From: Leptospirales bacterium
GTDB lineage: Bacteria > Spirochaetota > Leptospiria > Leptospirales > Leptonemataceae
DNA: 64,000 nt
Assembly: GCA_019694655.1 (NCBI GenBank)
Contig: JAIBBN010000002.1
Location: 62,001-126,000, forward strand
Direction of reading: 5' to 3'
In this document: positions 1 through 64,000 of the stretch, piece by piece
How the letters are laid out: each line of letters opens with the position of its first letter
Position numbering within the stretch: the stretch's first letter is position 1
Notes under the pieces: model-generated
Seen by the model: only the letters and a program-made list of their open reading frames with translations
The model's database searches: none
Told to the model about the DNA's origin: nothing
Made by a program: the position numbers and the translations under genes

Positions 1-765
1 GCGCGGGTTTTTGGCGATGGCGTCTGGATTGTGCCGGGCGTGCGTAGTCTGGATTCCGGCGCCCTGCAAACGATGCTCGAAGCCGCAATTCGCGCCCGAC
101 CCGATGGCGAACGATTGCTGAGTGAATGTCGAATTGCCGTGGCGCCCCAGACCGCATTCCGCGTCCCAGAATCAGGGATTGAGCTCCGCTTGCAGCTTCC
201 GGCGCGCTTGAGCTCCATTGCCGCCGGTCGGATGATCCTTGCTCTGGACGGCCTCAGCGCGGATCCGCACGGAGGAACAAGAACGATATTTCGTAAACAG
301 ATTCCAGTGCAGATATTTCGACGACTGCCCGTAGCGATTGCCGTGCGTGATCTGGCGATAGGCGAACGTCTGCAGGCGCAGGACTATCGCATCGAGCAGC
401 GTGAATTTGAAGCGCTAGAAGATCGCTATCCGGTGGCGAGATTGGACGGAATGCGCGTCATGTCTCCGGTGCGTCAGGGTGCGATGTTAACGGCCTCCAG
501 CATCCAGACTCAGCCTTCGGTACGACGCGGACAGAGTCTCGAGTTGACTTACCAGGCGGACGGACTTGTGCTCCGACTGCGCGGCGCTGCTCTGGAGGAG
601 GGCGAGCCCGGAGATCAGATCCGGGTACGGCCCCTTTTTCCGGCCGCCCGGCGGGCCGATACTGTCTTGAGGGCGCGTATTGTCAGCGAATCATCCGCCG
701 AGGTCGATCTGGCCGCAGAGGAATCCCATGAAGCAAGCGAGCAACCGGCAACTCCTGGCGCTTAG
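1..765 (+). CDS. flgA: Flagellar P-ring assembly chaperone FlgA (5' end outside window)
   Basis: Periplasmic chaperone for assembly of the flagellar P ring from FlgI. The reading frame is open from base 1, and ten codons precede the first internal GTG at position 31, so the true start and signal peptide probably lie upstream of the window. The C-terminal half carries the SAF-like fold typical of FlgA: the segment RLPVAIAVRDLAIGERL, then a run ending VRQGAMLTASSI, then the RRGQSLEL...GEPGDQIRVRPL beta-clip region. It overlaps flgH by 38 bases and is followed by flgI and flgJ, the usual P/L-ring operon order. Family assignment is firm; the length of the missing N-terminus is unknown. Confidence 0.88.
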   Translation, partial: ARVFGDGVWIVPGVRSLDSGALQTMLEAAIRARPDGERLLSECRIAVAPQTAFRVPESGIELRLQLPARLSSIAAGRMILALDGLSADPHGGTRTIFRKQIPVQIFRRLPVAIAVRDLAIGERLQAQDYRIEQREFEALEDRYPVARLDGMRVMSPVRQGAMLTASSIQTQPSVRRGQSLELTYQADGLVLRLRGAALEEGEPGDQIRVRPLFPAARRADTVLRARIVSESSAEVDLAAEESHEASEQPATPGA

Positions 766-1405
766 CGTCGCGACGCTGCTGGCGGCCACCGTGCTGGGCG
801 CCCAATCGCTGTGGCGCGATCAAAACCCTTATAATCCGCGTCAGGATATACGCGACGGCGTGGTGCTGCGCCTGGTCGTAGACGAACCAATCATTCTGGA
901 CTACGAGTACGAAAACACATCTGACCAAAACGTCGTGATCAAGCTGAATCCTGATCAAAAGCTATTCGAATTCTTGCCGCCAGCGGATTCCAACCAGTCG
1001 ATTACCAACAAACGCACCAACCGAGTGCGGGCGCGGAGCCGTCTGAGCTTCCGCATTGCCGTTCAGGCCCAGGGCGATCCCAGCAACGGCGTTGTCAGTT
1101 TCGTCGGCCGAAAGCTGCTCGCCTATGAGAACGGCCGCAGCCGCCAGGAATTACAGATCAGCGGGCGAGTACACGTCAATGATATACACAATGGCAGAAT
1201 GGTACACTCCAATGATGTTGCTGAGTTGCAAATTGTCATGGCTGGCGCCCCGGTTCCGCAGTCGCAGGAATTGCCATTGAAGCAGGCGGAAGCGGCCAAC
1301 GGACAGCCGCCTGGACCAAGCGCTCAAATCAATGAGCAGGAGCGCGCTCGGCTGCTGCTGGATCATCTCAATCGAATTCTGGGAGAAACGGCCAGTGATC
1401 GCTAG
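728..1405 (+). CDS. flgH: Flagellar L-ring protein FlgH
   Basis: Builds the outer-membrane L ring around the flagellar rod. The ATG at 728 is preferred because GAGG lies just upstream and it opens a signal peptide (basic start, hydrophobic LLALSVATLLAATVLGA). FlgH features are SLWRDQNPYNP after the signal, a central VVIKL strand region, and the C-terminal LQISGRVHVNDI...MVHSNDVAELQI, matching the LSGxVRPxDIxxxNxVxSxxVAxxxI pattern of the family. Length is 225 residues. Unlike enteric FlgH there is no cysteine at the end of the signal peptide, so it does not look like a lipoprotein. It overlaps flgA upstream and flgI downstream, so translation is probably coupled. Confidence 0.87.
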   Translation: MKQASNRQLLALSVATLLAATVLGAQSLWRDQNPYNPRQDIRDGVVLRLVVDEPIILDYEYENTSDQNVVIKLNPDQKLFEFLPPADSNQSITNKRTNRVRARSRLSFRIAVQAQGDPSNGVVSFVGRKLLAYENGRSRQELQISGRVHVNDIHNGRMVHSNDVAELQIVMAGAPVPQSQELPLKQAEAANGQPPGPSAQINEQERARLLLDHLNRILGETASDR

Positions 1406-2597
1406 GCGACACAGGATACTCTGGAAGGCAGCGCTGGCCACAGCCGCGCTCTTTGCCGGCGGCCTGCTGGCGCAGGCAGCTCCCAACAGCAGCGTTCCGG
1501 CCGGCGCAGCAGCTGCGCCGGGCGCTGGCGGCGCTGCAGGCGTCGGCGGCGCCGCAACCACTCCGGCCGCTCCGGCATCTGGCGAAGAAGGCGGCGTGCG
1601 CCTGAAAGACCTGGCGCGCATCAGCGGCGTTCGCAGCAACCAGCTGCTTGGCTATGGATTGGTCGTGGGACTCGCCGGTACCGGCGATTCGCGGTCGCGT
1701 TTGGCCGAGGACTCCATACGCAATCTGCTTGGCTCGCTTGGCCAGGAAATGGAACGCAGCGCAGGCAATGCACGCAACATTGCAGCGGTACTGGTCACTG
1801 CGGAGGCGCCTCCCTTCTCGCGTCCCGGCGATCGCATCAATGCTACTGTATCCTCGATAGGCGATGCGCGCTCGTTGCACGGCGGCGTGCTGGTGCAGAC
1901 GCCGCTCTACGCCGGCAACCGCACGATTTACGCCGTCGCCCAGGGCGTGATTACTACCGGCGGTCGTGGCGGCGGTCGCAGCGGCGAGCGCGGCGAGACA
2001 GTTGGACTGCTGCTAAACGGGGCGACCCTTGAACGTGAAATCAATGGCGCTCTCGTCGAAGAGAGCCAATCGCAACCGCCGCTGCGCCGCGTCCGCATTT
2101 CTCTGAATAGTTTTGATTTCAGCACGCTGCAGGCGGTCCGGGATGCCCTGCAACGCGAGATGCCCGAGGCGCGTACCGAAGCAGAGGGCGGTTCGCTACT
2201 GGTAACTTTGCCGGAGAATGCCGATGCCGTCAGCTTCATTGCGCGCATGGAACAGGTACGCATTCTGCCAAATTCCAGAGCGCGCGTTATCATCAATGAG
2301 CGCAGCGGCGTCATCGTAATGGGCGGCGACCTGCGCATCGATCCGGTTTCGGTATCGCGCGGCGGGATGGAACTGATTCTTACCCCGCGACTGGCGGATG
2401 CGCGCATGGGCATCTATGTTCAAGGCGGCCAGCAGCAACAGCAGTCGGAGCAGACCACCCAACAGCTGAGCGGAACAAGCGTTGAAGAAATCGTCAAGGC
2501 CTTGAATGCACTGGGCGCATCAGTGAGGGACATCATTGCCATCCTCGAAGCGCTGCGCGACTCGGGCGCCCTGCATGCCGACATCGTAGTCATTTGA
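1395..2597 (+). CDS. flgI: Flagellar P-ring protein FlgI
   Basis: Periplasmic P-ring subunit. The GTG at 1395 overlaps the end of flgH by 11 bases, has GGGAG about ten bases upstream, and starts a good signal peptide (IARRHRILWKAALATAALFAGGLLAQA). The mature FlgI core begins VRLKDLARISGVRSNQLLGYGLVVGL, a family hallmark, and ends SVRDIIAILEALRDSGALHADIVVI. Between signal and core lies an unusual linker of roughly 40 residues made almost only of Ala, Gly and Pro. A short Gln-rich stretch (QGGQQQQQSEQ) occurs near residue 355, in a place that is variable in the family. It forms one transcription unit with flgA, flgH and flgJ. Confidence 0.95.
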   Translation: MIARRHRILWKAALATAALFAGGLLAQAAPNSSVPAGAAAAPGAGGAAGVGGAATTPAAPASGEEGGVRLKDLARISGVRSNQLLGYGLVVGLAGTGDSRSRLAEDSIRNLLGSLGQEMERSAGNARNIAAVLVTAEAPPFSRPGDRINATVSSIGDARSLHGGVLVQTPLYAGNRTIYAVAQGVITTGGRGGGRSGERGETVGLLLNGATLEREINGALVEESQSQPPLRRVRISLNSFDFSTLQAVRDALQREMPEARTEAEGGSLLVTLPENADAVSFIARMEQVRILPNSRARVIINERSGVIVMGGDLRIDPVSVSRGGMELILTPRLADARMGIYVQGGQQQQQSEQTTQQLSGTSVEEIVKALNALGASVRDIIAILEALRDSGALHADIVVI

Positions 2598-2710
2598 CCA
2601 GGACACGGCGTCCGATTGAGCCCGGCCGCTCGCGCCGCGCTTTCCAGGCGCAGCGGACATAATCCGCTCATTCTTTTGCGGCCCTGACCGATAGGCATAG
2701 AGAGGATCCT

Positions 2711-3292
2711 GTGGAAAGCGGAATAGGCCCAATTGTATCATCCGGTCTTGCCGCGGGCGCGCCGGAGCGCGAGCGCCTGCGGCGTCTGCAGGGGCCGCCG
2801 GGAAGGGCAGCCGAGGGCTCTGGCGAGGAATTCCAGCAGATGTTTCCCGGCCTCGCCGGCGGTCGACCTCACAGCGAGCCATCCCCTGCGGCTCCGTCGT
2901 CGCCATCGTTGCCCGCAGCGCAGCGGCCCTTGAGCAGCGCTCAGATTCGCCAGGAGATTGCCGTTGATCCGGAGCGGCAGCGCCTCTACAAGGCAGCGCA
3001 GGACTTTCAGTCGTTGTTCGTAAAGCAGATGCTGGATGCCATGCGCAAGAACCTGGACCGTCAGAGCGATCCGCTTTATGGCGGGATGCGCCAGGACATA
3101 TTCGAAGACATGCTCTACGACCAGTACTCTCGCCTGCTGTCGACCAACAGCAGCTTCGATCTGGCCGATCAGATCTACCGGCAGATGAGCCCAGCGCTTG
3201 GTCCCTTGCGCAGCGGCGCGCGCGACTACGAACGAAATCTGCCGGGCATTTCCACAAGTGAACGCTTCCGCCAGGATGACTGGCGGCCGTGA
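2711..3292 (+). CDS. flgJ: FlgJ-type flagellar rod-binding protein without muramidase domain
   Basis: Rod-binding (FlgJ N-terminal) protein that caps or scaffolds the growing flagellar rod. The GTG start at 2711 follows AGAGGATCCT. Residues 1-80 are low-complexity, rich in Pro, Ala and Ser. Residues about 85-165 hold the rod-binding domain: a KAAQDFQSLFVKQMLDAMRKN helix, then GGMRQDIFEDMLYDQYSRLLS and FDLADQIYRQM. The peptidoglycan-hydrolase domain of enteric FlgJ is absent, as is common outside gammaproteobacteria, so a separate hydrolase must open the wall. It lies 113 bases after flgI, with no gene or clear signal between them. Confidence 0.85.
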   Translation: MESGIGPIVSSGLAAGAPERERLRRLQGPPGRAAEGSGEEFQQMFPGLAGGRPHSEPSPAAPSSPSLPAAQRPLSSAQIRQEIAVDPERQRLYKAAQDFQSLFVKQMLDAMRKNLDRQSDPLYGGMRQDIFEDMLYDQYSRLLSTNSSFDLADQIYRQMSPALGPLRSGARDYERNLPGISTSERFRQDDWRP

Positions 3293-3325
3293 TGCGAGCG
3301 GATTGGATCCGCGGCGGCCAGCTAA

Positions 3326-4147
3326 CTACTGGAAGGAGTTCTCGGTTCCGGGGAATTGACCGGTGCGAACCTCGTCGGCATAGCGTCGCAATGCGTCTTG
3401 AATCAGCGCCCCCGCCTCCAAATAGCGACGACTGTGTCGGGTGTGAAAGTCCGGATCAAGGGCCAGCATATCTTGCAAGACCAGCACCTGTCCGCTGCAG
3501 TGCGGGCCGGCGCCGATTCCAATAGTTGGAATATCTAAAGCTTCTGTAATCTCGCGCGCTGCATCGCGCGCAATGAGCTCCAGAACCAGAGCAAAGGCGC
3601 CTGCGGACTGCAAGGCGCGCGCCTCCTCGACCAAACGGCTGCGTTCTTCGGCGCTTCGGCCCTGCACGCGGTAGCCGCCGAGGGTCAGAAAACTCTGCGG
3701 CGTAAGTCCGATATGCCCGATGACCGGAATGCCTGTGATAATACAACGCTCTACAACGCGCAAAGTTTGTTTTGCGGCGCCCTCCAGCTTGATTGCGCTG
3801 GCTTCGCTTTCTTGCAGGATGCGGACAGCATTGCTCACTCCCTTGCGCGTTCCGGTCTGATAGCTGCCAAAGGGCATGTCCGCAATGACAAATAGCTCCG
3901 GCGCGCCGCGTCGAACCATAGCGCTGTGATAGATGATTTGATCGACAGTAACTGGCAAGGTGCTGCGTCGTCCCTGGACGGTCATACCCAGCGTGTCGCC
4001 AACCAGCACGGCATCGACGCCGCTGGCCGCCGCCAGTTTTGCCATGGCCGCATCGTAACAGGTGATAATGCTGATGGGGATTTTCTGCTTCCGGCGTTCG
4101 CGCCAATGGTGCGGATATTTCAGGGGACGATGATCTTGTGCTTCCAT
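3326..4147 (-). CDS. panB: 3-methyl-2-oxobutanoate hydroxymethyltransferase
   Basis: Transfers a hydroxymethyl group from 5,10-methylene-THF to 2-oxoisovalerate, giving ketopantoate, the first step of pantothenate (and so CoA) synthesis; cytosolic. At 273 residues it has normal length. PanB hallmarks: ITCYDAAMAKLAAASGVDAVLVGDTLGM near the N-terminus, the DMPFGSYQTG stretch, AIKLEGA, PVIGHIGLTPQS, LELIARDAAREITEALDIPTIGIGAGPHCSGQVLVLQDML. Metal- and substrate-binding Asp and Lys positions are present. It lies 42 bases downstream of a same-strand secreted-protein gene. Confidence is high because the motifs run through the whole chain. Confidence 0.97.
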   Translation of the reverse strand: MEAQDHRPLKYPHHWRERRKQKIPISIITCYDAAMAKLAAASGVDAVLVGDTLGMTVQGRRSTLPVTVDQIIYHSAMVRRGAPELFVIADMPFGSYQTGTRKGVSNAVRILQESEASAIKLEGAAKQTLRVVERCIITGIPVIGHIGLTPQSFLTLGGYRVQGRSAEERSRLVEEARALQSAGAFALVLELIARDAAREITEALDIPTIGIGAGPHCSGQVLVLQDMLALDPDFHTRHSRRYLEAGALIQDALRRYADEVRTGQFPGTENSFQ

Positions 4148-4189
4148 AGTTTGCGCTCCCTGCCTGTTGGCGACCTGCCTGCCGCGTCT

Positions 4190-4876
4190 TCAGCGCCAGA
4201 CAAACGTTTTCCCGTCCGGACCGCGATCGATATAGCGCAGCTCGGCGATGGCAATGGGCCGCTGCGCGTCTCTTGCCGGATAGATGCTCTCAACCGTTAG
4301 CTTGGCGATAATGTAGTTCATATGCTGCGGCCATGCGGTCGAAGGCGAGGGCAGGGGAACGCCCTCAAGGTCGATGCGCTGGGCGCCAGGCCGATCCTCA
4401 AGTTCGACGCTGCGCTCGAAAACCGGCTCAGCCTGCGGTATAATGTACTCCTGATCTATGTTATTGGCGCGCCGCCAGAGGATTTGCAGGCGTATCCGAC
4501 GCGGTCTGGCATAGCTGCGGAATAAATGGATATCGCAGTCTGTGCAGGCGCCCGAATAGATTTCAAGGCTTGTACTGCGACGAACCTGTGGTGTGGCGGT
4601 AGAGGGCCAGTGGCTCAGCGCCAGATCGATCAGCAACCAGTTGCCTTCCGGATGGCGGCAATCGAGTTCAAGCAACGCGGGGCTTTGTAGATCATCGTCC
4701 AGCAGGCGCGCCGGACGTCCATCGTGTCCCATTCCATCGTTCGCCGAGCAGGCCGCCAGTACGATGCGTCCGTTGCGCAGCGTAGCGCCGGGGAGCGTAT
4801 CGCCCGGGTCCAGGGCCTCCCAGAGCGAGAGCGCCACAAGCAGCGCGGGGATCAGGAGCGCCAGAGCGCGGTGCAT
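4190..4876 (-). CDS. Exported protein with discoidin-like beta-sandwich features, function unknown
   Basis: I do not recognise a named family. The ATG at 4876 is chosen because it begins a signal peptide or anchor (RALALLIPALLVALSLWEALD) and avoids overlap with the divergent gene at 4968; an in-frame ATG at 4969 would extend it by 31 residues. The body has several aromatic-rich strands (LLELDCRHPEGNWLLIDLALSHW, FRSYARPRRIRLQILWRR, IAKLTVESIYPA, IAIAELRYIDRG). These resemble the beta-sandwich glycan-binding domains found in spirochaete envelope proteins (F5/8- or NADase-type). About 228 residues. It may be cotranscribed with panB 42 bases downstream. Function cannot be inferred from the neighbours. 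Confidence 0.6.
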   Translation of the reverse strand: MHRALALLIPALLVALSLWEALDPGDTLPGATLRNGRIVLAACSANDGMGHDGRPARLLDDDLQSPALLELDCRHPEGNWLLIDLALSHWPSTATPQVRRSTSLEIYSGACTDCDIHLFRSYARPRRIRLQILWRRANNIDQEYIIPQAEPVFERSVELEDRPGAQRIDLEGVPLPSPSTAWPQHMNYIIAKLTVESIYPARDAQRPIAIAELRYIDRGPDGKTFVWR

Positions 4877-4967
4877 TCGGTCATTGGAATCGGCCGGCGG
4901 TCGCCTGGCAAGTCCGCCCGCGCAAAAATGCTTCGCCGGGCGGCCACTGCCGTTGCGCTCTGTCGCC

Positions 4968-5783
4968 ATGCGAGTCCTGGCGCTGGGCGCAGGCTATACG
5001 GCGATGCATCTGCTGCGCCATTTTCCGACCGTCGATACGCTGCTGCTCAGCCGGCGCAGTGAAGAGCTGCGCGCTGACGGCCTGCCGCTCTGGAATCCAA
5101 CAGATGATGCGCAGCCCTGGGACGCAATACTGGACACAGTGCCGGCGCTGATCAGCGACGGCGGCTTAGGCCAGCATCCCTGGCGCGAAGCGATCGATTC
5201 CATTCTGGAGCGCCAGCCGTCGACTCCGCTGATTCACATCAGTTCGACTTCTGTTCTGGGAGGCGCCAGGCGGCCGGCGGCTGATCCGCCGGAGCAGTTT
5301 GATGAATTCCACAGGCCGGCGCCGGATGAAGAACGCGGCCTGTTGCGACTGGAGCTGGAGCAAGCAATGCGGACGCGCTACCCACAGCTTCGGATTTTGC
5401 GCGCGGCGGGAATCTATGGGCCGGGACGTTCGGTAGCCGATCAGTTCCTGCGCGGCGACCTGCGTCGACTGGAAGCCGGAAATGTCATCGTTTCCAGAAT
5501 CCACGTACATGATCTGTGTCGACTTGCGCTGGCATGGATTGGTCTATCCCGGCAGCGCCCGGACTTGCGTTTGATTCATGCCGTCGATTGCCGTCCCTGC
5601 AGCAATCGCGAACTCTTCGAGTTTCTGGAGCGTGCGCTTCCGCTTGAGCTGCCCGATGGACCCTGGCGCCACGCGGCGGCAAGCGGGCGTGCGGTCGTCA
5701 GCCGCTACAGAGATGAAGCGCTGCCAGGCGGTCTGTGCTATCCGGATTACCGCAGCGGCATGCTTGCTTCCGTCTTACGGTAG
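4968..5783 (+). CDS. NAD(P)-dependent epimerase/dehydratase-like protein (atypical SDR, YeeZ-like)
   Basis: A Rossmann-fold protein of the extended/atypical short-chain dehydrogenase group. The start at 4968 gives MRVLALGAGYTAMHLLRHF, with the dinucleotide-binding GxGYxxxxL loop at once. A Thr/Ser segment follows at HISSTSVLGG, and LRILRAAGIYGPGRS is the typical IxRxxGIYGPGR strand of the family. Later comes a C-terminal substrate domain with SRIHVHDLCRLALAW and HAVDCRPCSNRELFEFL. The usual YxxxK catalytic pair is not obvious, which is common in YeeZ-like proteins. Length is 271 residues. Its last 37 bases overlap the 3' end of queF on the other strand. Confidence 0.75.
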   Translation: MRVLALGAGYTAMHLLRHFPTVDTLLLSRRSEELRADGLPLWNPTDDAQPWDAILDTVPALISDGGLGQHPWREAIDSILERQPSTPLIHISSTSVLGGARRPAADPPEQFDEFHRPAPDEERGLLRLELEQAMRTRYPQLRILRAAGIYGPGRSVADQFLRGDLRRLEAGNVIVSRIHVHDLCRLALAWIGLSRQRPDLRLIHAVDCRPCSNRELFEFLERALPLELPDGPWRHAAASGRAVVSRYRDEALPGGLCYPDYRSGMLASVLR

Positions 5784-6166
5784 ATTGCACTGACTCGCGT
5801 TTTGATCCCGCCGCGCACATTGTAATCAGCGCGGATGCGCAGGGAGCGAGGCGCGGCGCAGCGGACCAGATCATCCAGGCTGCGATTAACTACATTCTCA
5901 TGAAATATGCCGATGTTGCGAAATGCGCCGAAGTATTCCTTGAGACTCTTCAACTCCAGGCACCACTGGTCAGGAACGTAGCGCAGGTAGATGACGCCAA
6001 AGTCCGGAAGGGATGTCTTCGGGCAGATTGCAGTGAACTCCGGAATTTCGAGGTCAATGGCATATTCTCGATCAGCATAGATGTTACGAAAGACCTCAAT
6101 GTCAGGCAGCCGCAAGGCGCGGATGTGATCCTGTCGTTCGTCGTATTCCGATTTCTGTTCGCTCAC
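5747..6166 (-). CDS. queF: NADPH-dependent preQ0 reductase QueF
   Basis: Reduces the nitrile 7-cyano-7-deazaguanine (preQ0) to preQ1 in queuosine tRNA modification. It belongs to the short (Bacillus-type) class, 139 residues. The catalytic Cys48 lies in TAICPKTSLPDF, with Asp55 next to it. The QueF signature ELKSLKEY spans residues 71-78, and the conserved FHENVVN (His89, Glu90) follows. It converges with the SDR-like gene and overlaps it by 37 bases. No other clear queuosine gene lies beside it; a QueD-like gene sits 10 kb away and lacks its own catalytic cysteine. Confidence 0.95.
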   Translation of the reverse strand: MSEQKSEYDERQDHIRALRLPDIEVFRNIYADREYAIDLEIPEFTAICPKTSLPDFGVIYLRYVPDQWCLELKSLKEYFGAFRNIGIFHENVVNRSLDDLVRCAAPRSLRIRADYNVRGGIKTRVSAIYRKTEASMPLR

Positions 6167-6204
6167 TGATTGACTCCGCTCGATGTCACCGCTCTGCAGA
6201 CATG

Positions 6205-6239
6205 AAAAAACCCGGAGGCGCAGGACGCACTCCGGGTTT
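6205..6239 (-). terminator. Rho-independent terminator of the phasin-like gene
   Basis: A perfect 10-bp inverted repeat (AAACCCGGAG at 6208-6217 and CTCCGGGTTT at 6230-6239) encloses a 12-base loop. Read on the minus strand the stem is followed by a run of six T (6210-6205). It lies 25 bases beyond the stop codon of the phasin-like gene and before queF, so it ends that transcript. Confidence 0.88.
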
Positions 6240-6263
6240 CCGAAATTCGCTGCTACAGACGAA

Positions 6264-6647
6264 TCAGGCCGGGCGAGCGCCGCTGGTCTTCTCTTTGATT
6301 ACGCGCTGCAGTTCTTCGATCTTGTCCTTGAGTTCATTCAGGCGATCTTCGGGAACAACTGCTTTGATTTGTTCAACAACTTTGCCGTAGAGTTGTTCCA
6401 GCTGCTTGACTGCGTCGCCATAGGCGCCGCCAGCTTTGCTGCTAAGATCATTGGCCTGGGTGACTACGTCATTGAGAGCGGAGCGCAGTTTTACGGCCGG
6501 TTCGCTGGTGTCAGCGGCGCCTTTTTCTTTCAGCTGGTCAAAGGTGCGCTGAACTTCTTTCACAGCATTGTTCACGGAGTCTTCGCCAGAGCGAAACAAT
6601 GCAATGCCGGCATTCAATACATCGTGCAGAACTTTATCCATGGTCAT
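6264..6647 (-). CDS. Phasin-like helical protein
   Basis: A 127-residue, almost wholly helical acidic/basic protein resembling the phasin / PHA-granule-associated superfamily. It has an N-terminal amphipathic segment (MDKVLHDVLNAGIALF) followed by heptad-rich helices (VNNAVKEVQRTFDQLKEKG, VKQLEQLYGKVVEQI, LNELKDKIEELQRVIKEK). The start at 6647 is set by AAGG eight bases upstream; an ATG two codons later is an alternative. It forms its own transcription unit, ending at a strong terminator. No polyhydroxyalkanoate synthase is in the window, so a granule role is not supported by context; it could equally be a coiled-coil stress or surface-associated protein. Confidence 0.65.
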   Translation of the reverse strand: MTMDKVLHDVLNAGIALFRSGEDSVNNAVKEVQRTFDQLKEKGAADTSEPAVKLRSALNDVVTQANDLSSKAGGAYGDAVKQLEQLYGKVVEQIKAVVPEDRLNELKDKIEELQRVIKEKTSGARPA

Positions 6648-6777
6648 CGGGTACCTTCCCTGGGTTTTTGCGTTGCACCAAGTTTTTGTGCGGCGCAACA
6701 TCGGTCAATCCTTTTTGATCGACCGTAGCGAAAAAGGCGACGGGCCCTGTGGCGCGGCAAGCAAAAAGACCGGGCCT

Positions 6778-7737
6778 TTAGTTCCCTGCTTCTGGTGCAG
6801 CGCCCGTCAGTCCGGCTAAAGCCGGTTCGCCTTCCGGCTGGCTTCGGACGCCTTCTTCCAGGGCGCGGTCCTGCCAGGCTTCCTCCAGCCAATCGCATAG
6901 ATCGTTGAGGGCCCGGTCTCTAACATCGGGCAGTTCGTGGAAGCTTTCGTGGCGGCCCTCGGGATAGAGGCACAGCCGTCGATGTTCCGAACTGATTTGC
7001 TCATAGAAGAGACGCGAAGCGCTGGAGTCTGTAATGGGGTCGGCCTCGCCATGTTGCACCAGGCAGGGAATGCGCAGCCGGGGAGCGGAGGCCAGAGCGG
7101 CTCGGCCGCCGTCGATCAGGCCCAGCGCCAGGCGCACAGAAATGCGATCGTGGACCAGGGCATCGCCGCGGTAGCGGGCAACCTGCAGACGATCGCGACT
7201 GATGCCTTCCGTGGGCAGCCCGCTGGCCAGGGCAAGATCGGGGCGCAACAGGTAGAGCGCCCTTGCTACATTTTCCTTGAGGCGCTGGATTGTGGATAGA
7301 TGGGGGCGAAAGGCGGGCGCGCTCAGACAGAGTCGCTGCAGATGCCACTGGTTGGAGCGGCTCAAAGCAAAAGCCGCCGCGATCAGTCCGCCCATGGAGT
7401 GCCCGAGGAGCACCGGGCGGCGAAGCCCAAGTTCATCGTTCAAGAACTGCAGAAAATTGTCCAGGTCGTCGACCAGCGCCTGAAGGGCGGGAGCATCGCC
7501 GCGCGGACCCGGCGACAAACCGTGGCCGCGTGCGTCAAAGCTGAAGACATTGCACTGGCTCTCGCGCGCAGCTTCCAGAACTGTTTCATAGCGGCCGCAA
7601 TGTTCTCCAAGACCGTGATGGATTACCAGACTGCGCCAGATGGGCGCGTTGCGCAGCATCCAGGCGCGCCATTCAAGCGCCAGACCATCGACTGTCCGAA
7701 AGCGACCGCGAACCTCGCGCACTGCGCCTGCATTCAT
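6778..7737 (-). CDS. Alpha/beta hydrolase, monoacylglycerol-lipase-like
   Basis: Serine hydrolase of the monoglyceride lipase / lysophospholipase (Hydrolase_4) family. The HG oxyanion region is SLVIHHGLGEHCGRY, followed by FSFDARGHGLSPGPRG, typical of this subfamily. The nucleophile elbow is LLGHSMGG, with the catalytic Ser. The acid lies in LVQHGEADPITDSSA and the His in YPEGRHESFHEL. The ATG at 7737 is preferred; an upstream ATG at 7824 would leave only six bases to the divergent lipoprotein gene. About 319 residues. The last 30 residues beyond the fold are Glu/Ala/Pro-rich. Substrate is not determined; acylglycerol hydrolysis is a family-based inference. Confidence 0.85.
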   Translation of the reverse strand: MNAGAVREVRGRFRTVDGLALEWRAWMLRNAPIWRSLVIHHGLGEHCGRYETVLEAARESQCNVFSFDARGHGLSPGPRGDAPALQALVDDLDNFLQFLNDELGLRRPVLLGHSMGGLIAAAFALSRSNQWHLQRLCLSAPAFRPHLSTIQRLKENVARALYLLRPDLALASGLPTEGISRDRLQVARYRGDALVHDRISVRLALGLIDGGRAALASAPRLRIPCLVQHGEADPITDSSASRLFYEQISSEHRRLCLYPEGRHESFHELPDVRDRALNDLCDWLEEAWQDRALEEGVRSQPEGEPALAGLTGAAPEAGN

Positions 7738-7830
7738 GGGAATACCTGGTGCGACGCTCTGGCCGCTAATGGAAGCAAAAATCAGCGGGAGCGGCTTTAC
7801 GGGCGGCAGGCTGTAATAGATCAAGACCCA

Positions 7831-8676
7831 ATGGTCCTGCGATTTCGCGCCGGTTTCGGCTTACTCATTCTGGCTCTACTGACCGCGGCTCAATGCCGAC
7901 TGCAACTTGCCGGCGAGCGAAGCTCCTCCAGGGTATCGCTGGAAGGCCTGTGGTATTCGCCACAGCTACTGGAGGGCGAATCCGGCGCCTTGCTCTATAT
8001 CAAGTGGCCCGGCGGCGATGATCGACCCTACCAGTTTACGTTGTTGGAACTGACCTATCGGGACCTGACGATCAGCGGCCGGCGTATCTACTTTCAGAAG
8101 CGAGAAGGACTTGGCGATACTTCAGCCAGCGAACTGCTGCTGGAGCAGCGGCGCTTTACAGCCGGCTACTACCAATCAGAGGAGGCCGAATCCTACCAGG
8201 CCGGCAAGCTGCAGGCCGTTTTGGTGGAGCGCTCTTTTGAAAACTCAACAACGCCTGATCTTTTGCAGATTTCTGAAAATGGATCGGAGCTGAAGGGCGA
8301 GGTCTATCATTTTGTGCGGGCTACGGGCCCCAGCGCCGAGCCTTCCGCCGGCCTCGTGCTATCATCGCAGGGCGATGCTCTTTTTGGCATTTGCTTTGAC
8401 CCGGCGCTTGCGGCGGTGGCCGCGCAGCGCGAAGTCTTTGTTAACCAGCAACGCCAGGGCCGGGTGCGCATTGCGGCGATCCGCGATTTCTGGTTTGATG
8501 CCAGAGGCGCTACGGCGCCGCCCGGCGCAGCCCTGCTGATGCCTGGCTGGCGGCCGGGCCGAAATAGCGTGCGTCGGATGACCCGCGAAGAGGCGCTGCG
8601 CAGATTGCAGCGTGGCGAGACGCTCAGCCGCGAGGAAATGATTCGCGCCCTGGGTAGCGATGGGTCGCGGCGCTAG
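7831..8676 (+). CDS. Putative lipoprotein, function unknown
   Basis: The ATG at 7831 opens a lipoprotein signal peptide (VLRFRAGFGLLILALLTAAQC) with Cys22 as the likely lipidated residue; TAAQC is a relaxed, spirochaete-like lipobox. The mature part has many short beta strands (LEGLWYSPQLLEG, SGALLYIKWPGG, FTLLELTYRDLTISGRRIYF) and a basic helical tail (MTREEALRRLQRGETLSREEMIRALG). No catalytic motif is recognisable. The gene is divergent from the hydrolase and convergent with pyrB, with eight bases between stops. Expected location is the periplasmic or outer face of a membrane. Confidence 0.7.
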   Translation: MVLRFRAGFGLLILALLTAAQCRLQLAGERSSSRVSLEGLWYSPQLLEGESGALLYIKWPGGDDRPYQFTLLELTYRDLTISGRRIYFQKREGLGDTSASELLLEQRRFTAGYYQSEEAESYQAGKLQAVLVERSFENSTTPDLLQISENGSELKGEVYHFVRATGPSAEPSAGLVLSSQGDALFGICFDPALAAVAAQREVFVNQQRQGRVRIAAIRDFWFDARGATAPPGAALLMPGWRPGRNSVRRMTREEALRRLQRGETLSREEMIRALGSDGSRR

Positions 8677-8684
8677 AAGATCCC

Positions 8685-9629
8685 TTACAGCCCCGGAATT
8701 GGCTGCTTCAGGCAGAGCATCAACAGCGCCATACGCACCAGTACGCCGTAGCCGGCCATGCGAAAGTAGGCGGCGTTACCCAGATCGTCCACATCGGTGG
8801 ATAGTTCGTTCACGCGCGGCAGAGGATGCATGATCAGCGTTGGTTTGCGCGACGCTATGACAAACTCGCGATTGATGCTGTAGCTGTTGCGCAGCTTCTC
8901 GTATTCGCTACGATCGACAAAGCGCTCTTCCTGGATGCGCGTTACGTAGGCAACATCGCAATCCCAGATGGCGCGCGGATCTTCCGTTTCTTCAAAGGAG
9001 ATATTGCGCTTGCGCATTTCCTTGCGGTAGGATTCGGGGATGGCCAGGTCTACCGGCGATATCAAGACCAGTTCTGTATTGTAGTTGTAGAGCAGTCGAA
9101 TCAGACTGTGAATTGTTCGCCCAAATTTCAAATCGCCGATGAAGGCAACGCGCAGGCCGTCGGGCAGTCCGCGCTCTTCGGCAATCGTATACAGATCGAG
9201 CAGCGCCTGCGTGGGATGCTGCCCGGCCCCGTCGCCGGCATTGATCACCGGTATCTTTACGGCGGCGGCGGCGACGCGACTGGAGCCTTCCACCGGATGG
9301 CGTATGACGGCAATATCAGAGTAGGCCTCTACCATCTTCATTGTGTCGTAGAGCGTTTCGCCTTTGCTGATGCTGGAAAACTGAAAGCCGACCGTGCTGA
9401 TCACGCGTCCGCCCAAACGTTGCATGGCCGTTTCAAAGCTCAGCCGCGTACGCGTGGATGATTCAAAGAAAAGGGAAGCGAGGATCCGCCCCTGCAGCAG
9501 ACCAAAGGCCTTGCCGCCTGGCATCAGGTCGCGCAGCTTGCGCACCGCCTGCAGCAGATAATCCAGGTCCTCACGGCTGAACTGATCTGCGTCGAGAATA
9601 TTGGTATGAGCGAAGGGCGCCAGGGACAT
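8685..9629 (-). CDS. pyrB: Aspartate carbamoyltransferase catalytic chain
   Basis: Joins carbamoyl phosphate to aspartate, the committed step of pyrimidine synthesis. The carbamoyl-phosphate loop [12 protein letters not shown] is present, as are [34 protein letters not shown] and [10 protein letters not shown], the aspartate-binding HPLPR loop. About 314 residues from the ATG at 9629, the normal size of a catalytic chain. An upstream in-frame ATG at 9671 would add 14 residues with no family match. No pyrI regulatory chain is seen nearby. There is no strong ribosome-binding site before the chosen start. Confidence 0.96.
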
Positions 9630-9725
9630 GCAGGCGGGAGTACGCCAGCCGGCCGGCAGTGCGGCAAACACAATCAGGGTAGAAAGCGCCGCTCTCCATG
9701 GAAAAGGACGGCGGGACTGGCGGCA

Positions 9726-10013
9726 ATGAGCGTCTTATTCCTGCCAGGCGGTGGCTGGCTTCTGGCACGACCTGACCGCGACTGGCCGCCGCCGCGACCA
9801 GTCCTGCGCCCTTTCGATATCGACGATCCGCGTTTCTGCAATCTGAGTCCCGCGCCCTTTCTCTGCCGATCCTGCCTGGCCAGCGGCAAACAGTTTGCAG
9901 AACGAATCGAGTGGCAGGGCGAAGAGCAGCGACCGCTGCGCAGCTATCTCTGCCTGGACTGGCAGGCGCTCTACCTGGGCAGCGCCGGTTCTACTCGCCC
10001 CAGCGATCGTTGA
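9726..10013 (+). CDS. Possible small exported Cys-containing protein
   Basis: A weakly supported small gene filling the 360-base gap between pyrB and the repeat-protein gene. From the ATG at 9726 it encodes 95 residues with a short hydrophobic start ([13 protein letters not shown]), a Pro/Arg-rich stretch ([15 protein letters not shown]) and a CRSC pair ([11 protein letters not shown]). The final 23 bases overlap the repeat-protein gene on the other strand. There is no clear ribosome-binding site and I recognise no family. The alternative is that the gap is non-coding 5' region for pyrB. Confidence 0.35.
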
Positions 10014-10779
10014 GCAGCGCCGGCGTCTGGTCGGGCACTCCGCCATGTTCCAGGCTGTCGAGGATGCCGGCGGGATTCGAGGTATCGCGTGCGGCCGGTC
10101 CCTGGGGCAAAGCCGACTCCAGAGTGATGCCTGCCTGGCGGGGCACGTTAGGCGCCGAAATCATTTCCTGGGCGCACTCGCCTGGCTGGACGCAGATCGT
10201 CCACGGCCCTGTTCGCCGGTCAGCCAGGTACTGGCCTTGCTGATACATCTGGCCGCCAGCATAGTAGTAGGTCCACTGACCTTCGGCGAGATCGTTGTTG
10301 TACGATCCATTGTAGAAGACCTGGCCGCTTTCATAGTAGTTGATCCAGGCGCCCTGGCGTTTTCCGGCGCGGTAGCTGCCGCGCGTTTCCATTTTGCCCG
10401 AGGCATAATAGCTGAGCCATTCGCCCTCGCGCCGGTCGCTGGCATAGTCGCCCTCTGAGCTGAGGCGACCTTGAGCGTCATACAGACGCCAATGACCGTG
10501 CCGTTGATTGGCGCGGAAGGGGCCTTCGGCTTTTTTCTGGCCGCCTGCATAGTAGAAGACCCAGTCGCCCTGGCGTTGATTCCCGCGAAAGTCCCCCTCG
10601 GCCTTTTTGATGCCGTTTTCGTACCAGACGACCTGGCGGTTGCCATTCTGTTCGACCCAGACGCGAGCGCGCTCATCAAAGCGAGCGCCGCTGGTTACGG
10701 CGCCGGGACGCGCCGGTTCGGCGGCAAAAATACTCAGCGGCAAGAGTAGGACTGAGAGCGCAATGGGGATGCGGGGCAT
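9991..10779 (-). CDS. Exported MORN-variant / YwqK-type repeat protein
   Basis: Signal peptide (RIPIALSVLLLPLSIFA) followed, from about residue 55, by six tandem repeats of about 24 residues with the pattern xG.Y.....G.W..YY.SG. Examples are KKAEGPFRANQRHGHWRLYD, METRGSYRAGKRQGAWINYY and VFYNGSYNNDLAEGQWTYYY. This is the MORN_2 / YwqK repeat of spirochaete and Bacteroidetes surface proteins. The label as a toxin-antitoxin component in databases is weakly founded and not adopted here. A Pro/Ala-rich tail of about 60 residues follows the repeats. It lies 76 bases downstream of the dnaA-like gene on the same strand. Confidence 0.85.
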   Translation of the reverse strand: MPRIPIALSVLLLPLSIFAAEPARPGAVTSGARFDERARVWVEQNGNRQVVWYENGIKKAEGDFRGNQRQGDWVFYYAGGQKKAEGPFRANQRHGHWRLYDAQGRLSSEGDYASDRREGEWLSYYASGKMETRGSYRAGKRQGAWINYYESGQVFYNGSYNNDLAEGQWTYYYAGGQMYQQGQYLADRRTGPWTICVQPGECAQEMISAPNVPRQAGITLESALPQGPAARDTSNPAGILDSLEHGGVPDQTPALLNDRWGE

Positions 10780-10855
10780 CGGCTGATCCTCCGTGATCTA
10801 GCTTACCGTACTATGACGGCGAAAACCGCCTGGAGATCAACGGCGCGGCGCAATT

Positions 10856-12175
10856 TTATGCATCCGGCGGGGCGGGCAAAAGGGAGGAATTCTGACAAAC
10901 CCGTTGCCAGAGTTCCGTCAACTGTCGCTGCAGGAATAGATCGCTCTGTAGCTGAGTTTCGATTTTGCGCAGGGCGTGAATCACGCTGCCATGTTCCGCC
11001 CAGCCAAGGGCCCGGGCTGTATCACGCTGCGAGAGGCCCAGGTGTTTTACGCAGAGAAAGGCCGCCATATGCCGGGCCTGGCTAAGACGGCGGCTGCGCG
11101 CCTGGCCGAGCAGGGCGGAAAGCTCGATCTTCAGATGGCTGGCTGTGGTCCGCACTACATCTTCCGCCCGTGCGCCGCTGCCTTGATCAAATAGATCCTG
11201 GCAAAGCGTCTGGCAGGCCTCAAGATCCAAACGCTGCGAACCGCTGTGCGCCAGCCGCAATGCGATCGCCTTAAGCCGACGCAGATCGATCTGCACTCGA
11301 CGCGCCAGCCAGAGTACAAGCGACGCTTCAAGCTGGATTTCATGGCGCAGCAATTCGTTTTCCAGCAATTTGCATCGAGCCTCTTCGCCCAGCGGCGCAA
11401 GCTCTGCCAGCTCGGCGGATTGCAGCCGCGATTGCAGCGCCTCGCTAAGCGATAATTCCGCCGGCCTACGATCGGAACTGAGCAGTAGCGTCCGACCTTC
11501 GCGCAGGCAATGATCGGCAAGATTGCTCAGCTCCTCCTGGCTGCGCGCCGCCTGGGCTTTGATGTATTGGAAGTCGTCAATCGCAATACACTGCAGCTGA
11601 TGCAGGGATCGCCGCCAGGCGACGGTAGCTCGCCGACTGCAGGCCTCGGCAAACTCCGATACAAAGGCCTCCAGAGTATAGCGACGCACGCTCTTTCCGG
11701 AGGATTGCTGTTGATGTAAAATCCAATCGATGGCGGCGCTCTTGCCAGCGCCAACTGGACCCAGAATGATTGCCAGCGGCGGCGGATTCTCTTTGAGCCG
11801 TCGCAAGGTTGTCGCGCTTGTTGTCGGCGGGAAAAACGCCTGCGCCGCTGGTCCTTTGGTCTGATCAGGCACAGCCGGCGGCCGCCGAATCTGGGGACTA
11901 TGTCGGGACGCGCCGGATGCCGCCAAACAAAGCTGGGCCTGCAAATTAAGCCGGGCCGCACACTCATCGATGAGCTTCTGGTGGCGTATCTGAAGGCGGC
12001 GCAGGTCGCGTGGCGCGGCTGTAATCATGATCCGGCCCGGCGCTGCTGCAAATGCAACTTCGGAAAAATCGGCGCGAAAGGCGCGCGAGCCGACGCGCGC
12101 CGCCAGCTCTTGCTCGAAGGCCAGCTCGTCGGAAGAGTTCCCGGACTCGCAAGACAATGCTTGTTGGTTGCTCAT
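10856..12175 (-). CDS. dnaA: Divergent DnaA-type replication initiator homologue
   Basis: All DnaA domains can be followed. From the ATG at 12175 (439 residues): domain I at about 17-80, ending in a RRLQIRHQKLIDECAARL helix; a Pro/Ala/Thr-rich domain II; an AAA+ domain with Walker A GPVGAGKS (139-146), Walker B CIAIDDFQ (196-203) and sensor II in DLRRLKAIALRL; and a domain IV with helix-turn-helix at about 360-406 (RRLSQARHMAAFLCVKHLGL, then GWAEHGSVIHALRKIE). The recognition helix deviates from the usual GxRDHTTVxHAxRKI: Asp is Glu and the first Thr is Gly. dnaN, recF and gyrB are not adjacent. It may be the only dnaA or a paralogue; the window cannot decide. An in-frame ATG at 12220 is less likely. 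Confidence 0.85.
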   Translation of the reverse strand: MSNQQALSCESGNSSDELAFEQELAARVGSRAFRADFSEVAFAAAPGRIMITAAPRDLRRLQIRHQKLIDECAARLNLQAQLCLAASGASRHSPQIRRPPAVPDQTKGPAAQAFFPPTTSATTLRRLKENPPPLAIILGPVGAGKSAAIDWILHQQQSSGKSVRRYTLEAFVSEFAEACSRRATVAWRRSLHQLQCIAIDDFQYIKAQAARSQEELSNLADHCLREGRTLLLSSDRRPAELSLSEALQSRLQSAELAELAPLGEEARCKLLENELLRHEIQLEASLVLWLARRVQIDLRRLKAIALRLAHSGSQRLDLEACQTLCQDLFDQGSGARAEDVVRTTASHLKIELSALLGQARSRRLSQARHMAAFLCVKHLGLSQRDTARALGWAEHGSVIHALRKIETQLQSDLFLQRQLTELWQRVCQNSSLLPAPPDA

Positions 12176-12195
12176 AATCGAATATAAAGAGTAAA

Positions 12196-12201
12196 AGTAT
12201 A
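12196..12201 (-). promoter_or_regulatory. Candidate -10 box for the dnaA-like gene
   Basis: TATACT on the minus strand, 20 bases before the ATG at 12175, inside a strongly AT-rich stretch (12176-12262) that stands out from the GC-rich surroundings. No matching -35 with good spacing was found; TTGATA upstream is only 13 bases away. No Shine-Dalgarno sequence precedes the start. Confidence 0.4.
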
Positions 12202-12223
12202 CAATGAAATATGATATCAATTC

Positions 12224-12262
12224 GACATTATGGATTATGTCTCAAAAGATTATGTCGCAAAA
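12224..12262. repeat. Tandem 15-bp repeats with overlapping dyad upstream of the dnaA-like gene
   Basis: Two directly abutting 15-bp copies, GATTATGTCTCAAAA (12233-12247) and GATTATGTCGCAAAA (12248-12262), match at 14 of 15 bases. The first overlaps an imperfect 18-bp dyad at 12224-12241 (GACATTATGGATTATGTC, 14 of 18 positions symmetric). They lie about 50 bases before the start codon of the dnaA-like gene. They may be binding sites for that protein, either an origin or an autoregulatory operator. The rest of the gap to trxB (12263-12373) shows nothing I can name. Confidence 0.7.
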
Positions 12263-12373
12263 GCGATGTACTCAGGCAGCGTCAAAGCTGCCGGTCATTG
12301 CCGCAAGCGATGTTGCCGCGGTTGAATCGGAAAATTAAGTGGAAAAGGTGCGAGCGGAGAGGTCGCGCCCTGA

Positions 12374-13354
12374 CTACTCTATGCCCTGCGCTTCCAGCCA
12401 GCGTTCGGCATCCAGCGCCGCCATACAACCGCTGCCCGCCGCTGTGATAGCCTGGCGATAGCGTTTGTCCTGCACGTCGCCTGCAGCGAAGACGCCTTCC
12501 ACGCTGGTGCGCGTTGCGCCGGCTTCGGTGTGGATATATCCATCAGCGTCGAGTTGGATCTGGCCAACAAATGGCTCAGTGTTTGGCTTATGACCAATGG
12601 CGTAAAACAGCCCGTTGACCGCCAGCTGGCGTTCAGCGCCGCTGTTAACGTCCCGCACCTGCAAAGAGCGAAGTTGACGCTCATCGCCGGCGGCGGCTAC
12701 GGGGACATGGTTCCAGACGATTTCGATTTTTGAATTCTTCAGCACGCGCTCTTGCATGATCTGCGAAGCGCGCAGTCGATCGCGCCGGTGGATCAAGTAT
12801 ACGCGCGACGCATACTTAGTGAGAAACATACTTTCCTCGGCGGCTGAATCGCCGCCGCCGATTACAGCCAGCGGAGCATCGCGAAACAGGGGGAGGGCCC
12901 CGTCGCAAACAGCGCAGGCGGATATGCCGTGCTGCCAGTAGCGCTCCTCGCCGGGCAGCGCCATGCGTCGGGCGGTGGCCCCGGTTGCAATGATGACGCT
13001 ATGCGCCAGCGTGGGCGCTTCGTCCTCGAGCCCTTCGCGCCATAACTGGAAGGGGCGACGGCTGAAATCAACGCGACTTATAGTCTCAGTATGAATCGCG
13101 GCGCCGAAGCGAAGAGACTGCTTGCGAAACAAATCGGTGAGCTCGACGCCCATGACGCCTTCAGGAAAGCCGGGGAAATTCTCCACTTCTGTCGTGGTCG
13201 TCAGCTGACCGCCAGCAGCAATACCGCCGGCCATAAATCCCTCAAACAGGACAGGGCTCAGGTTGGCTCGCGCTGCGTAAATTGCGGCGGTATGCGCCGC
13301 TGGACCGCTGCCTATGATGACCACCCGATGCGGCTGATTCTGTGCTTCGCCCAT
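12374..13354 (-). CDS. trxB: Thioredoxin reductase
   Basis: FAD/NADPH flavoenzyme that reduces thioredoxin. FAD-binding [16 protein letters not shown] is near the N-terminus, with [16 protein letters not shown] after it. The redox disulfide is CAVCDG (the common form is CATCDG), followed by the NADPH motif [11 protein letters not shown] and HRRDRLRAS. The C-terminal FAD motif is [31 protein letters not shown]. The ATG at 13354 gives 326 residues; an upstream ATG at 13396 is possible. It points away from the peroxiredoxin gene that starts at 13530, so the two share a promoter region and a thiol-redox theme. Confidence 0.96.
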
Positions 13355-13529
13355 CCGCGGACGATCCCTTTGGCCGCGTTGTGCTTGCCAGCCCATTTTG
13401 ACCGCCTGTCATCGAGATCAGCGCCTCGCCGGCGGCATTTTTCTGTTTTCTTGTGAGCCGGCCGACTTCAACTGGCATTGGGGTCAGGACCGGGGTTCTG
13501 GCCGGCGTAGGGCTATAAAAGGAGCGGGC

Positions 13530-14180
13530 ATGGATCACTCGGCAAAACCCAGAACAGGCGATCAGGCGCCGAATTCGCGTGTTACTGTCACCGAGGGCAG
13601 CGTCCATTCGCTCAGCGAGCTGGCCGGCCCCAAAGGTTTGATTATCTACTTTTATCCAAAAGATAACACTCCGGGCTGCACGCGCGAGGCATGCGACTTT
13701 CGTGATCGACGCAATGAGCTTGATCGTCTGGGTTACGGCGTGGTTGGCGTATCTGCTGACAGCGTCCAATCCCACCAGCGCTTCAGCGAAAGCCAGAGTC
13801 TCAACTTTCCGCTGATCGCTGATGAGCAGCACAGCCTGATCAAGAAATTCGGGGCCTTCGGCGAGAAGAAGATGTACGGAAGAAGTTTTGATGGCATCCT
13901 GCGTACAACCTTTGTTCTGGACAAGACGCTCAATGTGCAGAAGGTTTATGATGCCGTCAAGGTCGAGGGACACGTCAATCATCTGATTGACGATATCAAG
14001 AACCACCGACTGGGCGGCGCCGCGCCCTCGCGCAAGAAACAAACATCCGCTGCTGCAATCGGCGGCGCCCGCAAAAAGGGCGCCTCTTCTGCGAAGTCCG
14101 CGCTTCGCAAGCCGGCCTCTGCCGCCAAAAAGACCAGCAAGAAAAAGGCGGCGAAGAAATCAACAACGCGCAAACGCTAA
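13530..14180 (+). CDS. bcp: Peroxiredoxin of the BCP/PrxQ type with lysine-rich tail
   Basis: Thiol peroxidase that reduces hydroperoxides with thioredoxin. The ATG at 13530 has AGGAG at proper distance. The core includes IIYFYPKDNTPGCTREACDFRD, with the peroxidatic Cys50 and the PrxQ-type resolving Cys55, then GVSADSVQSHQRF and GRSFDGILRTTFVLDK. The core ends near residue 160. A further 55 residues are almost only Lys, Ala, Ser, Arg and Thr (for example ASSAKSALRKPASAAKKTSK), like histone-H1-type tails. That tail is not part of the family and could bind DNA or polyanions. trxB lies divergently upstream. Confidence 0.92.
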   Translation: MDHSAKPRTGDQAPNSRVTVTEGSVHSLSELAGPKGLIIYFYPKDNTPGCTREACDFRDRRNELDRLGYGVVGVSADSVQSHQRFSESQSLNFPLIADEQHSLIKKFGAFGEKKMYGRSFDGILRTTFVLDKTLNVQKVYDAVKVEGHVNHLIDDIKNHRLGGAAPSRKKQTSAAAIGGARKKGASSAKSALRKPASAAKKTSKKKAAKKSTTRKR

Positions 14181-14200
14181 CTGAAAGGCCAGGTGGATGA

Positions 14201-15892
14201 ATGTCCGAATTCCGAATTCCCGCGCTGCGCTTTGAGATAAGAAAGGAGACGGCCGCTGGCCGTCGCTTACGATTGATTGCCTGTTTCAAAGATAGCTCAG
14301 GCGCCGATCTTGAAAAATTGTCCGCAAGCCATGGTTTGCGCCAGCAATTGGCCGCGCATGAGGAACTCGGCGCCTGGAAGGCGGCTGCAGGCCAGAGTCT
14401 TCTACTTGCCGATCGCAATGTCATGCTACTTGGTTTGGGCGAGGCGGCCGCGTTTCACCCTGAAACCTGGTGCAGCGCCTTTCGAGCTGCGGGCGAAAAG
14501 CTTGGCCGCTTCAAGGACTATGCGCTGGAAGTTGTGATCAGCGATGAAGTGCGCGATGCGGTGGCCCGCTACAGCGGCGCCGAGAGCGATTTCCGGAAAC
14601 GTCTGTCGCTTTCTTTCTCCGGAGCGCGCCGTCGCCGCAAGGGCGCCGGCAACGCCAGGAACAAGAGCGGCGAGAGCGAGGATTTGCCCGACTATGTTGG
14701 TCCTTACTCGCTTGAGGAATTGATCGCGCAGTCCGTCGCCTCTTTGAATACGGGCGCCGAGCCAATGGAAACCTTGAAGAGTTCGACGGACCGCGGCGCA
14801 AAGAGTCGATCGCCCAGGAAAGACTTACGCGGCGATTCGATTGCGCTCCACTTCAGCGGAAAAAGTCCGGCAGCCCAGAAGTTGCGCGCTGCCGGCGAAA
14901 GAGGCCTGCAGTTGGCCCGGGCGCTTCATGGCGCACGCTACGTAGCCTCTTTGCCCGGAAACCACTTCCATCCGGAACACTATGAACGCTACGCGCGTCA
15001 GATCGCACACGAAGCAGGATTGAAGCTTCGCGTCTTTGGCCGTCCAGAGCTGGAGAAGCTGGGCGCCGGAGGAATCCTGGCGGTAGGCCGCGGTTCTGCA
15101 ATCAGCCCCCGAATGATCGTTCTGGAATACACGCCGCCGCGTTCGCGCATCCAGCAGCCGGTGGTACTTGTAGGCAAGGGCGTTACCTTTGATACGGGCG
15201 GCATTTCCTTGAAACCGCCAGCCGAAATGCACGAGATGAAGTACGACATGTGCGGTTCGGCTCTGGCCCTGCACACAATCGCTCTTGCCTCACGGCGCAA
15301 GCTTCCCACGCCCCTCGTGGCGATTCTGGGCATTGTTGAGAATATGCCCGACGGCGCTGCAATCAAACCGGGCGACGTCTACACAGCATTGAACGGGCTG
15401 ACAGTGGAAGTGCAGAATACCGATGCCGAGGGAAGGTTGGTACTGGCCGACGCTCTGAGCTACGCTTGCAAGCATTACGATTCGCTCTGTCTGCTCGATT
15501 TCGCCACATTGACCGGCGCCTGCGTCATTGCGCTGGGGCATGAGGCCGCGGGCTTGATGACTGCCTCCGAGGATCTGGCGCAGCGCCTGGATCTGGCCTC
15601 GCGGAAATCTCTGGATCGTCTCTGGCGTCTGCCGCACTGGGCCGCTTATGGCGGCGGGCTCAAGTCCGATACCGCCGATCTGCGAAACATCGCCGGAAGG
15701 CCGGCAGGAACTGTGACGGCCATGCGCTTTCTTTCACGTTTTGTAAGCGATGAGACGCCGTGGGCGCACATCGACATAGCTGGCGTTGCCTGGCGAGGCA
15801 AAGGCGCCGGATCACAGCCGCGCGGCGCAACGGGCTGGGGACTGCGCTTGATGAACCAGTTTCTCGAGGATCTGATTCAGGATGCTGATTGA
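14201..15892 (+). CDS. pepA: Cytosol (leucyl) aminopeptidase, M17
   Basis: Two-metal aminopeptidase releasing N-terminal residues. The metal and catalytic motifs are VLVGKGVTFDTGGISLKP and the M17 signature NTDAEGRLVLADAL, with DFATLTGACVIALG and GWGLRLMNQFLE near the end. At 563 residues it is longer than the usual ~500. The extra length lies between the N-terminal domain and the catalytic domain, at about 140-210, in basic segments (GARRRRKGAGNARNKSG and DRGAKSRSPRKDLRG). It starts 21 bases after the peroxiredoxin gene with AGGTGG upstream, so the two may be cotranscribed. Confidence 0.95.
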   Translation: MSEFRIPALRFEIRKETAAGRRLRLIACFKDSSGADLEKLSASHGLRQQLAAHEELGAWKAAAGQSLLLADRNVMLLGLGEAAAFHPETWCSAFRAAGEKLGRFKDYALEVVISDEVRDAVARYSGAESDFRKRLSLSFSGARRRRKGAGNARNKSGESEDLPDYVGPYSLEELIAQSVASLNTGAEPMETLKSSTDRGAKSRSPRKDLRGDSIALHFSGKSPAAQKLRAAGERGLQLARALHGARYVASLPGNHFHPEHYERYARQIAHEAGLKLRVFGRPELEKLGAGGILAVGRGSAISPRMIVLEYTPPRSRIQQPVVLVGKGVTFDTGGISLKPPAEMHEMKYDMCGSALALHTIALASRRKLPTPLVAILGIVENMPDGAAIKPGDVYTALNGLTVEVQNTDAEGRLVLADALSYACKHYDSLCLLDFATLTGACVIALGHEAAGLMTASEDLAQRLDLASRKSLDRLWRLPHWAAYGGGLKSDTADLRNIAGRPAGTVTAMRFLSRFVSDETPWAHIDIAGVAWRGKGAGSQPRGATGWGLRLMNQFLEDLIQDAD

Positions 15893-15917
15893 AGGCATCC
15901 CCGAGGCGCGGCAGAGA

Positions 15918-16142
15918 TCAATTGTCGAGCAGATTGTTCAGGCTATCGATCAGCTGGTCCAGCGGCACGCCGTAGCCCTGGCAAACCTGTTCAATGGTTT
16001 CCAGTTCATTAATGGAGCAGTGTGAACAACCGCCCAGATGGTAGCTGGAAAAAACCAGGGCGGCGTCAGCATGCAAAGCCATGGCCTCGCCGACGGTCAT
16101 CTCCGGACGGAACTTTTCTTGTTGGACTTGCGTTTCAGACAT
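15918..16142 (-). CDS. DUF1858-type small redox (disulfide) protein
   Basis: A 74-residue protein of the hybrid-cluster-protein-associated disulfide domain (DUF1858). After MTVGEAMALHADAALVFSSYHLG comes the conserved GGCSHC pair, then LETIEQVCQGYGVPLDQLIDSLN, the helical end typical of the family. The domain is thought to undergo dithiol chemistry, but the partner is unknown; no hybrid cluster protein is present here. It converges with pepA (25 bases apart) and diverges from the QueD-like gene. Confidence 0.8.
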   Translation of the reverse strand: MSETQVQQEKFRPEMTVGEAMALHADAALVFSSYHLGGCSHCSINELETIEQVCQGYGVPLDQLIDSLNNLLDN

Positions 16143-16235
16143 TGCAGGGCTCGATGAGTCTCAGTATCCTTAATGAAACTGCGGGGACGGCTACAGTCAA
16201 CCAAAAAGGGTGGCCGCCCCCGGTCGTCGAGCCCC

Positions 16236-16688
16236 ATGAATTTTGACCGCGATGCGCATCCAGAGATCTCGGGCGAGGTGGGAAGCTTCCACCAGGCAAG
16301 GGGGCAGTTCTTCGTTCGGATTGAAGGTCGCTTTGAGTCCGCGCACTACCTCTATCGCTATTTTCCCGACGGCAGCGACGAACCGATGCATGGACATAGC
16401 TGGCTGGTGGAACTGTTCCTGGCCCGCAGCGACGGCGGCATTGGCGTCGACGGCATCAGCTTCGATTTTCTAAATGTGCGTCGCCGCCTGGACCAGATGA
16501 TAGAGCGGATCGAGCACGTCTGCATCAATGATTTACGCGAGTTCAAGGGAGTGAACCCAACTTCCGAAAATATAGCGCGCTGGTTTTTTGCCGGCCTGCG
16601 TGCGGCGGTTGCTGCCAGCAGCGGCCGCCTGCTGGAGATTCGAATCCATGAAGGGCCTCAGAACATTGCTGTTTTTCGACCGGATTGA
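16236..16688 (+). CDS. QueD / 6-pyruvoyl-tetrahydropterin-synthase-like protein lacking the catalytic Cys
   Basis: T-fold enzyme of the PTPS/QueD family (150 residues from the ATG at 16236; an in-frame upstream start at 16173 is possible). The zinc ligands are His37 in FESAHYL and His52/His54 in HGHS. The proton-relay His is in RIEHVCIND, the PTSENIARW segment is present, and the pterin-binding Glu sits in IRIHEGPQ. The usual nucleophile, a Cys four residues before HGH, is Asp48 here (DEPMHGH). So preQ synthesis by the normal QueD chemistry is uncertain, and a different pterin reaction is possible. It overlaps the next gene by 41 bases. Confidence 0.78.
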   Translation: MNFDRDAHPEISGEVGSFHQARGQFFVRIEGRFESAHYLYRYFPDGSDEPMHGHSWLVELFLARSDGGIGVDGISFDFLNVRRRLDQMIERIEHVCINDLREFKGVNPTSENIARWFFAGLRAAVAASSGRLLEIRIHEGPQNIAVFRPD

Positions 16689-17214
16689 TGCGCGCCGCAA
16701 GCCGCGTCGCCCCGTGTGGCAAAGCGCAGCGAAGGCCTTGCTGCTTCTGGCGGCCTCCCTGCCGTCAACTATGCCTGTGGCACGCTTGCAGCAGAACGAA
16801 TTACTGGCCAGCGTGCAACGGCCCCCCGCGCCGCAGAGCGCACGCTGCTGTCCGCTTGGTATCGCCTATCAATCTGGACCGGGCCGCGTGGTTCTGGATC
16901 GGGTTTGTCGAAAGCCAAGCCGGACAGAATTCCATCTGCGACTGGTAAATCTCGATGCCGCCTGCACCCATCCGCCGGGAACTATCTTACGCGACCAAAC
17001 GGGCCATCGCTATTTGATGCGTTCCTTTCGCGGATTGCCATCCTGCCAGTCGGCACAATTTGTGAGCCGCCCTAACGCCCGCTTTGTTTGGAGTTTTGAA
17101 GCGCTGCCTTCTGGAGCGCGTACAATCACTCTGGAAGAAGTTGAAGACGAGACCACTCGCGGCCTGACCTTCTGGGTCTGGCGCGATGTCGATCTGTCCC
17201 ATTGCAGCTTCTAA
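16648..17214 (+). CDS. Putative exported protein, function unknown
   Basis: From the ATG at 16648, with GGAG 11 bases upstream, it encodes 188 residues. A basic N-terminus (KGLRTLLFFDRIDARRKPRR) is followed by a hydrophobic segment (AAKALLLLAASLPSTM), so export or anchoring is likely though the n-region is long. The remainder has several Cys (RCCPLG, RVCRK, AACTHP, SCQS, SHCSF), which suggests disulfides in a periplasmic protein. I recognise no family. It overlaps the QueD-like gene, so the two are cotranscribed. The 171 bases after it, up to the TetR gene, hold nothing I can identify. Confidence 0.55.
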   Translation: MKGLRTLLFFDRIDARRKPRRPVWQSAAKALLLLAASLPSTMPVARLQQNELLASVQRPPAPQSARCCPLGIAYQSGPGRVVLDRVCRKPSRTEFHLRLVNLDAACTHPPGTILRDQTGHRYLMRSFRGLPSCQSAQFVSRPNARFVWSFEALPSGARTITLEEVEDETTRGLTFWVWRDVDLSHCSF

Positions 17215-17385
17215 CATCGGGGCTCTTTGTTGCGGTCCGTTTGCTATCCAGGCTGCCAACAGCGAGCCCGAATCTGGCGCAGTGCGGCGCGCTTCCAGCT
17301 CTAGTCGCGGGTGAGCGCCACGGAGGCGCAACTCGCCAGTAGCGATCTGCCATAGAATGACTGTGAGCATTTCGATTCGCAACGC

Positions 17386-18018
17386 TCAGGCTTCGGGTCG
17401 CCCCCTCATTCCGTAGAGCAGCAATTCCTCTGCCAGCGGCAGATCTTCCGGAAATTTGATTTTACCCTCGCGAATGCCTACCGCAAAGCCAATGGCAACG
17501 GCGCGCAGCATCCAGGCCATTTTGTCCGGCGGATGGGCGGGGAAGCGTCCGGACAGCACGCCTTCCTGGTAGACATTGACCAACGGCTGGATAACCGACT
17601 GACCGGCTTTTTCGAATTCGGTCAACGTGTCCTCGGCGACGTCTTTTAAGAGTTCGCTTCGCTTGGTTACAATAAGATCAAAATAGCTGTGGTTGCGCGT
17701 ATAGAAGTCAAAAAATACCAGCGCAAAGCCCTTCAGACGGTCCATTGGATCGCTGATTGCGCTGCTCAGGACGCGCTGGTAGCCAGCTTCCAGCTCTCGC
17801 AGGCCTTCGGCCAGCATCGTTGCATAGATTTCATTCTTATTGCGAAAATAGAGGTACAGCGTGGCGCGCGAAAGCTCCAGGCGGCGCGCCAGGTCCTCCA
17901 TCGTAATATCTTCGTAGGGCTTCTCTTGAATCAATTGCCGTGCGTTGTCCAGGATCGCTCTGCGTCGTTCCTGTTTTTCACGTTCCTTGCGCTCGGCAAT
18001 GCCCACAGTCCCACTCAA
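17386..18018 (-). CDS. TetR/AcrR-family transcriptional regulator
   Basis: DNA-binding repressor-type protein of 210 residues. The N-terminal helix-turn-helix is clear: RRRAILDNARQLIQEKPYEDITMEDLARRLELSRATLYLYFRNKNEIYATML. The C-terminal ligand domain (FDFYTRNHSYFDLIVTKRSE and beyond) is of unknown specificity. The first codon is a TTG that overlaps the TGA of the coiled-coil gene (TTGA), so translation is probably coupled; a GTG four codons later is an alternative start. No efflux pump or lipid gene stands next to it, so its target may be its own operon with the coiled-coil protein. Confidence 0.9.
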   Translation of the reverse strand: MSGTVGIAERKEREKQERRRAILDNARQLIQEKPYEDITMEDLARRLELSRATLYLYFRNKNEIYATMLAEGLRELEAGYQRVLSSAISDPMDRLKGFALVFFDFYTRNHSYFDLIVTKRSELLKDVAEDTLTEFEKAGQSVIQPLVNVYQEGVLSGRFPAHPPDKMAWMLRAVAIGFAVGIREGKIKFPEDLPLAEELLLYGMRGRPEA

Positions 18019-20702
18019 GAAGACTTGTTGTGGCTGGCAATCACTGTCCGCACAATAGCCGGATCGATTCGCAGCCGCTCGGCAATCAATTCAGGGTCCC
18101 ATTTGTGATTGATATAGAGACTGAGGATTCCGTTCCGTTTTTGGTCGGCGACAGATGCGGCTGCCGGGCTTCGCTTGCGACGCGGGCCCTCAGCAGGCGC
18201 CTCCGTGGCGTGCAGGCTTTGATCAACCGCCGATTCAACAGTGTGATAGAGCGCCGCCAGGCGATCCATCTTCTCATCGGCTTCCTGAATCAACGACCCA
18301 AGCTCCTTGCCGACTTCCTCGCCGCTCAGGCGCATCTCCTCGACGCGACCGGCCATTGCGCCAATTTGCCGCTGCTTTTCGCCGAGATCGGCAAACAGGC
18401 CTTCCATTTGCTCGAAGCGTGACTCGACCAATTCGATCTTTTTTTCCATACGGTTGAGGCCGTTGATGCGCGCCTCAAGCTCAGCCAGACCCTGCTGCAA
18501 ATCGGACTGGCGATGATCGGCGCGATCGACAGAGGCCAGCAGGCGCTGCGCTTCTTCTGCAGACTGGACGCTTTGTTTGTGCGCTTGCTCCATCCGCTGC
18601 AGCGACTTTTCCACGAACTGGCGTCGTTCGCCAAGCTCGCCGTAGTATTTCTCGAATGAATCCTTGAACTCATTGAACTGGTGCACGCGCTTGTCAATTT
18701 GACGCGCCAGATCCTCCGCCTGTCGGACGGCGCCCAGTCGTTGGTCTACGCCGTCGATCTGACGTTCCAGTTCGAAGAAGGATTGTTCGGCCGCCATCAG
18801 GCGATCGCGTTGACCCTCCAGGGCGCGCAGCTCGCTCTCGATTTCCTTGCGACTCATGCGCAAGGATTCAAAGTTTTTGACATATTCGTCGATGCGCGAG
18901 TTTTCTTCGCGCGCCAGTGCGAGCCGATCGCTCAGTGTCTCAATCGTCTGGTCCAATTGCTCAACCAGCTGCTGGGCCTTTTCGGCCGCCAGCAGTCGTT
19001 CCTGGAAGCGATCGAGGCGCAAGCGATGCTGGTCCACCTCGCTGAGAAAGTCCTCCTGCAGCTTGCGAACATCATCCAGTTCGCGCTCCATTCGCCGCGC
19101 CGAGTCTTCCAGAGCGGCGCCGGTGCGCTTTTCCAGCTCGCTGATTTGTAGCTGTCCGCGATCGGCCATCAGCAGCAACTGATGGTTGATCTTCTGGTCG
19201 ATGGTCTCGCCCAGACGAGCAATGCGCTCATCCTGTTCTTCCACGAAGCGGTCGGCGCGACTCTGTACGCTTTCGATGGCGTTTTGTAGATCGGTCCGTG
19301 CGCGCTCAATGCGCTCCTCTTCCGCCTTGCGCGCATCGCGCAGCAGCGTAACATTGTGTTCCGCCTCCGATCGCAGCGTGGCCTTGATCTCCTGTCCCAG
19401 AATGGTCAGCCGTTCGCGCAAGTCCTCGGTTTCCTCGCGTTGCTGCTGGCTGCGTCTTTCCTCCTCGCGAGCTGCCGATCGAAGCCGTTCTTCGCTTTCC
19501 AGCGCCTCTTTCTCCAGGGCGGCGCTCAACTCGCGCGCTTCGCGCTTGATTCCGTCGCGCTGGTTCTGGCCGGCGCCCTGGATTGCTTCGCGCTCCTTCT
19601 GTTCGATGGTTGCCAGCGCCGCGGTCGTCTCGTCGATTTGTGTCTGGAGTTCGGAGAGGCGGCGCTCTTGCTCGGCAAGAAAGACCTTCTCAAAGCCGCG
19701 GTACTTCTGATCGAGCGCGGCGTGGTGCTCCTCAGCCTCTTTGATCAGGCGATTTTCGGCGGATAGGTACTTCTCTTGAAAGAGATTTACCTTGTCCTGC
19801 ATTCCTTCGGCCATGCGACGCGTTTCATTGAGGATTTCGTCGCGCCGCGAGAGCGCAGCCAGATTGAAGTCATCGAGATCGTTGCGAATTCGCGCGATGT
19901 CGGTCTGCATCGATTCGGTCGCCGAAGTGCGCATCTCCTGCAATCGAAGGTCCAGGCCATTCAATCGATCCAGCAGACGCCGTTCCAGTTCCTGGGCGCG
20001 CTCGTCGACGCGACCGGCCTCGCTGATCCATTGCTCATCCAGACGCGCCGAGAGCGTGGCGACGCGCTCCGAGGAGAGTTCCACATCGCGCGCCTGGTCG
20101 GCCATACGTTCGCCCAGCTTGCGTTGATCTTCCTGCAGGATCTGAAAAGCGGACCGCGCATTGTCAGCCAGCTGGCGGGTACGGTCTTCCGTCTCACGGA
20201 CCAGACGCTCCACAGTGTCGTGCAAGTCTTGATCGGCTTCTTCCAGGCGCCCGGAGATCGCTGCTGCAAAGTGATCGAGGTCAGCATGCAGACGATCGAT
20301 CTCGTCGCGCGCCTCCTGCAAGCGCTCCAGACCGCGGTCAAGGCCCTGCACCTGCTCGCCCACCTGACGGGCGCTTCCGGCAATGCGACCCAGCTCGCCA
20401 GAGATCGTTTCTACAGTTTCGCGCTCGGAACGCAGCGACTCCAGCGCGTGACGGTAGCCTTCGTAGGTTTCGCGCAATTCCTCTTGAGTCTGGCGGCTCT
20501 GACGCAGCAGCAATTCAAATTCCAGCGAAGCGTCGCGGATGCTCTGGACGTGTCGGGCTGCCACCGCATCGAGATTGTGCTCCTGGAGCTCTCCTAAACG
20601 GCGCAGATTGTTGCCGCGACCTGCCGGCCGGTCCAGCCGCCGCAAAGCCAGGGCAAAGGCCAGGGAGGCGAGAAAACTGATTGCGATGAGGAAGTATTCC
20701 AT
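18015..20702 (-). CDS. Very large coiled-coil protein, spirochaete coiled-coil (SpiroCoCo-like) type
   Basis: An 895-residue protein with one N-terminal membrane segment (EYFLIAISFLASLAFALALRRL) and then more than 750 residues of nearly unbroken Glu/Arg/Gln/Leu heptads (such as LDRGLERLQEARDEIDRL and LEALEGQRDRL-like stretches). It ends in a small globular domain (NGILSLYINHKWDPELIAERLRI, DPAIVRTVIASHNK) that looks like a helix-turn-helix. This organisation fits the coiled-coil family found in spirochaetes; the name is from memory and not checked. A structural or scaffold role at the inner membrane is likely. It shares a TTGA start/stop overlap with the TetR gene that follows it. Confidence 0.75.
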   Translation of the reverse strand: MEYFLIAISFLASLAFALALRRLDRPAGRGNNLRRLGELQEHNLDAVAARHVQSIRDASLEFELLLRQSRQTQEELRETYEGYRHALESLRSERETVETISGELGRIAGSARQVGEQVQGLDRGLERLQEARDEIDRLHADLDHFAAAISGRLEEADQDLHDTVERLVRETEDRTRQLADNARSAFQILQEDQRKLGERMADQARDVELSSERVATLSARLDEQWISEAGRVDERAQELERRLLDRLNGLDLRLQEMRTSATESMQTDIARIRNDLDDFNLAALSRRDEILNETRRMAEGMQDKVNLFQEKYLSAENRLIKEAEEHHAALDQKYRGFEKVFLAEQERRLSELQTQIDETTAALATIEQKEREAIQGAGQNQRDGIKREARELSAALEKEALESEERLRSAAREEERRSQQQREETEDLRERLTILGQEIKATLRSEAEHNVTLLRDARKAEEERIERARTDLQNAIESVQSRADRFVEEQDERIARLGETIDQKINHQLLLMADRGQLQISELEKRTGAALEDSARRMERELDDVRKLQEDFLSEVDQHRLRLDRFQERLLAAEKAQQLVEQLDQTIETLSDRLALAREENSRIDEYVKNFESLRMSRKEIESELRALEGQRDRLMAAEQSFFELERQIDGVDQRLGAVRQAEDLARQIDKRVHQFNEFKDSFEKYYGELGERRQFVEKSLQRMEQAHKQSVQSAEEAQRLLASVDRADHRQSDLQQGLAELEARINGLNRMEKKIELVESRFEQMEGLFADLGEKQRQIGAMAGRVEEMRLSGEEVGKELGSLIQEADEKMDRLAALYHTVESAVDQSLHATEAPAEGPRRKRSPAAASVADQKRNGILSLYINHKWDPELIAERLRIDPAIVRTVIASHNKSS

Positions 20703-20776
20703 CAGGATTTCCGAGCGGAAGCGGGCGTCAGGCCAAGCGGATTATGTCGCATTAAATTCCCACGTATATAGCAGCC

Positions 20777-21568
20777 GTGCGCCCGATGACAACAAAAAAA
20801 CGGAGCCTTCAGGGGAAGCCAGGCGGCCTGTCCCAGGCGCCCTATTCGTTGTTTGCCAGCATCTACGATGCCTGCATGGACCACGTGCCCTATGAGCAGT
20901 GGGCCGATTATCTTGATGAGTGCGCCTGGCGTCTGCTTGGGCGTCGTCCAGAAAACAACCTCGACCTGGCCTGTGGAACCGGCCTGCTGCTGGCTCAATT
21001 GTTGCGCCGTCCGGGTCGATTTGCCGGCGTCGATGGCGCGCCGCAAATGGCCGCCGTGGCCCGTCGGCGCCTGCCGCTGACCCGCATTGAAGTGGCCTCG
21101 CTTTGTGGTCCGACGCCTTTTGCCGCCAGAAGCTTTGACCGCATCACTTGCTGCCACGACAGTCTGAACTACCTCAGCGCAGCAGAACTGAAACAGGCAA
21201 TGGTTGAGGTTGCTCGACTGCTGCCGGCAGGGGGCCTCTATTCGGTCGACCTGGCCACGCTTTCCAATATGCGCGATTGGTTTGACGGCCGTCTGATCCG
21301 TCGCCGCATCCGCGGAATTTCGCTGCGCTGGTCCAATCGTTACCTGAGCGCCAGTAACGAGCTCATATCGACCTTGCGCATGCGCACCAATGATGGTCGC
21401 CTGATCGTCGAACAGCACCGACAACGTTTCATAGACCCGGCAGAGTTGATCGCGGCTGCCGGCGCCGCCGGCCTGCGTCTGGCGCTGCGCGAGGGAGACT
21501 ACAGCAAGCGACCGCCGGGCGTCCGAGATTCGCTCTGGAACTTTCACTTTCTGCGCGAGGAGAGTTGA
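20777..21568 (+). CDS. Class I SAM-dependent methyltransferase
   Basis: Rossmann-fold methyltransferase. The N-terminal YSLFASIYDACMDHVPYEQW is typical of the family that methylates small molecules or proteins. The SAM-binding motif I is LDLACGTGLLLAQLL, followed by GVDGAPQMAAVARRR, and motif IV is FDRITCCHDSLNYL. The C-terminal part holds a beta-rich substrate insert. The GTG at 20777 or the ATG at 20786 could be the start; neither has a good ribosome-binding site. It is two bases from recX, forming an operon with recX and a DUF1232 protein. Substrate unknown. Confidence 0.85.
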   Translation: MRPMTTKKRSLQGKPGGLSQAPYSLFASIYDACMDHVPYEQWADYLDECAWRLLGRRPENNLDLACGTGLLLAQLLRRPGRFAGVDGAPQMAAVARRRLPLTRIEVASLCGPTPFAARSFDRITCCHDSLNYLSAAELKQAMVEVARLLPAGGLYSVDLATLSNMRDWFDGRLIRRRIRGISLRWSNRYLSASNELISTLRMRTNDGRLIVEQHRQRFIDPAELIAAAGAAGLRLALREGDYSKRPPGVRDSLWNFHFLREES

Positions 21569-21569
21569 G

Positions 21570-22094
21570 GTGCTGTTCGATCCGGGATTGAAGGAGCTGC
21601 TCGAACGTGTTCTGCCCAGGCTGGAGCCGTACCTGGCGGTCCGCGAGCGCAGCAGCGGCGAAGTGCGCGATCGTCTGCGACTGCGTAAGCTATGCGAAGC
21701 AGAGGAGCGGGATCGCATCATTGACTATCTGGCCAGCGAAGGGATGATCAATGATCGGCGTTTTACGGCCAATCGCGTTCGCTACCGTCTGGACAACGGA
21801 TATGGTCCGGCCTTTATACGCGATGATTTGCACAAACTGAAAGTGGAACGCGCAGTAGTGGATGAATGTCTGCGCGATCTGGGACCGGAGGCGATTCAGC
21901 TTGCAGCCCAGAAGGCCGCGTTGAAGGCCGCGCGGCAGGCGAGGGATCCGCTGAAACTGGTGGGACGCCTGATGCGGCGCGGTTTTTCGATGAATGATCT
22001 TCGTGGCATTGAAGCGCTTGACGGCCTTCCGGCGGCAATGCGCGATCGAGCTGCGCGCCAGAATCGGCGCCAGCAACCGGAGGACGAATTATGA
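21570..22094 (+). CDS. recX: RecX-family regulator of RecA
   Basis: RecX caps and destabilises RecA filaments. This 174-residue protein has the three-helix repeats of the family: YLAVRERSSGEVRDRLRLRK (the R.RS..E...RL element), IIDYLASEGMINDRRFTANRVRYR (the L...G..DD..FA..YV..R element) and GYGPAFIRDDLHKLKVERAVVDECL. The GTG start at 21570 overlies GAGGAGAGTTGAG. It begins two bases after the methyltransferase stop and overlaps the next gene by four bases. recA itself is 36 kb away at 57993-59156, unlike the adjacent arrangement seen in many bacteria. Confidence 0.85.
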   Translation: MLFDPGLKELLERVLPRLEPYLAVRERSSGEVRDRLRLRKLCEAEERDRIIDYLASEGMINDRRFTANRVRYRLDNGYGPAFIRDDLHKLKVERAVVDECLRDLGPEAIQLAAQKAALKAARQARDPLKLVGRLMRRGFSMNDLRGIEALDGLPAAMRDRAARQNRRQQPEDEL

Positions 22095-22510
22095 TGGAAG
22101 GCGAAATGTCGGCCAGCGCTCCGGAGACAGGGCGTCCCGGCCCGGGGCCCGGATCGCAAGGCCCCGGCAGCGGCACAATGGATGTGCCGGCGGGGTCTTC
22201 ACTGCCGGCGGCAGCCGGCGGCGCTGCGGCCGCCGCTGGAGCAACAGCTACCGCGCTTGCTCGCGACCCCAGGCGCCTTGGACGCGCCGGAAAAATACTC
22301 TGGATCCTTGTGGCGATTCTATCTGGCGCTTACGTCGTCTTCCCTGATCCAACTGACGCCTTGATCCCGATGATGGGACTTGGTCTGGTAGATGACGGAG
22401 TGTTCTTTGGCGTCTTCTTGTATGCACTGGAGCGCCTTGGCATCCACATCCCGATCCTGAGCAAGCTGTTTGGATTGTTCCGACGCAATCGCGGCGGCGC
22501 CGGTAGCTGA
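22091..22510 (+). CDS. DUF1232-like membrane protein
   Basis: Small membrane protein (139 residues). The first 60 residues are a Pro/Gly/Ala-rich linker (RPGPGPGSQGPGSGTMDVPAG). Then come a hydrophobic helix (KILWILVAILSGAYVVF) and the PDPTDALIPMMGLGLVDDGVFFGVFLYAL stretch. The P.D.IPD-type pattern and the LVDD pair are characteristic of the YkvA/DUF1232 family. Function of the family is unknown. The ATG at 22091 overlaps the recX stop (ATGA), so it is translated with recX. Confidence 0.75.
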   Translation: MMEGEMSASAPETGRPGPGPGSQGPGSGTMDVPAGSSLPAAAGGAAAAAGATATALARDPRRLGRAGKILWILVAILSGAYVVFPDPTDALIPMMGLGLVDDGVFFGVFLYALERLGIHIPILSKLFGLFRRNRGGAGS

Positions 22511-22523
22511 GGCTACATTTGCA

Positions 22524-23819
22524 TCAGGGGCGCAAGCGCGGACGATCTGCGGGATAGGTTCGCGGCATCGATCCACTGTAGATCTGCTGTGGACGCATGC
22601 CCTTTTGTTCGTTTTGACGCTGTTCCTGCCAGTGTGCCAGCCAACCGCTCATCTTGCCGATGACGCGAATCACATTGTTCATGTTGGGCGGAATGCCAAG
22701 CAGGTGGAAGATCATCGCCGAATAGAAATCAAGATTCGGATATAGCTTCATCTTCTGAAAGAAGGGATGACCCAGCATATACGATTCAACTTCCAGCGCC
22801 TTTTGGATGATTGGATCGCTGCTGGCTCTTGGATGACTGGCAATATATTCTTTGAAGAGACGACGGCTGAGGATCGCGCGCGGATCTTCAATGCGGTACT
22901 TGCGGTGCCCAAAGGCCGGCGATTGCAGTCGCTCTTCTCCGCGCAGGAAGGGTTCGAAGTAGCGCTCCGCCGTCAGTCCATTGCTGATCATATGCTGCAG
23001 CATTGGGCGCGGCAGCATGCGATAGTTGGCCTCGCGCTGACCCCAGATGGCGGAGATGCCGGCATTGATAGAAACAAACAGATTGGCGCGCGTGCTGCCG
23101 ACCATGACGACGGTGGAGGTGGCGACGTTTTGCTCATGGTCGCTGTACAATATCAAGATTTGATTCAGGATGCGTTCATCTTCGGGAGCGACCTGCGTAT
23201 CGCCGGAGGGAACGGCAAACATCATGTTCAGGAAGTTGGAGCAGTAGGGCAATTCATCGCGGGGATAGATGACGGGCTGCCCGATGGATTTCTTGTAGGC
23301 CCAGGCGGCCAGGGTGCGCACTTTTGCCAGCAGACGCGCCTTGACGTCAATGCCCATCTTGAAGTGGTCCTCGTAGCTGTGCGGGTAGTAGCTGGAAAGC
23401 GCGGTTACCATCGTAGCCAGGATTGCCAGCGGGTGCGCATCGCCCGGAAAGGCGTCGAAAAAGTTGCGCATCGATTCATGGATCATCGAATGCCGCGACA
23501 ATGAGCGCGAGTACTCTTCGTATTCCGCTTCACTGGGCAGCTCGCCGCCGGCCAGCAAATAGGAGGTTTCGACAAAAGAAGAGCGCTCCACAAGGTCAGC
23601 AACATCGTAGCCGCGATAGTGCAGCTTTCCCGACGGATCAACCCAGGTGATTGAACTTTGCGTAACGGCGGTGCTGTTGAGTGAAGGATCGTAGGAATAG
23701 CGGCCGCTTTGTGTGAACAGTTCGCTGAAATCGATGCCTCCCGGACCAGCAACCGATTCCACAATGGGAAATTCATAGGACTTCCCGTCCATGGTAAGTG
23801 TGGCGCGACGAGACTGCAT
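22524..23819 (-). CDS. gltA: Citrate synthase homologue lacking the HGGAN catalytic loop
   Basis: Type-II (long) citrate synthase fold, 431 residues from the ATG at 23819 (a TTG at 23855 is possible). It matches from ITWVDPSGKLHYRGYDVADL through YSDHEQNVATSTV (226 on), GSTRANLFVSINAGISAIWG, AFGHRKY (302-308) and LDFYSA (363-368). So the FGHR His and the DFYS Asp are present. But the loop normally reading PLHGGAN, which carries the third catalytic residue (His264 in E. coli numbering), is QREAN here (261-265). The reading frame is intact around it, so this is not a frameshift. It may be inactive, altered in mechanism, or lineage-specific. The gene is monocistronic, converging with the DUF1232 gene. 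Confidence 0.85.
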   Translation of the reverse strand: MQSRRATLTMDGKSYEFPIVESVAGPGGIDFSELFTQSGRYSYDPSLNSTAVTQSSITWVDPSGKLHYRGYDVADLVERSSFVETSYLLAGGELPSEAEYEEYSRSLSRHSMIHESMRNFFDAFPGDAHPLAILATMVTALSSYYPHSYEDHFKMGIDVKARLLAKVRTLAAWAYKKSIGQPVIYPRDELPYCSNFLNMMFAVPSGDTQVAPEDERILNQILILYSDHEQNVATSTVVMVGSTRANLFVSINAGISAIWGQREANYRMLPRPMLQHMISNGLTAERYFEPFLRGEERLQSPAFGHRKYRIEDPRAILSRRLFKEYIASHPRASSDPIIQKALEVESYMLGHPFFQKMKLYPNLDFYSAMIFHLLGIPPNMNNVIRVIGKMSGWLAHWQEQRQNEQKGMRPQQIYSGSMPRTYPADRPRLRP

Positions 23820-23885
23820 GGCAGCATGGCCGCTGCCTGCAACGGGCGAGGTCAATCGAAATCCAGAGCCCGGGGCCTCTGGCGC

Positions 23886-25958
23886 TTAGCGACGACGCGC
23901 AAAGCGCGCGCGCAGATAAGCGCCCAGCTCGCCCATGGTCATACGCGCGTGAAATCGAGGCAGGGGAGGCGAGGCCTGCCCGCCGGAACCCCTCGCGGAA
24001 CTCAAAGCCAGCGCTTCTGGAGTTCCGGCCGGAGAAAGCGAATCGCTCTGGCGAGGTCGAATGAAGATTTGATCCACGGCCTGCCGACTTTCGCCAGGGA
24101 GGGCGTCCGGCAATTCGCCGGTCAGCTCAATGTCGATGCGCAGGAATTTTCGGTTGATAATGCTGACCTCCATTTGCCCGGCAAGGATTCGGATGATCTC
24201 GCGAACGATCGCCCACTTCACCCATAGCTGTCCGCGCTCCACTGCCGGATCAGTAAGAATGTCATAGAGGTGACGGGTTTGCTTTACGTTATTGTGGAAG
24301 AGCATGAATCGAAAGTGAACATGAGCCTTGAGGTCGGAGGTGATGATCAAATCGATGTTGCGATAGTCCTTAAAGCCAGGAAAGTCAATCAGTCGAATGA
24401 CCAGCGAATTGACCAGCTCAAGGCTGGTGTTCAAGACAATGGCAGGGTGCACCTTTACATGGTGCGTGATGACTCCCTGTGGAATCACTGCCGTAATAAA
24501 GTCACGAAAGTTCACCTTTTCCAGGAATTCCGGCTCGGAAATCACTTCCAGGCGCGAAAGTTCCAGGATATCATCCAGGTTGCTCTGCAGATCGTCTACT
24601 GCAGCGCTCAGCGTTGCGCTTTTTTCATTCCAGCTGCGGCGATCGTCCACTGATTGCAGCGCCTGCTGGATGCCAGCTATCAGCTCGCGCGCTGGATTGC
24701 GTACAAAAGTGAAGATGTAGGCGAAGACCCTGTCGCGCAGGGCATTGACGGAGTCCAGACGTCGGCTGCGTCGATCGACTTCCATCTGCAAATCAATCAG
24801 GCGGTAGGTTAAGGCAAAGGCGGTGATCAGAATAAAACTGAGAACGCCTTCGCTGAAATAGTGCGGGCCTTCGACAAGCCCGCGTTCCACCGCAAAAAAG
24901 TGCACGGTGGCCAGCATCATCACTGCCAGCGCCAGAGACAGAAGGATGGCATCGCGCTGCAGCCTTTTTAATGCCCTGGCAAAAGCATCTCCTGCAAAGT
25001 AGACAAAAAAGGGCAGATTCAAAGGAAACCAGACGGAAATGATACCATCCCAGCGCACCGGGTTCATGGTCAGAAGAATGGCCGCCGCCGCCGCGCCGCT
25101 GATCAAAGCGTAGATCAGTCCAGGCGTCCGCGGCCGAAATTCCACGCGCCGCTCGCCGAAGCCGATGACGATGGCTTGCGCCTTGAAAAAGCTGATGTGA
25201 AAAAGAAAGTAAACCAGCGGGCTGGCGACATAGCAAAGCTGTTCCAGCAGCTTGAAAGTGAGGAAGGAGTCCCACAGACTGAAGCGGGATTCGTTGACCA
25301 AAAATTGCTGCAATCCGAGAAGCGCTGCGAGAATGCCAAACCAGCGAAACTCGCGCAACTCCGGCAGTTTGAAGTGCAAGACTGAAAAAAATATCCCAAC
25401 CGCTAGATACAGTCCGGCGAAGGTCAACAGCTGGATCTGGGAGCGCCAGAAATTCCACTGCGCACTTTCGGTCTCGTCGATTACCGGAGCGCCTCGCAGA
25501 CCCAGGCTATTCGAAAACTGTCCTTGAATCTTGATGGCTAGAACATTCCGTCCGCTCTGCAGCAGAACTGCGGGAAGCCCGTAGAGACGGGGGCGACCGT
25601 ATCCGCGCAGGCCCGACTGTGCGGCGCTGCCAATCAATTGTCCATTCAAGTAGACTTCGTCCGTATCGTAGACCGGTCCCAGGTGCAACGCAAGATTTAC
25701 GTCGCGGGGCGCGCTCAAGGAGAGCTCGCAGCGCAGCCACAGCGGCTGCCCGGAACGTGCGCCGGCGCGGGCCAAATTGGCCGGCAGATGAATTTGCTTC
25801 CAGCCGCGATCATCCAGGCTCGGGTCGCTGGCGCCCGGCAGGTCATGGTCTAAAAAACGCCAATCGTTGAGCTCGACGCGATAACGATCGTCCGCCTGCA
25901 GGGCGCCGCCGGCATAGAAGGTCAGCGCCGCAACGAGGAGCAGCCGCCTTGGGCTCAT
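23886..25958 (-). CDS. 7TM DISM sensor protein with degenerate kinase module
   Basis: A 690-residue membrane receptor. Signal peptide, then an extracellular beta-sandwich of the sugar-binding / DISM type (LGPVYDTDEVYLNGQLIGS, YGLPAVLLQSGRNVLAIKIQGQF; about 25-165), then about seven membrane helices (about 175-385). The cytoplasmic part resembles a histidine kinase only faintly: RRSRRLDSVNALRDRVFAYIFTFVRNP stands where the phospho-acceptor helix should be and has no His. A late AIVREIIRILAGQ segment recalls the ATPase but the D.G.G and G.G.G boxes are missing. So it is probably a pseudokinase. It overlaps the upstream sensor gene by four bases (ATGA). Confidence 0.82.
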   Translation of the reverse strand: MSPRRLLLVAALTFYAGGALQADDRYRVELNDWRFLDHDLPGASDPSLDDRGWKQIHLPANLARAGARSGQPLWLRCELSLSAPRDVNLALHLGPVYDTDEVYLNGQLIGSAAQSGLRGYGRPRLYGLPAVLLQSGRNVLAIKIQGQFSNSLGLRGAPVIDETESAQWNFWRSQIQLLTFAGLYLAVGIFFSVLHFKLPELREFRWFGILAALLGLQQFLVNESRFSLWDSFLTFKLLEQLCYVASPLVYFLFHISFFKAQAIVIGFGERRVEFRPRTPGLIYALISGAAAAAILLTMNPVRWDGIISVWFPLNLPFFVYFAGDAFARALKRLQRDAILLSLALAVMMLATVHFFAVERGLVEGPHYFSEGVLSFILITAFALTYRLIDLQMEVDRRSRRLDSVNALRDRVFAYIFTFVRNPARELIAGIQQALQSVDDRRSWNEKSATLSAAVDDLQSNLDDILELSRLEVISEPEFLEKVNFRDFITAVIPQGVITHHVKVHPAIVLNTSLELVNSLVIRLIDFPGFKDYRNIDLIITSDLKAHVHFRFMLFHNNVKQTRHLYDILTDPAVERGQLWVKWAIVREIIRILAGQMEVSIINRKFLRIDIELTGELPDALPGESRQAVDQIFIRPRQSDSLSPAGTPEALALSSARGSGGQASPPLPRFHARMTMGELGAYLRARFARRR

Positions 25959-27886
25959 CGCGCCTGTTTCTCCGGAACGCGCAGGGTCAGGGTTGAAAAG
26001 TAGCCGCCGCCCTCGAGCTTGATTTCTCCCTCAAGAACATCAGCAATTTCACGGACAATGGTCAGACCGACGCCGCTACCGGGAGGCGCAGAGTCATCGT
26101 CTGGAGTATTGCGGACAAATTTCTGAAATACCGCCTGCTGCTGATGTGCGTTCATGCCTGGACCTTCATCGCGCACCTGCAGCAATAGCTGGCCGCCGAT
26201 GCGCTCCGCGCCGACCTCAACTTTGCCCGTGGAATACAGCAGCGCATTTTCCACCAGGTGGTAGAGCGCGGCGGCCAGCAGCTCGGCGTCGCTTTCCGCC
26301 TCGTTTTCTTCATCGGGCAGTTTGCTTCGAATTCGGCTCTGCGGTTGCTCAGTCGCCAGCAAGGCCCGGGCAATCTGCTCCGCGACGAGTTTGTTCAGGC
26401 TGAAGCGGCCGAGCCGCGGATGGTACTCTCCGGATTCCAGCAAATGAAGAAGTCGACTGTCCTGAACCAGGTTGTCCAGGTTCAGCGCTGAAGAGCGCAG
26501 TCGATCGTGAGCGCCGCTTCGATTTCCACGTTTCCTTGACGATTCCTCGGCGCCCAGACCTTCGCGCAGTCCGCTGAGTATGGCCGTAAACTCGCTTGAT
26601 ATGTTGAATATGGATCGCGTCTTCCGTTTTTCCAGCAGCCGCAACTCTTGCTCCTGCTCCTTGATATTGCCGTAGAGCTGCAGTATCGTATCCGAAAGCT
26701 GCAACGATGCAAAGAGCAAGAAAGCGGCAAAGCCGTATACCAAGAGCCTGGGATAGGGGTGAATATTGAGCGTGGACAAAATGTCCCAGACAACTACTGG
26801 CAGCAGCACAACAAATCCAACCAGCAAAAAGCGCAGCCGATCGCGGTGCGCAGCATAATTGCGCAAGAAGGTCCACGCAGTCAGCGCCAGCGCGGCGACA
26901 ATCAAAACGAGATTGATATTGATCAGGAGTTTCCACGCGCGGGCGCTGGCGCCAAACAGAAGATCGCCGGTGAGGAGCAGTGCGTAGGCGCCATACAGCG
27001 CCAGGACCGGCAATTTGCGCCGCGCATTTGTTGCATGATGCAGGTACTCCAGAAAAAATACCGGCAAAGAGAACAACAGCGCCAGCTCCGTCTTGTAGGA
27101 TGCAACGAAGCTATCAAACCACTCGTAGCGGATTTGCGTACGAATCAAATTGTACATCCCAAGCGAGAGGGAGAAGAGTGCGAAATAGAGATTGGCCTGC
27201 TGCCTCCAGAAAAACAAATAGAACAACCCAAAGAAGGCTGCCACCAGCACGTAGCTCCAGCTGAAGACAATAGTCGGCAGGTCGCGAAGCGCCAGAGTTT
27301 TTGCCTGGGACAGCTGATCTACGAGACGTGGTTCGAAGCGCAGCCCGCCGTCGCCAGTCGTCGCAAAAACCCGAATGGCAATCACGTTCGGTCCTTCTTG
27401 CCAGAGCGTAGCGGGCAGGGCGTACAATCGTCGGCGCTCAATATCAACGCGACGTCCGGCAAGCGATCCTGTTTCGCCAACCTGAACGCCATTGAAGAAC
27501 ACGGCGTCGGCCTCTTCGATTGAATCCAGGAACAGGGCGGCGCCTGCGGGAGGCGGTCCGGCAAGCTGGATGCGGCAGCGTAAGAAGACGCTGAGTCCCT
27601 GGGCCGGCGGTTTGAGTTTCAACGCCCGGAAATCGGCGGGTGCGGCCGCCAGGCGCCAGGCGCTATCGTCGAATTCGACGCGCGTCCAGTCTGCCGGAAT
27701 TTCCTGGGCGCCCGGTGCGCTCTGCAAGCGCCATGCGCCGGCAAGAGAGAGTGCGCTTTGACCGTCGCTCAACTGCGCCTCGGGGCAAGCAGCGGATAGG
27801 CCAACTGGCGCTGCACAGAGCGCCGCCAGGGCCAGGAGCCACGTCAGCGGTCCGCCTGGCAAGGATGCTGAGCGACAGCGGGGCAT
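25955..27886 (-). CDS. 7TM DISM sensor with HATPase domain but no phospho-acceptor His
   Basis: 643 residues from the ATG at 27886; an ATG at 27919 is an alternative. Signal peptide, extracellular beta-sandwich (FLDSIEEADAVFFNGVQVGETG, LYALPATLWQEGPNVIAIRVF; about 35-190), seven membrane helices (about 205-400), a short coiled coil, then a kinase-like module. The ATPase is intact: LVENALLYSTG (N box, about 545), VRDEGPGMN (G1, about 573) and GSGVGLTIVREIADVLEG (G2, about 603). The acceptor helix reads FNISSEFTAILSGL, where the usual H-E-L-R-T-P-L is S-E-F-T-A-I-L, so His is replaced by Ser431. It overlaps the second sensor by four bases and lies 50 bases after rsgA. Confidence 0.85.
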   Translation of the reverse strand: MPRCRSASLPGGPLTWLLALAALCAAPVGLSAACPEAQLSDGQSALSLAGAWRLQSAPGAQEIPADWTRVEFDDSAWRLAAAPADFRALKLKPPAQGLSVFLRCRIQLAGPPPAGAALFLDSIEEADAVFFNGVQVGETGSLAGRRVDIERRRLYALPATLWQEGPNVIAIRVFATTGDGGLRFEPRLVDQLSQAKTLALRDLPTIVFSWSYVLVAAFFGLFYLFFWRQQANLYFALFSLSLGMYNLIRTQIRYEWFDSFVASYKTELALLFSLPVFFLEYLHHATNARRKLPVLALYGAYALLLTGDLLFGASARAWKLLININLVLIVAALALTAWTFLRNYAAHRDRLRFLLVGFVVLLPVVVWDILSTLNIHPYPRLLVYGFAAFLLFASLQLSDTILQLYGNIKEQEQELRLLEKRKTRSIFNISSEFTAILSGLREGLGAEESSRKRGNRSGAHDRLRSSALNLDNLVQDSRLLHLLESGEYHPRLGRFSLNKLVAEQIARALLATEQPQSRIRSKLPDEENEAESDAELLAAALYHLVENALLYSTGKVEVGAERIGGQLLLQVRDEGPGMNAHQQQAVFQKFVRNTPDDDSAPPGSGVGLTIVREIADVLEGEIKLEGGGYFSTLTLRVPEKQAR

Positions 27887-27936
27887 TGCCTGTCCATTAT
27901 CGGTTGGGCGAGGGTGCATTTTTGATCGTCCGCCGC

Positions 27937-29058
27937 TTATTCGCCGCCCTGGAATCCGCGCAGTTTGCCGCTGCGCACCCGGCCGGTGGCCCGAATGTAG
28001 TCGCCCATCCGGATACGGTCGATCAATCCGTGATTCGATAGCATCAGCGCCAGCGAGTGGTAGCGCTCCGGGTGAACCAACTCCGCCTCAAAGGGCGGCA
28101 GGCTTTGCTCGAGCGCGGCATCCTCGCGCTCAGGATCCTGATAGTAATCCAGCGCTCGCTGGCGCGAGAGTTGCAATCGCTGCTGCAACTGACAGCCCCG
28201 CGATTCCGGCAGGTGTTGACAATCGTGGAATTCGCATTCATCAGCGAGGGAGCGGAGTTCTGGAAAACTCAGCAGAATCTGCTCACGGCTCAGATGGTGG
28301 ATGCCCCACTCGCGAACCCCCGGCGTATCAATCAGGCGACAGCGGTCAAAGAGATGCAGCGCCGCGTTGGTCGTGGTATGTCGACCTTTGCCGGTGGCCG
28401 CACTGATTTCGCCGATGCGTTGCAGCGGTCGTCCTGCGAGGCTATTCAGCAACGTTGATTTGCCAGCGCCGGAGTGTCCGGCCAAAAGCGTAGTGCAATT
28501 GCAAAGACGGGACTTAAGCTCTTCGAGCACTGGCTGCCACTGCGCGCCGCCGCGCGCATCAAGTCGCCAAACTGGATAGCAAAGTTTGCGGTAAACCTCA
28601 ATCATGACCTCAATGTCCGGCGAATCTTCGGCGATCTGATCGGTCTTGGTGAATACAATGCCAGCCGGCACGCCCGCTTCGCTGGCAGAGGCCAGGAAAC
28701 GATCCACGAATCCCCAGCGTGGCGGCGGACTCGCCAGGCTGAGCACAACCAGCGCCAGATCCAGATTGGCGCCAAGCGACTGCAGCTCGCGACCGGCGCC
28801 GCGATAAAGAACGTTGCGCCGCGGCAGCAAATCTGTAATCCAGGCTTCCTTCTCCCCTGGCGGCAGCGCATAGCGTACTTCATCGCCAACTGCCAGACGG
28901 TGACGTTCGCGAAAGTCAGCGCGCGATTCCCGTTCGGCATGGGGCAAACGCAAACGCCCCCGCGGGCGAGCTCGGTACTCGGTCGTCAATTCTGGCAGGC
29001 ACAGCAGGGAATAGTAGGCCCCGTAGACGCAGCTGATCAGCGCCAATGGATCACTCAT
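27937..29058 (-). CDS. rsgA: Ribosome small-subunit maturation GTPase RsgA (circularly permuted)
   Basis: Late 30S assembly GTPase. After an OB-like domain come the permuted GTPase motifs: G4 (VFTKTD), G1 LLAGHSGAGKSTLLNSLAG, the switch GKGRHTTTNAAL, and G3 LIDTPGVREWGI. The C-terminal zinc finger is ECEFHDCQHLPESRGC. The ATG at 29058 overlaps the stop of the upstream lipoprotein gene by eight bases; earlier starts at 29091 and 29130 exist. About 373 residues, normal for RsgA. It lies between the lipoprotein and the two DISM sensors in a leftward gene run. Confidence 0.95.
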   Translation of the reverse strand: MSDPLALISCVYGAYYSLLCLPELTTEYRARPRGRLRLPHAERESRADFRERHRLAVGDEVRYALPPGEKEAWITDLLPRRNVLYRGAGRELQSLGANLDLALVVLSLASPPPRWGFVDRFLASASEAGVPAGIVFTKTDQIAEDSPDIEVMIEVYRKLCYPVWRLDARGGAQWQPVLEELKSRLCNCTTLLAGHSGAGKSTLLNSLAGRPLQRIGEISAATGKGRHTTTNAALHLFDRCRLIDTPGVREWGIHHLSREQILLSFPELRSLADECEFHDCQHLPESRGCQLQQRLQLSRQRALDYYQDPEREDAALEQSLPPFEAELVHPERYHSLALMLSNHGLIDRIRMGDYIRATGRVRSGKLRGFQGGE

Positions 29059-29443
29059 CGGGCGCTCGCGTCCATCGCCGCGGTAGGTCATCAGTTCGTA
29101 GCTCGCGCAGCGCGCCTGCATCCAATTCAAGGATTCGTTCTTCCGGAACTCCGCCCTCGCCAGCCGGATTCAACTGCAGCAGCCAGGCGCCGTCGCTGCG
29201 CCGGCGCATGCTGACGATATCAAAAACCAGCGATTGAGAACCCTGGCGGCGTTCCAGCGCCGGAGCTGGCGGCGGCCGAAAGATCAACTCCTGATCAGCG
29301 CTTTGCCAGCGGCCCAGAAATTCTCGCGGCGGATACAGCCGTCCCCCGCTGATTGAGACTGCCGGCGGCTGTCGCTCGACGACGCAAGCGGCCAGCAGGA
29401 CAAGCAGGCCAAGTGCGGCAACATTGCGAGAAATGGCGAGCAT
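29051..29443 (-). CDS. Small putative lipoprotein, function unknown
   Basis: 130 residues from the ATG at 29443, chosen because it opens a lipoprotein signal peptide (ISRNVAALGLLVLLAAC) with Cys17 as the modification site; the longer open frame upstream has no family-like content and overlaps the divergent kinase gene. The mature part is short strands and loops (LYPPREFLGRWQSADQELIFRP, SLVFDIVSMRRRSDGAWLLQLNP). No known domain recognised. The stop overlaps the rsgA start, so the two are probably cotranscribed. Confidence 0.65.
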   Translation of the reverse strand: MLAISRNVAALGLLVLLAACVVERQPPAVSISGGRLYPPREFLGRWQSADQELIFRPPPAPALERRQGSQSLVFDIVSMRRRSDGAWLLQLNPAGEGGVPEERILELDAGALRELRTDDLPRRWTRAPDE

Positions 29444-29524
29444 GGTTCTTTGCCTCGGAATTGCGGCCCGGGATTGCATCCTGTAAACCATATTTTCAAC
29501 ATGGCGTCCGAGGGGAATGGCGGA

Positions 29525-31141
29525 ATGAATCTCGATCAGTTCAAGCGCGAACTCATTCAGATACGGCCGACGCGCGAGGTTTGCGGCATTCTCTTGCGTT
29601 TCCTGGAAGAGCAAACCGATGCTCGTCGCTGCGGAATCTGTCTCTGGGATGAGGGCAGCGGCGCCTTCGAGGTTTTTCCGGAGGGTTCTGCGCCTGTCCA
29701 TCGCTTCATGGTTTTTGATCCGTTTCTGCTGCATATTTCAGATGACGATCGGATCTACTGGCGCGGCCAGATTGATAGCCTTCCGTGGTCCGCCGGCTGC
29801 AGCGCCCAGGATGCATTGCGCTTTATGGATGCGTTGCAGGCCGATCTGGTGCTGCCCCTGGCGCTCAATCAGTCCCTGGTTGGCGCAGTCTTCCTGCAGT
29901 TGAAAGCCGAAATCATCGTCGAAGAGACGCGCCAGCGTCTGGAAGCGGCAATTACCGAGGGGCGATCGCTGGCTGCAATGGCGCTTTCCAACTCGATTCT
30001 CTACGCCCGGCTGGAGGGAATTCTCGGTCACCTGGAAGAAAAGGTGCGGGAGCGCACTCGCGAATTGGAGACAGCGCAATCGCAGCTGGTGCAATCAGAA
30101 AAAATGGCAATGCTGGGCGTCATGTCGGCAGGCGTGGCGCACGAGATCAACACGCCTGCCAGCGTCATTCAAGGCGGCCTGGAGAATCTGCGTAAGAACC
30201 TGGATCGTATCATTGATGGCGCCCTGCATCTGAGCGAGAGCTTCAGTGAAGATCGCCGAACGCAGAGCTTTCGCGCCATACGTCTGGCGGCGGCGATGGC
30301 CCAGGGCGAGCTGCGTGCGCCGCGCGACGCTTTCCGGCGCAAACGCGAATTGAGCGCACTGCTGCAGCAGGCGGCCTTGCCGCGCGCCGCAGAATTTTCG
30401 GCGCTTTTTGTGGAAAGCGGACTCAGCGCCGCCGCCGGCGGCGACCCCAATACGTTTGATGCCTTGCTGCAGTCGGATTTGATTGCCGCTCTACAGGCGG
30501 CATTGTCCGGCGCCAGCGATGATGAATGTTCGCGTCTCTATGCACTGCTGGCCGAAGCGGTTCACGCCGCGCGCAATCTGGATAACAGTTCGCGCGCCGT
30601 GCGCAGTGTCAGTCGCATTGTGCGGGCGCTGAAGCATTACTCGCATCTGGATCAAAGCGCTCAGTTGGACATCGATATCCACGATGGCATTGAAAACACC
30701 CTGGTAATTGTTGGCAGCGTAATGCGCGGGACCGTGCAGCTGGAACGCCACTTCAGCGAAGTTCCGCTGGTCTCCGGCAATCCGGACGAACTGAACCAGG
30801 TTTGGACGAACCTCCTGACCAACGCTTACCAGGCATTGAAAGGCGCCCGCGACGCAACCATTGTGATAACAACCCGCGAAGCACAATTGTGGGGCGCGTC
30901 CGCTGTCCAGGTCAGTATTGCCGACAACGGTCCTGGAATTGCGCCGGATATTCTCTCGCGAATCTGGGATCCCTTTTTCACAACCAAGGATCAAGGCGAG
31001 GGCAGCGGACTGGGACTTGGTATTGTCAAGGGCATCGTCGAGAAGCACAAGGGACGGATTGAAGCGCGTTCAACGCCAGGCGCCGGCGCCGAATTCATTG
31101 TCAGCCTGCCGGCTGCGTCCTCTGCCAATCAGTCGACTTGA
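29525..31141 (+). CDS. Soluble GAF-type sensor histidine kinase with long insert in the dimerisation domain
   Basis: 538 residues from the ATG at 29525, preceded by AGGGG. Residues about 1-165 form a GAF-like sensor; 165-195 a coiled coil (LEEKVRERTRELETAQSQLV). The acceptor is GVAHEINTPASVI with His206. The ATPase has GNPDELNQVWTNLLTNAYQAL (N box), ADNGPGIAPDIL and GSGLGLGIVKGI. Between the acceptor helix and the helix RSVSRIVRALKHYSHL lie about 130 extra residues. No membrane segment is visible, so it is cytosolic. No response regulator is adjacent; the partner is elsewhere. Its last 13 bases overlap rlmI on the other strand. Confidence 0.9.
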   Translation: MNLDQFKRELIQIRPTREVCGILLRFLEEQTDARRCGICLWDEGSGAFEVFPEGSAPVHRFMVFDPFLLHISDDDRIYWRGQIDSLPWSAGCSAQDALRFMDALQADLVLPLALNQSLVGAVFLQLKAEIIVEETRQRLEAAITEGRSLAAMALSNSILYARLEGILGHLEEKVRERTRELETAQSQLVQSEKMAMLGVMSAGVAHEINTPASVIQGGLENLRKNLDRIIDGALHLSESFSEDRRTQSFRAIRLAAAMAQGELRAPRDAFRRKRELSALLQQAALPRAAEFSALFVESGLSAAAGGDPNTFDALLQSDLIAALQAALSGASDDECSRLYALLAEAVHAARNLDNSSRAVRSVSRIVRALKHYSHLDQSAQLDIDIHDGIENTLVIVGSVMRGTVQLERHFSEVPLVSGNPDELNQVWTNLLTNAYQALKGARDATIVITTREAQLWGASAVQVSIADNGPGIAPDILSRIWDPFFTTKDQGEGSGLGLGIVKGIVEKHKGRIEARSTPGAGAEFIVSLPAASSANQST

Positions 31142-32307
31142 ATCAGAAGGCCTTTGAGGTATTCTCCCTCCGGGTGAAAAAGACTGAAAGGATGATCCGC
31201 TGCGGCGGTCAGCCGCTGTATTACGCGCGCCTCGCGTCCGGAATCGCGCGCCGCCTGAAACAATACCTTCTGAAAGAGATCCGGCGTCACGTACTGCGAA
31301 CAGGAATAGGTGAACAGAAAGCCGCCGGGCGCCAGCCTGCGCAGCGCCTGCAGATTGATTTCACGATAACCGCGCAACGCTTGATCGAGCGCCGCCCGCG
31401 TTCTGGCGAAGGCCGGCGGATCAAGCGAGATCAAATCAAAGGACTCGGCCGACTCGCGCAGCCAGGCCAGGGCGTCGGCGCGGACCACGTGGTGGCGACT
31501 TTCATCGCCAAAGTTCTCCCGGACGTTGCGCTGGCAGTCTTCCAGGGCCCGCGGCGAAGCATCCAGAGAGAGCGCTGCACTGGCCCCGCCGCGCAGCGCA
31601 TGCAGGCTGAAACTGCCGGAGTAGCAAAAGGCATCCAGGGTTCTCCGCCCCGAGGCATAACGCTCAAAGATTTTTCGATTTTCCTTCTGGTCCAGGTAGA
31701 AACCGGTTTTCTGGGTGTGCAGAAGATCCAACAAATAGCGGAAGCCGTTTTCTTCGATCACGATTTCGTCGGGCGTCGGGCCAAACAGACTCTGCGTTCG
31801 CTTTTCTGTCCGCCGTTCCTCGCCGCTACGATCAAGGATGCAATCGATAGCCAGCGCGCCGCGCAGAAATTCGACCACCGTCTGCGCGCAGGAGATCATC
31901 GCGCTTTCGCGAAACTGAACGGCGGCGCAGGCGCCCAGGATATCGACGATCAGTCCAGGCAGTCCGTCGCTCTCTGCATTGCACAGCCGAAATGCCCGCG
32001 GCTGATGATCGGGCTGCGCTTGCCGAAATTGTAGCGCCCGTGTGAGGCGCGATTGCCAGAGTTCATTGATTGGCGGCAAGGGCCCTTCGCCAAAAAGGAA
32101 CATGCGGCAGGCAAGGCTGGCCTCTGGATGAAAGAAGCCGTAGCCGAGGCTCTTGCCTTCTGCGCTTTGAACGGCGACGATTGCGCCATCGGCCGCCGGC
32201 GGCGAGCGACGAACAGCGCCTGAAAATATCCAGGGATGACGGTCGAGGATGGAGCGTTCCCGACCGGGGCGCAAAATCAATGGCGGCGCATCGCCGGGTT
32301 CCTCCAA
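31129..32307 (-). CDS. rlmI: 23S rRNA (cytosine) methyltransferase, RlmI family
   Basis: SAM-dependent rRNA methyltransferase with an N-terminal PUA domain. PUA is LILRPGRERSILDRHPWIFSGAV; then YGFFHPEASLACRMF, SDGLPGLIVDILG, and the methyltransferase motifs LHTQKTGFYLDQKENRKIFERYASGRRTLDAFCYSGSFSLHA. Motif IV is FDLISLDPPAFARTR, and FLFTYSCSQYV holds the catalytic Cys. 392 residues, normal for RlmI/RlmK-type enzymes. It begins two bases after the glpK stop, so both are on one transcript. Exact target base not determined from sequence. Confidence 0.93.
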   Translation of the reverse strand: MEEPGDAPPLILRPGRERSILDRHPWIFSGAVRRSPPAADGAIVAVQSAEGKSLGYGFFHPEASLACRMFLFGEGPLPPINELWQSRLTRALQFRQAQPDHQPRAFRLCNAESDGLPGLIVDILGACAAVQFRESAMISCAQTVVEFLRGALAIDCILDRSGEERRTEKRTQSLFGPTPDEIVIEENGFRYLLDLLHTQKTGFYLDQKENRKIFERYASGRRTLDAFCYSGSFSLHALRGGASAALSLDASPRALEDCQRNVRENFGDESRHHVVRADALAWLRESAESFDLISLDPPAFARTRAALDQALRGYREINLQALRRLAPGGFLFTYSCSQYVTPDLFQKVLFQAARDSGREARVIQRLTAAADHPFSLFHPEGEYLKGLLIQVD

Positions 32308-32309
32308 GA

Positions 32310-33809
32310 TCAGTCGTCCACCCAGTTGCGAACGCGATCCACTGCCTTCTTCCAGTAGCGTAGCTCGCGCTCGCGGGTTGCGGCGTCCATCGCCGGATGG
32401 AAGATGTGTCGATCGGCCTGCAGCTTCAGCAGCTCGGCAGCGCTGTTCCAGACGCCGGCCTCCATCCCTGCCAGGTAGGCGGCGCCAAGCGCCGTCGTAT
32501 CCACGTTTGCAGGACGCTCTACCGGCGTTCCCAGAATATCCGCCTGGTACTGCAGCATGTAGTTGTTAGCTGTCGCCCCGCCGTCTACGCGCAGCGTCTC
32601 GATCTTCTTGCCGGTGTCCTGCTCCATGGCGCGCACCAGATCGCAACTTTGCAGGGCAATGGACTTGAGCGCCGCGCGTGTGATGCGCGCCGGCGAGGTG
32701 TCCCTGGAAAGCCCGAAGATTGCGCCGCGGGCCTGCATATCCCAGTAGGGCGCTCCCAGACCGGAGAAGGCCGGAACAAAGACCACGCTGTCGGTATCTT
32801 GCGTGCTTTCGATTCGCTGCACCAGATCCTCGGATTGCGGCGCGCTGCTGAAGAATTTCATGAAATCGCGCAGCCACTGAATTACAGCGCCGCCGATGAA
32901 AACGGCGCCTTCCAGAGCATAGCAGACCTGCCCTTCCTGATTGCAGGCCAGCGTCGTCAGAAGGCCCGACTTGCTGATCAGGTATTGATCGCCGGTATTG
33001 AAGAGCAGAAAACAGCCGGTGCCATAGGTGTTCTTGGCCTCGCCCGGATGCACGCGTAATTGGCCGAACAAGGCGGCCTGCTGGTCGCCAATCATAGAAT
33101 AAATTGGAATGCCATCGGGCAGACCCTTGACGCCGCGTGTCGTCCCAAAACGACCGCGGCTTGCTTTCACTTCCGGAAGGATAGCCGCCGGGAGGCGCAA
33201 AATCTCAAGCAACTCCGGGTCCCAGGCTTTGTTTTCAATATTGAAGGCAAGCGTGCGACTGGCATTGGTATAGTCGGTGGCGTGCTCGCCGCTCAGCTTG
33301 TAGAGTAGCCAGCTGTCGATCGTTCCGCCGGCCAGATCGCCCTTTGCTGCGCGAGTGCGCGCATCGCAGCGCTCAAGAATCCAATCGAATTTGGTTCCAG
33401 AAAAGTAGGCGTCGATTACCAGCCCGGTCCTCTTTCGGAACAATTCTTCGTGTCCCTGCTTCTTGAGTTCCTCACAGCGTGCGGCAGTGCGTCGGCATTG
33501 CCAGACGATAGCGCGGTGGATTGGCTCGCCGCTCTGGCGATCCCAGATTACGGTCGTTTCTCGCTGGTTGGTGATCCCAATTCCAAGGGCATCGGTTGCC
33601 GAAAGTTTTCCGGCGCCCAGCGCTTCGCCAATCAGAGCTTCGACGCCGGACCAGATTTCATTGGCGTCATGTTCCACCCAACCCGGGCGCGGAAAATGCT
33701 GCGTAAACTCGCGGTAAGCGCTGGCGATTACCTGACCCTTGCTATCAAAGCAATAGACGCGCGAGCCGGTGGTGCCTTGATCGATTGCAATGAGGAATTC
33801 TTTGCCCAT
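32310..33809 (-). CDS. glpK: Glycerol kinase
   Basis: Phosphorylates glycerol to glycerol-3-phosphate. 499 residues, full length. FGGY-kinase motifs: AIDQGTTGSRVYCFD at the N-terminus, WDRQSGEPIHRAIVWQCRRTA, the PVIDAYFSGTK-like segment LVIDAYFSGTKFDWIL, GTIDSWLLYKL, IPIYSMIGDQQAALFGQL, GTGCFLLFNTG, FVPAFSGLGAPYWD and LRVDGGATANNYMLQ. The start codon lies inside a short perfect hairpin (33804-33820). No glpF or glpD stands beside it. rlmI follows two bases downstream. Confidence 0.97.
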   Translation of the reverse strand: MGKEFLIAIDQGTTGSRVYCFDSKGQVIASAYREFTQHFPRPGWVEHDANEIWSGVEALIGEALGAGKLSATDALGIGITNQRETTVIWDRQSGEPIHRAIVWQCRRTAARCEELKKQGHEELFRKRTGLVIDAYFSGTKFDWILERCDARTRAAKGDLAGGTIDSWLLYKLSGEHATDYTNASRTLAFNIENKAWDPELLEILRLPAAILPEVKASRGRFGTTRGVKGLPDGIPIYSMIGDQQAALFGQLRVHPGEAKNTYGTGCFLLFNTGDQYLISKSGLLTTLACNQEGQVCYALEGAVFIGGAVIQWLRDFMKFFSSAPQSEDLVQRIESTQDTDSVVFVPAFSGLGAPYWDMQARGAIFGLSRDTSPARITRAALKSIALQSCDLVRAMEQDTGKKIETLRVDGGATANNYMLQYQADILGTPVERPANVDTTALGAAYLAGMEAGVWNSAAELLKLQADRHIFHPAMDAATRERELRYWKKAVDRVRNWVDD

Positions 33810-33820
33810 GTCGCATGGGC
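33804..33820 (-). promoter_or_regulatory. Hairpin overlapping the glpK start codon
   Basis: A 7-bp inverted repeat with 3-base loop (GCCCATG TCG CATGGGC on the plus strand) whose minus-strand 3' arm contains the glpK ATG. In mRNA it could hide the start. No good Shine-Dalgarno sequence precedes the ATG. Function is inferred only from position. Confidence 0.35.
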
Positions 33821-33855
33821 TGGCGCAGCAGCGAGGGTCGCAAGAAAAATTGAAA

Positions 33856-33885
33856 TTCGCAGCCGGTCAAGAGACCGGCTGCGAA
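33856..33885 (-). terminator. Strong hairpin ending the DUF5684 gene
   Basis: A perfect 13-bp stem (TTCGCAGCCGGTC / GACCGGCTGCGAA) with a 4-base loop. It starts seven bases after the stop of the DUF5684 gene at 33892. On the minus strand the stem is followed by AATTTCAATTTTTC, a T-rich though broken tail, so it probably terminates that gene ahead of glpK. Confidence 0.7.
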
Positions 33886-33891
33886 ACAAAA

Positions 33892-34278
33892 TCAGGCCGG
33901 ATTGGCCGGAGCGGTGTATTTGTCGTCGCCGAAGGCCAGCTTCGGGATGCCGTAGACGCCAAGCAGCCAGAGCCAGATGATGCCGTAGGTGCGATCATGG
34001 CCAAAGCGCTCTGCCAGTTCCATGGCGTAGAGAATCTGGAAGATCGGTCCCAGACAGATTGCCAGCAAAATCCAGGTCAGTGGCTTGCCGATAATTTCAA
34101 GCATGACAATGAGATTGTAAATCGGGATCAGCACTGCCCAGCCCGGCTTGCCAGCCTTTTCAAAGATCTTCCAGTAAGAAACGATCATCAGCACTACAAC
34201 CGCCAGAATGACGATGTAGTAGATAATCATCCCGATGCCTATGCCGCTCGCTGCGGCTCCTGACATTTCGTCTTCCAT
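33892..34278 (-). CDS. DUF5684-type membrane protein
   Basis: 128-residue membrane protein with about four hydrophobic helices: IGIGMIIYYIVILAVVVLMIVSYW, GWAVLIPIYNLIVMLEIIG, LTWILLAICLGPIFQILYAM and TYGIIWLWLLGVYGIPKLAFG. The KIFEKAGKPGWAVLIPIYN segment is the family hallmark of DUF5684, small membrane proteins sometimes fused to signal-peptidase-like domains. The ATG at 34278 follows AAGGTAGG. It forms a single-gene unit with a terminator behind it. Function unknown. Confidence 0.82.
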   Translation of the reverse strand: MEDEMSGAAASGIGIGMIIYYIVILAVVVLMIVSYWKIFEKAGKPGWAVLIPIYNLIVMLEIIGKPLTWILLAICLGPIFQILYAMELAERFGHDRTYGIIWLWLLGVYGIPKLAFGDDKYTAPANPA

Positions 34279-34386
34279 ATACCTACCTTATTCCCGCTGC
34301 ACCATGGCCGTGCGGGCCTGTTGTTTGTTGAGTGCGCCGAAGGCGACGCGCCACGGAAGTTAAGGCGCCCGTGGCGCTGATCAAGA

Positions 34387-34424
34387 AGAATTCCCTTTCT
34401 AGCGATGACAGCGCCGGGAATTCT
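34387..34424. repeat. Inverted repeat in the 34279-34512 gap
   Basis: Perfect 9-bp arms (AGAATTCCC at 34387-34395 and GGGAATTCT at 34416-34424) separated by 20 bases. A further AATTCTTGC copy lies about 25 bases downstream. It is in the 234-base gap between the DUF5684 gene and the MBL-fold gene. Could be an operator or simply a hairpin; nothing else in the gap is identifiable. Confidence 0.35.
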
Positions 34425-34512
34425 TGCTACCGCTGCGATCCAGCCGGCAATTCTTGCAGTTCGAGGCGGCTTGTGCGCCATACCAGGGCTCTGGTGCAGC
34501 GCCTCAGGGAGC

Positions 34513-35475
34513 TCACAGATCCAGCTCGAGGCCCTCATAGGCCATGATGATCTCCAGCTTCGCAGCATGGTCATGATCCATCATTTCCTTGTAGCGTACC
34601 GCGCGCAGATACACCTCGTCCAGCTTGTCGTCATCATAGGAGGGGTCGTGGTGGAATAGGACCAGCTTCTTAACGCCGGCCTTGAGAGCAATATCCGTGG
34701 CAATGGAGGCCGAACTATGCCCCCAGTCAATTTTCTGTAGTTGTTCTTCAAATGTATATTGAGTATCAAATACCAGAACATCCGCGCCTTGGAAGTAGTG
34801 CAGGTAGTCCTCAATGCCGTCCATATCGTCGAGTTTGAACTCGGCGTCAGTGCCGAAGACGAACACCTTGCCATCCTCTTCAAATCGGTACGAGTACGAA
34901 CCGCCCGGATGCCGGACCGCTTTCTGGCTAATCTGAATCCCATAGAGCGACCAGACGTCCGTTTCATCATGCTGACGAAACTCGCGCGTGGCCTGCATAT
35001 AGTCCCAGCTGACTGGAAAATGGCGATCGCTGAACTGGTAGCGCAGGCGGTCCTCGATTTGATCTGAAATGGCGTGAATGGTGAAATGATTCCCCGGAAT
35101 GTAAAAGGGGGCGAAGAAGGGAAGGCCCTGGATATGGTCCCAGTGACTGTGCGTAAATACCATGTGGCAACGACCCTGGCCCTTCATAAAGCCGTCTTCG
35201 ATTAGCATTCGGTTGCCCAGTTCGCGCAGTCCCGTGCCGGCATCGATAATGATCAGATCATTGTTCTTGCTGCGCAGCTCCAGACAGGTGGTATTGCCGC
35301 CGTAAGTCTCCAGCAACGAAAAGGGCAGGCTGTCCAGGTAGCGTTCGACAGCGGCCTCATCGAGCACATCGCCTGGCGTCGCGAAATTCAAGATGCGGCG
35401 GACCTTGTCCCGCAAAGTGGCGCCGCGCAGCGGCGAACCAATTGAACCGCGGACTCCCCAGAAGCGCACCTTCAT
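34513..35475 (-). CDS. Metallo-beta-lactamase-fold hydrolase
   Basis: MBL-fold metalloenzyme, 320 residues from the ATG at 35475 (an upstream start at 35511 would overlap no other gene but has no conserved residues). MKVRFWGVRGSIGSP is the typical start of this subgroup, followed by LLETYGGNTTCLELRS, IIIDAGTGLRELG and the metal motif THSHWDHIQGLPFF. Further ligands are in SYSYRFEEDGKVFVFGTDAEF, LVFDTQY, and GHSSASIATDIALKAGVKKLVLFHHDP. The subgroup includes phosphodiesterase-like and cyclic-nucleotide-hydrolase-like proteins, but the substrate cannot be stated. It is divergent from ychF. Confidence 0.9.
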   Translation of the reverse strand: MKVRFWGVRGSIGSPLRGATLRDKVRRILNFATPGDVLDEAAVERYLDSLPFSLLETYGGNTTCLELRSKNNDLIIIDAGTGLRELGNRMLIEDGFMKGQGRCHMVFTHSHWDHIQGLPFFAPFYIPGNHFTIHAISDQIEDRLRYQFSDRHFPVSWDYMQATREFRQHDETDVWSLYGIQISQKAVRHPGGSYSYRFEEDGKVFVFGTDAEFKLDDMDGIEDYLHYFQGADVLVFDTQYTFEEQLQKIDWGHSSASIATDIALKAGVKKLVLFHHDPSYDDDKLDEVYLRAVRYKEMMDHDHAAKLEIIMAYEGLELDL

Positions 35476-35623
35476 CGGGTTCAGCGCAAAGCCTTGTGCA
35501 GTCCCCGTCAAGAGAATCGCAGATTGGCGAATACACGGCCCGGGCGCCCGACCGGATTTCCTTGGCAGCCTGGCCCGTTTGCGGGAGACGGTTCTCTCGG
35601 CGCTTTACGCCAGGGTCGGTTTC

Positions 35624-36718
35624 ATGTCGCTACGCTGCGGGATCGTCGGACTGCCAAACGTTGGCAAGTCGACTATATTTAACGCCATCACGCGCGCCGG
35701 AGCGCAATCGGCAAACTATCCATTTTGTACCATCGAACCGAATGTCGGTCGCGTCGATGTTCCCGATTCGAGGCTGCTGGAAATCGCAGCGCGCGTCAAA
35801 CCGAAGCGCATCGTACCCACGTATACGGAGTTCGTAGATATTGCCGGACTGGTTGAGGGCGCCAGCAAGGGCGAAGGCCTTGGCAATAAATTCCTGGCTC
35901 ACATTCGCGAGACGCAGGCCGTGGCCCATGTCGTACGGTGCTTTGAAGACGAAAACATCATTCACGTTCGCGGCGGAATCAATCCGCTGGATGACATTCG
36001 CATCATCAATCTTGAATTGATTCTCGCCGATCTGGACTCGCTGGAGAAGCAGATGGATCGTCTGGAGAAACGGGCGCGCGGGCAGGATAAGGAGGCGGCC
36101 GCCGGTCTGGAGACGGGACGCAAAATCAGGGCGGCGTTGGAAGCCGAGCAACCGGCGCGCAGTGTTGAGCTCAGCGTAGAAGAGGCCGCGCTTGCTCGCC
36201 AATTCCAGATGTTAACGGCGCGTCCAGCGCTCTATGTTGCCAATGTCGATGAAGGTAGCGCCGCTTCAGGCAATGCACTGACCGAGTTGGTAGAACAGTT
36301 TGCTCGTAAGGAGGGCGCGCCGGTGGTGCGTATTTGTGGTCGCATCGAAGAAGAGGTGGCCAGCCTGGAGGAGTCCGATGCTCGCGATTATTTGGCGTCC
36401 ATGGGGCTGGAGGAGCCCGGACTAAATCGGATGATTCGCACTTCCTACGAGCTGCTGGATCTGATCACCTTTTTTACCGCCGGCGAAGAGGAGGTGCGCG
36501 CCTGGACAGTGCAAAAAGGCGCGCTGGCGCCAGAGGCAGCGGCCGAGATCCACTCCGATATTCAGCGCGGCTTCATTCGCGCCGAGACGACCTCTTACAA
36601 TGATTTTCTGGCAGCCGGTTCGTTGTCCGCCGCTCGCGACGCAGGCAAGATGCGACTGGAGGGAAAGGAATACGTCGTACAGGATGGCGACATCATATAC
36701 TTCCGATTTAATGTCTGA
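35624..36718 (+). CDS. ychF: Redox-regulated ATPase/GTPase YchF (OLA1 family)
   Basis: Universal ribosome-associated P-loop NTPase of 364 residues. MSLRCGIVGLPNVGKSTIFNAIT carries Walker A; YPFCTIEPNVGRVDVPD and VDIAGLVEGASKGEGLGNKFLAHIRE are characteristic. A coiled-coil middle domain (EKQMDRLEKRARGQ) is followed by the C-terminal TGS domain, LDLITFFTAGEEEVRAWTV, GFIRAETTSYNDFL, and YVVQDGDIIYFRFNV. The ATG at 35624 is preferred to the longer open frame because the family starts with this motif. Cys residues are not conserved from other species. Confidence 0.96.
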   Translation: MSLRCGIVGLPNVGKSTIFNAITRAGAQSANYPFCTIEPNVGRVDVPDSRLLEIAARVKPKRIVPTYTEFVDIAGLVEGASKGEGLGNKFLAHIRETQAVAHVVRCFEDENIIHVRGGINPLDDIRIINLELILADLDSLEKQMDRLEKRARGQDKEAAAGLETGRKIRAALEAEQPARSVELSVEEAALARQFQMLTARPALYVANVDEGSAASGNALTELVEQFARKEGAPVVRICGRIEEEVASLEESDARDYLASMGLEEPGLNRMIRTSYELLDLITFFTAGEEEVRAWTVQKGALAPEAAAEIHSDIQRGFIRAETTSYNDFLAAGSLSAARDAGKMRLEGKEYVVQDGDIIYFRFNV

Positions 36719-36753
36719 TTGACCGCGGGGCGGCGAGGGTCCCGGCTGTCGTC

Positions 36754-37299
36754 ATGATCTATCGGCTGGGCGATAGCGTTCCAAAGCTGGCGGCAGACGT
36801 CTTTGTTGCGCCGGATGCTGCGGTGATTGGCGATGTGGAGATTGGCGAAGGTAGCGGAGTCTGGTTTGGATGCGTCCTGCGCGGCGATGTCCACTCCATT
36901 CGTATTGGTCGCAACTGTAACATCCAGGATCTCAGCATGTTGCACGTGACTGGCGGCAAATTCGATTTGCAGATGGGCGACAATTGTACGCTGGGGCATC
37001 GCGTTACGCTGCATGGTTGCCGGCTGAAGGACTTTGCCTTTGTGGGCATCGGGGCCACTGTGATGGACGACTGCGAACTGGGCGAATACGCCTTCCTTGG
37101 CGCGGGAAGTCTGTTGCCGCCGGGCAAGAAGGTTCCGCCGGGGATGCTGGCCCTTGGCTCGCCGGCCAGGGTGATTCGCGAAGTTACGGAAGCGGAACGA
37201 CAGCTCATTGAGAGTACGGCCATCAAGTATCGGGCGCTTCGCGATCGCTATCGCTTGCAGAATGGATTTGGCCTGGTGGTAAGCGCCGGTGCGCTTTGA
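36754..37299 (+). CDS. Gamma-carbonic-anhydrase-family left-handed beta-helix protein
   Basis: 181-residue hexapeptide-repeat protein of the YrdA/CaiE/gamma-CA family. It begins IYRLGDSVPKLAADVFVAPDAAVIGDVEIGEGSGVWFGCVLRGDV, and the metal-type His residues are in LSMLHVTGGK, GHRVTLHGC and the following turns (ligands in other members are His from these same positions). GSPARVIREVTEAE is the usual end. It overlaps the DUF2752 gene by 11 bases. Whether it binds metal and catalyses CO2 hydration is not shown. Confidence 0.88.
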   Translation: MIYRLGDSVPKLAADVFVAPDAAVIGDVEIGEGSGVWFGCVLRGDVHSIRIGRNCNIQDLSMLHVTGGKFDLQMGDNCTLGHRVTLHGCRLKDFAFVGIGATVMDDCELGEYAFLGAGSLLPPGKKVPPGMLALGSPARVIREVTEAERQLIESTAIKYRALRDRYRLQNGFGLVVSAGAL

Positions 37300-37804
37300 T
37301 TTGCCGCAGCCGCTGCGCCGGGCGCCGCTCTTTGATCGCAGTTTCCCATCAGATCTACGCTGGCTGCAAGGCGGAGCGTGGCTGATGATTGCCCTGGCTG
37401 TAGCGGCGCCGCCTGACGGACTGGGCTTTTCAATCTGCAGCTTCTACAATCTCACCGGCATTCCCTGTCCGGGCTGTGGATTGACTCGATCGGTGAGCGC
37501 TACGTTGCATGGTCAGCTGCCGCTGGCTCTTTACTTCAATCCCTTTGGCATTCCCATAGCACTATGTGGCGCGGCGCTGGCAATGAGCGCGCTGTGGCGA
37601 GCGCTGGCGCAATGGATCCTGCGTCATCGTGCGGCAATCCGGCGCGTTGGCGCCGCCTACACGGCGGCATTCTTGATTCTGGGAACGGTTCGCGCCGTGT
37701 GGATTGCCGTCGATCGTGAGTCGATCGGACCATTTGCGCGCGTTGCCAGCGATCCAGCGTTGATTGATCTTTCGCCCTTTGCAGCGGAGCGAGCTGGACC
37801 TTGA
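37289..37804 (+). CDS. DUF2752 membrane protein
   Basis: 171-residue membrane protein. DUF2752 hallmark: FYNLTGIPCPGCGLTRSVSATLHG, with the CPGCGLTR motif after a hydrophobic segment (GGAWLMIALAVAAPPDG). Two further hydrophobic helices follow: ALYFNPFGIPIALCGAALAMSALW and AAYTAAFLILGTVRAVWIA. The start is a GTG at 37289 that overlaps the gamma-CA gene, so the pair is cotranscribed. Role unknown; the Cys pair suggests redox or metal binding. Confidence 0.82.
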   Translation: MRFDLPQPLRRAPLFDRSFPSDLRWLQGGAWLMIALAVAAPPDGLGFSICSFYNLTGIPCPGCGLTRSVSATLHGQLPLALYFNPFGIPIALCGAALAMSALWRALAQWILRHRAAIRRVGAAYTAAFLILGTVRAVWIAVDRESIGPFARVASDPALIDLSPFAAERAGP

Positions 37805-37820
37805 ACGTCCGCTGAAACTC

Positions 37821-37839
37821 GACCGCATGCGATGCGGTC
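37821..37839. terminator. Compact hairpin between converging genes
   Basis: A perfect 8-bp stem (GACCGCAT / ATGCGGTC) with a 3-base loop lies between the converging DUF2752 and HD-like genes, 17 and 22 bases from their stops. There is no T-run on either side, so it is a candidate Rho-independent-like or processing hairpin rather than a clear terminator. Confidence 0.45.
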
Positions 37840-37860
37840 CGCCGCAAACCGGCATCCACT

Positions 37861-39174
37861 TCAGGCTGAATTCTTGTTTGAGGCGCCAGCTTCGCTGGCC
37901 GCCTGCGCTCCGGCGGGCGGCGGCAACTTCTCCAGCTCTTCATTCAACTGGCACTTGCTGTAATTTCCAGCTGGCAGATCAACGCCAATCCATCCGTAGG
38001 CGTCGTGCGGCGATATGACGTGAATATCCCAGCCGCGAACGATCCAGGGGCATTCATCCCTGTGATCGCGGCAGAGGATCTGTGCGGCGCGCGGCTTGGG
38101 GTAGGCCCAGGCGCTGGGCGGATGTTTGCAGCGCTGCTCTATCTCGGCGACCTTCATCAATCGCCGCGCGCCGCTTTCATATTCTTGAAACACGCGCAGC
38201 AGCGGCGCTATGAAATCGGTGTGAAAGTAGCCGCGCGCTGCATTGTAGGCGGTCATGTAGACCAGCTCCTCGGCAAAGTGACCGAGGTCGCTGATTTGAC
38301 GCGCCGTATCATCGATGAATCTGGCCAGCCGCAAGCACTCAGTCAGGATCTCAGCGCTCACTGCATCGAAGTCAGCGTGGGGCCCCGGACTCTCTACGGG
38401 CGCGTCGCCGTCGCTGGCCGGGTCGTCGAAGAAATTCACATCCGGAGCTGCGTCCGGCGCGGCGCCAAACTGCACGCTGGAAATTTGCGGCGATCGAATA
38501 TCGATCGGGTGGTTCTGGATTGCCTGAATGATTTCCGGACCAAGTTCGAAGCCGGCCAGATTCTTGATCGATCGTTGCGCTCGCTTGCGCTGAGCGTCAA
38601 CGTCGCCTGCCGGCGACCGCCATTCATCGCTTTCGGCCAGGCCGAAGTCGGCGGTCAGGCCGGCCTGAAAGGCTTTGATATGAATCATTCGGCGGCGGGC
38701 ATTGGTTTGCAGCAGTATGCCGAGGCTGAGCATCGCCAGCGTCGCGGCGTGGGCGAAGAATTCAGGTCGTTCGCGACTCAGTCGATAAACGGCCAGCAGC
38801 AGCCGCGGATCACGAATTGCATTCTTCACGTAGTTGCGGTAGTTGTGGCGAGTGTACTCGAAAAGGCAGCGCACAAACTCGGCGCGCGGTCCGCGCAACT
38901 GATCGAAGAAGGCCGGCGCCAGGCGAGCGCGAATGGCCAGCAGCAGCTCCTTTGTAACACTCACCTGAAAGTGCGGCTTGTATTGCCCGGCCATGCTCTC
39001 CAGGCGCTGCAACATTGCCGGCTTTACAACAATGCCCTCGCGAATGAGTACGTTCTCACTGTTGTCCAGCACCGGCTGTGCAAATTGAAATTGGCCATTG
39101 AGCTCCAGATCGGCTACAAATCCGTTCAGTTCCTCCAGCGACTCCAGCTGAATGACATCGGGCGTTATTTTCAT
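37861..39174 (-). CDS. Degenerate HD-domain-like signalling protein
   Basis: 437-residue soluble protein. I recognise no named gene. FFAHAATLAMLSLGILLQTNARRRMIHIKAFQAGLTADFGL at about 137-177 and IIQAIQNH at about 215-222 resemble the helices of HD/HD-GYP phosphodiesterases (H...VA..A..L...L), but the paired HD residues are not visible in either place. So it would be a degenerate form if it is one at all. The N-terminal 100 residues (ESLEELNGFVADLELNGQFQFAQPVL) look like a separate domain also seen in c-di-GMP-related proteins. It opens rightward of ndk in the opposite direction. Confidence 0.55.
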   Translation of the reverse strand: MKITPDVIQLESLEELNGFVADLELNGQFQFAQPVLDNSENVLIREGIVVKPAMLQRLESMAGQYKPHFQVSVTKELLLAIRARLAPAFFDQLRGPRAEFVRCLFEYTRHNYRNYVKNAIRDPRLLLAVYRLSRERPEFFAHAATLAMLSLGILLQTNARRRMIHIKAFQAGLTADFGLAESDEWRSPAGDVDAQRKRAQRSIKNLAGFELGPEIIQAIQNHPIDIRSPQISSVQFGAAPDAAPDVNFFDDPASDGDAPVESPGPHADFDAVSAEILTECLRLARFIDDTARQISDLGHFAEELVYMTAYNAARGYFHTDFIAPLLRVFQEYESGARRLMKVAEIEQRCKHPPSAWAYPKPRAAQILCRDHRDECPWIVRGWDIHVISPHDAYGWIGVDLPAGNYSKCQLNEELEKLPPPAGAQAASEAGASNKNSA

Positions 39175-39283
39175 CTCTGGCGCGTTTCCGTGTCAGGGCC
39201 GCCGGGCGCTGGCGGTCGATCGCTCGCCGGCGCCAGTCGAATCTATTTGACGCAACAAGCGGCCCCCCGCTCGTTACCGCAAT

Positions 39284-39700
39284 ATGGAAAAAACCCTGAT
39301 TATTATCAAGCCGGACGCCGTACGGAATCGACACGCTGGAAAAATTATCGCGCGTATCGAGGACGAGGGCTTTAAGATTCTCGGTCTGAAATACCTGCAC
39401 ATGAGCAAGAAGCAGGCCCAGGAATTCTACGCAGTGCATAAGGAGCGGCCCTTCTACGAATCGCTTTGCGGCTTTATGACCAGCGGACCGGTCTTCGTGG
39501 CCGCGCTCGAAGCTCCCAGGGCCGTGGAGAAATGGCGCACCCTGATTGGCGCCACTGATCCAGCACAGGCTGCGCCCAATACAATTCGCAAACTGTACGC
39601 CGAAAGTAAAGAGGCCAATGCGGTGCACGGCTCCGATTCGGATGAAAACGCGGCCATTGAAATTGCATTCTGGTTCCAGAATTCGGAGCTGGTGGCTTGA
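39284..39700 (+). CDS. ndk: Nucleoside diphosphate kinase
   Basis: Transfers gamma-phosphate between nucleotides. 138 residues, the standard size. [50 protein letters not shown] and the active-site NAVHGSDS, with the phosphorylated His, are all present. Its TGA overlaps the TTG start of the polyprenyl synthase gene. The ndk-ispA-tlyA string is an operon. No regulatory element was seen in the 108 bases upstream. Confidence 0.97.
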
Positions 39701-40652
39701 AATTGACCGGCGCGCTGGAGCGGCGCCTTGCCGCTCTGGCTCGCCAGGTAGACCTGTATCTGGAGGAAGCGGTGTTACCCGCGCTCCGCAAGCAAAGCCC
39801 CGCTGTTCTGACTGAACCTATGGCCTACAGCCTGCTTTCGCCAGGAAAGCGTCTACGTCCGGCGCTGCTACTTGCCTGCGCCGGTTTTGCTGACGGCGCC
39901 CCGCAATCCACGGCAGAAATTCCGCAGCGCTGCTGGCAGCGCGCACTGGGCGCCGCTTCCGCTCTGGAGGCAATTCACGCCTATTCGCTGATCCATGATG
40001 ATCTGCCGGCTATGGACGACGACGATTTGCGCCGCGGACGACCCACCTGCCATCGCCAGTTCAACGAATGGGCGGCGATCCTGGCCGGCGATGCCTGGAA
40101 TACCATGGCCTTTGAATTGCTGCTTGGCGCATTTTCGCCAGAGGAGGCGGCGCTGGCCTGCCGATCGGCGATCATTCTGGCTCGCGCCGCCGGTCCAGCG
40201 GGCATGGCCGGCGGACAGGCTCTCGATCTGGCCAATGAAGATCATGGCGCGGCTGCCGGCAGCCTTGATGATCTGGAAAAAATTCATAAGCTGAAGACGG
40301 CTGCCTTGATTGCGGCCAGCTGCGAGATTGGCGCCTTGTTGGCAGCGCAGGATGCGTCCCCCTACCGTCAGCTGGGCGAGGGGCTGGGCTTGTTATTTCA
40401 AATAGCGGACGACCTGCTCGACCGGACCGGCGATAGCGCTGCCATGGGCAAGCGCGCCGGCAAAGATCAGGAGCGCGGAAAGTTGACCTATCCGGCGCTG
40501 CTTGGCCTGGAGGCCGCCCGGCAGCGAGCTGAACAGCTTCAGTTGCTTCTTGCTGCACAGGCCCAGGCGCTGCCCTGGGACTCTGAGCAGTTGATCGATC
40601 CACGCGCATTTTTGGCGGAGCTCTGTTCGTTTATTCTGCAGCGTGAGCGCTG

Positions 40653-40653
<1 letters not shown>
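39697..40653 (+). CDS. ispA: Short-chain polyprenyl (farnesyl/geranylgeranyl) diphosphate synthase
   Basis: Condenses isopentenyl diphosphate with allylic diphosphates. First Asp-rich motif: [22 protein letters not shown]; second: [15 protein letters not shown]. The [11 protein letters not shown] substrate loop is present, as are [26 protein letters not shown] and [12 protein letters not shown]. 318 residues. The start is the TTG that overlaps the ndk stop; the downstream tlyA ATG shares its first base with the stop. Product length (C15 or C20) cannot be fixed from the residues around the first motif. Confidence 0.93.
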
Positions 40654-43678
<3,025 letters not shown>

Positions 43679-43802
43679 CCATGTCTGTGTTGGGCCTGCG
43701 ACGACCGTGGCAAGTCCTTTACCCGCGCCCTGTGGAAAGGCTGAAGCCAGGCGCGGCGGGGGCCGATGATCAAAGTGCAGCGCTACAGGCGGAGCTATCG
43801 CA

Positions 43803-44765
43803 ATGAAATCATACACCTTTCGCAGCCTGATTGTCGGAATCCTGATCTCTCTGGCGGCCAGCGCCGGCATACTTTCCGTCGCCGGATATTCGCTCTTGCG
43901 ACTTGGCGCCAGCGGACTCAGGGAAGTGCAGTCTCTTTCCCGCGCTCGTGGCATGGAGGCGGCGCTCGCCGTTTCGCAAATGGCCAGCGAGAAGTTTGAT
44001 GACGAAATGGCCATGAAGCTCTCGTCGGTGATGAATGAAATTGTATCCATTTCGGCGCAGCGCAACGATAGCTTCCAGGTGACGGAAATGCTGATGCTGC
44101 GAGCCGATGGCAGTCTGATGGCCGCCAATGAAATCGCGCGCGTCGCCCGCGATTCGGAGCGCAAGTACTCCGAGAGCGAGTATACCAGCGCCCTGGAACT
44201 TCCGGCGCGCAGTCCGCTTCGCGTTCGAGAGGTGAAACTGCAGCCTACCGCCGCTGCGCCGATTTACAATGCCGTTCGTAAGCTTTCGCCATCGGCGGGG
44301 GAGTGGCTGGCGCGCGTCTATCCCGAGAAGATCGTCAGTGAATATCATGTATCTGTCGCCGTCTATCCGGTCGACGAGGAGCTGACGCCCTCGGGCGCGG
44401 TGCATTTGTTTGCTCGCTCAACCGCTGCCAACCGTTTTATGGAAAACGTGAGCCGCTATAGCGTGCGCACATTGATTCTCAGCCTTTCCCTGTGCTTCAT
44501 TTTGACGGCGCTTACTATTTTTCTATTGCTGGTCAGTTTTCATGGCGCAGCTCCGGCGAGCAGCGCGATCGCCGATCGGACGCCAGCGCAAAGCGCTGGG
44601 CCGCCTGTTGAAGACAACGAAGCAGTGCTGGAGGAGTTCGTTCCCGAGAGTGTGGCAGCGCCGGCGGCGCAGAGTCCGCCGCAAAGCAGCGCGGCGTCGC
44701 CGCAGTCGGTCGCGCCTCGCAGTCGAATTCTAGATGCAATTCCTCTGGATCCGCTGACGCGCTGA
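43803..44765 (+). CDS. Two-helix membrane protein with periplasmic sensor-like domain
   Basis: 320 residues. First membrane helix: YTFRSLIVGILISLAASAGILSVAGYSLL; second: TLILSLSLCFILTALTIFLLLVSF (about 225-248). Between them a periplasmic domain of roughly 190 residues, rich in charged helices and containing TEMLMLRADGSLMAANEIA, a single-domain sensor-like element. The tail of about 70 residues is Ala/Pro/Ser/Gln-rich with no domain. It is six bases from the STAS/zinc-ribbon gene, so they make one operon. No catalytic output is seen; it probably works with the STAS partner. Family unknown. Confidence 0.6.
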   Translation: MKSYTFRSLIVGILISLAASAGILSVAGYSLLRLGASGLREVQSLSRARGMEAALAVSQMASEKFDDEMAMKLSSVMNEIVSISAQRNDSFQVTEMLMLRADGSLMAANEIARVARDSERKYSESEYTSALELPARSPLRVREVKLQPTAAAPIYNAVRKLSPSAGEWLARVYPEKIVSEYHVSVAVYPVDEELTPSGAVHLFARSTAANRFMENVSRYSVRTLILSLSLCFILTALTIFLLLVSFHGAAPASSAIADRTPAQSAGPPVEDNEAVLEEFVPESVAAPAAQSPPQSSAASPQSVAPRSRILDAIPLDPLTR

Positions 44766-44771
44766 AAGACC

Positions 44772-45761
44772 ATGCTGGATCTTGCAACAGATCGACGTCC
44801 TGGCGTGCGCGTGGTGACGCTGGCACTGCGCGGGCGCATGGATGGCCTGACTGCGCCCGATTTTGAAGCGGCTCTGGAGCGCTTGATTCAACGCGGAAAT
44901 CGCTTTTTCGTTTTGCGCTGCTCCCAGCTGGATGGTTGCTCCAGCTCTGGAATTGCCGCCTTGCTCAAGTTGGTTCGACGCCTGGAGACCCTACAGGGTG
45001 CTGTCGCTTTGTGCGAAGTTTCCCTCGAACTTTCCTTGCTATTTGATTTTTTTGGCCTCGCCCAGGTCTTGCCGCGCTTCAAAGACGCGGCCGCCGCGGA
45101 GGCAGAGTTGCGCGCCAAAATGGAAGCTGGCAGCTGGAGTCTGGAGATGAGCGCCGAGGCGACTGCCACGCCCCTTGCCGAAGCTCAGCCCGACCGCGAG
45201 GCGCTTGAGAGCTGGCCCGCTTCGTCGCCGACCGTTTCGCGTTCCAGTAGCAAGGCACAACGGCTTTCTACGAGAAATCGACGACCCGTATCGCGTAAGG
45301 CGGCGGCAAGCATGGTGGACAATCAGCGGGCAGCGGTCCTGCAGGCGCAGCGTCAGGAACAACAACCGCTGCGCGGCGGCGTTGCTGAAGCGGAGCATGA
45401 CGTCAGTCCGGCAGTGATCCCCGAAGCCGGAGCGCCGGCCGACCACGACAACCGTAGTACGGAAGCGGATGCTGTGTCGGTTTCTGCTTCGCCTGAGGGG
45501 GCGGCGAGGATCGCACTGGATGATGCCGGGCCGCCGATGGCGGCGGCATCCGGGCCTCGCGCTGGATCCGCGGCCATTGCACTGCAGTCGTCGGGCCAGG
45601 CAGTCGCCAGAAAAACAGAACCAGGCGTCAGGCGACCGACGCTAGCTTACGACAGCCCCCGCCAGATGCAATGCCCGGTTTGCGCTCAGGAACTGCGCAC
45701 CTACCGAAACGGACCGCATCTTTGCCCGAGCTGCGGAAATGAGTTCGACTCGCCGGCCTGA
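44772..45761 (+). CDS. STAS-domain protein with C-terminal zinc ribbon
   Basis: 329 residues. Residues about 1-115 are a STAS (anti-sigma-antagonist) fold: VVTLALRGRMDGLTAPDFEAALERLIQRGNRFFVL, LDGCSSSGIAALLKLVRRL and LLFDFFGLAQVLPRFKDAAAA. The Ser in DGCSSSGIA is at the place of the phosphorylated Ser of SpoIIAA-like proteins. A 180-residue disordered linker follows. The last 31 residues are a zinc ribbon (CPVC at 301-304 and CPSC at 318-321). This combination is not familiar to me. It follows the membrane sensor gene by six bases. Confidence 0.7.
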   Translation: MLDLATDRRPGVRVVTLALRGRMDGLTAPDFEAALERLIQRGNRFFVLRCSQLDGCSSSGIAALLKLVRRLETLQGAVALCEVSLELSLLFDFFGLAQVLPRFKDAAAAEAELRAKMEAGSWSLEMSAEATATPLAEAQPDREALESWPASSPTVSRSSSKAQRLSTRNRRPVSRKAAASMVDNQRAAVLQAQRQEQQPLRGGVAEAEHDVSPAVIPEAGAPADHDNRSTEADAVSVSASPEGAARIALDDAGPPMAAASGPRAGSAAIALQSSGQAVARKTEPGVRRPTLAYDSPRQMQCPVCAQELRTYRNGPHLCPSCGNEFDSPA

Positions 45762-45811
45762 TTTGCTGGACTGGCTTCTTCCGACGGAATCAATCCGCAC
45801 TCGACGATGAC

Positions 45812-47416
45812 GTGAGTCGTACCGCGCGCAATTCGCTCAAGCTGTCTTTTTTCACGATGGTATCACGTCTGCTGGGCGTGGTGCGCGACCATTTTCAGGG
45901 AACGCTCTTTGGCATCGGCGCCATATCTGATTCCTGGCTTGTAGCCTATCAGCTGCCCAACATGTTGCGCAATTTGCTGGCGGAAGGATCGCTGCAGCAA
46001 GCCTTTGTACCGGTCTATACCGATGCGCTGGTCGAGTCAGCGGAGCGCGCCCGCCGGGCGGCCGGGGCGATCTTTGTCTTTCTGTTCTTTTTACTGGCCA
46101 TTTTTTGCGCCGCAGGCATCGTAGCGATGCCGCTGATTATTCCGCTGCTAACCAATAAGCCCGGCGCCAGCGGCGAACTGACAGTTTACCTTTCGCAAGT
46201 AATGTTTCCCTTCTTGCTGACGGCCTCGCTCACTGCAGTGCTTGCTGGAATCTCCAATGCTCACGGACGATTTTCGGCGCCGGCGCTCTCGCCGATACTC
46301 TTGAATATTGTCTTCATTGCAGGATTTCTCTACCTGCGGACCCTGTCGCTCCCGCTGGAGGATAAGGTCCGTCGCCTGGCCTGGATTACGCTGTGCGGCG
46401 GCGGCTTGCAGTTCTTATTGCAGGCGGGCTATGTCTCTGCTTGCGGCGACTGGCCGGCGATGCGTCTCGCCCTGAGCGATCCGGCTCTAAAGCGGATTTT
46501 TACGCTGATGGCGCCGGCTGCTCTGGGCGCCAGTTTCTTTCAGTTGAATCAGTTGACCGACGTAGTTATTGCGCACTATTTGATGCCGCCTGATTCTGGA
46601 GGCTTTTCGGCGCTGCGCTACGCCCAGAATCTGATTCAGCTTCCTACGGGCGTGATCGGCGTAGCTCTTTCTACGGCCATCTTGCCAGTGCTGGCGCGTG
46701 GGGCGCGCGATGCCTCAGTTGATAGCTCTGCGGAGATTCAGGGGGCTCTCAGTTTTTCGCTCTTTCTTACCGTTCCCTCGGCTCTGGCGATGTTTCTGCT
46801 TGGTCCGCCGATCATCAATTTGATCTACTTTGGCGGCGCCTGGAATCAGGGCGACACGCAGGCGGCGTGGCTTGCACTGCAGTTCTACGTACTGGGCATT
46901 CCCTTCTTTAGCGCCAATAAGATTCTGACGGCGGCCTTCTATGCACGACAGGATACGCGCACGCCAGTGCGCATCCTCTTTGGCACGGTAGCGCTGAATC
47001 TGGCGCTCAACCTGCTGCTTACGCCGCATTTGCAGCAGGGCGGGATTGCTCTGAGTTCTGCGCTTTCTTCGATGGCCAATACGGCGACTTTGAGCATCAT
47101 CTTGCGTCGCCGCCAGGTTGTCGCCGGCGGTCGCGACTTGTTGTCCTTCCTGTGGCGAGCGGCTCTTTGCTGGCTGCTATTTGCGGTTGCAGTCTACGCC
47201 GTGCGGGAGCTGGCTATCGACCAAATCCGCGACCTTTCTCTATGGTTTGCCGCTCGCTTTGGCGGCGGCGTCAATGGTCCCCGCTACGAAGGTCTCGCTG
47301 TATTTGCGGCTTCGGCGCTTTGCGGCGGGCTGGCTTATCTGCTGGCCAGCTGGCTGTTACAGCTGAAGGAGATCCGGGTCTTTACCGGCCTCTTGCGCCG
47401 GCGAAAGAAGGGCTAG
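45812..47416 (+). CDS. murJ: Lipid II flippase MurJ
   Basis: Polytopic membrane transporter moving lipid II across the inner membrane (MATE-like MVF superfamily). 534 residues with about 14 helices. Starts at the GTG at 45812 with SRTARNSLKLSFFTMVSRLLGVVRDHF; conserved DSWLVAYQLPNMLRNLLAEGSLQQAFVPVY near the N-terminus matches the MurJ RR/LP..LR...EG..Q.AF.P. pattern, and SISNAHGRF-like GISNAHGRFSAPALSPILLN follows. Single gene; it is 50 bases after the STAS gene. Confidence 0.95.
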   Translation: MSRTARNSLKLSFFTMVSRLLGVVRDHFQGTLFGIGAISDSWLVAYQLPNMLRNLLAEGSLQQAFVPVYTDALVESAERARRAAGAIFVFLFFLLAIFCAAGIVAMPLIIPLLTNKPGASGELTVYLSQVMFPFLLTASLTAVLAGISNAHGRFSAPALSPILLNIVFIAGFLYLRTLSLPLEDKVRRLAWITLCGGGLQFLLQAGYVSACGDWPAMRLALSDPALKRIFTLMAPAALGASFFQLNQLTDVVIAHYLMPPDSGGFSALRYAQNLIQLPTGVIGVALSTAILPVLARGARDASVDSSAEIQGALSFSLFLTVPSALAMFLLGPPIINLIYFGGAWNQGDTQAAWLALQFYVLGIPFFSANKILTAAFYARQDTRTPVRILFGTVALNLALNLLLTPHLQQGGIALSSALSSMANTATLSIILRRRQVVAGGRDLLSFLWRAALCWLLFAVAVYAVRELAIDQIRDLSLWFAARFGGGVNGPRYEGLAVFAASALCGGLAYLLASWLLQLKEIRVFTGLLRRRKKG

Positions 47417-47499
47417 CAACGCTTTGATTTCATCTGCGGACTTGACGGCCCCGTCGCTTCTGCGTTCATTGATTCCGGAATCTTCCCCCGGATTGTTCT

Positions 47500-50334
47500 G
47501 TGCCTCTATCCGCCAGCGCTGCTGATTCGTCGAAGCTCCAATCACAGGGCAACCGCTTACACGATTCGCTGCGCATTCAGGGCGCACGAGAGCACAATCT
47601 CAAGAATATCACCGTAGAACTGCCTCGCGATCAGCTGATTGTAATTACCGGCGTATCCGGATCGGGCAAGTCCTCGCTGGCCTTTGACACAATCTATGCC
47701 GAGGGCCAACGTCGCTACGTTGAATCGCTATCGTCCTACGCCAGGCAGTTTCTGGGTTTGATGGAAAAACCTGATGTGGATCTGATCGAGGGACTGAGTC
47801 CGGCCATCTCCATCGAGCAAAAAACGACCCACCGCAATCCGCGCTCAACCGTGGGGACTGTTACTGAGATCTACGACTATATGCGCCTGCTGTTTGCGCG
47901 CGCCGGTCAGCCATACTGTCACAAGTGCGGCAAGCCGGTGACGCCGGTCGCCGTCGATCAGATTGTCGATCGCGTTCTGGCGATGCCGGCGGGCGCGCGC
48001 ATCATGATTCTGGCGCCGCTGGTCCGCGATAAGAAGGGCGAACATAAGGAAATATTGGATCGAGCGCGCAAAGAAGGATTTGTTCGCCTGCGCGTGAACG
48101 GACAGATGCGCGAGATCGGCGATACGATCGAACTGGATAAGAAGAAGCGCCACAGCATCGAGCTGGTTGTCGATCGCCTGATCATCAAAGAAGGAATCCG
48201 CACCAGACTCAACGACTCCATCGAGACTGCGCTGCATCAAGGCGATGGCCTGCTTTACATACATGAGAACGATGTCGACACGCCTTTCTCGCGGCATCTG
48301 TCCTGTTCACATTGCGGCGCCTCTCTGCCTGAACTGAGCCCGCGATTGTTTTCCTTCAATTCGCCGCAAGGCGCCTGCCAGAAGTGCGACGGCCTGGGGC
48401 AGCTGCTTGAATTTGATGAGGAACTTGTCGTACCCGATCCTGAACTGAGCTTGATGGAAGGCGCCATTGCGCCCTGGGGCGGCTCCTACAACAGCTGGCG
48501 GCTGGAGACCATTCACGATCTGGCCAACGAACTGAATTTTGATGCACACCGGCCATTTGGCAAGCTTGCCGAGCGCGTTCGACAGATCATCCTGCACGGC
48601 AGCGAAGGCCAGAATGGCAAGCGCGGCATTGAATTTGAGGGCGTAATTCCCAATCTTACCAGACGCTACCGCGAAACAAAATCAGATGACATGCGACTCT
48701 GGATGGAACGCTTCATGGGCGAACGACCCTGTCCCGATTGTCGCGGAAAGCGTCTGCGACCGGAAGCGCTGGCGGTGCGTTTTCACAATGAAACGATCGA
48801 TCGTGTGACCGAACTGACCGTCAGCAGGCTGTCTCATTTTTTTGATTCCATTCATATCAAGCCGGAAGAGGAGCTGATCGTTGGACGGGTGCTCAAGGAA
48901 ATTCAACAACGGCTGGGCTTCCTGAACAATGTTGGCGTTGGCTACTTGAACCTGTCGCGCACTGCGGGCACGCTGTCCGGCGGAGAAGCGCAGCGCATCC
49001 GCCTGGCCACCCAGATCGGCAGTGCGCTGATGGGCGTACTCTATATACTCGATGAACCCTCGATTGGTTTGCACCAGCGCGACAACGACCGCTTGCTGGC
49101 AACGCTGAAGAACCTGCGCGATATGGGCAATACCGTAATCGTTGTGGAACACGATGAAGACACCATTCGCGCCGCCGACTATGTTGTCGACCTCGGCCCC
49201 GGCGCCGGCGTCCACGGCGGTGAGATTGTAGCGGCGGCGCGTCCCGAAGCGCTTGGCGATTTCCCAGGATCGTTGACCGGTCAGTATCTCAGCGGCGAAC
49301 GGCGGATTGCAACGCCAACGGTTCGTCGTCCGGGTAATGGGAAAAAGCTAACCATTCGCAAAGCGCGCGAAAACAACCTGAAGTCAATCGATGTGGAATT
49401 TCCGCTGGGAAAACTGATCTGCGTAACGGGCGTTTCCGGCTCCGGCAAATCGACGCTGGTCAATGAAATCCTTTACAAGGGCGTGGCCTCGCGCATCGGC
49501 CAGGCGCGGTTGCATCCCGGCAAGCACGGCGGAATTGCCGGCGCCGCCGAGATTGATCGCGTGATCTGCATCGATCAGGAACCGATTGGTCGAACGCCGC
49601 GATCGAACCCCGCCACCTATACGGGCCTCTTTACGCCGATTCGCGATCTATTTGCCAGTCTGCCGGAGGCCAAAGCGCGCGGCTACAAAGCCGGCCGATT
49701 TTCTTTCAATGTGGCCGGCGGTCGTTGCGAACATTGCGAAGGCGCTGGCATTATCAAGATCGAAATGCACTTTTTGCCGGATGTCTATGTCAGCTGCGAG
49801 GTCTGCAAAGGAAAACGCTTCAATCGCGAAACACTGGAAGTTAAGTACAAGGGAAAGAGCATCTATGATGCGCTGGATATGACCATTGAAGACGCGCTAA
49901 ATTTTTTTGAAAATATTCCGGCTATTCGTCGTAAACTGGAGACGCTTGCCGACGTCGGGCTGGAATACATGAAACTGGGGCAGGCGGCCACCACGCTATC
50001 GGGCGGCGAAGCGCAACGCGTTAAGCTTTCTTCGGAGCTGGCCAAGCGTAGCACCGGGCGAACGCTTTATATCCTGGATGAACCGACAACCGGACTGCAT
50101 TTCGAGGACATCAATCGTCTGCTCAAAGTCCTGCACAGCCTGGCGGATCGCGGCAACACAATGGTAATCATCGAACACAATTTGGACGTGATCAAGACCG
50201 CTGACTATCTGATCGATCTGGGTCCGGAGGGCGGCGACATGGGCGGCGAAGTGCTGGTCGCTGGAACCCCGGAGGAAGTGGCGGCTTATGCGCAGAGCCA
50301 CACGGGGAAGTTTCTGTCGCGGATGCTGGCCTGA
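47500..50334 (+). CDS. uvrA: Excinuclease ABC subunit A
   Basis: DNA damage recognition in nucleotide excision repair. 944 residues. First ATPase: [35 protein letters not shown]; zinc site ending [48 protein letters not shown]. Second ATPase: [39 protein letters not shown], zinc-type CEHCEGAG...[28 protein letters not shown] and [13 protein letters not shown]. The GTG at 47500 is the likely start. It converges with the OmpA-like gene; a short GC hairpin (50343-50361) lies between. Confidence 0.98.
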
Positions 50335-50342
50335 GGCCTGAC

Positions 50343-50361
50343 GCCGCCGCATCGAGGCGGC
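50343..50361. terminator. GC-rich hairpin between uvrA and the OmpA-like gene
   Basis: A perfect 6-bp stem (GCCGCC / GGCGGC) around a 7-base loop sits in the 43 bases between the converging stops. No T-run follows on either strand, so it is only a candidate terminator. Confidence 0.35.
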
Positions 50362-50377
50362 AGCGCCGGCGAAAGGG

Positions 50378-51097
50378 CTAGTTTTCTGCGAGGATATAGA
50401 CCTCAACGCGACGGTTGCGAGGAACGTTGCCGCTGCGGCTGGTGCCAGGCAGCGGTTGATCATTGGCGACGCCCTGCACAGCGGCAATGCGATCGCTTTC
50501 CAGGCCCAGGTTGCCGCTTACGCTCTGGGCGCGGTCGCGCGACAGACGTTCATTGATGCTGCGCGTGCCGGTGCCATCGGTATGGCCGATAACGCGAATT
50601 TTTGTCTCCGGATAGGCGGCCAGCGCTTCGCGCAATGTGCCGACATTGCTCTGGGCGACCCCGGTCAAGGCTGCCTGGCCCGTGGCAAAATTGATATCGC
50701 CATCCATTTTGACCTTAAGCATTTGTGTTTCGCCATTTGGTCCGGCGACTTTTTCCAGGGTAATGCCGCGCTGGCCAAACTGATTCTGCATATCCTCGTG
50801 CATCAGGTCCAGATAGAGGCCAACGCCCAGACCGGCCAGACAGCCTGTCGCCAGGCCAACGATCTTGCCGTCGTTGCGTTGTTTCTGTGAACGGAAAATT
50901 CCGAAGATGTCGGCGCGACGCTGACGGGTATCTTCATGACGCTTGTATTCGTCAATGACGGCGCCGATGCCCAGACCCGCCGCGCAGCCAATGCCGGTGG
51001 CCGCAACTGTGCGCCAGGTGAGTTTATTCAAAGTTTCACAGCCGCTGGCGCTGATCGAAACAGACACAAGTACAAGTACAGCAATGCCTCTACGCAT
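50378..51097 (-). CDS. OmpA-family peptidoglycan-associated lipoprotein
   Basis: 239 residues. Lipoprotein signal (RRGIAVLVLVSVSISASGC) with Cys20, followed by glycine-rich hydrophobic segments (AATGIGCAAGLGIGAVI and KIVGLATGCLAGLGVGLYLDLM) like the glycine-zipper of other OmpA lipoproteins. The C-terminal OmpA domain has GDINFATGQAALTG, KIRVIGHTDGTGTRSINERLSRDRAQSV and NVPRNRRVEVYIL, the peptidoglycan-binding motifs. It likely links outer membrane and peptidoglycan. ppdK lies 84 bases upstream on the same strand, with a hairpin between. Confidence 0.9.
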   Translation of the reverse strand: MRRGIAVLVLVSVSISASGCETLNKLTWRTVAATGIGCAAGLGIGAVIDEYKRHEDTRQRRADIFGIFRSQKQRNDGKIVGLATGCLAGLGVGLYLDLMHEDMQNQFGQRGITLEKVAGPNGETQMLKVKMDGDINFATGQAALTGVAQSNVGTLREALAAYPETKIRVIGHTDGTGTRSINERLSRDRAQSVSGNLGLESDRIAAVQGVANDQPLPGTSRSGNVPRNRRVEVYILAEN

Positions 51098-51125
51098 AGT
51101 TCAGGAGCTCCTCTGAGGGTGTGTG

Positions 51126-51155
51126 GCCGCAGGCCACTGGAAGCGGGCCTGCGGC
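51126..51155 (-). terminator. Hairpin downstream of ppdK
   Basis: A perfect 10-bp inverted repeat (GCCGCAGGCC / GGCCTGCGGC) with a 10-base loop lies 27 bases beyond the ppdK stop, in the gap before the OmpA-like gene. There is no T-run, so it may attenuate rather than fully end transcription. Confidence 0.45.
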
Positions 51156-51181
51156 GCAACAACAATGCGGACCGGCAATTT

Positions 51182-53899
51182 TCAAGTTGCGCCGGCGCGC
51201 GCTGTACTCTCCGAGCGGATGGCAGCCTGCGCCGCGGCCAGTCGCGCTACCGGAATGCGAAAGGGCGAACAGCTCACGTATTGCAATCCCACATCGTGAA
51301 AAAAGGCGATGCTCTCCGGATCGCCGCCGTGTTCGCCGCAGACGCCGAGTTTCAATCCCGGGCGTGCGCGGCGGCCGCGTTCCACTGCAATGCGAATCAT
51401 TTCGCCGACCCCTTCTTTATCGAGGCTTTCGAAAGGATTGGCTTCGTAGATGCGCGCTGCCAGATAGTCGCGAATGAACGAGCCGGAATCGTCCCTGGAA
51501 AAGGCCAGGGTCATCTGCGTCAGGTCGTTGGTGCCAAAGCTGAAGAAGTCTGCGCTGCGGGCGACCTTTTCGGCCTGCACCGCCGCCCGCGGGACTTCAA
51601 TCATGGTGCCAACCAGGTAGTGGAATTCCACGCCTGATTCCCTGGTAACTTCGGCCGCGATCGAATCGATGACCTCGCGCTGCAATTCCAGCTCGCGAGC
51701 ATGTCCGACCAGCGGCACCATAATTTCCGGCGTGACCTCGTGCCCGCGCTTTTTCATTTCGGCCGCGGCCTCAAATATGGCGCGCGCCTGCATTCTCGTA
51801 ATTTCAGGATAAGTGATTCCCAGGCGGCAGCCGCGGTGGCCAAGCATCGGATTGGATTCTGCCAGTGCGCGCGAACGACGCTTGATATGGTCGGCCGACA
51901 CGCCAATGTGAGCGGCCAGCTCCTCATCTTGCTCCCGCGAATGCGGCAAGAACTCGTGCAGCGGCGGATCCAGCAAGCGGACAGTAACTGGAAAACCGCT
52001 CATCGTTTCGAACAGTTCGATGAAATCGGCGCGCTGGAAGGGCAGCAGTTTGGCCAGCGCCTTCTCCCGATCGGCCAGGTTCTCGGCCATGATCATTTCG
52101 CGCATTGCGGTAATGCGGTCCTCGCCAAAGAACATATGTTCGGTTCGGCACAGACCAATTCCTCGCGCGCCGTAAAGCATCGCGGCCTTTGCGTCGCGCG
52201 GCGTTTCGGCGTTGGCGCGAACGTCGAGGCGACGGAAGCGATCGGCCCATTGCATGACCAGCTCGAATTCCTCAACCAGGCGAGTGCGCCGGGTCATCTT
52301 GCCTTGCAGGTACTGATCGATTTCGCTTTCGGTTGTGGACAGGCTGCCGGAAATTACCTCGCCTGTCGCCCCATCGATAGAGATTGGCTGGCCCTCTGGG
52401 ATCTCTGCCGTGCTGCCGTCTTCGCGCTTGATGATCAGCATATTTCGTTCGGAATCGATGCGCAGCGCCTGGCAACCGACCACGCAGGGCTTGTTCATGC
52501 CTCGAGCGACTACGGCAGCATGGGAGGTCATCCCGCCGCGGGCCGTCAAAATGCCTTCCGAACATTCCATGCCCATGATGTCCTCGGGACTGGTTTCGGT
52601 CCGCACCAGGATGCTGTGTTCGCCGCGATCGGCGCGCTCGCGCGCCAGATGCGGATCAAAGATTGCCGGAGCGCTGGCGGCGCCAGGACCGGCGTTCAGG
52701 CCGCGCGCCAGCAGTCGTCCGCCGCGGATGGCCTCCGCTTTTTCGTCGGCGTGAAAGACCGGCGCCAGCAGGGCCGGCAGGCTTTCCGGGGCGACGCGCA
52801 TTACCGCAGTCTTTTCGTCGATCACGCCCTCTTTGACCATATCGACGGCGATGCGCAAGGCGGCAAAGCCGGTGCGCTTCCCGCTGCGCGTCTGCAATAG
52901 ATAGAGCTTCTCGCGCTCGATGGTGAATTCCAGATCCTGCATGTCTCCAAAGTGCTTTTCAAGACGCGCCTGGATTTCGGTCAGCTGCCGGTAGGCGGCG
53001 GGCATATCCCGGTCAAGGTGGGCGATGGGGTGCGGCGTGCGAATGCCGGCGACTACGTCTTCGCCCTGAGCATTCATCAGGTACTCGCCATAGAATTTGT
53101 GTTCGCCCGTCGACGGATCGCGCGTAAACGCAACGCCAGTGCCGGAATCGTCGCCCATGTTGCCGAATACCATGCACTGTACCGTCACAGCAGTTCCCAG
53201 TTCGTCTGGAATCCGATTCATGCGGCGGTAGAACACGGCTCGATCGTTGCCCCAGGAGCGGAAGACAGCTTCGATGGATAGTTCCAGCTGTAGATTTACA
53301 TCGTCGGGGAAATCGCGCTCTGTTTTTTCGCGGACCAGCTGACGATAGCGACCGATCAGTTCGCGAAGCGCTCCAGCATCGAGCTCTGTATCAAGGGTTG
53401 CGCCTCGCTCCGCCTTGATTCCATCGAGCAGCTTCTCAAACTCATCATGGTCGACGCCCAGAACCACATCGCCAAACATCTGTATGAAGCGGCGATAGGA
53501 ATCCCAGGCAAAACGCTCCGCGCCCGTACTCTGGATCAACCCCTGCAACGTGGACTCATTCAGACCGAGGTTGAGGATCGTGTCCATCATACCTGGCATA
53601 CTGACCGGCGCTCCGGAACGTACCGAGAGCAGCAGCGGATTCTTGGGATCGCCCAGAACCTTGCCGACCGACTTTTCGACTTCGGCAAGCGCCTTGCGAA
53701 CTTGCTGCATCAGTTCCGGCGGCATGCGCTTGTCGCGCATATAGTTGCGGCAGGCCTCGGTCATGACCGTCAGGCCCGGCGGCACCGGAATCCCAAGACG
53801 CGACATTTCGGCAAGATTGATGCCTTTGCCGCCCAACTCCATTTTTCCAAGATCGCGCGGGGCTTCGTTTCCCGCCCCAAAGCTATAGACCAGCTGCAT
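51182..53899 (-). CDS. ppdK: Pyruvate, phosphate dikinase
   Basis: Interconverts pyruvate/ATP/Pi and PEP/AMP/PPi. 905 residues, full length. N-terminal ATP-grasp: VYSFGAGNEAPRDLGKMELGGKGINLAEMSRLGIPVPPG; LLSVRSGAPVSMPGMMDTILNLGLN. The swivelling phospho-His is in LTARGGMTSHAAVVARGMNKPCVVGC; the PEP-binding TIM barrel ends in DFFSFGTNDLTQMTLAFSRDD and GVCGEHGGDPESIAFFHDVGLQYVSCSPFR, with the catalytic Cys. Single-copy gene on the minus strand; the 266 bases upstream show no recognisable promoter. Confidence 0.98.
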   Translation of the reverse strand: MQLVYSFGAGNEAPRDLGKMELGGKGINLAEMSRLGIPVPPGLTVMTEACRNYMRDKRMPPELMQQVRKALAEVEKSVGKVLGDPKNPLLLSVRSGAPVSMPGMMDTILNLGLNESTLQGLIQSTGAERFAWDSYRRFIQMFGDVVLGVDHDEFEKLLDGIKAERGATLDTELDAGALRELIGRYRQLVREKTERDFPDDVNLQLELSIEAVFRSWGNDRAVFYRRMNRIPDELGTAVTVQCMVFGNMGDDSGTGVAFTRDPSTGEHKFYGEYLMNAQGEDVVAGIRTPHPIAHLDRDMPAAYRQLTEIQARLEKHFGDMQDLEFTIEREKLYLLQTRSGKRTGFAALRIAVDMVKEGVIDEKTAVMRVAPESLPALLAPVFHADEKAEAIRGGRLLARGLNAGPGAASAPAIFDPHLARERADRGEHSILVRTETSPEDIMGMECSEGILTARGGMTSHAAVVARGMNKPCVVGCQALRIDSERNMLIIKREDGSTAEIPEGQPISIDGATGEVISGSLSTTESEIDQYLQGKMTRRTRLVEEFELVMQWADRFRRLDVRANAETPRDAKAAMLYGARGIGLCRTEHMFFGEDRITAMREMIMAENLADREKALAKLLPFQRADFIELFETMSGFPVTVRLLDPPLHEFLPHSREQDEELAAHIGVSADHIKRRSRALAESNPMLGHRGCRLGITYPEITRMQARAIFEAAAEMKKRGHEVTPEIMVPLVGHARELELQREVIDSIAAEVTRESGVEFHYLVGTMIEVPRAAVQAEKVARSADFFSFGTNDLTQMTLAFSRDDSGSFIRDYLAARIYEANPFESLDKEGVGEMIRIAVERGRRARPGLKLGVCGEHGGDPESIAFFHDVGLQYVSCSPFRIPVARLAAAQAAIRSESTARAGAT

Positions 53900-54165
53900 G
53901 TGTACCTGCCATGCCCGGACGATGTGACTGCCCTGTGCCTCTGCAACTACTATCGCAGCTCAACTGTGGGGCGGTGCAAAAACTTGACCGCAGACTCAAG
54001 CACGCGCCCCCTGCCGCCTGCACGGGCTTTTCTGACGTCGCGTCAGGAGAATGGCGGGCGATGACCGGCTCTGGCTGGCGCCGGGCTGCGTCGAAGGCGC
54101 CCTCAATCGGTTGCGGCTGAAACAATGGGCCTCGCAGATCGATTCTGGCAAGCGGGAGAGCGAAT

Positions 54166-55680
54166 ATGAAAGCAATGTACGATGCTCTGCGGCGCCTGCT
54201 TGCCTGGCTGGCAGGCAATCCTCGCGGTCTGCTGCTTGGAATATTGCTGCCTGCTCTGGTTTTGCGTTTGCTGGCGGCTATTCTCAATCTTGGCTACTTC
54301 GCCGTGGACGACTACACAGTGTTGTCCAACGCCATTCCGGTGCAGTTGTCCGTGGCCTTGCATTCCCAGCACGGCCAGTTGAATCTCGGCGGCCTGGCTG
54401 GAGTAGAAGATATCCGCAACCCTCTGCCGCAGATGCTGGTTTTTGGCGTCGCCTGGCTGGCGCATCAATTTGGCGCAGAGAACGCTCTCAATCAGGTGCG
54501 CGCAGTGTTTGCAGCAATGGGGCTCATTTCGATGATTTCCATTGTTTGCGGTTGGCGCATCCTCGCGATAGCCGGGCGCATGCAACAGGCGGCGGTCGCT
54601 GGACTGCTGCTTGGTTTTCACTGGCTGCAGCCCTTCTTCAGCACGCGGTCGATGATTGAGAATATGGCAGCGCCATTCATCATGCTGGCGCTGCTTCAGC
54701 TCTCGCAATACTGGATCGCCGGTCGTCGGCGCAGCCTGTTCTATTCCATGATCTGGCTGGCGCTGGCGGCCATGCTGCGCTTTCAAGCAGGCATTCTGAT
54801 TTTATGTTACCCGCTACTGCTCTATCAGCGCAAGGACTGGAAGGGTTTTGGCGTAGCGGCGCTGGGCGGGATTGTCGGGCTGATTGTTAGCGGCCTTCCG
54901 GATTGGTTTGTTAGCGGCCAGTTCCACGGCAGCGTGATTAAGTATATTGATTTCAACTTGAAGCATGCTTCGCAGCACGGCGTTTCTCCGTTCTATGCTT
55001 ATCTTCCTGTGGCAATTGTGATCTGCTTGCCGCCGGCTTTTCTGTCGCGCTATCGCGGATTTGGCTGGCGCGATCAATACCGACCGCTGCTGCCGGCTGC
55101 ATTGTTTGCTGCGGTCTTTTTTGTTTCGCATTCCATTGTGCCGCACAAAGAAGACCGATTCCTGGCGCCGGTATTGCCCGTTTTCCTGCTGCTTCTGGCG
55201 CCCATGGCCGCCTTTTTGCTGGAGCAAGGCCGCCGACCCTTGATGTTGCTCTGGTTCTTGAGCGCTAACGTAGTTTTGCTTTTGATGCTTGCGCTGTTTA
55301 CTTTTCAGAACAACGTGATCGGGCTTGTACGCTATATGGAAAATCCGCGCATTCAGCGTTTGCTGGTATTTGAGGATAGCCTTACCTACTATCCCTATGT
55401 CTACGGGCAGCGGCCTGGTCTCAAGGCCTTCGGCATTGTCACTCATTTTCAGCCGGCCCCGCAGCTGAGCCCGTCGTGTGACGAAGTACTGGTAGTGCGC
55501 GGCGACTATGCTCAAAGCGCGGCGCTGCAATTGAACGGTCTGAGCAAAGTTGCGGAATTCAGGGCGAGCCCGCTGGAGCAAATTACTGTATTCTTGAACC
55601 CGTCGGGCGGCGGCCGAAGATCGCCAATGCTGGTCTATTCCTCGTCCGCGTGCGCAGACCAGCTGCGTTTCGGCGACTAG
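54166..55680 (+). CDS. GT-C glycosyltransferase, Alg9/PIG-B-like
   Basis: Polytopic membrane glycosyltransferase of 504 residues. The N-terminal LLPALVLRLLAAILNLGYFAVDDYTVL carries the acidic pair of GT-C enzymes after the first helix. Many hydrophobic helices follow, and SHSIVPHKEDRFLAPVLPVFLLLL carries the HKE.RF...P motif of Glyco_transf_22 (Alg9/PIG-B, dolichyl-phosphate-mannose-dependent in eukaryotes). A soluble C-terminal domain of about 110 residues follows. The ATG at 54166 follows GGGAGAG. It precedes the GT9 gene by nine bases, so it likely acts in lipopolysaccharide or surface glycan synthesis. Donor and acceptor unknown. Confidence 0.82.
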   Translation: MKAMYDALRRLLAWLAGNPRGLLLGILLPALVLRLLAAILNLGYFAVDDYTVLSNAIPVQLSVALHSQHGQLNLGGLAGVEDIRNPLPQMLVFGVAWLAHQFGAENALNQVRAVFAAMGLISMISIVCGWRILAIAGRMQQAAVAGLLLGFHWLQPFFSTRSMIENMAAPFIMLALLQLSQYWIAGRRRSLFYSMIWLALAAMLRFQAGILILCYPLLLYQRKDWKGFGVAALGGIVGLIVSGLPDWFVSGQFHGSVIKYIDFNLKHASQHGVSPFYAYLPVAIVICLPPAFLSRYRGFGWRDQYRPLLPAALFAAVFFVSHSIVPHKEDRFLAPVLPVFLLLLAPMAAFLLEQGRRPLMLLWFLSANVVLLLMLALFTFQNNVIGLVRYMENPRIQRLLVFEDSLTYYPYVYGQRPGLKAFGIVTHFQPAPQLSPSCDEVLVVRGDYAQSAALQLNGLSKVAEFRASPLEQITVFLNPSGGGRRSPMLVYSSSACADQLRFGD

Positions 55681-55689
55681 GCGCACGTA

Positions 55690-56727
55690 ATGCAGCAGCA
55701 TCGACCCCGTTTGTTGGTGATTCGGCTCAGCTCAATTGGCGATATCGTTTTGACCACGCCGGTATTGCGCAGTATCAAACGCGCCCGTCCAGAAATCGAA
55801 CTGCACTATGTAACGCGCGCCAGCTACGCTCAGGCGCTGGAAGGCAACCAATGGATTGACCGCCTGCATCTCTATGCGGGACGTCTGACGCCGCTACTTG
55901 CCACGCTGCGCGGCATTGGCTTTGACTATGTGTTGGATTTACATGCCAATCCACGGTCTCTGGCGCTGAGCCTGGCTGCGGGGGGGAGGCGCGCTGTCTT
56001 TGAGAAGCGGAATCTGGACAAGTTGCGCATCGTATACGGCAACCGTACGCTTGCTGTCGAACATGTCGTACAACGCTACGGCGAAACACTGCAGCTGCTG
56101 AACTTGACGCTGGACGATGGCGGTCTGGAATTCCCGCTTGGCGGACAAGATCGGAAGTTTGCGCGCGCTCTGTTGCGCAGACGCCAATGGCCAGCCCGCT
56201 ACCGCTGCATTGCGCTGGGCGCCACGCACAACACCAAGAAATGGCTCGATGATAAAATAGTTGAACTTGGTTGTCTGATAGCAGGGCCTTTGGTTCTGCT
56301 TGGCGGCCGGGGCGAGGGAGAGTCGGGTCGTCGCATTGCGGCGGCATTGCAGACGCGGGGAGTGCGTGCGCTGAATCTGTGCGGGCAAACGGACCTGAAG
56401 ACTTCGGCAGCAATTATGGACGGCGCCGTAAGCGTGGTGACTCACGACACAGGACTGATGCATATTGCGGCGGCTCTGCAACGGCCGCTGGTCAGTCTCT
56501 GGGGTTCTACCAGTCCGCGCTTTGGAATGGGACCCTACCGATGCACACATCGAATCGTTCAGGCTATTGATCTGGAATGCCGGCCCTGTCACAAGCTTGG
56601 CTATGCCGAATGCCCGCGGGGCCACTTTCGATGTATGGGCCAGATTGGCCCCGACCAGGTCTACGCCGCCTTGTGCGAGGCCGAGGCGCAAAGCATCCGG
56701 CGCCCTTCGCGCCGGAATTCGGGATGA
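55690..56727 (+). CDS. Glycosyltransferase family 9 (heptosyltransferase-like)
   Basis: 345 residues of the ADP-heptose:LPS heptosyltransferase family. LLVIRLSSIGDIVLTTPVLRSIKRARPEIELHYVTR is the classic N-terminus. Later come FDYVLDLHANPRSLALSL, CIALGATHNTKKW, VVTHDTGLMHIAAALQRPLVSLWGSTSPRFGMGPY and CRPCHKLGYAECPRGHFRCM. The C-terminal codons and stop (TGA at 56725) overlap the 3' end of the tRNA-Pro gene on the other strand by nine bases. Operon with the GT-C gene. Confidence 0.92.
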   Translation: MQQHRPRLLVIRLSSIGDIVLTTPVLRSIKRARPEIELHYVTRASYAQALEGNQWIDRLHLYAGRLTPLLATLRGIGFDYVLDLHANPRSLALSLAAGGRRAVFEKRNLDKLRIVYGNRTLAVEHVVQRYGETLQLLNLTLDDGGLEFPLGGQDRKFARALLRRRQWPARYRCIALGATHNTKKWLDDKIVELGCLIAGPLVLLGGRGEGESGRRIAAALQTRGVRALNLCGQTDLKTSAAIMDGAVSVVTHDTGLMHIAAALQRPLVSLWGSTSPRFGMGPYRCTHRIVQAIDLECRPCHKLGYAECPRGHFRCMGQIGPDQVYAALCEAEAQSIRRPSRRNSG

Positions 56728-56790
56728 CTGGATTCGAACCAGCGACCACTCGCCCCCCAGACGAGTGCGCTACCACTGCGCTACATCCCG
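56719..56790 (-). tRNA. tRNA-Pro (anticodon GGG)
   Basis: Read on the minus strand it folds as a full cloverleaf: acceptor CGGGATG / CATCCCG, D arm GCGC...GCGC with AGTGGTA loop, anticodon stem CTCGT / GCGAG around the loop CTGGGGG (anticodon GGG), and T arm with GGTTCGAATCC. The discriminator base is A. The 3' CCA is not encoded (ATT follows). Its 3' nine bases overlap the end of the GT9 gene. Confidence 0.96.
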
Positions 56791-56870
56791 TTTAGCTTCC
56801 GCCAGGCGCACAGCCTGTTGCGGTAACTTCGTCGATCACGATTCCAGCGCGCCGGGCGCCGTCAAGAGAA

Positions 56871-57896
56871 TCAGGAATGCGGACTTGCCGTTGCCAGGAG
56901 GCCCAGGCTTTGGGGCAGGCCAAGCATCAAATTCAAATTCTGCAGCGCCTGGCCTGCAGCTCCTTTCACCAGATTGTCCAATGCGGTGACCACTATCGTG
57001 CGCTGGCCTTCGCTGCGCAGGCCAATGTCCAGAAAGTTGGTGTTCTGAACCCTTGCCAGTTCAACCTCCTCGGGCGTACTGAGGAAGCGAAGAAAGGGCA
57101 TTTGTAACGCCGCGCTACGCAGGCGCTCCTCAAGATCGGGCGGCGCGCGGTCTTCCCAAAAAACTGCAATCGTGCTCAGAATCCCGCGGTAGACGGGCAA
57201 AAGATGCGGCGTGAAGAGCAGCGGCGGGCAGGTTCCAGCATCAAAGGCATACTCCCGGATTTCGGGTTCATGCTGGTGTCGCAGTATTTTGTAGGCGCGG
57301 AAGTTTTCGTAAACGCTATGAAAGGAAAATCCGCCGTCTTCGGTGCGACCGCCGGCGCCGGACACCCCTGATTTCGCATCGATACTGATTGCGCGGATCT
57401 GCTGGCGCAACTCGCCCAGCAGCGCCAGCGGCGCAATGGCCGTCGTGGGAAAGCAGCCAGGATTTGCTACCAGCGATGCGGAAGCAATCCGTTCGGCAAA
57501 GAGCTCCGGAATTCCAAAAACCGCCTGGCGCAGCAGGGATTCGGGCGGCGCTTCAAATCCGTAGTAACGCTTCACCGCATCCCGATCGTGTAACCGAAAG
57601 GCGCCGCCAAGGTCGATGATGCGGTGACCTGCTTGCAGCAACTCCGGCGCCATGGCCATTGCCGTTTCATTTGGCGCCGCCAGTAGGACCACGGCGCCCG
57701 CGGGAATGGGCGCCGAATGCGCTGCAAATTCCAACTCGAGGGCGCCTTCCAGCTCCGGAAACTGCTGTGCCAACGGACGACCGGAAAACCGATCGGAGCT
57801 CGCGTAGACCGCTTTGAGCTGCGGATGACGTGCAATCCAGCGGAGCAATTCCCGTCCGGTAAAGCCGCCGGCGCCAACAATCGCAACGGAGTGCAT
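56871..57896 (-). CDS. argC: N-acetyl-gamma-glutamyl-phosphate reductase
   Basis: Reduces N-acetylglutamyl phosphate in arginine synthesis with NADPH. 341 residues. SVAIVGAGGFTGRELLRWIARHP is the nucleotide motif; VVLLAAPNETAMAMAPELLQAGHRIIDLGGAFRL follows. The active-site Cys is in SLVANPGCFPTTAIAPLALL. SGVSGAGGR and VYRGILSTI are the substrate-loop hallmarks. It is 96 bases downstream of recA on the same strand. No other arg gene is in the window. Confidence 0.96.
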   Translation of the reverse strand: MHSVAIVGAGGFTGRELLRWIARHPQLKAVYASSDRFSGRPLAQQFPELEGALELEFAAHSAPIPAGAVVLLAAPNETAMAMAPELLQAGHRIIDLGGAFRLHDRDAVKRYYGFEAPPESLLRQAVFGIPELFAERIASASLVANPGCFPTTAIAPLALLGELRQQIRAISIDAKSGVSGAGGRTEDGGFSFHSVYENFRAYKILRHQHEPEIREYAFDAGTCPPLLFTPHLLPVYRGILSTIAVFWEDRAPPDLEERLRSAALQMPFLRFLSTPEEVELARVQNTNFLDIGLRSEGQRTIVVTALDNLVKGAAGQALQNLNLMLGLPQSLGLLATASPHS

Positions 57897-57992
57897 GAAA
57901 ACCTGCTCCCAGTGGCAGCGCCGTCCGGCAAGCGCAATGCGCTGCCGGCTTCGTTGGGATCACCTGGATGCTACGCTGCTGCCTGGCGTCTT

Positions 57993-59156
57993 CTAACCGG
58001 CGCTGCTTTCCAGAATTTCACCCGTTTCCGGATCGATTTCTGGTTCGCCTGGCGCTGCCTCAGCGGCGCCCGGTTTGTTGAGACCCTGCTTGCGAGATTC
58101 TTCCTGGCGACGACGCAACTCCGTTTCAATTTCCTGAGCCGTCTCCTGATTCTCGCGCAAGTACTGGCAGGCATTGTCCCGACCCTGGCCGATACGGTTT
58201 CCTTGATAGGCATACCAGGCGCCGCTGCGTTCGATGACGCCTTCCGTAGCCGCCAGATCAAGCAAACAACCTTCACGGTTGATGCCCCGTTCAAAGAGAA
58301 TATCGAACTCCGCCTGGCGGAAAGGCGGGGCCACCTTGTTCTTGACAATCTTGACGCGCACGCGGTTGCCGAAGGCGTCGTCGCCTTTTTTCAGCGTTTC
58401 AATTCTACGGATGTCCAGACGGACCGAGGCGTAAAATTTCAGTGCATTGCCGCCGGTGGTCGTTTCAGGAGATCCAAACATCACGCCGATCTTGTGCCGG
58501 ATCTGGTTCACAAAGACTACCGTGGTATGGGACTTTGAGATGGTGCCGGTCAGTTTGCGCAAGGCCTGGCTCATCAAGCGGGCGTGCAGTCCCATCTGCG
58601 CGTCGCCCATGTTGCCTTCCAGCTCCGCCTTGGGAACCAGAGCAGCCACCGAGTCGACAATGATGATGTCCACGGCGTTGGAGCGCACCAGCGACTCTGT
58701 TATTTCCAGAGCTTCTTCGCCGTTGTCCGGCTGCGCTACCAGTAGATCGTCAATGTTGACGCCCAGCTTCCGGGCGAAGGCAGGGTCGATGGCATGCTCG
58801 GCGTCGACAAAGGCCGCGATGCCGCCCTGACGCTGCGCATTGGCTACGGCCGAAAGACAGAGCGTAGTCTTGCCGGAGGATTCTGGCCCAAAAATCTCGA
58901 CGACTCGTCCGCGGGGGAAGCCGCCAATTCCAAGCGCAAAGTCCAGGGTGAGTGCGCCTGTAGAGATGTAGCCGATCTCTGATTGGACGCCCTGATCGCC
59001 CAGCTTCATAATGGCGCCCTTGCCGAACTGCCGTTCAATTTGCTGCATGGCGCCGCTGACAGCCTGCAGGCGTTCGCTCAGGTCCTGCTGCTGCCTGGCC
59101 TCGCGCTTGTTGGCCAGTTGTTCGACCTTTGCGTCAGCTTTCTTACTTTTTGCCAT
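57993..59156 (-). CDS. recA: Recombinase RecA
   Basis: Homologous recombination and SOS co-protease. The ATG at 59156 has a strong GGAGGAACCG site upstream, giving 387 residues. [42 protein letters not shown] (Walker A), [21 protein letters not shown] (Walker B), [58 protein letters not shown] and a C-terminal acidic tail with PETGEILES are all standard. No clear LexA-type box is seen upstream; a small inverted repeat (59231-59254) lies about 75 bases before the start. argC follows 96 bases downstream. Confidence 0.98.
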
Positions 59157-59230
59157 CGGTTCCTCCAGATGCACGCTCAGCTCTGGCCGGGCGCTGCAGC
59201 AAGTCTAGGGCAGGGGTGGGACATAATTTA

Positions 59231-59254
59231 CTGCTGCAGGGCAGTCCTGAGCAG
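59231..59254. repeat. Imperfect inverted repeat upstream of recA
   Basis: CTGCT-GC-AGG on one side and CCT-G-AGCAG on the other around GCAGT. It lies in the 121-base gap between pgsA and recA. It might be an operator for recA or a terminator for pgsA; it does not match the LexA box I know for Leptospira (TTTG-N5-CAAA). Low confidence. Confidence 0.25.
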
Positions 59255-59277
59255 GCGCCCTACAAATGTCAAGTAAA

Positions 59278-59895
59278 TCAGCCTGGCTTCTCCGGACGTC
59301 GGAGCACAATGTGCCAGTAAGACCGCGCGTAGGCCAGCACTCCCATGGCCAGTATTCCTACCAGCAGCGCTGCGCCCAACTCGGTCCAGAGCAGCGGATG
59401 GCCGGGGGGCAGTCTTGCGCCAAGAATCGGCGCCGAGACGTACCAGAGGACCACCAGACCGGTCGCCGTTACTCCGACCTTTCCCCACATGTTCGGCTTG
59501 CCCTGCATATCGCGCCGGAAGTAGAGGAAGGCCCCAAGCCATACTCCCAGTATTTCGCGCAGCACACAGGCCAGAAGCGCCCAGAGCGGAAAGCCGTAGT
59601 GCAGCCAGAGTATGGTCAATGCGCCCAGGCTGACAATCTTGTCGGCCACGGGATCCAGATAGCGGCCCAGCCTGGTCTCTTGATGAAAGCGTCGCGCCAG
59701 GAAACCATCAAGAAAATCGGTGAGCATTGCTGCCAGAACGACTGCCAGAACCCAGGCGTAGAGTTGCATGTTATCCGGATGAGCAGCGTAACGAGCGCTG
59801 AGCAGCAGGAAGGGCGGCAGCAAAAATGGCCGCAGCGCAGATAGAAAGTTGGAAGGCGTTCGCCAGCGTTCTTTGAATACGTCCTTGAATTTCAT
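59278..59895 (-). CDS. pgsA: CDP-alcohol phosphatidyltransferase (phosphatidylglycerophosphate-synthase-like)
   Basis: Inner-membrane enzyme making phosphatidylglycerol phosphate (or a related head group). 205 residues. The CDP-AP signature runs DFLDGFLARRFHQETRLGRYLDPVADK, fitting D-x2-D-G-x2-A-R-...-G-x3-D-x3-D. Helices flank it: PFLLPPFLLLSARYAA, YAWVLAVVLAAMLT and LVVLWYVSAPILG. The PSNFLSALRPFLLPP start is typical of PgsA. Placed upstream of recA on the same strand, as in many genomes (pgsA-cinA-recA), here without cinA. Confidence 0.9.
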   Translation of the reverse strand: MKFKDVFKERWRTPSNFLSALRPFLLPPFLLLSARYAAHPDNMQLYAWVLAVVLAAMLTDFLDGFLARRFHQETRLGRYLDPVADKIVSLGALTILWLHYGFPLWALLACVLREILGVWLGAFLYFRRDMQGKPNMWGKVGVTATGLVVLWYVSAPILGARLPPGHPLLWTELGAALLVGILAMGVLAYARSYWHIVLRRPEKPG

Positions 59896-59931
59896 GGCTT
59901 TCCGATGACCTGTCGCATCCGGAACTCGGTA

Positions 59932-62202
59932 TTACAACGAAGGCGTCCATTGCCCGTCTGGCTGCACGATGACAGGAACGGAAGTGCGAGCGCCATCGGC
60001 AAGTCGAACATAGCGCAGCTCCAGGCGGCCGCCCAGGCCAATGCCATATTCGCCGCTGAGATTCAGGTCGAGCGCATCTGTTTCAGCGCGGGCCGCCACG
60101 ATCGTTTTCGGGCCATCGGTGGTCCGAACCCAATTGAATCGTTTCATTTGCATCGGGCCATCCGGTAGATTGAGAGCATGGCGCAGCAGTTCAAGGCGCT
60201 GGCCGCGATCGATGGAAAACGGCGAGCACTGCAGGGAGAGCCGACTGTAAGATCGCTGCACGAGGTCGCCAGGAAAGACGCCCTCGCCGGAAAAGGCGAA
60301 GCTGACATCGTAGTCCGCTGGAACATCGCTCTGGCCGGTGAAGCGCTCCAGCGAAAGCGCCGGCGCCGCGCTATGCAGACGAAACTCAATGGCCTGGGTT
60401 GGTATGTAGGATTGAAAGTTCGTTTCGTATCGCAATTGAAGCTGGGCGCGCTCTGCCTGGATCTGAGGAATGCGAACGCTGAAGAAGCCCTGTCGCATCG
60501 CGATCTGAACCGGCACGAGTTCGGGCAGACCTTCGCCGGGATGGATCCAATCCAGGACCGCTTCCAGTTTCAGGTTCTCGAGGTAGGCTCGATAGACGCC
60601 GGTTTCGAAGAACTTGTTTTGCCATAGCGGTCCGCGGTCCTCCGCCTTGGAAGATTCCGCGGAGATTCCGGAATGTAAAATCGCTTCGCCGCTACGCGCG
60701 GCCAGCTCCGCCGCATCCAGCAACGATAGCGACTGCAGCTTACCGTGCAGCTTCAGGTCTTGATCCAGAGAAAAGCCTGGCGACTGACCCGGAGTTCTGC
60801 GAATGCGCAGTCGCAAATCGCCGGCAGTCTGCCAGGCTGCACCCAGAAATCCTCCGTGGGCTACAAGCTTCCATCTTTCATCGCGGGCCGACCTGATCAG
60901 CTCGCATTCATGCACGGTAAAGTGGGCATCCAGCGTATCGCTCTGCACGGACTCTGGCAGCGCAAAACGCAGAGCCTGCAGCTTCACGGAACCGGATAGG
61001 TCTTCCCCGGCAATGTCGCTGTAGCGCAAGTTGACGCTGGCCCGCCCGCCATCGGCGCCGCTGAAGGCCGGCAGGTCGCGACCGTCGCCAAATTCAAGCT
61101 CCGCATCGATTCTTGTATCTGACAGCGGCGCCGACCGCGGCGAGCTGGCAGTTAGCGGGCGGCTTTCAATCAGCAGCCGTGCACCGGGTTGCTCCAGCCG
61201 CAGGGTGCTGTAACTGCGCCGGGCGTCCTCGGCGTCGAATCCGCCGTTCCAGTTGATGTCGCCTTCGCCCCGCTGCAATTCAATCAAGCGGAAGGCCGGA
61301 TCGCCAAGGCGCAAACTGAGATCCCTGTACTGGCCCTGTACGTTGAAGCCTGCGGCCCGATCCCGATAAAAGTCGATACTGCCAGTCCCGTTTAGAGCCC
61401 CGCCGGCCAGCAATATGGCGCTACTGCTTTCGGTTAGCGCCAGAGGAACCAGCGGGGTGCCGGCCGCCAGAGCGGCGGCCATACGCAAGGGCGTCTGGTG
61501 GAACTCGACGAGGGTTCGTGCACTGCCGTCGCGCTGCCAGGCGCCGCGCAGCTCAATGCCGCCCCCTTCGCCGCCGACCAGCTTCACCTGCGCTTTGAAG
61601 CGCAATCCATCGTCAAGCGGCGCAGCTTCCAGCTGGATGCTCAGATACTCGCCGCGCGGCGGATCACGAAGCGGCAAACGCAACTCGGCCAGATTGAGTC
61701 GTAGATCGTCGGCGCTGAGGCTTGCATCGTTGGCAAAGAGTTCCTGAGGCGGCGCGGCTGCTGAAGAGCCATTGACATCTGAAACGATGCGATTGATCAA
61801 GCTGCGCCACTGCGCTGGCCCAAAGGCGCCGGGCAACAGACGACCGCCGTTGATAACAATCTTGCTAACCGGCGGCTCTCCGCGAAGGTAGGCGAGGATT
61901 GAAAAGCGCAGATGAACGCTCTCGGCCTGCATCAAGTACTGCCGTTCCTGGCCAGGCGGCTCATTGTAGAGGCGCGCGCCATTGAGCACAATGCCGCGAA
62001 ACAAATCGTAGTGAGCTCCCTGAATCGTCAGGCGCAGACCGGTCTTCTGCAGCACCAACTGCGAGCTTTGCTGCCGGATCTTTCGAAAATCCAGGCGCGA
62101 TTGCATTCCATAGTTGATCAATCCGGGTGCAATCAAGACCGCAAGCAAGACAAAGCTCAGAAGGGCGGCAGTCAAAGCGTGCGCTCGAATCAGCTTCAAC
62201 AC
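59932..62202 (-). CDS. AsmA/TamB-like envelope protein
   Basis: 756 residues. One N-terminal membrane segment (TAALLSFVLLAVLIAPGLINYGM) anchors it in the inner membrane. It is followed by LVLQKTGLRLTIQGAHYDLFRGIVLNGARLYNE, which fits the start of AsmA/YhdP/TamB proteins that span the periplasm and carry phospholipid. The rest is strand-rich and repetitive, for example LSADDLRLNLAELRLPL and FNVQGQYRDLSLRL. The family bridges inner and outer membranes. It is divergent from the peptidase-MA gene by 26 bases, and the two could share a promoter. Exact family assignment (AsmA versus DUF3971-like) is not secure. Confidence 0.7.
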   Translation of the reverse strand: MLKLIRAHALTAALLSFVLLAVLIAPGLINYGMQSRLDFRKIRQQSSQLVLQKTGLRLTIQGAHYDLFRGIVLNGARLYNEPPGQERQYLMQAESVHLRFSILAYLRGEPPVSKIVINGGRLLPGAFGPAQWRSLINRIVSDVNGSSAAAPPQELFANDASLSADDLRLNLAELRLPLRDPPRGEYLSIQLEAAPLDDGLRFKAQVKLVGGEGGGIELRGAWQRDGSARTLVEFHQTPLRMAAALAAGTPLVPLALTESSSAILLAGGALNGTGSIDFYRDRAAGFNVQGQYRDLSLRLGDPAFRLIELQRGEGDINWNGGFDAEDARRSYSTLRLEQPGARLLIESRPLTASSPRSAPLSDTRIDAELEFGDGRDLPAFSGADGGRASVNLRYSDIAGEDLSGSVKLQALRFALPESVQSDTLDAHFTVHECELIRSARDERWKLVAHGGFLGAAWQTAGDLRLRIRRTPGQSPGFSLDQDLKLHGKLQSLSLLDAAELAARSGEAILHSGISAESSKAEDRGPLWQNKFFETGVYRAYLENLKLEAVLDWIHPGEGLPELVPVQIAMRQGFFSVRIPQIQAERAQLQLRYETNFQSYIPTQAIEFRLHSAAPALSLERFTGQSDVPADYDVSFAFSGEGVFPGDLVQRSYSRLSLQCSPFSIDRGQRLELLRHALNLPDGPMQMKRFNWVRTTDGPKTIVAARAETDALDLNLSGEYGIGLGGRLELRYVRLADGARTSVPVIVQPDGQWTPSL

Positions 62203-62228
62203 AAATCGAGTTGGTGGCGGGCCAGATC

Positions 62229-64000
62229 GTGAGGGTCAAGCGAATTGCAATTTCAGTTTGCATTGGCGCCGCAATCTTCGCCGCCTCGCTCCAGGCGCGC
62301 TGGCGTACTACGGAGCCGCAGGCGCGCTGGAAAATTCTGGAGTCCGAGCACTTCCGACTGCGCTATACCGAAGGTCTGGAAGGCGTTGCCGCTTACGCAT
62401 TGCTTTATGGCGAAGAGGCGCGTCAGCGCTATGTGGATCAACTGGAATTTGAACCCAAAGAGGCGGCGCTGATTTTTCTCTACGCCGCACCATCCGAATT
62501 CTCGGCAACTAACATCAGTCCCTATCCGCTGGATGAAGGCGTTGGCGGTTTCACCGATTTTTACCGCCGTCGCATCGTACTGCCTTTCAACGGCGACTAC
62601 AGCGCATTGCGACACACGCTGAGTCACGAACTGGTGCACGCCTTTCAATTTCAGATGCTGCCTGGACCGGGCTTTGGTCGCTATCCATTGTGGCTGATGG
62701 AGGGAATGAGCGAAGAACTTGCACTGGGACTGGACGCCAGCGCAGATCAATATGCGCGCGACGCGCTGCTTTCAGGAACCTTGTTGGATTTCAGCGATCT
62801 GGATTCTGGCGGCGCGCGCAGCTCGCGGGATATCTACAAAGGCGGTCAGCTGGCGGTGCATTTCCTGGTGCAACGCTTCGGTCGACGCGGCCTCTTGCGC
62901 TTCTTGCGCGAACTTGGCGCTGGCCTGCGCGGCGATGCCCTCTACCGTCGCTCCTTTGGCGTAAATCGCTTTGAGCTGGATCGTCAGTTTCGCGGCTGGC
63001 TGCAAACGATCTACGCCGGAATCGAAATGCAGAGTTTGAACCCGGAACGTTTGCGTCGCGCCAGCGACCGATTTGCAGATGAGCGCGGTTTTCACTGGCG
63101 GCCGGCGATCTCGCCCGACGGTCGTCGCATTGCGGTGCTGACGCGCGATGGCATCTTTCCAGCGATTGCCGAACGTCGAACGCCGGGGCCGGACTTGCCG
63201 GTTGATGGACGCAACGAAGTGCAGGTAGTGCTGCGCGCATTGCGCTCCTCGCAGTACGAAGAGTACCAGCTGCTTACTACGCGGATCAGCTACTTCCCCG
63301 ATGGCAAAGCCGTGCTGCTCTCGGCCGCCGCGGACGGGCGGCCAGCGCTACTGGCTGTAGACCTGGAGCAGGGCGAGGTTCGTCGTATCTGGCATCCGCC
63401 CTTTGACAGTATCCAGTATCCCGTCCTGCGTTCAGATGGAAGATGCGTCGCCTTTGTCGGTCTGAGCAATGGCCAGGCGGATCTCTATACTATGGACCTT
63501 GAGGACTCGCGCTTGCTTCGGCTGACGGCCGACCTGGCCAGCGAGCGCGATCCAGCCTACAGCTCGGATGGCGCATGGCTCTACTACGCCAGCAATTTGG
63601 CGACGGGTATAGATTCTCGCAGCAGTGAAATCTATGCTGTGGCAGCCGCAGGCGGTCGGCCCAGGGCCATGACAGCGCTTGGCGCAAGCAGCGATGGTCC
63701 TATGCCAGCCATGGATGGCGCCTTGCTTTTCTTGAGCGATGTGGAAGGGCCGCGCAATGTTTATCGACTGAAGCCAGGCGCCGCCGCAGCTGGCAGTGAG
63801 CAGCTGGAGGCGATTACCCGGGCCCCGGCGGGCGTTCTTCAAGCAACCCTTGGGACCGTCCGCGAACGCGGGGAGCATCGTGAACTCCTGGCATTCACAG
63901 AACTGGAACAACAGAGCGTCGAGTTGCGCGTTGTAGCCGGCTCGCAGCCCAACCCGCAAGGTGCAATGCGGCTGGCTGCTGTTCCGCTGAGCGGTCTTTC
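62229..64000 (+). CDS. Exported peptidase-MA-like metalloprotease with TolB-type beta-propeller (3' end outside window)
   Basis: A long open frame starting at the GTG at 62229 and still open at 64000, so at least 590 residues. Signal peptide (RVKRIAISVCIGAAIFAASLQA). The metalloprotease domain (about 35-270) has HELVH at 133-137 (zinc His133 and His137, catalytic Glu134) and the downstream WLMEGMSEELALG with the gluzincin third-ligand Glu. From about residue 285 come WD40-like (PD40) blades: HWRPAISPDGRRIAVLTRDG, SYFPDGKAVLLSAAADGRPALLAVD, YPVLRSDGRCVAFVGLSNGQADLYTMD and YSSDGAWLYYASN. The architecture is common in spirochaetes and Bacteroidetes and is often mislabelled biopolymer transporter Tol. 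Function unknown. Confidence 0.85.
   Translation, partial: MRVKRIAISVCIGAAIFAASLQARWRTTEPQARWKILESEHFRLRYTEGLEGVAAYALLYGEEARQRYVDQLEFEPKEAALIFLYAAPSEFSATNISPYPLDEGVGGFTDFYRRRIVLPFNGDYSALRHTLSHELVHAFQFQMLPGPGFGRYPLWLMEGMSEELALGLDASADQYARDALLSGTLLDFSDLDSGGARSSRDIYKGGQLAVHFLVQRFGRRGLLRFLRELGAGLRGDALYRRSFGVNRFELDRQFRGWLQTIYAGIEMQSLNPERLRRASDRFADERGFHWRPAISPDGRRIAVLTRDGIFPAIAERRTPGPDLPVDGRNEVQVVLRALRSSQYEEYQLLTTRISYFPDGKAVLLSAAADGRPALLAVDLEQGEVRRIWHPPFDSIQYPVLRSDGRCVAFVGLSNGQADLYTMDLEDSRLLRLTADLASERDPAYSSDGAWLYYASNLATGIDSRSSEIYAVAAAGGRPRAMTALGASSDGPMPAMDGALLFLSDVEGPRNVYRLKPGAAAAGSEQLEAITRAPAGVLQATLGTVRERGEHRELLAFTELEQQSVELRVVAGSQPNPQGAMRLAAVPLSGL

Follow-up and report, generated by a model that had tools for sequence, protein, structure and literature searches.

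A Citrate Synthase Paralogue without the First Catalytic Histidine in an Order of Spirochaetes: A Probable Pseudoenzyme with a Proposed Role in Regulation or Ligand Sensing

Introduction

Citrate synthase stands at the entrance to the TCA cycle. The roles assigned below to its residues follow published work (PMC6386500, PMC9765439) and what is well established for the enzymes of E. coli and pig. His and Val are the residues of citrate synthases at the two positions where PrpC, the 2-methylcitrate synthase of Salmonella, has Tyr and Leu (PMC9765439). In Leptospira interrogans, gltA has been reported as LIC12829/LA0790 (PMC2841595), and a "type II citrate synthase", LIC12925, appeared at the protein level in a set of putative ClpB substrates (PMC5979558). 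The papers that we searched contain no description of a citrate synthase paralogue that lacks the catalytic histidine and is conserved across an order. A literature search on pseudo-citrate synthases, or on 7TMR-DISM proteins linked with citrate synthase, likewise returned nothing relevant.

In this study, we describe such a paralogue, which is encoded in a 64,000-nucleotide stretch of DNA from a Leptospirales bacterium; this whole stretch is hereafter called the window. A canonical gltA occurs elsewhere in the same genome, and the paralogue directly follows two kinase-like membrane proteins.

Materials and methods

Residues were compared between 27 complete copies of the paralogue and 36 canonical enzymes. 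E. coli numbering was used; its reference sequence matches the PDB alignment apart from the F383A substitution in 1nxe. The phylum was searched with a profile of the 27 complete copies, which was run over 393 genomes. The fold was predicted as a monomer with AlphaFold2 from an alignment of the 27 copies (pLDDT 83).

Results

The gene and the first catalytic loop

The gene and its active-site residues are as follows:

22524..23819, minus strand: citrate synthase paralogue without the catalytic histidine (PF00285, PRK05614, hexameric-type fold)
23025..23039, minus strand: QREAN, residues 261-265, placed against PLHGG by alignment
23031..23033, minus strand: Glu263 in place of the catalytic histidine (E. 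coli H264) in a gap-free alignment; Glu in 27/27 copies of the paralogue versus His in 36/36 canonical enzymes
22905..22907, minus strand: His305, the second catalytic histidine and an oxaloacetate ligand, kept; His in 25/27 copies
22728..22730, minus strand: Asp364 (E. coli D362), kept in the window; Asp in 16/27 copies and Glu in 11/27

The open frame encodes 431 amino acids from an ATG at 23819, and an alternative in-frame TTG at 23855 would give a protein of 443 amino acids. The protein scores 315.7 bits against PF00285 (Citrate synthase), for which the Pfam gathering cut-off is 27. Its best NCBIfam models are PRK05614 (402.3 bits versus a cut-off of 505) and TIGR01798 (366.3 bits versus 485.15), so that both scores fall under the curated equivalog cut-offs. 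The frame is also intact in the other 26 complete copies, which share 46-63% identity. Promoter and terminator scans gave signals no higher than those of shuffled sequences.

The first-pass annotation, made from the letters of the window, had described an open frame for a citrate synthase homologue that lacks the first catalytic histidine, with QREAN in the place of the histidine loop and with the other two catalytic residues present. All of this holds in the window, where FGHR contains His305 and DFYS contains Asp364. The same annotation had also taken the loop to be two residues shorter, and this claim is refuted by an alignment that includes bridging sequences from both families of the order (f1 and f2). 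From Trp-Gly onward, the canonical loop WGPLHGGANQAVIEML, the f2 loop WGSREGGQSVAAVELL, the f1 loop WGSRESDANVPPIIML and the window loop WGQREANYRMLPRPML align without a gap, and WGPLHGGAN is matched column by column by WGSREGGQS (f2), WGSRESDAN (f1) and WGQREANYR (window). Glu263 therefore occupies exactly the column of the catalytic histidine. The apparent gap arose because the AN of QREAN had been matched to the canonical AN; it aligns with the GG that follows the histidine, and its likeness to AN is a coincidence. This GG is not conserved in the paralogue.

Because the glutamate is present in every complete copy and the histidine in every canonical enzyme compared, a frameshift, a sequencing error or chance could be ruled out. 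Outside the order, ordinary citrate synthases of the phylum have the loops WGSRHGGAN and WGSKHGGAN; since Ser-Arg also flanks an intact histidine in these enzymes, the replacement of His by Glu is the key change. Two loci in other families of the phylum (L157 and L158) encode canonical citrate synthases with WGSKHGG and WGSRHGG, in which Ser-Lys or Ser-Arg stands instead of Pro-Leu.

Residues of the active site, the CoA side and the NADH site

The oxaloacetate ligands H229, R314 and R407 are kept in all 27 copies, and oxaloacetate-binding R387 is Lys in 26 of them. H226 is Tyr throughout, position 361 is Leu in 23 copies, and F383 is replaced by Arg in 20 copies and by Gln in seven. Two more differences from the canonical enzymes are fixed: Asp replaces N189, and Arg replaces P169. 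The basic residues R306, K309 and K356, which presumably lie on the CoA side of citrate synthase, are not conserved. At the NADH site, H110, Y145 and K167 are found in 27/27 copies and R163 in 25/27; these residues could have been kept for structural reasons.

Distribution and the canonical gltA

A second, canonical gltA, which the first reading had proposed to look for, is present in the same genome (G000:C1:258954-260219) with PLHGGAN, FGHR and DFYS intact. Given this gene, the paralogue is not the organism's sole citrate synthase, and no Re-type enzyme need be invoked. The paralogue occurs in 29 of the 30 genomes of the order, with 27 complete copies and two fragments (G020 and G022, which cover WGARESDAN and WGSREGG). 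The sole genome without it, G007, has an assembly that is 67% complete. The gltA gene and the paralogue are found together in nearly all adequately assembled genomes of the order.

Among the 393 genomes of the phylum, the profile search detected no copy outside the order. Complete copies scored 670-762 bits, the partial copy of G022 scored 478, and everything else scored 522 or less; HGG was intact in those high scorers outside the order whose loops were read. A scan of genome contigs, which covered close relatives, found just ordinary PLHGG enzymes outside the order.

Evolution, constraint and predicted fold

In the tree, the sequences of the paralogue form one clade with 100/100 support, and the root position of this clade is uncertain because the branches are long. 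The duplication is older than the split between f1 and f2, and its age is known only to that bound. Between the two families, identity is 47.7% for the paralogue versus 69.2% for gltA. Over the same pairs, dN/dS is 0.016-0.125 for the paralogue and 0.004-0.08 for gltA, values that are approximate since dS is often above 1 or saturated. In the paralogue, the absence of a catalytic residue is thus conserved and the gene is under purifying selection, as would be expected of a pseudoenzyme.

Constraint is unevenly distributed along the protein. The small acetyl-CoA-binding domain (276-360) is the least constrained region, with an f1-f2 identity of 34% versus 70% in gltA. Residues 106-170, which include those of the NADH site, reach 62% versus 70% (ratio 0.89). 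Judged from sequence, this regional pattern suggests that the core and the small-molecule pocket were kept and that the CoA half of the reaction was lost. The predicted fold matches hexameric enzymes over its whole length, with Z scores of 44.0 to 7e8n (399 residues aligned), 43.8 to 2h12 and 42.2 to E. coli 1owb, and the N-terminal strand domain of the hexameric NADH-type citrate synthases is present in the model.

Neighbouring genes

Two kinase-like genes precede the paralogue on the same strand:

23886..25958, minus strand: HK-B, a membrane protein of the 7TMR-DISM type whose cytoplasmic part has a histidine-kinase-like fold and lacks kinase motifs, directly upstream of the paralogue
25955..27919, minus strand: HK-A, a 7TMR-DISM and HATPase_c kinase-like protein in which the H-box histidine is replaced (NISSEF), overlapping HK-B by 4 bp

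HK-A, whose ATPase domain is intact, matches PF02518 at 61.9 bits and PF07695 at 41.7 bits. Of the 19 family members, 18 have another residue in place of the H-box histidine; the remaining one, G024, retains it (NVSHEF), and this lends support to the H-box alignment. The 7TMR-DISM match of HK-B in the window (26.9 bits) falls just below the 29-bit cut-off, and the match is clear in some relatives. Pfam gave no HATPase match in HK-B, and no ATPase or H-box motifs were seen in it; the model of its cytoplasmic part adopts the fold of a histidine kinase (pLDDT 75, Z 15-16). Near full-length relatives of HK-B occur in most genomes of the order. In 14 other genomes of the class, no near full-length relative was detected; the weak matches in other families were rejected as orthologues since they cover the N-terminal part alone. 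The model leads us to regard HK-B as a probable pseudokinase that has been kept in most of the order. HK-A, HK-B and the paralogue each lack a catalytic or phospho-acceptor residue.

Of the 18 f1 loci examined, 10 retain the order HK-A/HK-B/paralogue, with a gap of 15-48 nt between HK-B and the paralogue and, in most of these loci, the 4 bp overlap between HK-A and HK-B. One further f1 locus has a single ORF between HK-B and the paralogue. The f2 genomes keep the HK-A/HK-B pair away from the paralogue, as seen in the three f2 loci examined. Because the operon is absent from these three loci and from several f1 genomes, a link to the kinases is not a universal role.

Two other genes were noted around the locus:

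22091..22510, plus strand: small protein convergent with the paralogue, hydrophobic in its C-terminal half, without a Pfam match; its relatives (cluster c3) adjoin or lie near the paralogue in 12/21 loci
18015..20702, minus strand: long coiled-coil-like protein of 895 amino acids without a significant family match; a relative (cluster c6) lies near the paralogue in five other genomes

Discussion

We consider the paralogue to be, with a probability of roughly 0.6, an ancient, order-wide pseudoenzyme that derives from a hexameric, NADH-type, GltA-like citrate synthase and has a regulatory or ligand-sensing role. Such a protein would have lost the ability to condense oxaloacetate and acetyl-CoA at any meaningful rate, and it may bind a small dicarboxylate, NADH or both through the retained sites. 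It might then act in an assembly with GltA that forms via the conserved core. In f1, where it directly follows the two 7TMR-DISM kinase-like proteins, it might alternatively serve as the cytoplasmic, metabolite-sensing partner of the membrane module. A more specific proposal, which we advance tentatively and consider rather improbable, is that three repurposed enzymes, namely HK-A without its phospho-acceptor histidine, the motif-less HK-B and the paralogue, work together as a signalling complex at the membrane, with the citrate synthase fold sensing the levels of oxaloacetate, NADH or both. The first-pass annotation had offered three options. The lineage-specific variant has been demonstrated for the whole order. 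An inactive regulatory subunit is the best supported of the functional options, and we infer both the inactivity and the regulation from comparisons of sequence. The third option, an altered chemistry, is weakened by the losses on the CoA side and in the small domain, by the variable Asp362 and His305, and by the missing methylcitrate pathway.

A narrower form of the regulatory reading holds that the paralogue is solely a subunit of mixed hexamers with GltA, which it would tune by NADH without any link to the kinases. This form overlaps with the probability given above, and we regard it as possible although somewhat unlikely. The near-GltA constraint on residues 106-170, the hexameric-type N-terminal domain that the model predicts, the co-occurrence with gltA and the separation from the kinases in f2 are all consistent with it, whereas the long retention of the f1 operon with HK-A and HK-B argues against it. 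The altered chemistry would require an active enzyme with a new active site, built from the glutamate together with Tyr226, Leu361, Arg or Gln383 and Lys387, for condensing, cleaving or otherwise converting another dicarboxylate or an acyl-CoA. These replacements are a coherent set, unlike random decay; one invariant glutamate has taken the place of the histidine instead of varied replacements, and it is accompanied by a PrpC-type Tyr and Leu, which have been proposed to determine the acyl specificity of the Salmonella 2-methylcitrate synthase (PMC9765439). However, the presumed CoA-side basic residues and the constraint on the small domain have been lost, the catalytic aspartate is exchanged for glutamate in 11 copies, and His305 is lost in two. 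Moreover, prpD (PF03972) was found in 0/30 genomes of the order, and prpB above the cut-off was found in none of the 30. A role in the methylcitrate cycle is therefore unlikely, and the paralogue was rejected as the methylcitrate synthase of a propionate pathway. We judge an altered chemistry of any kind to be unlikely.

The glutamate might instead perform the work of the histidine, which would make the paralogue a functional, if perhaps weak, citrate synthase. Although the fold, the second histidine and the aspartate are kept in the window, the strict retention of the histidine in all 36 canonical enzymes compared, the intact gltA of the same genome and the loss of the CoA-side residues make this reading very improbable. 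Mutation of catalytic residues in the pig and E. coli citrate synthases also reduces activity severely. A decaying duplicate without function would account for the faster evolution of the paralogue relative to gltA. Decay is nevertheless scarcely credible for a gene whose complete copies are all open and kept across the order, whose dN/dS is far under 1, and in which several changed positions carry the same new residue in 27/27 copies.

If the paralogue is indeed a regulatory or sensing subunit, then the entry into the TCA cycle in this spirochaete order would be under a form of control that has gone unrecognised, and annotation by similarity only would wrongly name these genes "citrate synthase". 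The cassette with two degenerate kinases is a testable case of jointly co-opted enzymes. Moreover, the two citrate synthase loci of L. interrogans suggest that the same question may arise in a genus that has been studied extensively, and we predict that one of LIC12829 and LIC12925 is the paralogue.

Comparison with known systems

The closest described counterpart of HK-B is the pseudo-histidine kinase DivL (4q20), its top Foldseek match. Both have the cytoplasmic fold of a histidine kinase without the phospho-acceptor histidine; HK-B differs in its additional 7TMR-DISM membrane part and in having no recognisable ATP-binding motifs.

The paralogue shares Tyr226 and Leu361 with Salmonella PrpC. 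However, PrpC keeps the His/His/Asp triad, whereas the first histidine of the paralogue is Glu, and PrpC lacks the N-terminal domain that the paralogue has. The PrpC partners encoded by prpB and prpD were not found in the 30 genomes of the order.

Compared with hexameric NADH-type GltA (E. coli 1nxe, 1owb and 4g6b; Acetobacter aceti 2h12; Hymenobacter 7e8n), the paralogue has Glu for H264, Tyr for H226, Asp for N189, Lys for R387 and Arg or Gln for F383; R306, K309, K356 and the loop GG are missing, and the small domain has diverged. What it shares with GltA is the fold over the whole length (Z 40-44) with its N-terminal strand domain, the oxaloacetate ligands H229, R314 and R407, and the NADH-site residues H110, Y145, R163 and K167.

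Follow-up and report, generated by a model that had tools for sequence, protein, structure and literature searches.

Introduction

Among the described systems closest to the locus analyzed here, RetS is itself a DISM receptor. Its HATPase is degenerate and lacks the G boxes, and three mechanisms by which it inhibits GacS are described (PMC5992135). In DivL, the kinase module is retained for binding rather than for catalysis (PMC4211667). RcsD, which is found beside RcsC, is a membrane protein that resembles a kinase, but its kinase domain is inactive, and it works with a similar protein; the same source, a recent structural preprint, argues that the active and inactive kinases RcsC and RcsD homodimerize rather than forming a 1:1 heterodimer (PMC13317618). 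A pseudokinase variant of ChrS from Corynebacterium is inactive and heterodimerizes with the paralogous kinase HrrS (PMC9491836). Each of these proteins acts on or with an active partner. By contrast, the two proteins described here, A and B, both lack the phospho-acceptor His across the order Leptospirales. They are encoded in the 64,000-nucleotide window, i.e., the whole stretch of DNA that was analyzed.

The pair resembles each of these systems only in part. Like DivL, A and B have a DHp and CA fold without an acceptor His, and the DivL pseudokinase structure 4q20 is the top Foldseek match of both; however, DivL is a single protein with PAS sensors and a conserved Tyr at the His place, whereas A has a variable residue there (N, S, Q, A, or R), 7TM-DISM sensors, and an adjacent, more degenerate sister, B. 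Like RetS, B has a degenerate HATPase that has lost the G boxes; however, RetS retains the transmitter phosphatase motif HExxT and receiver domains, whereas B has neither acceptor His nor receiver and is coupled to a partner, A. RcsD contains an HPt and works beside an active kinase, RcsC, whereas neither A nor B has a His relay site. The ChrS variant arose by laboratory evolution and has an active partner, whereas A and B both lack the acceptor and this state is ancient. Among the licensed papers in PubMed Central, screened by titles and abstract openings, we found no description of a coupled DISM pair in which both acceptor His residues are lost. The pair provides a clear case, open to testing, in which a kinase fold would have become a signaling scaffold, with the fewest enzymatic residues where constraint is greatest.

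Results

A and B follow a common plan: an extracellular sandwich resembling sugar-binding domains is followed by a 7TM block of the DISM type and by the DHp and CA module of histidine kinases.

25955..27919, minus strand: gene A, 654 aa; DISM-7TM receptor whose DHp lacks the acceptor His and whose CA (HATPase) is complete
23886..25958, minus strand: gene B, 690 aa; DISM-7TM receptor with DHp-like hairpin and pseudo-CA lacking ATP boxes
25955..25958, minus strand: ATGA overlap of the A stop and the B start; translational coupling

An earlier, sequence-only reading of the locus described two receptors of the same sandwich and 7TM design that overlap by four bases, and placed the start of A at 27886, a second in-frame ATG that represents an alternative start. 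The arrangement and the shared design both hold. A lies directly before B in 24/24 loci with both genes in one fetched stretch, with a spacing that ranges from a 4-nt overlap to a 3-nt gap, and the family profiles of A and B align across the whole 7TM block and through the DHp and CA of both proteins (profile-profile alignment; probability 100, E 4.9e-47). No Rfam family was detected within 22000-32000, a promoter scan of 22000-30000 gave 2 sites compared to a shuffle mean of 2.7, i.e., not above chance, and a search for internal repeats gave none of note.

At the cuts used, A is present in 26 and B in 25 of 30 genomes of the window's order, and neither is present in the 18 other genomes of the class; within the order, the pair is essentially single-copy. 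Among 392 genomes of the phylum, matches beyond the order span the extracellular and 7TM parts only. A search for relatives with A alone returned nothing, while one with the B alignment returned 20 named relatives and one weak Azospirillum match (L137), which was dropped because no ORF at that locus matches A or B. Three genomes of the order (G007, G008, and G010, the last 91% complete) have neither gene at the cuts used, and G025 carries A and B on separate contigs; thus, not every genome of the order would have the complex, and its genes do not always form a single operon. The pair is also kept in genomes of 2.3-2.4 Mb (G014 and G017). Conservation in relatives, which the earlier reading had proposed to check, was thus found, and the data support that the pair is old and maintained as a pair.

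Protein A comprises the following parts.

27305..27784, minus strand: extracellular beta-sandwich of A, residues 46-205; resembles the sugar-binding domain of GH2 enzymes; strands in the model
26684..27292, minus strand: 7TMR-DISM_7TM block of A, residues 210-412; Pfam PF07695; helices in the model
26414..26683, minus strand: DHp-like helical hairpin of A, residues 413-502; from profile alignment, model, and Foldseek
26594..26596, minus strand: codon of A Ser442, at the acceptor-His position; orthologues have N, S, Q, A, R, or, once, H
25970..26401, minus strand: CA domain of A, residues 507-650; retains the N, G1, F, and G2 boxes; PF02518, E 9.6e-17; Foldseek

The 7TM block of A scores 41.7 bits in Pfam (cut-off 29), and Cys115 in the sandwich as well as Cys45 just outside it are invariant among orthologues. 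In Pfam, A matches HATPase_c and has no HisKA match; NCBIfam gave only generic kinase matches far under the cut-offs, and PADLOC gave only a weak match, in the HATPase region of A. In the orthologue alignment, the His column of A holds 10 Asn, eight Ser, five Gln, and one each of Ala, Arg, and His, i.e., His is missing in 25/26 rows. This column is surrounded by Ser441 (26/26), Glu443 (24/26), and Phe444 (25/26), and the continuation after it lacks RTPL. By contrast, N558 of the N box, D584, G586, and G588 of G1, and G614, G616, and G618 of G2 are invariant. Hence, the ATP site of A is strictly constrained while the acceptor residue drifts. The single His-bearing A orthologue, in G022 (L105), also has intact ATP boxes, and kinase activity may persist in this pair. 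Two contig-end fragments (L112 and L113) are counted in the His-column rows and excluded from the identity, dN, and conserved-site figures below.

Protein B has the same architecture with a further degenerated kinase module.

25479..25889, minus strand: extracellular GH2-like jelly-roll sandwich of B, residues 24-160; structure match 5uj6_B
24783..25472, minus strand: 7TM block of B, residues 163-392; 7TMR-DISM_7TM match and model
24537..24782, minus strand: DHp-like hairpin of B, residues 393-474; invariant D463, E466, L467, R469, L470, and E471
24708..24710, minus strand: codon of B Thr417, at the place of the phospho-acceptor His; His in 0/26 rows
24117..24527, minus strand: pseudo-CA of B, residues 478-614; HATPase fold without ATP boxes, invariant Phe526 in place of the N-box Asn
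23889..24116, minus strand: C-terminal tail of B, residues 615-690; low-confidence linker and short basic helix

The sandwich of B superposes on 5uj6_B with a Z of 18.0 and an rmsd of 2.4 over 134 aligned residues. The 7TM block scores 26.9 bits alone, which is below the cut-off of 29, and 30.4 bits in a six-frame search. Pfam detects no kinase domain in B, and NCBIfam gave one generic kinase match (E 0.061). Nevertheless, the CA domain of B is predicted by the model to keep the HATPase fold without the ATP boxes, and residues 391-616 superpose on the kinase core of HprS (Z 15.9, rmsd 3.6, 214 aligned). In the profile-profile alignment, Thr417 of B aligns on Ser442 of A and Phe526 on the N-box Asn558. 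We considered whether the basic helix at the C-terminus anchors B amphipathically in the membrane and rejected this possibility, as none of 19 family-1 tails has a helical moment above that of shuffles at the 0.05 level. In Pfam, neither A nor B matches 7TMR-DISMED up to E 10, although both have the GH2 sugar-binding-like sandwich; PAS also gave no match up to E 10, and neither Response_reg nor HPt matched either protein.

Several lines of evidence support that A and B are pseudo-histidine-kinases, as judged from their sequences. First, the His column is empty in all 26 B rows in addition to 25/26 A rows, and Tyr occurs in it in neither protein. Second, no other His is conserved in the DHp of A or B, which rules out another DHp His as a hidden acceptor and bears on the objection, raised in the sequence-only reading itself, that phosphorylation might occur on an unseen His. 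Third, Thr417 is ruled out as a phospho-site of B because it is not conserved. Because His is absent in nearly all rows of both proteins and adjacency is complete, a chance origin is excluded. The earlier descriptions of A as having a complete HATPase with Ser for the acceptor His and of B as lacking the ATPase boxes (none of the N, G1, and G2 residues of A is found in B) are borne out.

The strongest constraint in the pair falls on the CA domain of B. Its mean pairwise identity is 50.1%, compared to 35.2% in the ectodomain, 25.9% in the 7TM block, and 34.8% in the DHp of B and 38.5% in the CA of A, and the other domains of the pair all lie at 26-39%. In this domain, 30/137 sites are at least 88% conserved. 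It also has the lowest dN among the five regions of B in 8/9 close pairs, the exception being L089/L090, in which the dN of the DHp is below that of the CA; dN alone was used because dN/dS was mostly unusable, with dS saturated or undefined.

Three genes flank the pair.

27937..29130, minus strand: RsgA-type GTPase, upstream neighbor; PF03193; conserved neighbor in family-1 loci
22524..23855, minus strand: citrate synthase, downstream neighbor; PF00285; conserved neighbor in family-1 loci
29450..31141, plus strand: histidine kinase that retains its His and lacks a DISM domain; syntenic in family-1 loci but not linked to the pair as such

The two families do not share the same neighbors, which are rsgA and citrate synthase in one and polyphosphate kinase in the other and, thus, give no hint of a fixed partner. 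The kinase at 29450-31141 is an intact HisKA protein near the pair; the earlier reading had recommended looking for a nearby orphan HPt or HisKA protein. It neighbors 17/18 family-1 pair loci; however, it is absent from all family-2 pair loci and is also found in genomes without the pair. For these reasons, we rule it out as a dedicated partner and its proximity looks like synteny. This genome also encodes five hybrid kinases of the DISM type in which the His is intact.

Discussion

We suggest that A and B form a phosphotransfer-free receptor complex in which A is the ATP-gated partner and the pseudo-CA of B is a docking surface, a model to which we give about an even chance of being correct. 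Because both acceptors are lost, the pair is nevertheless retained, and conservation is highest where degeneration has gone furthest, signaling probably occurs by partner contact and not by phosphate transfer. A and B would be co-translated subunits of one kind of putative sensory complex in the cell envelope. In each subunit, sensing would involve the GH2-like sandwich, which is probably carbohydrate-binding, and the DISM 7TM block, and the signal would then pass down the DHp-type coiled hairpin, as suggested by sequence and model. The ATP site of A is complete, so the shared DHp bundle most likely takes its conformation from the binding or turnover of ATP in the CA of A. No other domain of the pair is as constrained as the CA of B, which, for this reason, is most likely a protein-binding output surface for the DHp and CA of A and/or a third signaling protein; the latter could be a response regulator, a true kinase, or some other effector. 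The output of the pair would, in this way, be allosteric.

More tentatively, the pair may be a heteromeric 7TM receptor without phosphotransfer in which ATP-bound A gates B and the ATP-less GHKL domain of B is a dedicated protein-binding output; the two-component machinery would then be retained as shape only, with both subunits dead. The part of the earlier reading that proposed ATP as a switch in a complex is consistent with invariant ATP boxes in A next to a drifting acceptor position. However, the argument for homodimers of RcsC and RcsD counts against a heteromer of A and B.

Alternatively, the pair could have no output of its own and modulate a separate two-component system by binding a true histidine kinase or response regulator encoded elsewhere, much as RetS acts on GacS and DivL on DivK. 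The inhibition of GacS by RetS, with its degenerate HATPase (PMC5992135), and the DivL fold matches of both proteins are in line with this idea, and the five intact-His DISM hybrid kinases are possible targets. However, no partner gene travels with the pair, and the His-bearing kinase nearby is linked to it in just one of the two families, making this alternative rather unlikely; moreover, it is a special case of the docking model and not its opposite.

That A is still a protein kinase, with its CA phosphorylating a His on a third protein (an HPt or another kinase) and B serving as specificity subunit, would explain why all its catalytic boxes are invariant, which is more than bare ATP sensing might need, and one relative (L105) has the His. 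Nevertheless, we consider it improbable: the DHp of A has neither acceptor nor RTPL continuation, no HPt or HisKA partner gene is conserved, and in known HisKA kinases the acceptor lies in the same dimer. The earlier suggestion of trans-phosphorylation of a third protein accordingly found no support, the kinase at 29450-31141 not being dedicated to the pair. Even less probable is that A autophosphorylates on a non-His residue, e.g., the invariant Ser441, in the manner of GHKL-type serine kinases, because Ser precedes the acceptor His in 8/8 His-bearing outgroup kinases, suggesting that Ser441 may be a relic, and the acceptor place itself is not a conserved Ser. Finally, although the acceptor His is lost in both proteins and the ATP boxes in B, a decaying pair without function is hardly conceivable and, unless orthology is wrong, already refuted by conservation, as is the recent, purely local decay that the sequence-only reading had allowed for: retention is order-wide and includes the genomes of 2.3-2.4 Mb, the His loss is shared, the ATP boxes of A are invariant, and dN is lowest in the dead CA of B.

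Neither the conservation of this dead CA nor the existence of a paralogous pair had been noticed in the earlier reading. In genus g4 of the same family, three loci (L114-L116) encode tandem A'/B' pairs. In the tree, A clusters with A' (99/95) and B with B' (98/93), and the two kinds of pair are alike in gene order, domains, and a dead second member and trace to the same duplication. They differ in that A' has a HisKA with His in 3/3 loci and looks active by sequence, while B', which lacks the His and the ATP boxes in 3/3 loci, additionally contains, as a fusion, another membrane block, GAF domains, and a nucleotide cyclase of class III. Together with the one His-bearing A orthologue, this close paralogous pair offers natural controls for the pair. 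The ancestor was probably a His-bearing kinase A beside a dead B, with the His of A lost later.

Results

Genes A and B, which encode two DISM receptors, are located as follows.

25955-27919, minus strand: gene A, 654 aa; a second possible ATG lies at 27886
23886-25958, minus strand: gene B, 690 aa

The four bases ATGA form both the end of A and the start of B. The sequence-only reading had described a coupled DISM pair with a 4-nt overlap and no acceptor His in either protein, in which A has a complete HATPase with Ser for the His and B also lacks the ATPase boxes; open reading frames, Pfam matches and alignments confirm this description. A matches 7TMR-DISM_7TM and HATPase_c in Pfam and has no match to HisKA, and B has a weak 7TMR-DISM_7TM match, one sugar-binding match at chance level and nothing else.

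As judged from their sequences, A and B are a coupled pair in conserved order with the acceptor His in neither protein and the ATP boxes in A only. First, the His column of 26 A orthologues holds S (8), N (10), Q (5), A (1), R (1) and H (1); the preceding S441 never varies, and E443 and F444 hardly do. The sole His-bearing orthologue (L105:6345-8270, genome G022) does not continue with RTPL. In B, the equivalent column, located by profile-profile alignment, has no His in 26 rows. The only conserved His residues in the cytoplasmic parts are His554 in the N box of A and His548 of B, both within the CA folds. Second, N558, D584, G586, G588, G614, G616 and G618 of A are all invariant among its orthologues, while in B an invariant Phe (F526) occupies the place of the N-box Asn and the G2 glycines are exchanged for other residues. 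Third, the sequence-only reading had proposed looking for the pair in relatives, and it is kept within the order, A directly preceding B in all 24 loci holding both genes. The junctions are overlaps of 4 nt (15) or 1 nt (5) and gaps of 1 nt (1) or 3 nt (3); in these counts, a TTG start is required for the f2 locus L108, and L093 offers additional possible starts.

At cuts of E 1e-90 for A and 1e-60 for B, 26 of 48 class genomes contain A and 25 contain B, all inside the order (30 genomes, families f1 and f2); the remaining 18 contain neither. Across 392 genomes of the phylum, B matches outside the order extend over the extracellular and 7TM regions alone. All 20 named relatives are genomes assembled from metagenomes, mostly labelled Leptospiraceae, Leptospirales, Spirochaetia, Spirochaetales or Spirochaetaceae, two being just "bacterium", so that the window probably stems from a spirochaete close to these groups. 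In G009 and G028, where B is present as fragments, a contig end cuts a gene of the pair. In G025 (L102/L103), A and B are on separate contigs and, because A lies mid-way along a 54 kb contig, the operon seems to be split there.

The window's genome has 26 DISM-7TM matches, including A and B; Pfam was run on the other 24, and the cytoplasmic parts of the kinase-like ones were read. Five hybrid kinases (L014, L016, L018, L022 and L023) contain HisKA and carry the motif SHE[LI][RK]TP; L005 and L024 have, by eye, an LHD-type His motif, which we take to be HisKA_3-like; and L003, L017 and L026 have PAS and HATPase_c_2 without HisKA. Among the HisKA-like DISM proteins inspected, the acceptor is missing only in A and B. 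The L024 protein (823-2784, contig C26, minus strand) has a kinase-like cytoplasmic end with an HD motif, seemingly lacks the G1 box, and has no kinase domain by Pfam. The same genome has a second coupled DISM pair (C16:14205-16223 and 16220-18190; L009, L019) with a 4-nt overlap, both members having SpoIIE-type phosphatase domains.

By sequence comparison, the strongest constraint sits on the pseudo-CA of B. For B, the mean pairwise identity is 35.2% in the extracellular part, 25.9% in the 7TM block, 34.8% in the DHp, 50.1% in the dead CA and 20.7% in the tail; the corresponding values for A are 36.4, 37.0 and 33.8% for the first three regions and 38.5% for the CA. Sites conserved to at least 88% in B number 30 of 137 in the CA versus 11 of 230 in the 7TM block, and the CA has the lowest dN of B's five regions in 8 of 9 close species pairs; dN/dS ratios were not used because synonymous distances are saturated. 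The B tail (window 23889-24116) is a poorly predicted linker followed by a short basic peptide at the end (net +2 to +5) in 19/19 f1 sequences; f2 tails differ, being rich in Lys, Pro and Phe.

AlphaFold2 models have a mean pLDDT of 81.3 (A) and 78.4 (B). Residues 391-616 of the B model superpose on the HprS kinase core (Z 15.9, rmsd 3.6, 214 residues). In Foldseek, DivL (4q20) ranks first for both models (A, E 1.3e-12; B, E 1.6e-7), with ordinary kinases such as HK853 close behind in both lists. The modelled extracellular domain of B resembles a GH2 sugar-binding jelly roll (5uj6_B; Z 18.0, rmsd 2.4, 134 residues), and at the sequence level the profiles of A and B hit GH2 or sialate esterase chains. 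Judged from the fold, carbohydrate sensing is thus plausible. In the extracellular part of A (window 27305-27919), Cys45 and Cys115, a possible disulfide, are invariant; they are absent among B's conserved residues.

Discussion

By sequence, A and B are both pseudo-histidine kinases, a known kind of protein. They stand out as a conserved pair of coupled receptors in which each member is dead and the best-conserved domain is the dead CA. A and B may share one DHp bundle, ATP-dependent switching may occur in A, and the pseudo-CA of B may serve as a docking surface. There are published parallels: DivL uses a repurposed kinase fold to detect DivK~P and has weak affinity for an ATP analogue (PMC4211667); RetS, with a HATPase lacking G boxes, inhibits GacS (PMC5992135); and a ChrS pseudokinase forms a heterodimer with HrrS (PMC9491836). 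The proposal that RcsC and RcsD homodimers join in heterotetramers (PMC13317618) counts against a simple 1:1 A-B heterodimer.

The functional interpretation in the sequence-only reading is partly supported: both acceptors are absent and A's ATP boxes are invariant, but the nearby kinase does not hold up as a dedicated partner. In f1 loci, the pair is flanked by an RsgA-type GTPase and citrate synthase, and beyond RsgA 17/18 loci have a divergent kinase whose His is intact (29450-31141, plus strand, in the window). Nine f3 genomes that lack the pair also have this kinase, and in two f2 genomes it and the pair are on different contigs. In six f2 loci (L101, L102, L104, L106, L107, L112), the genes preceding A fall into a single similarity group; Pfam identifies the L101, L104 and L106 members as polyphosphate kinases. 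No neighbour common to f1 and f2 pair loci was found.

Three more tandem pairs (A'/B') in two genomes of genus g4 bear on the origin of the pair. All three A' proteins have HisKA with its His and a full HATPase; all three B' proteins have Q or E at the His place, lack ATP boxes, and are fused to a further membrane block, GAF domains and a class III nucleotide cyclase. In a tree of the DISM+DHp part, A joins A' (99/95) and B joins B' (98/93). These groupings, together with the His in A' and its absence from B', indicate that the tandem duplication predates duplication of the pair, and that B probably died early and A lost its acceptor afterwards. Two changes between His and non-His are required on the A tree, either two losses or one loss and a regain in G022; under the DISM+DHp topology, a loss-only history requires more than two changes. 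One g4 locus (L114, G003:C71:84000-97896) is a stacked receptor array of four DISM genes in a row (1290-13009): two DISM kinases that carry the motif VHDLKNP, A', and then B' with GAFs and the class III cyclase (about 2000 aa), in which both VHDLKNP kinases and A' each overlap the next gene by 4 nt.
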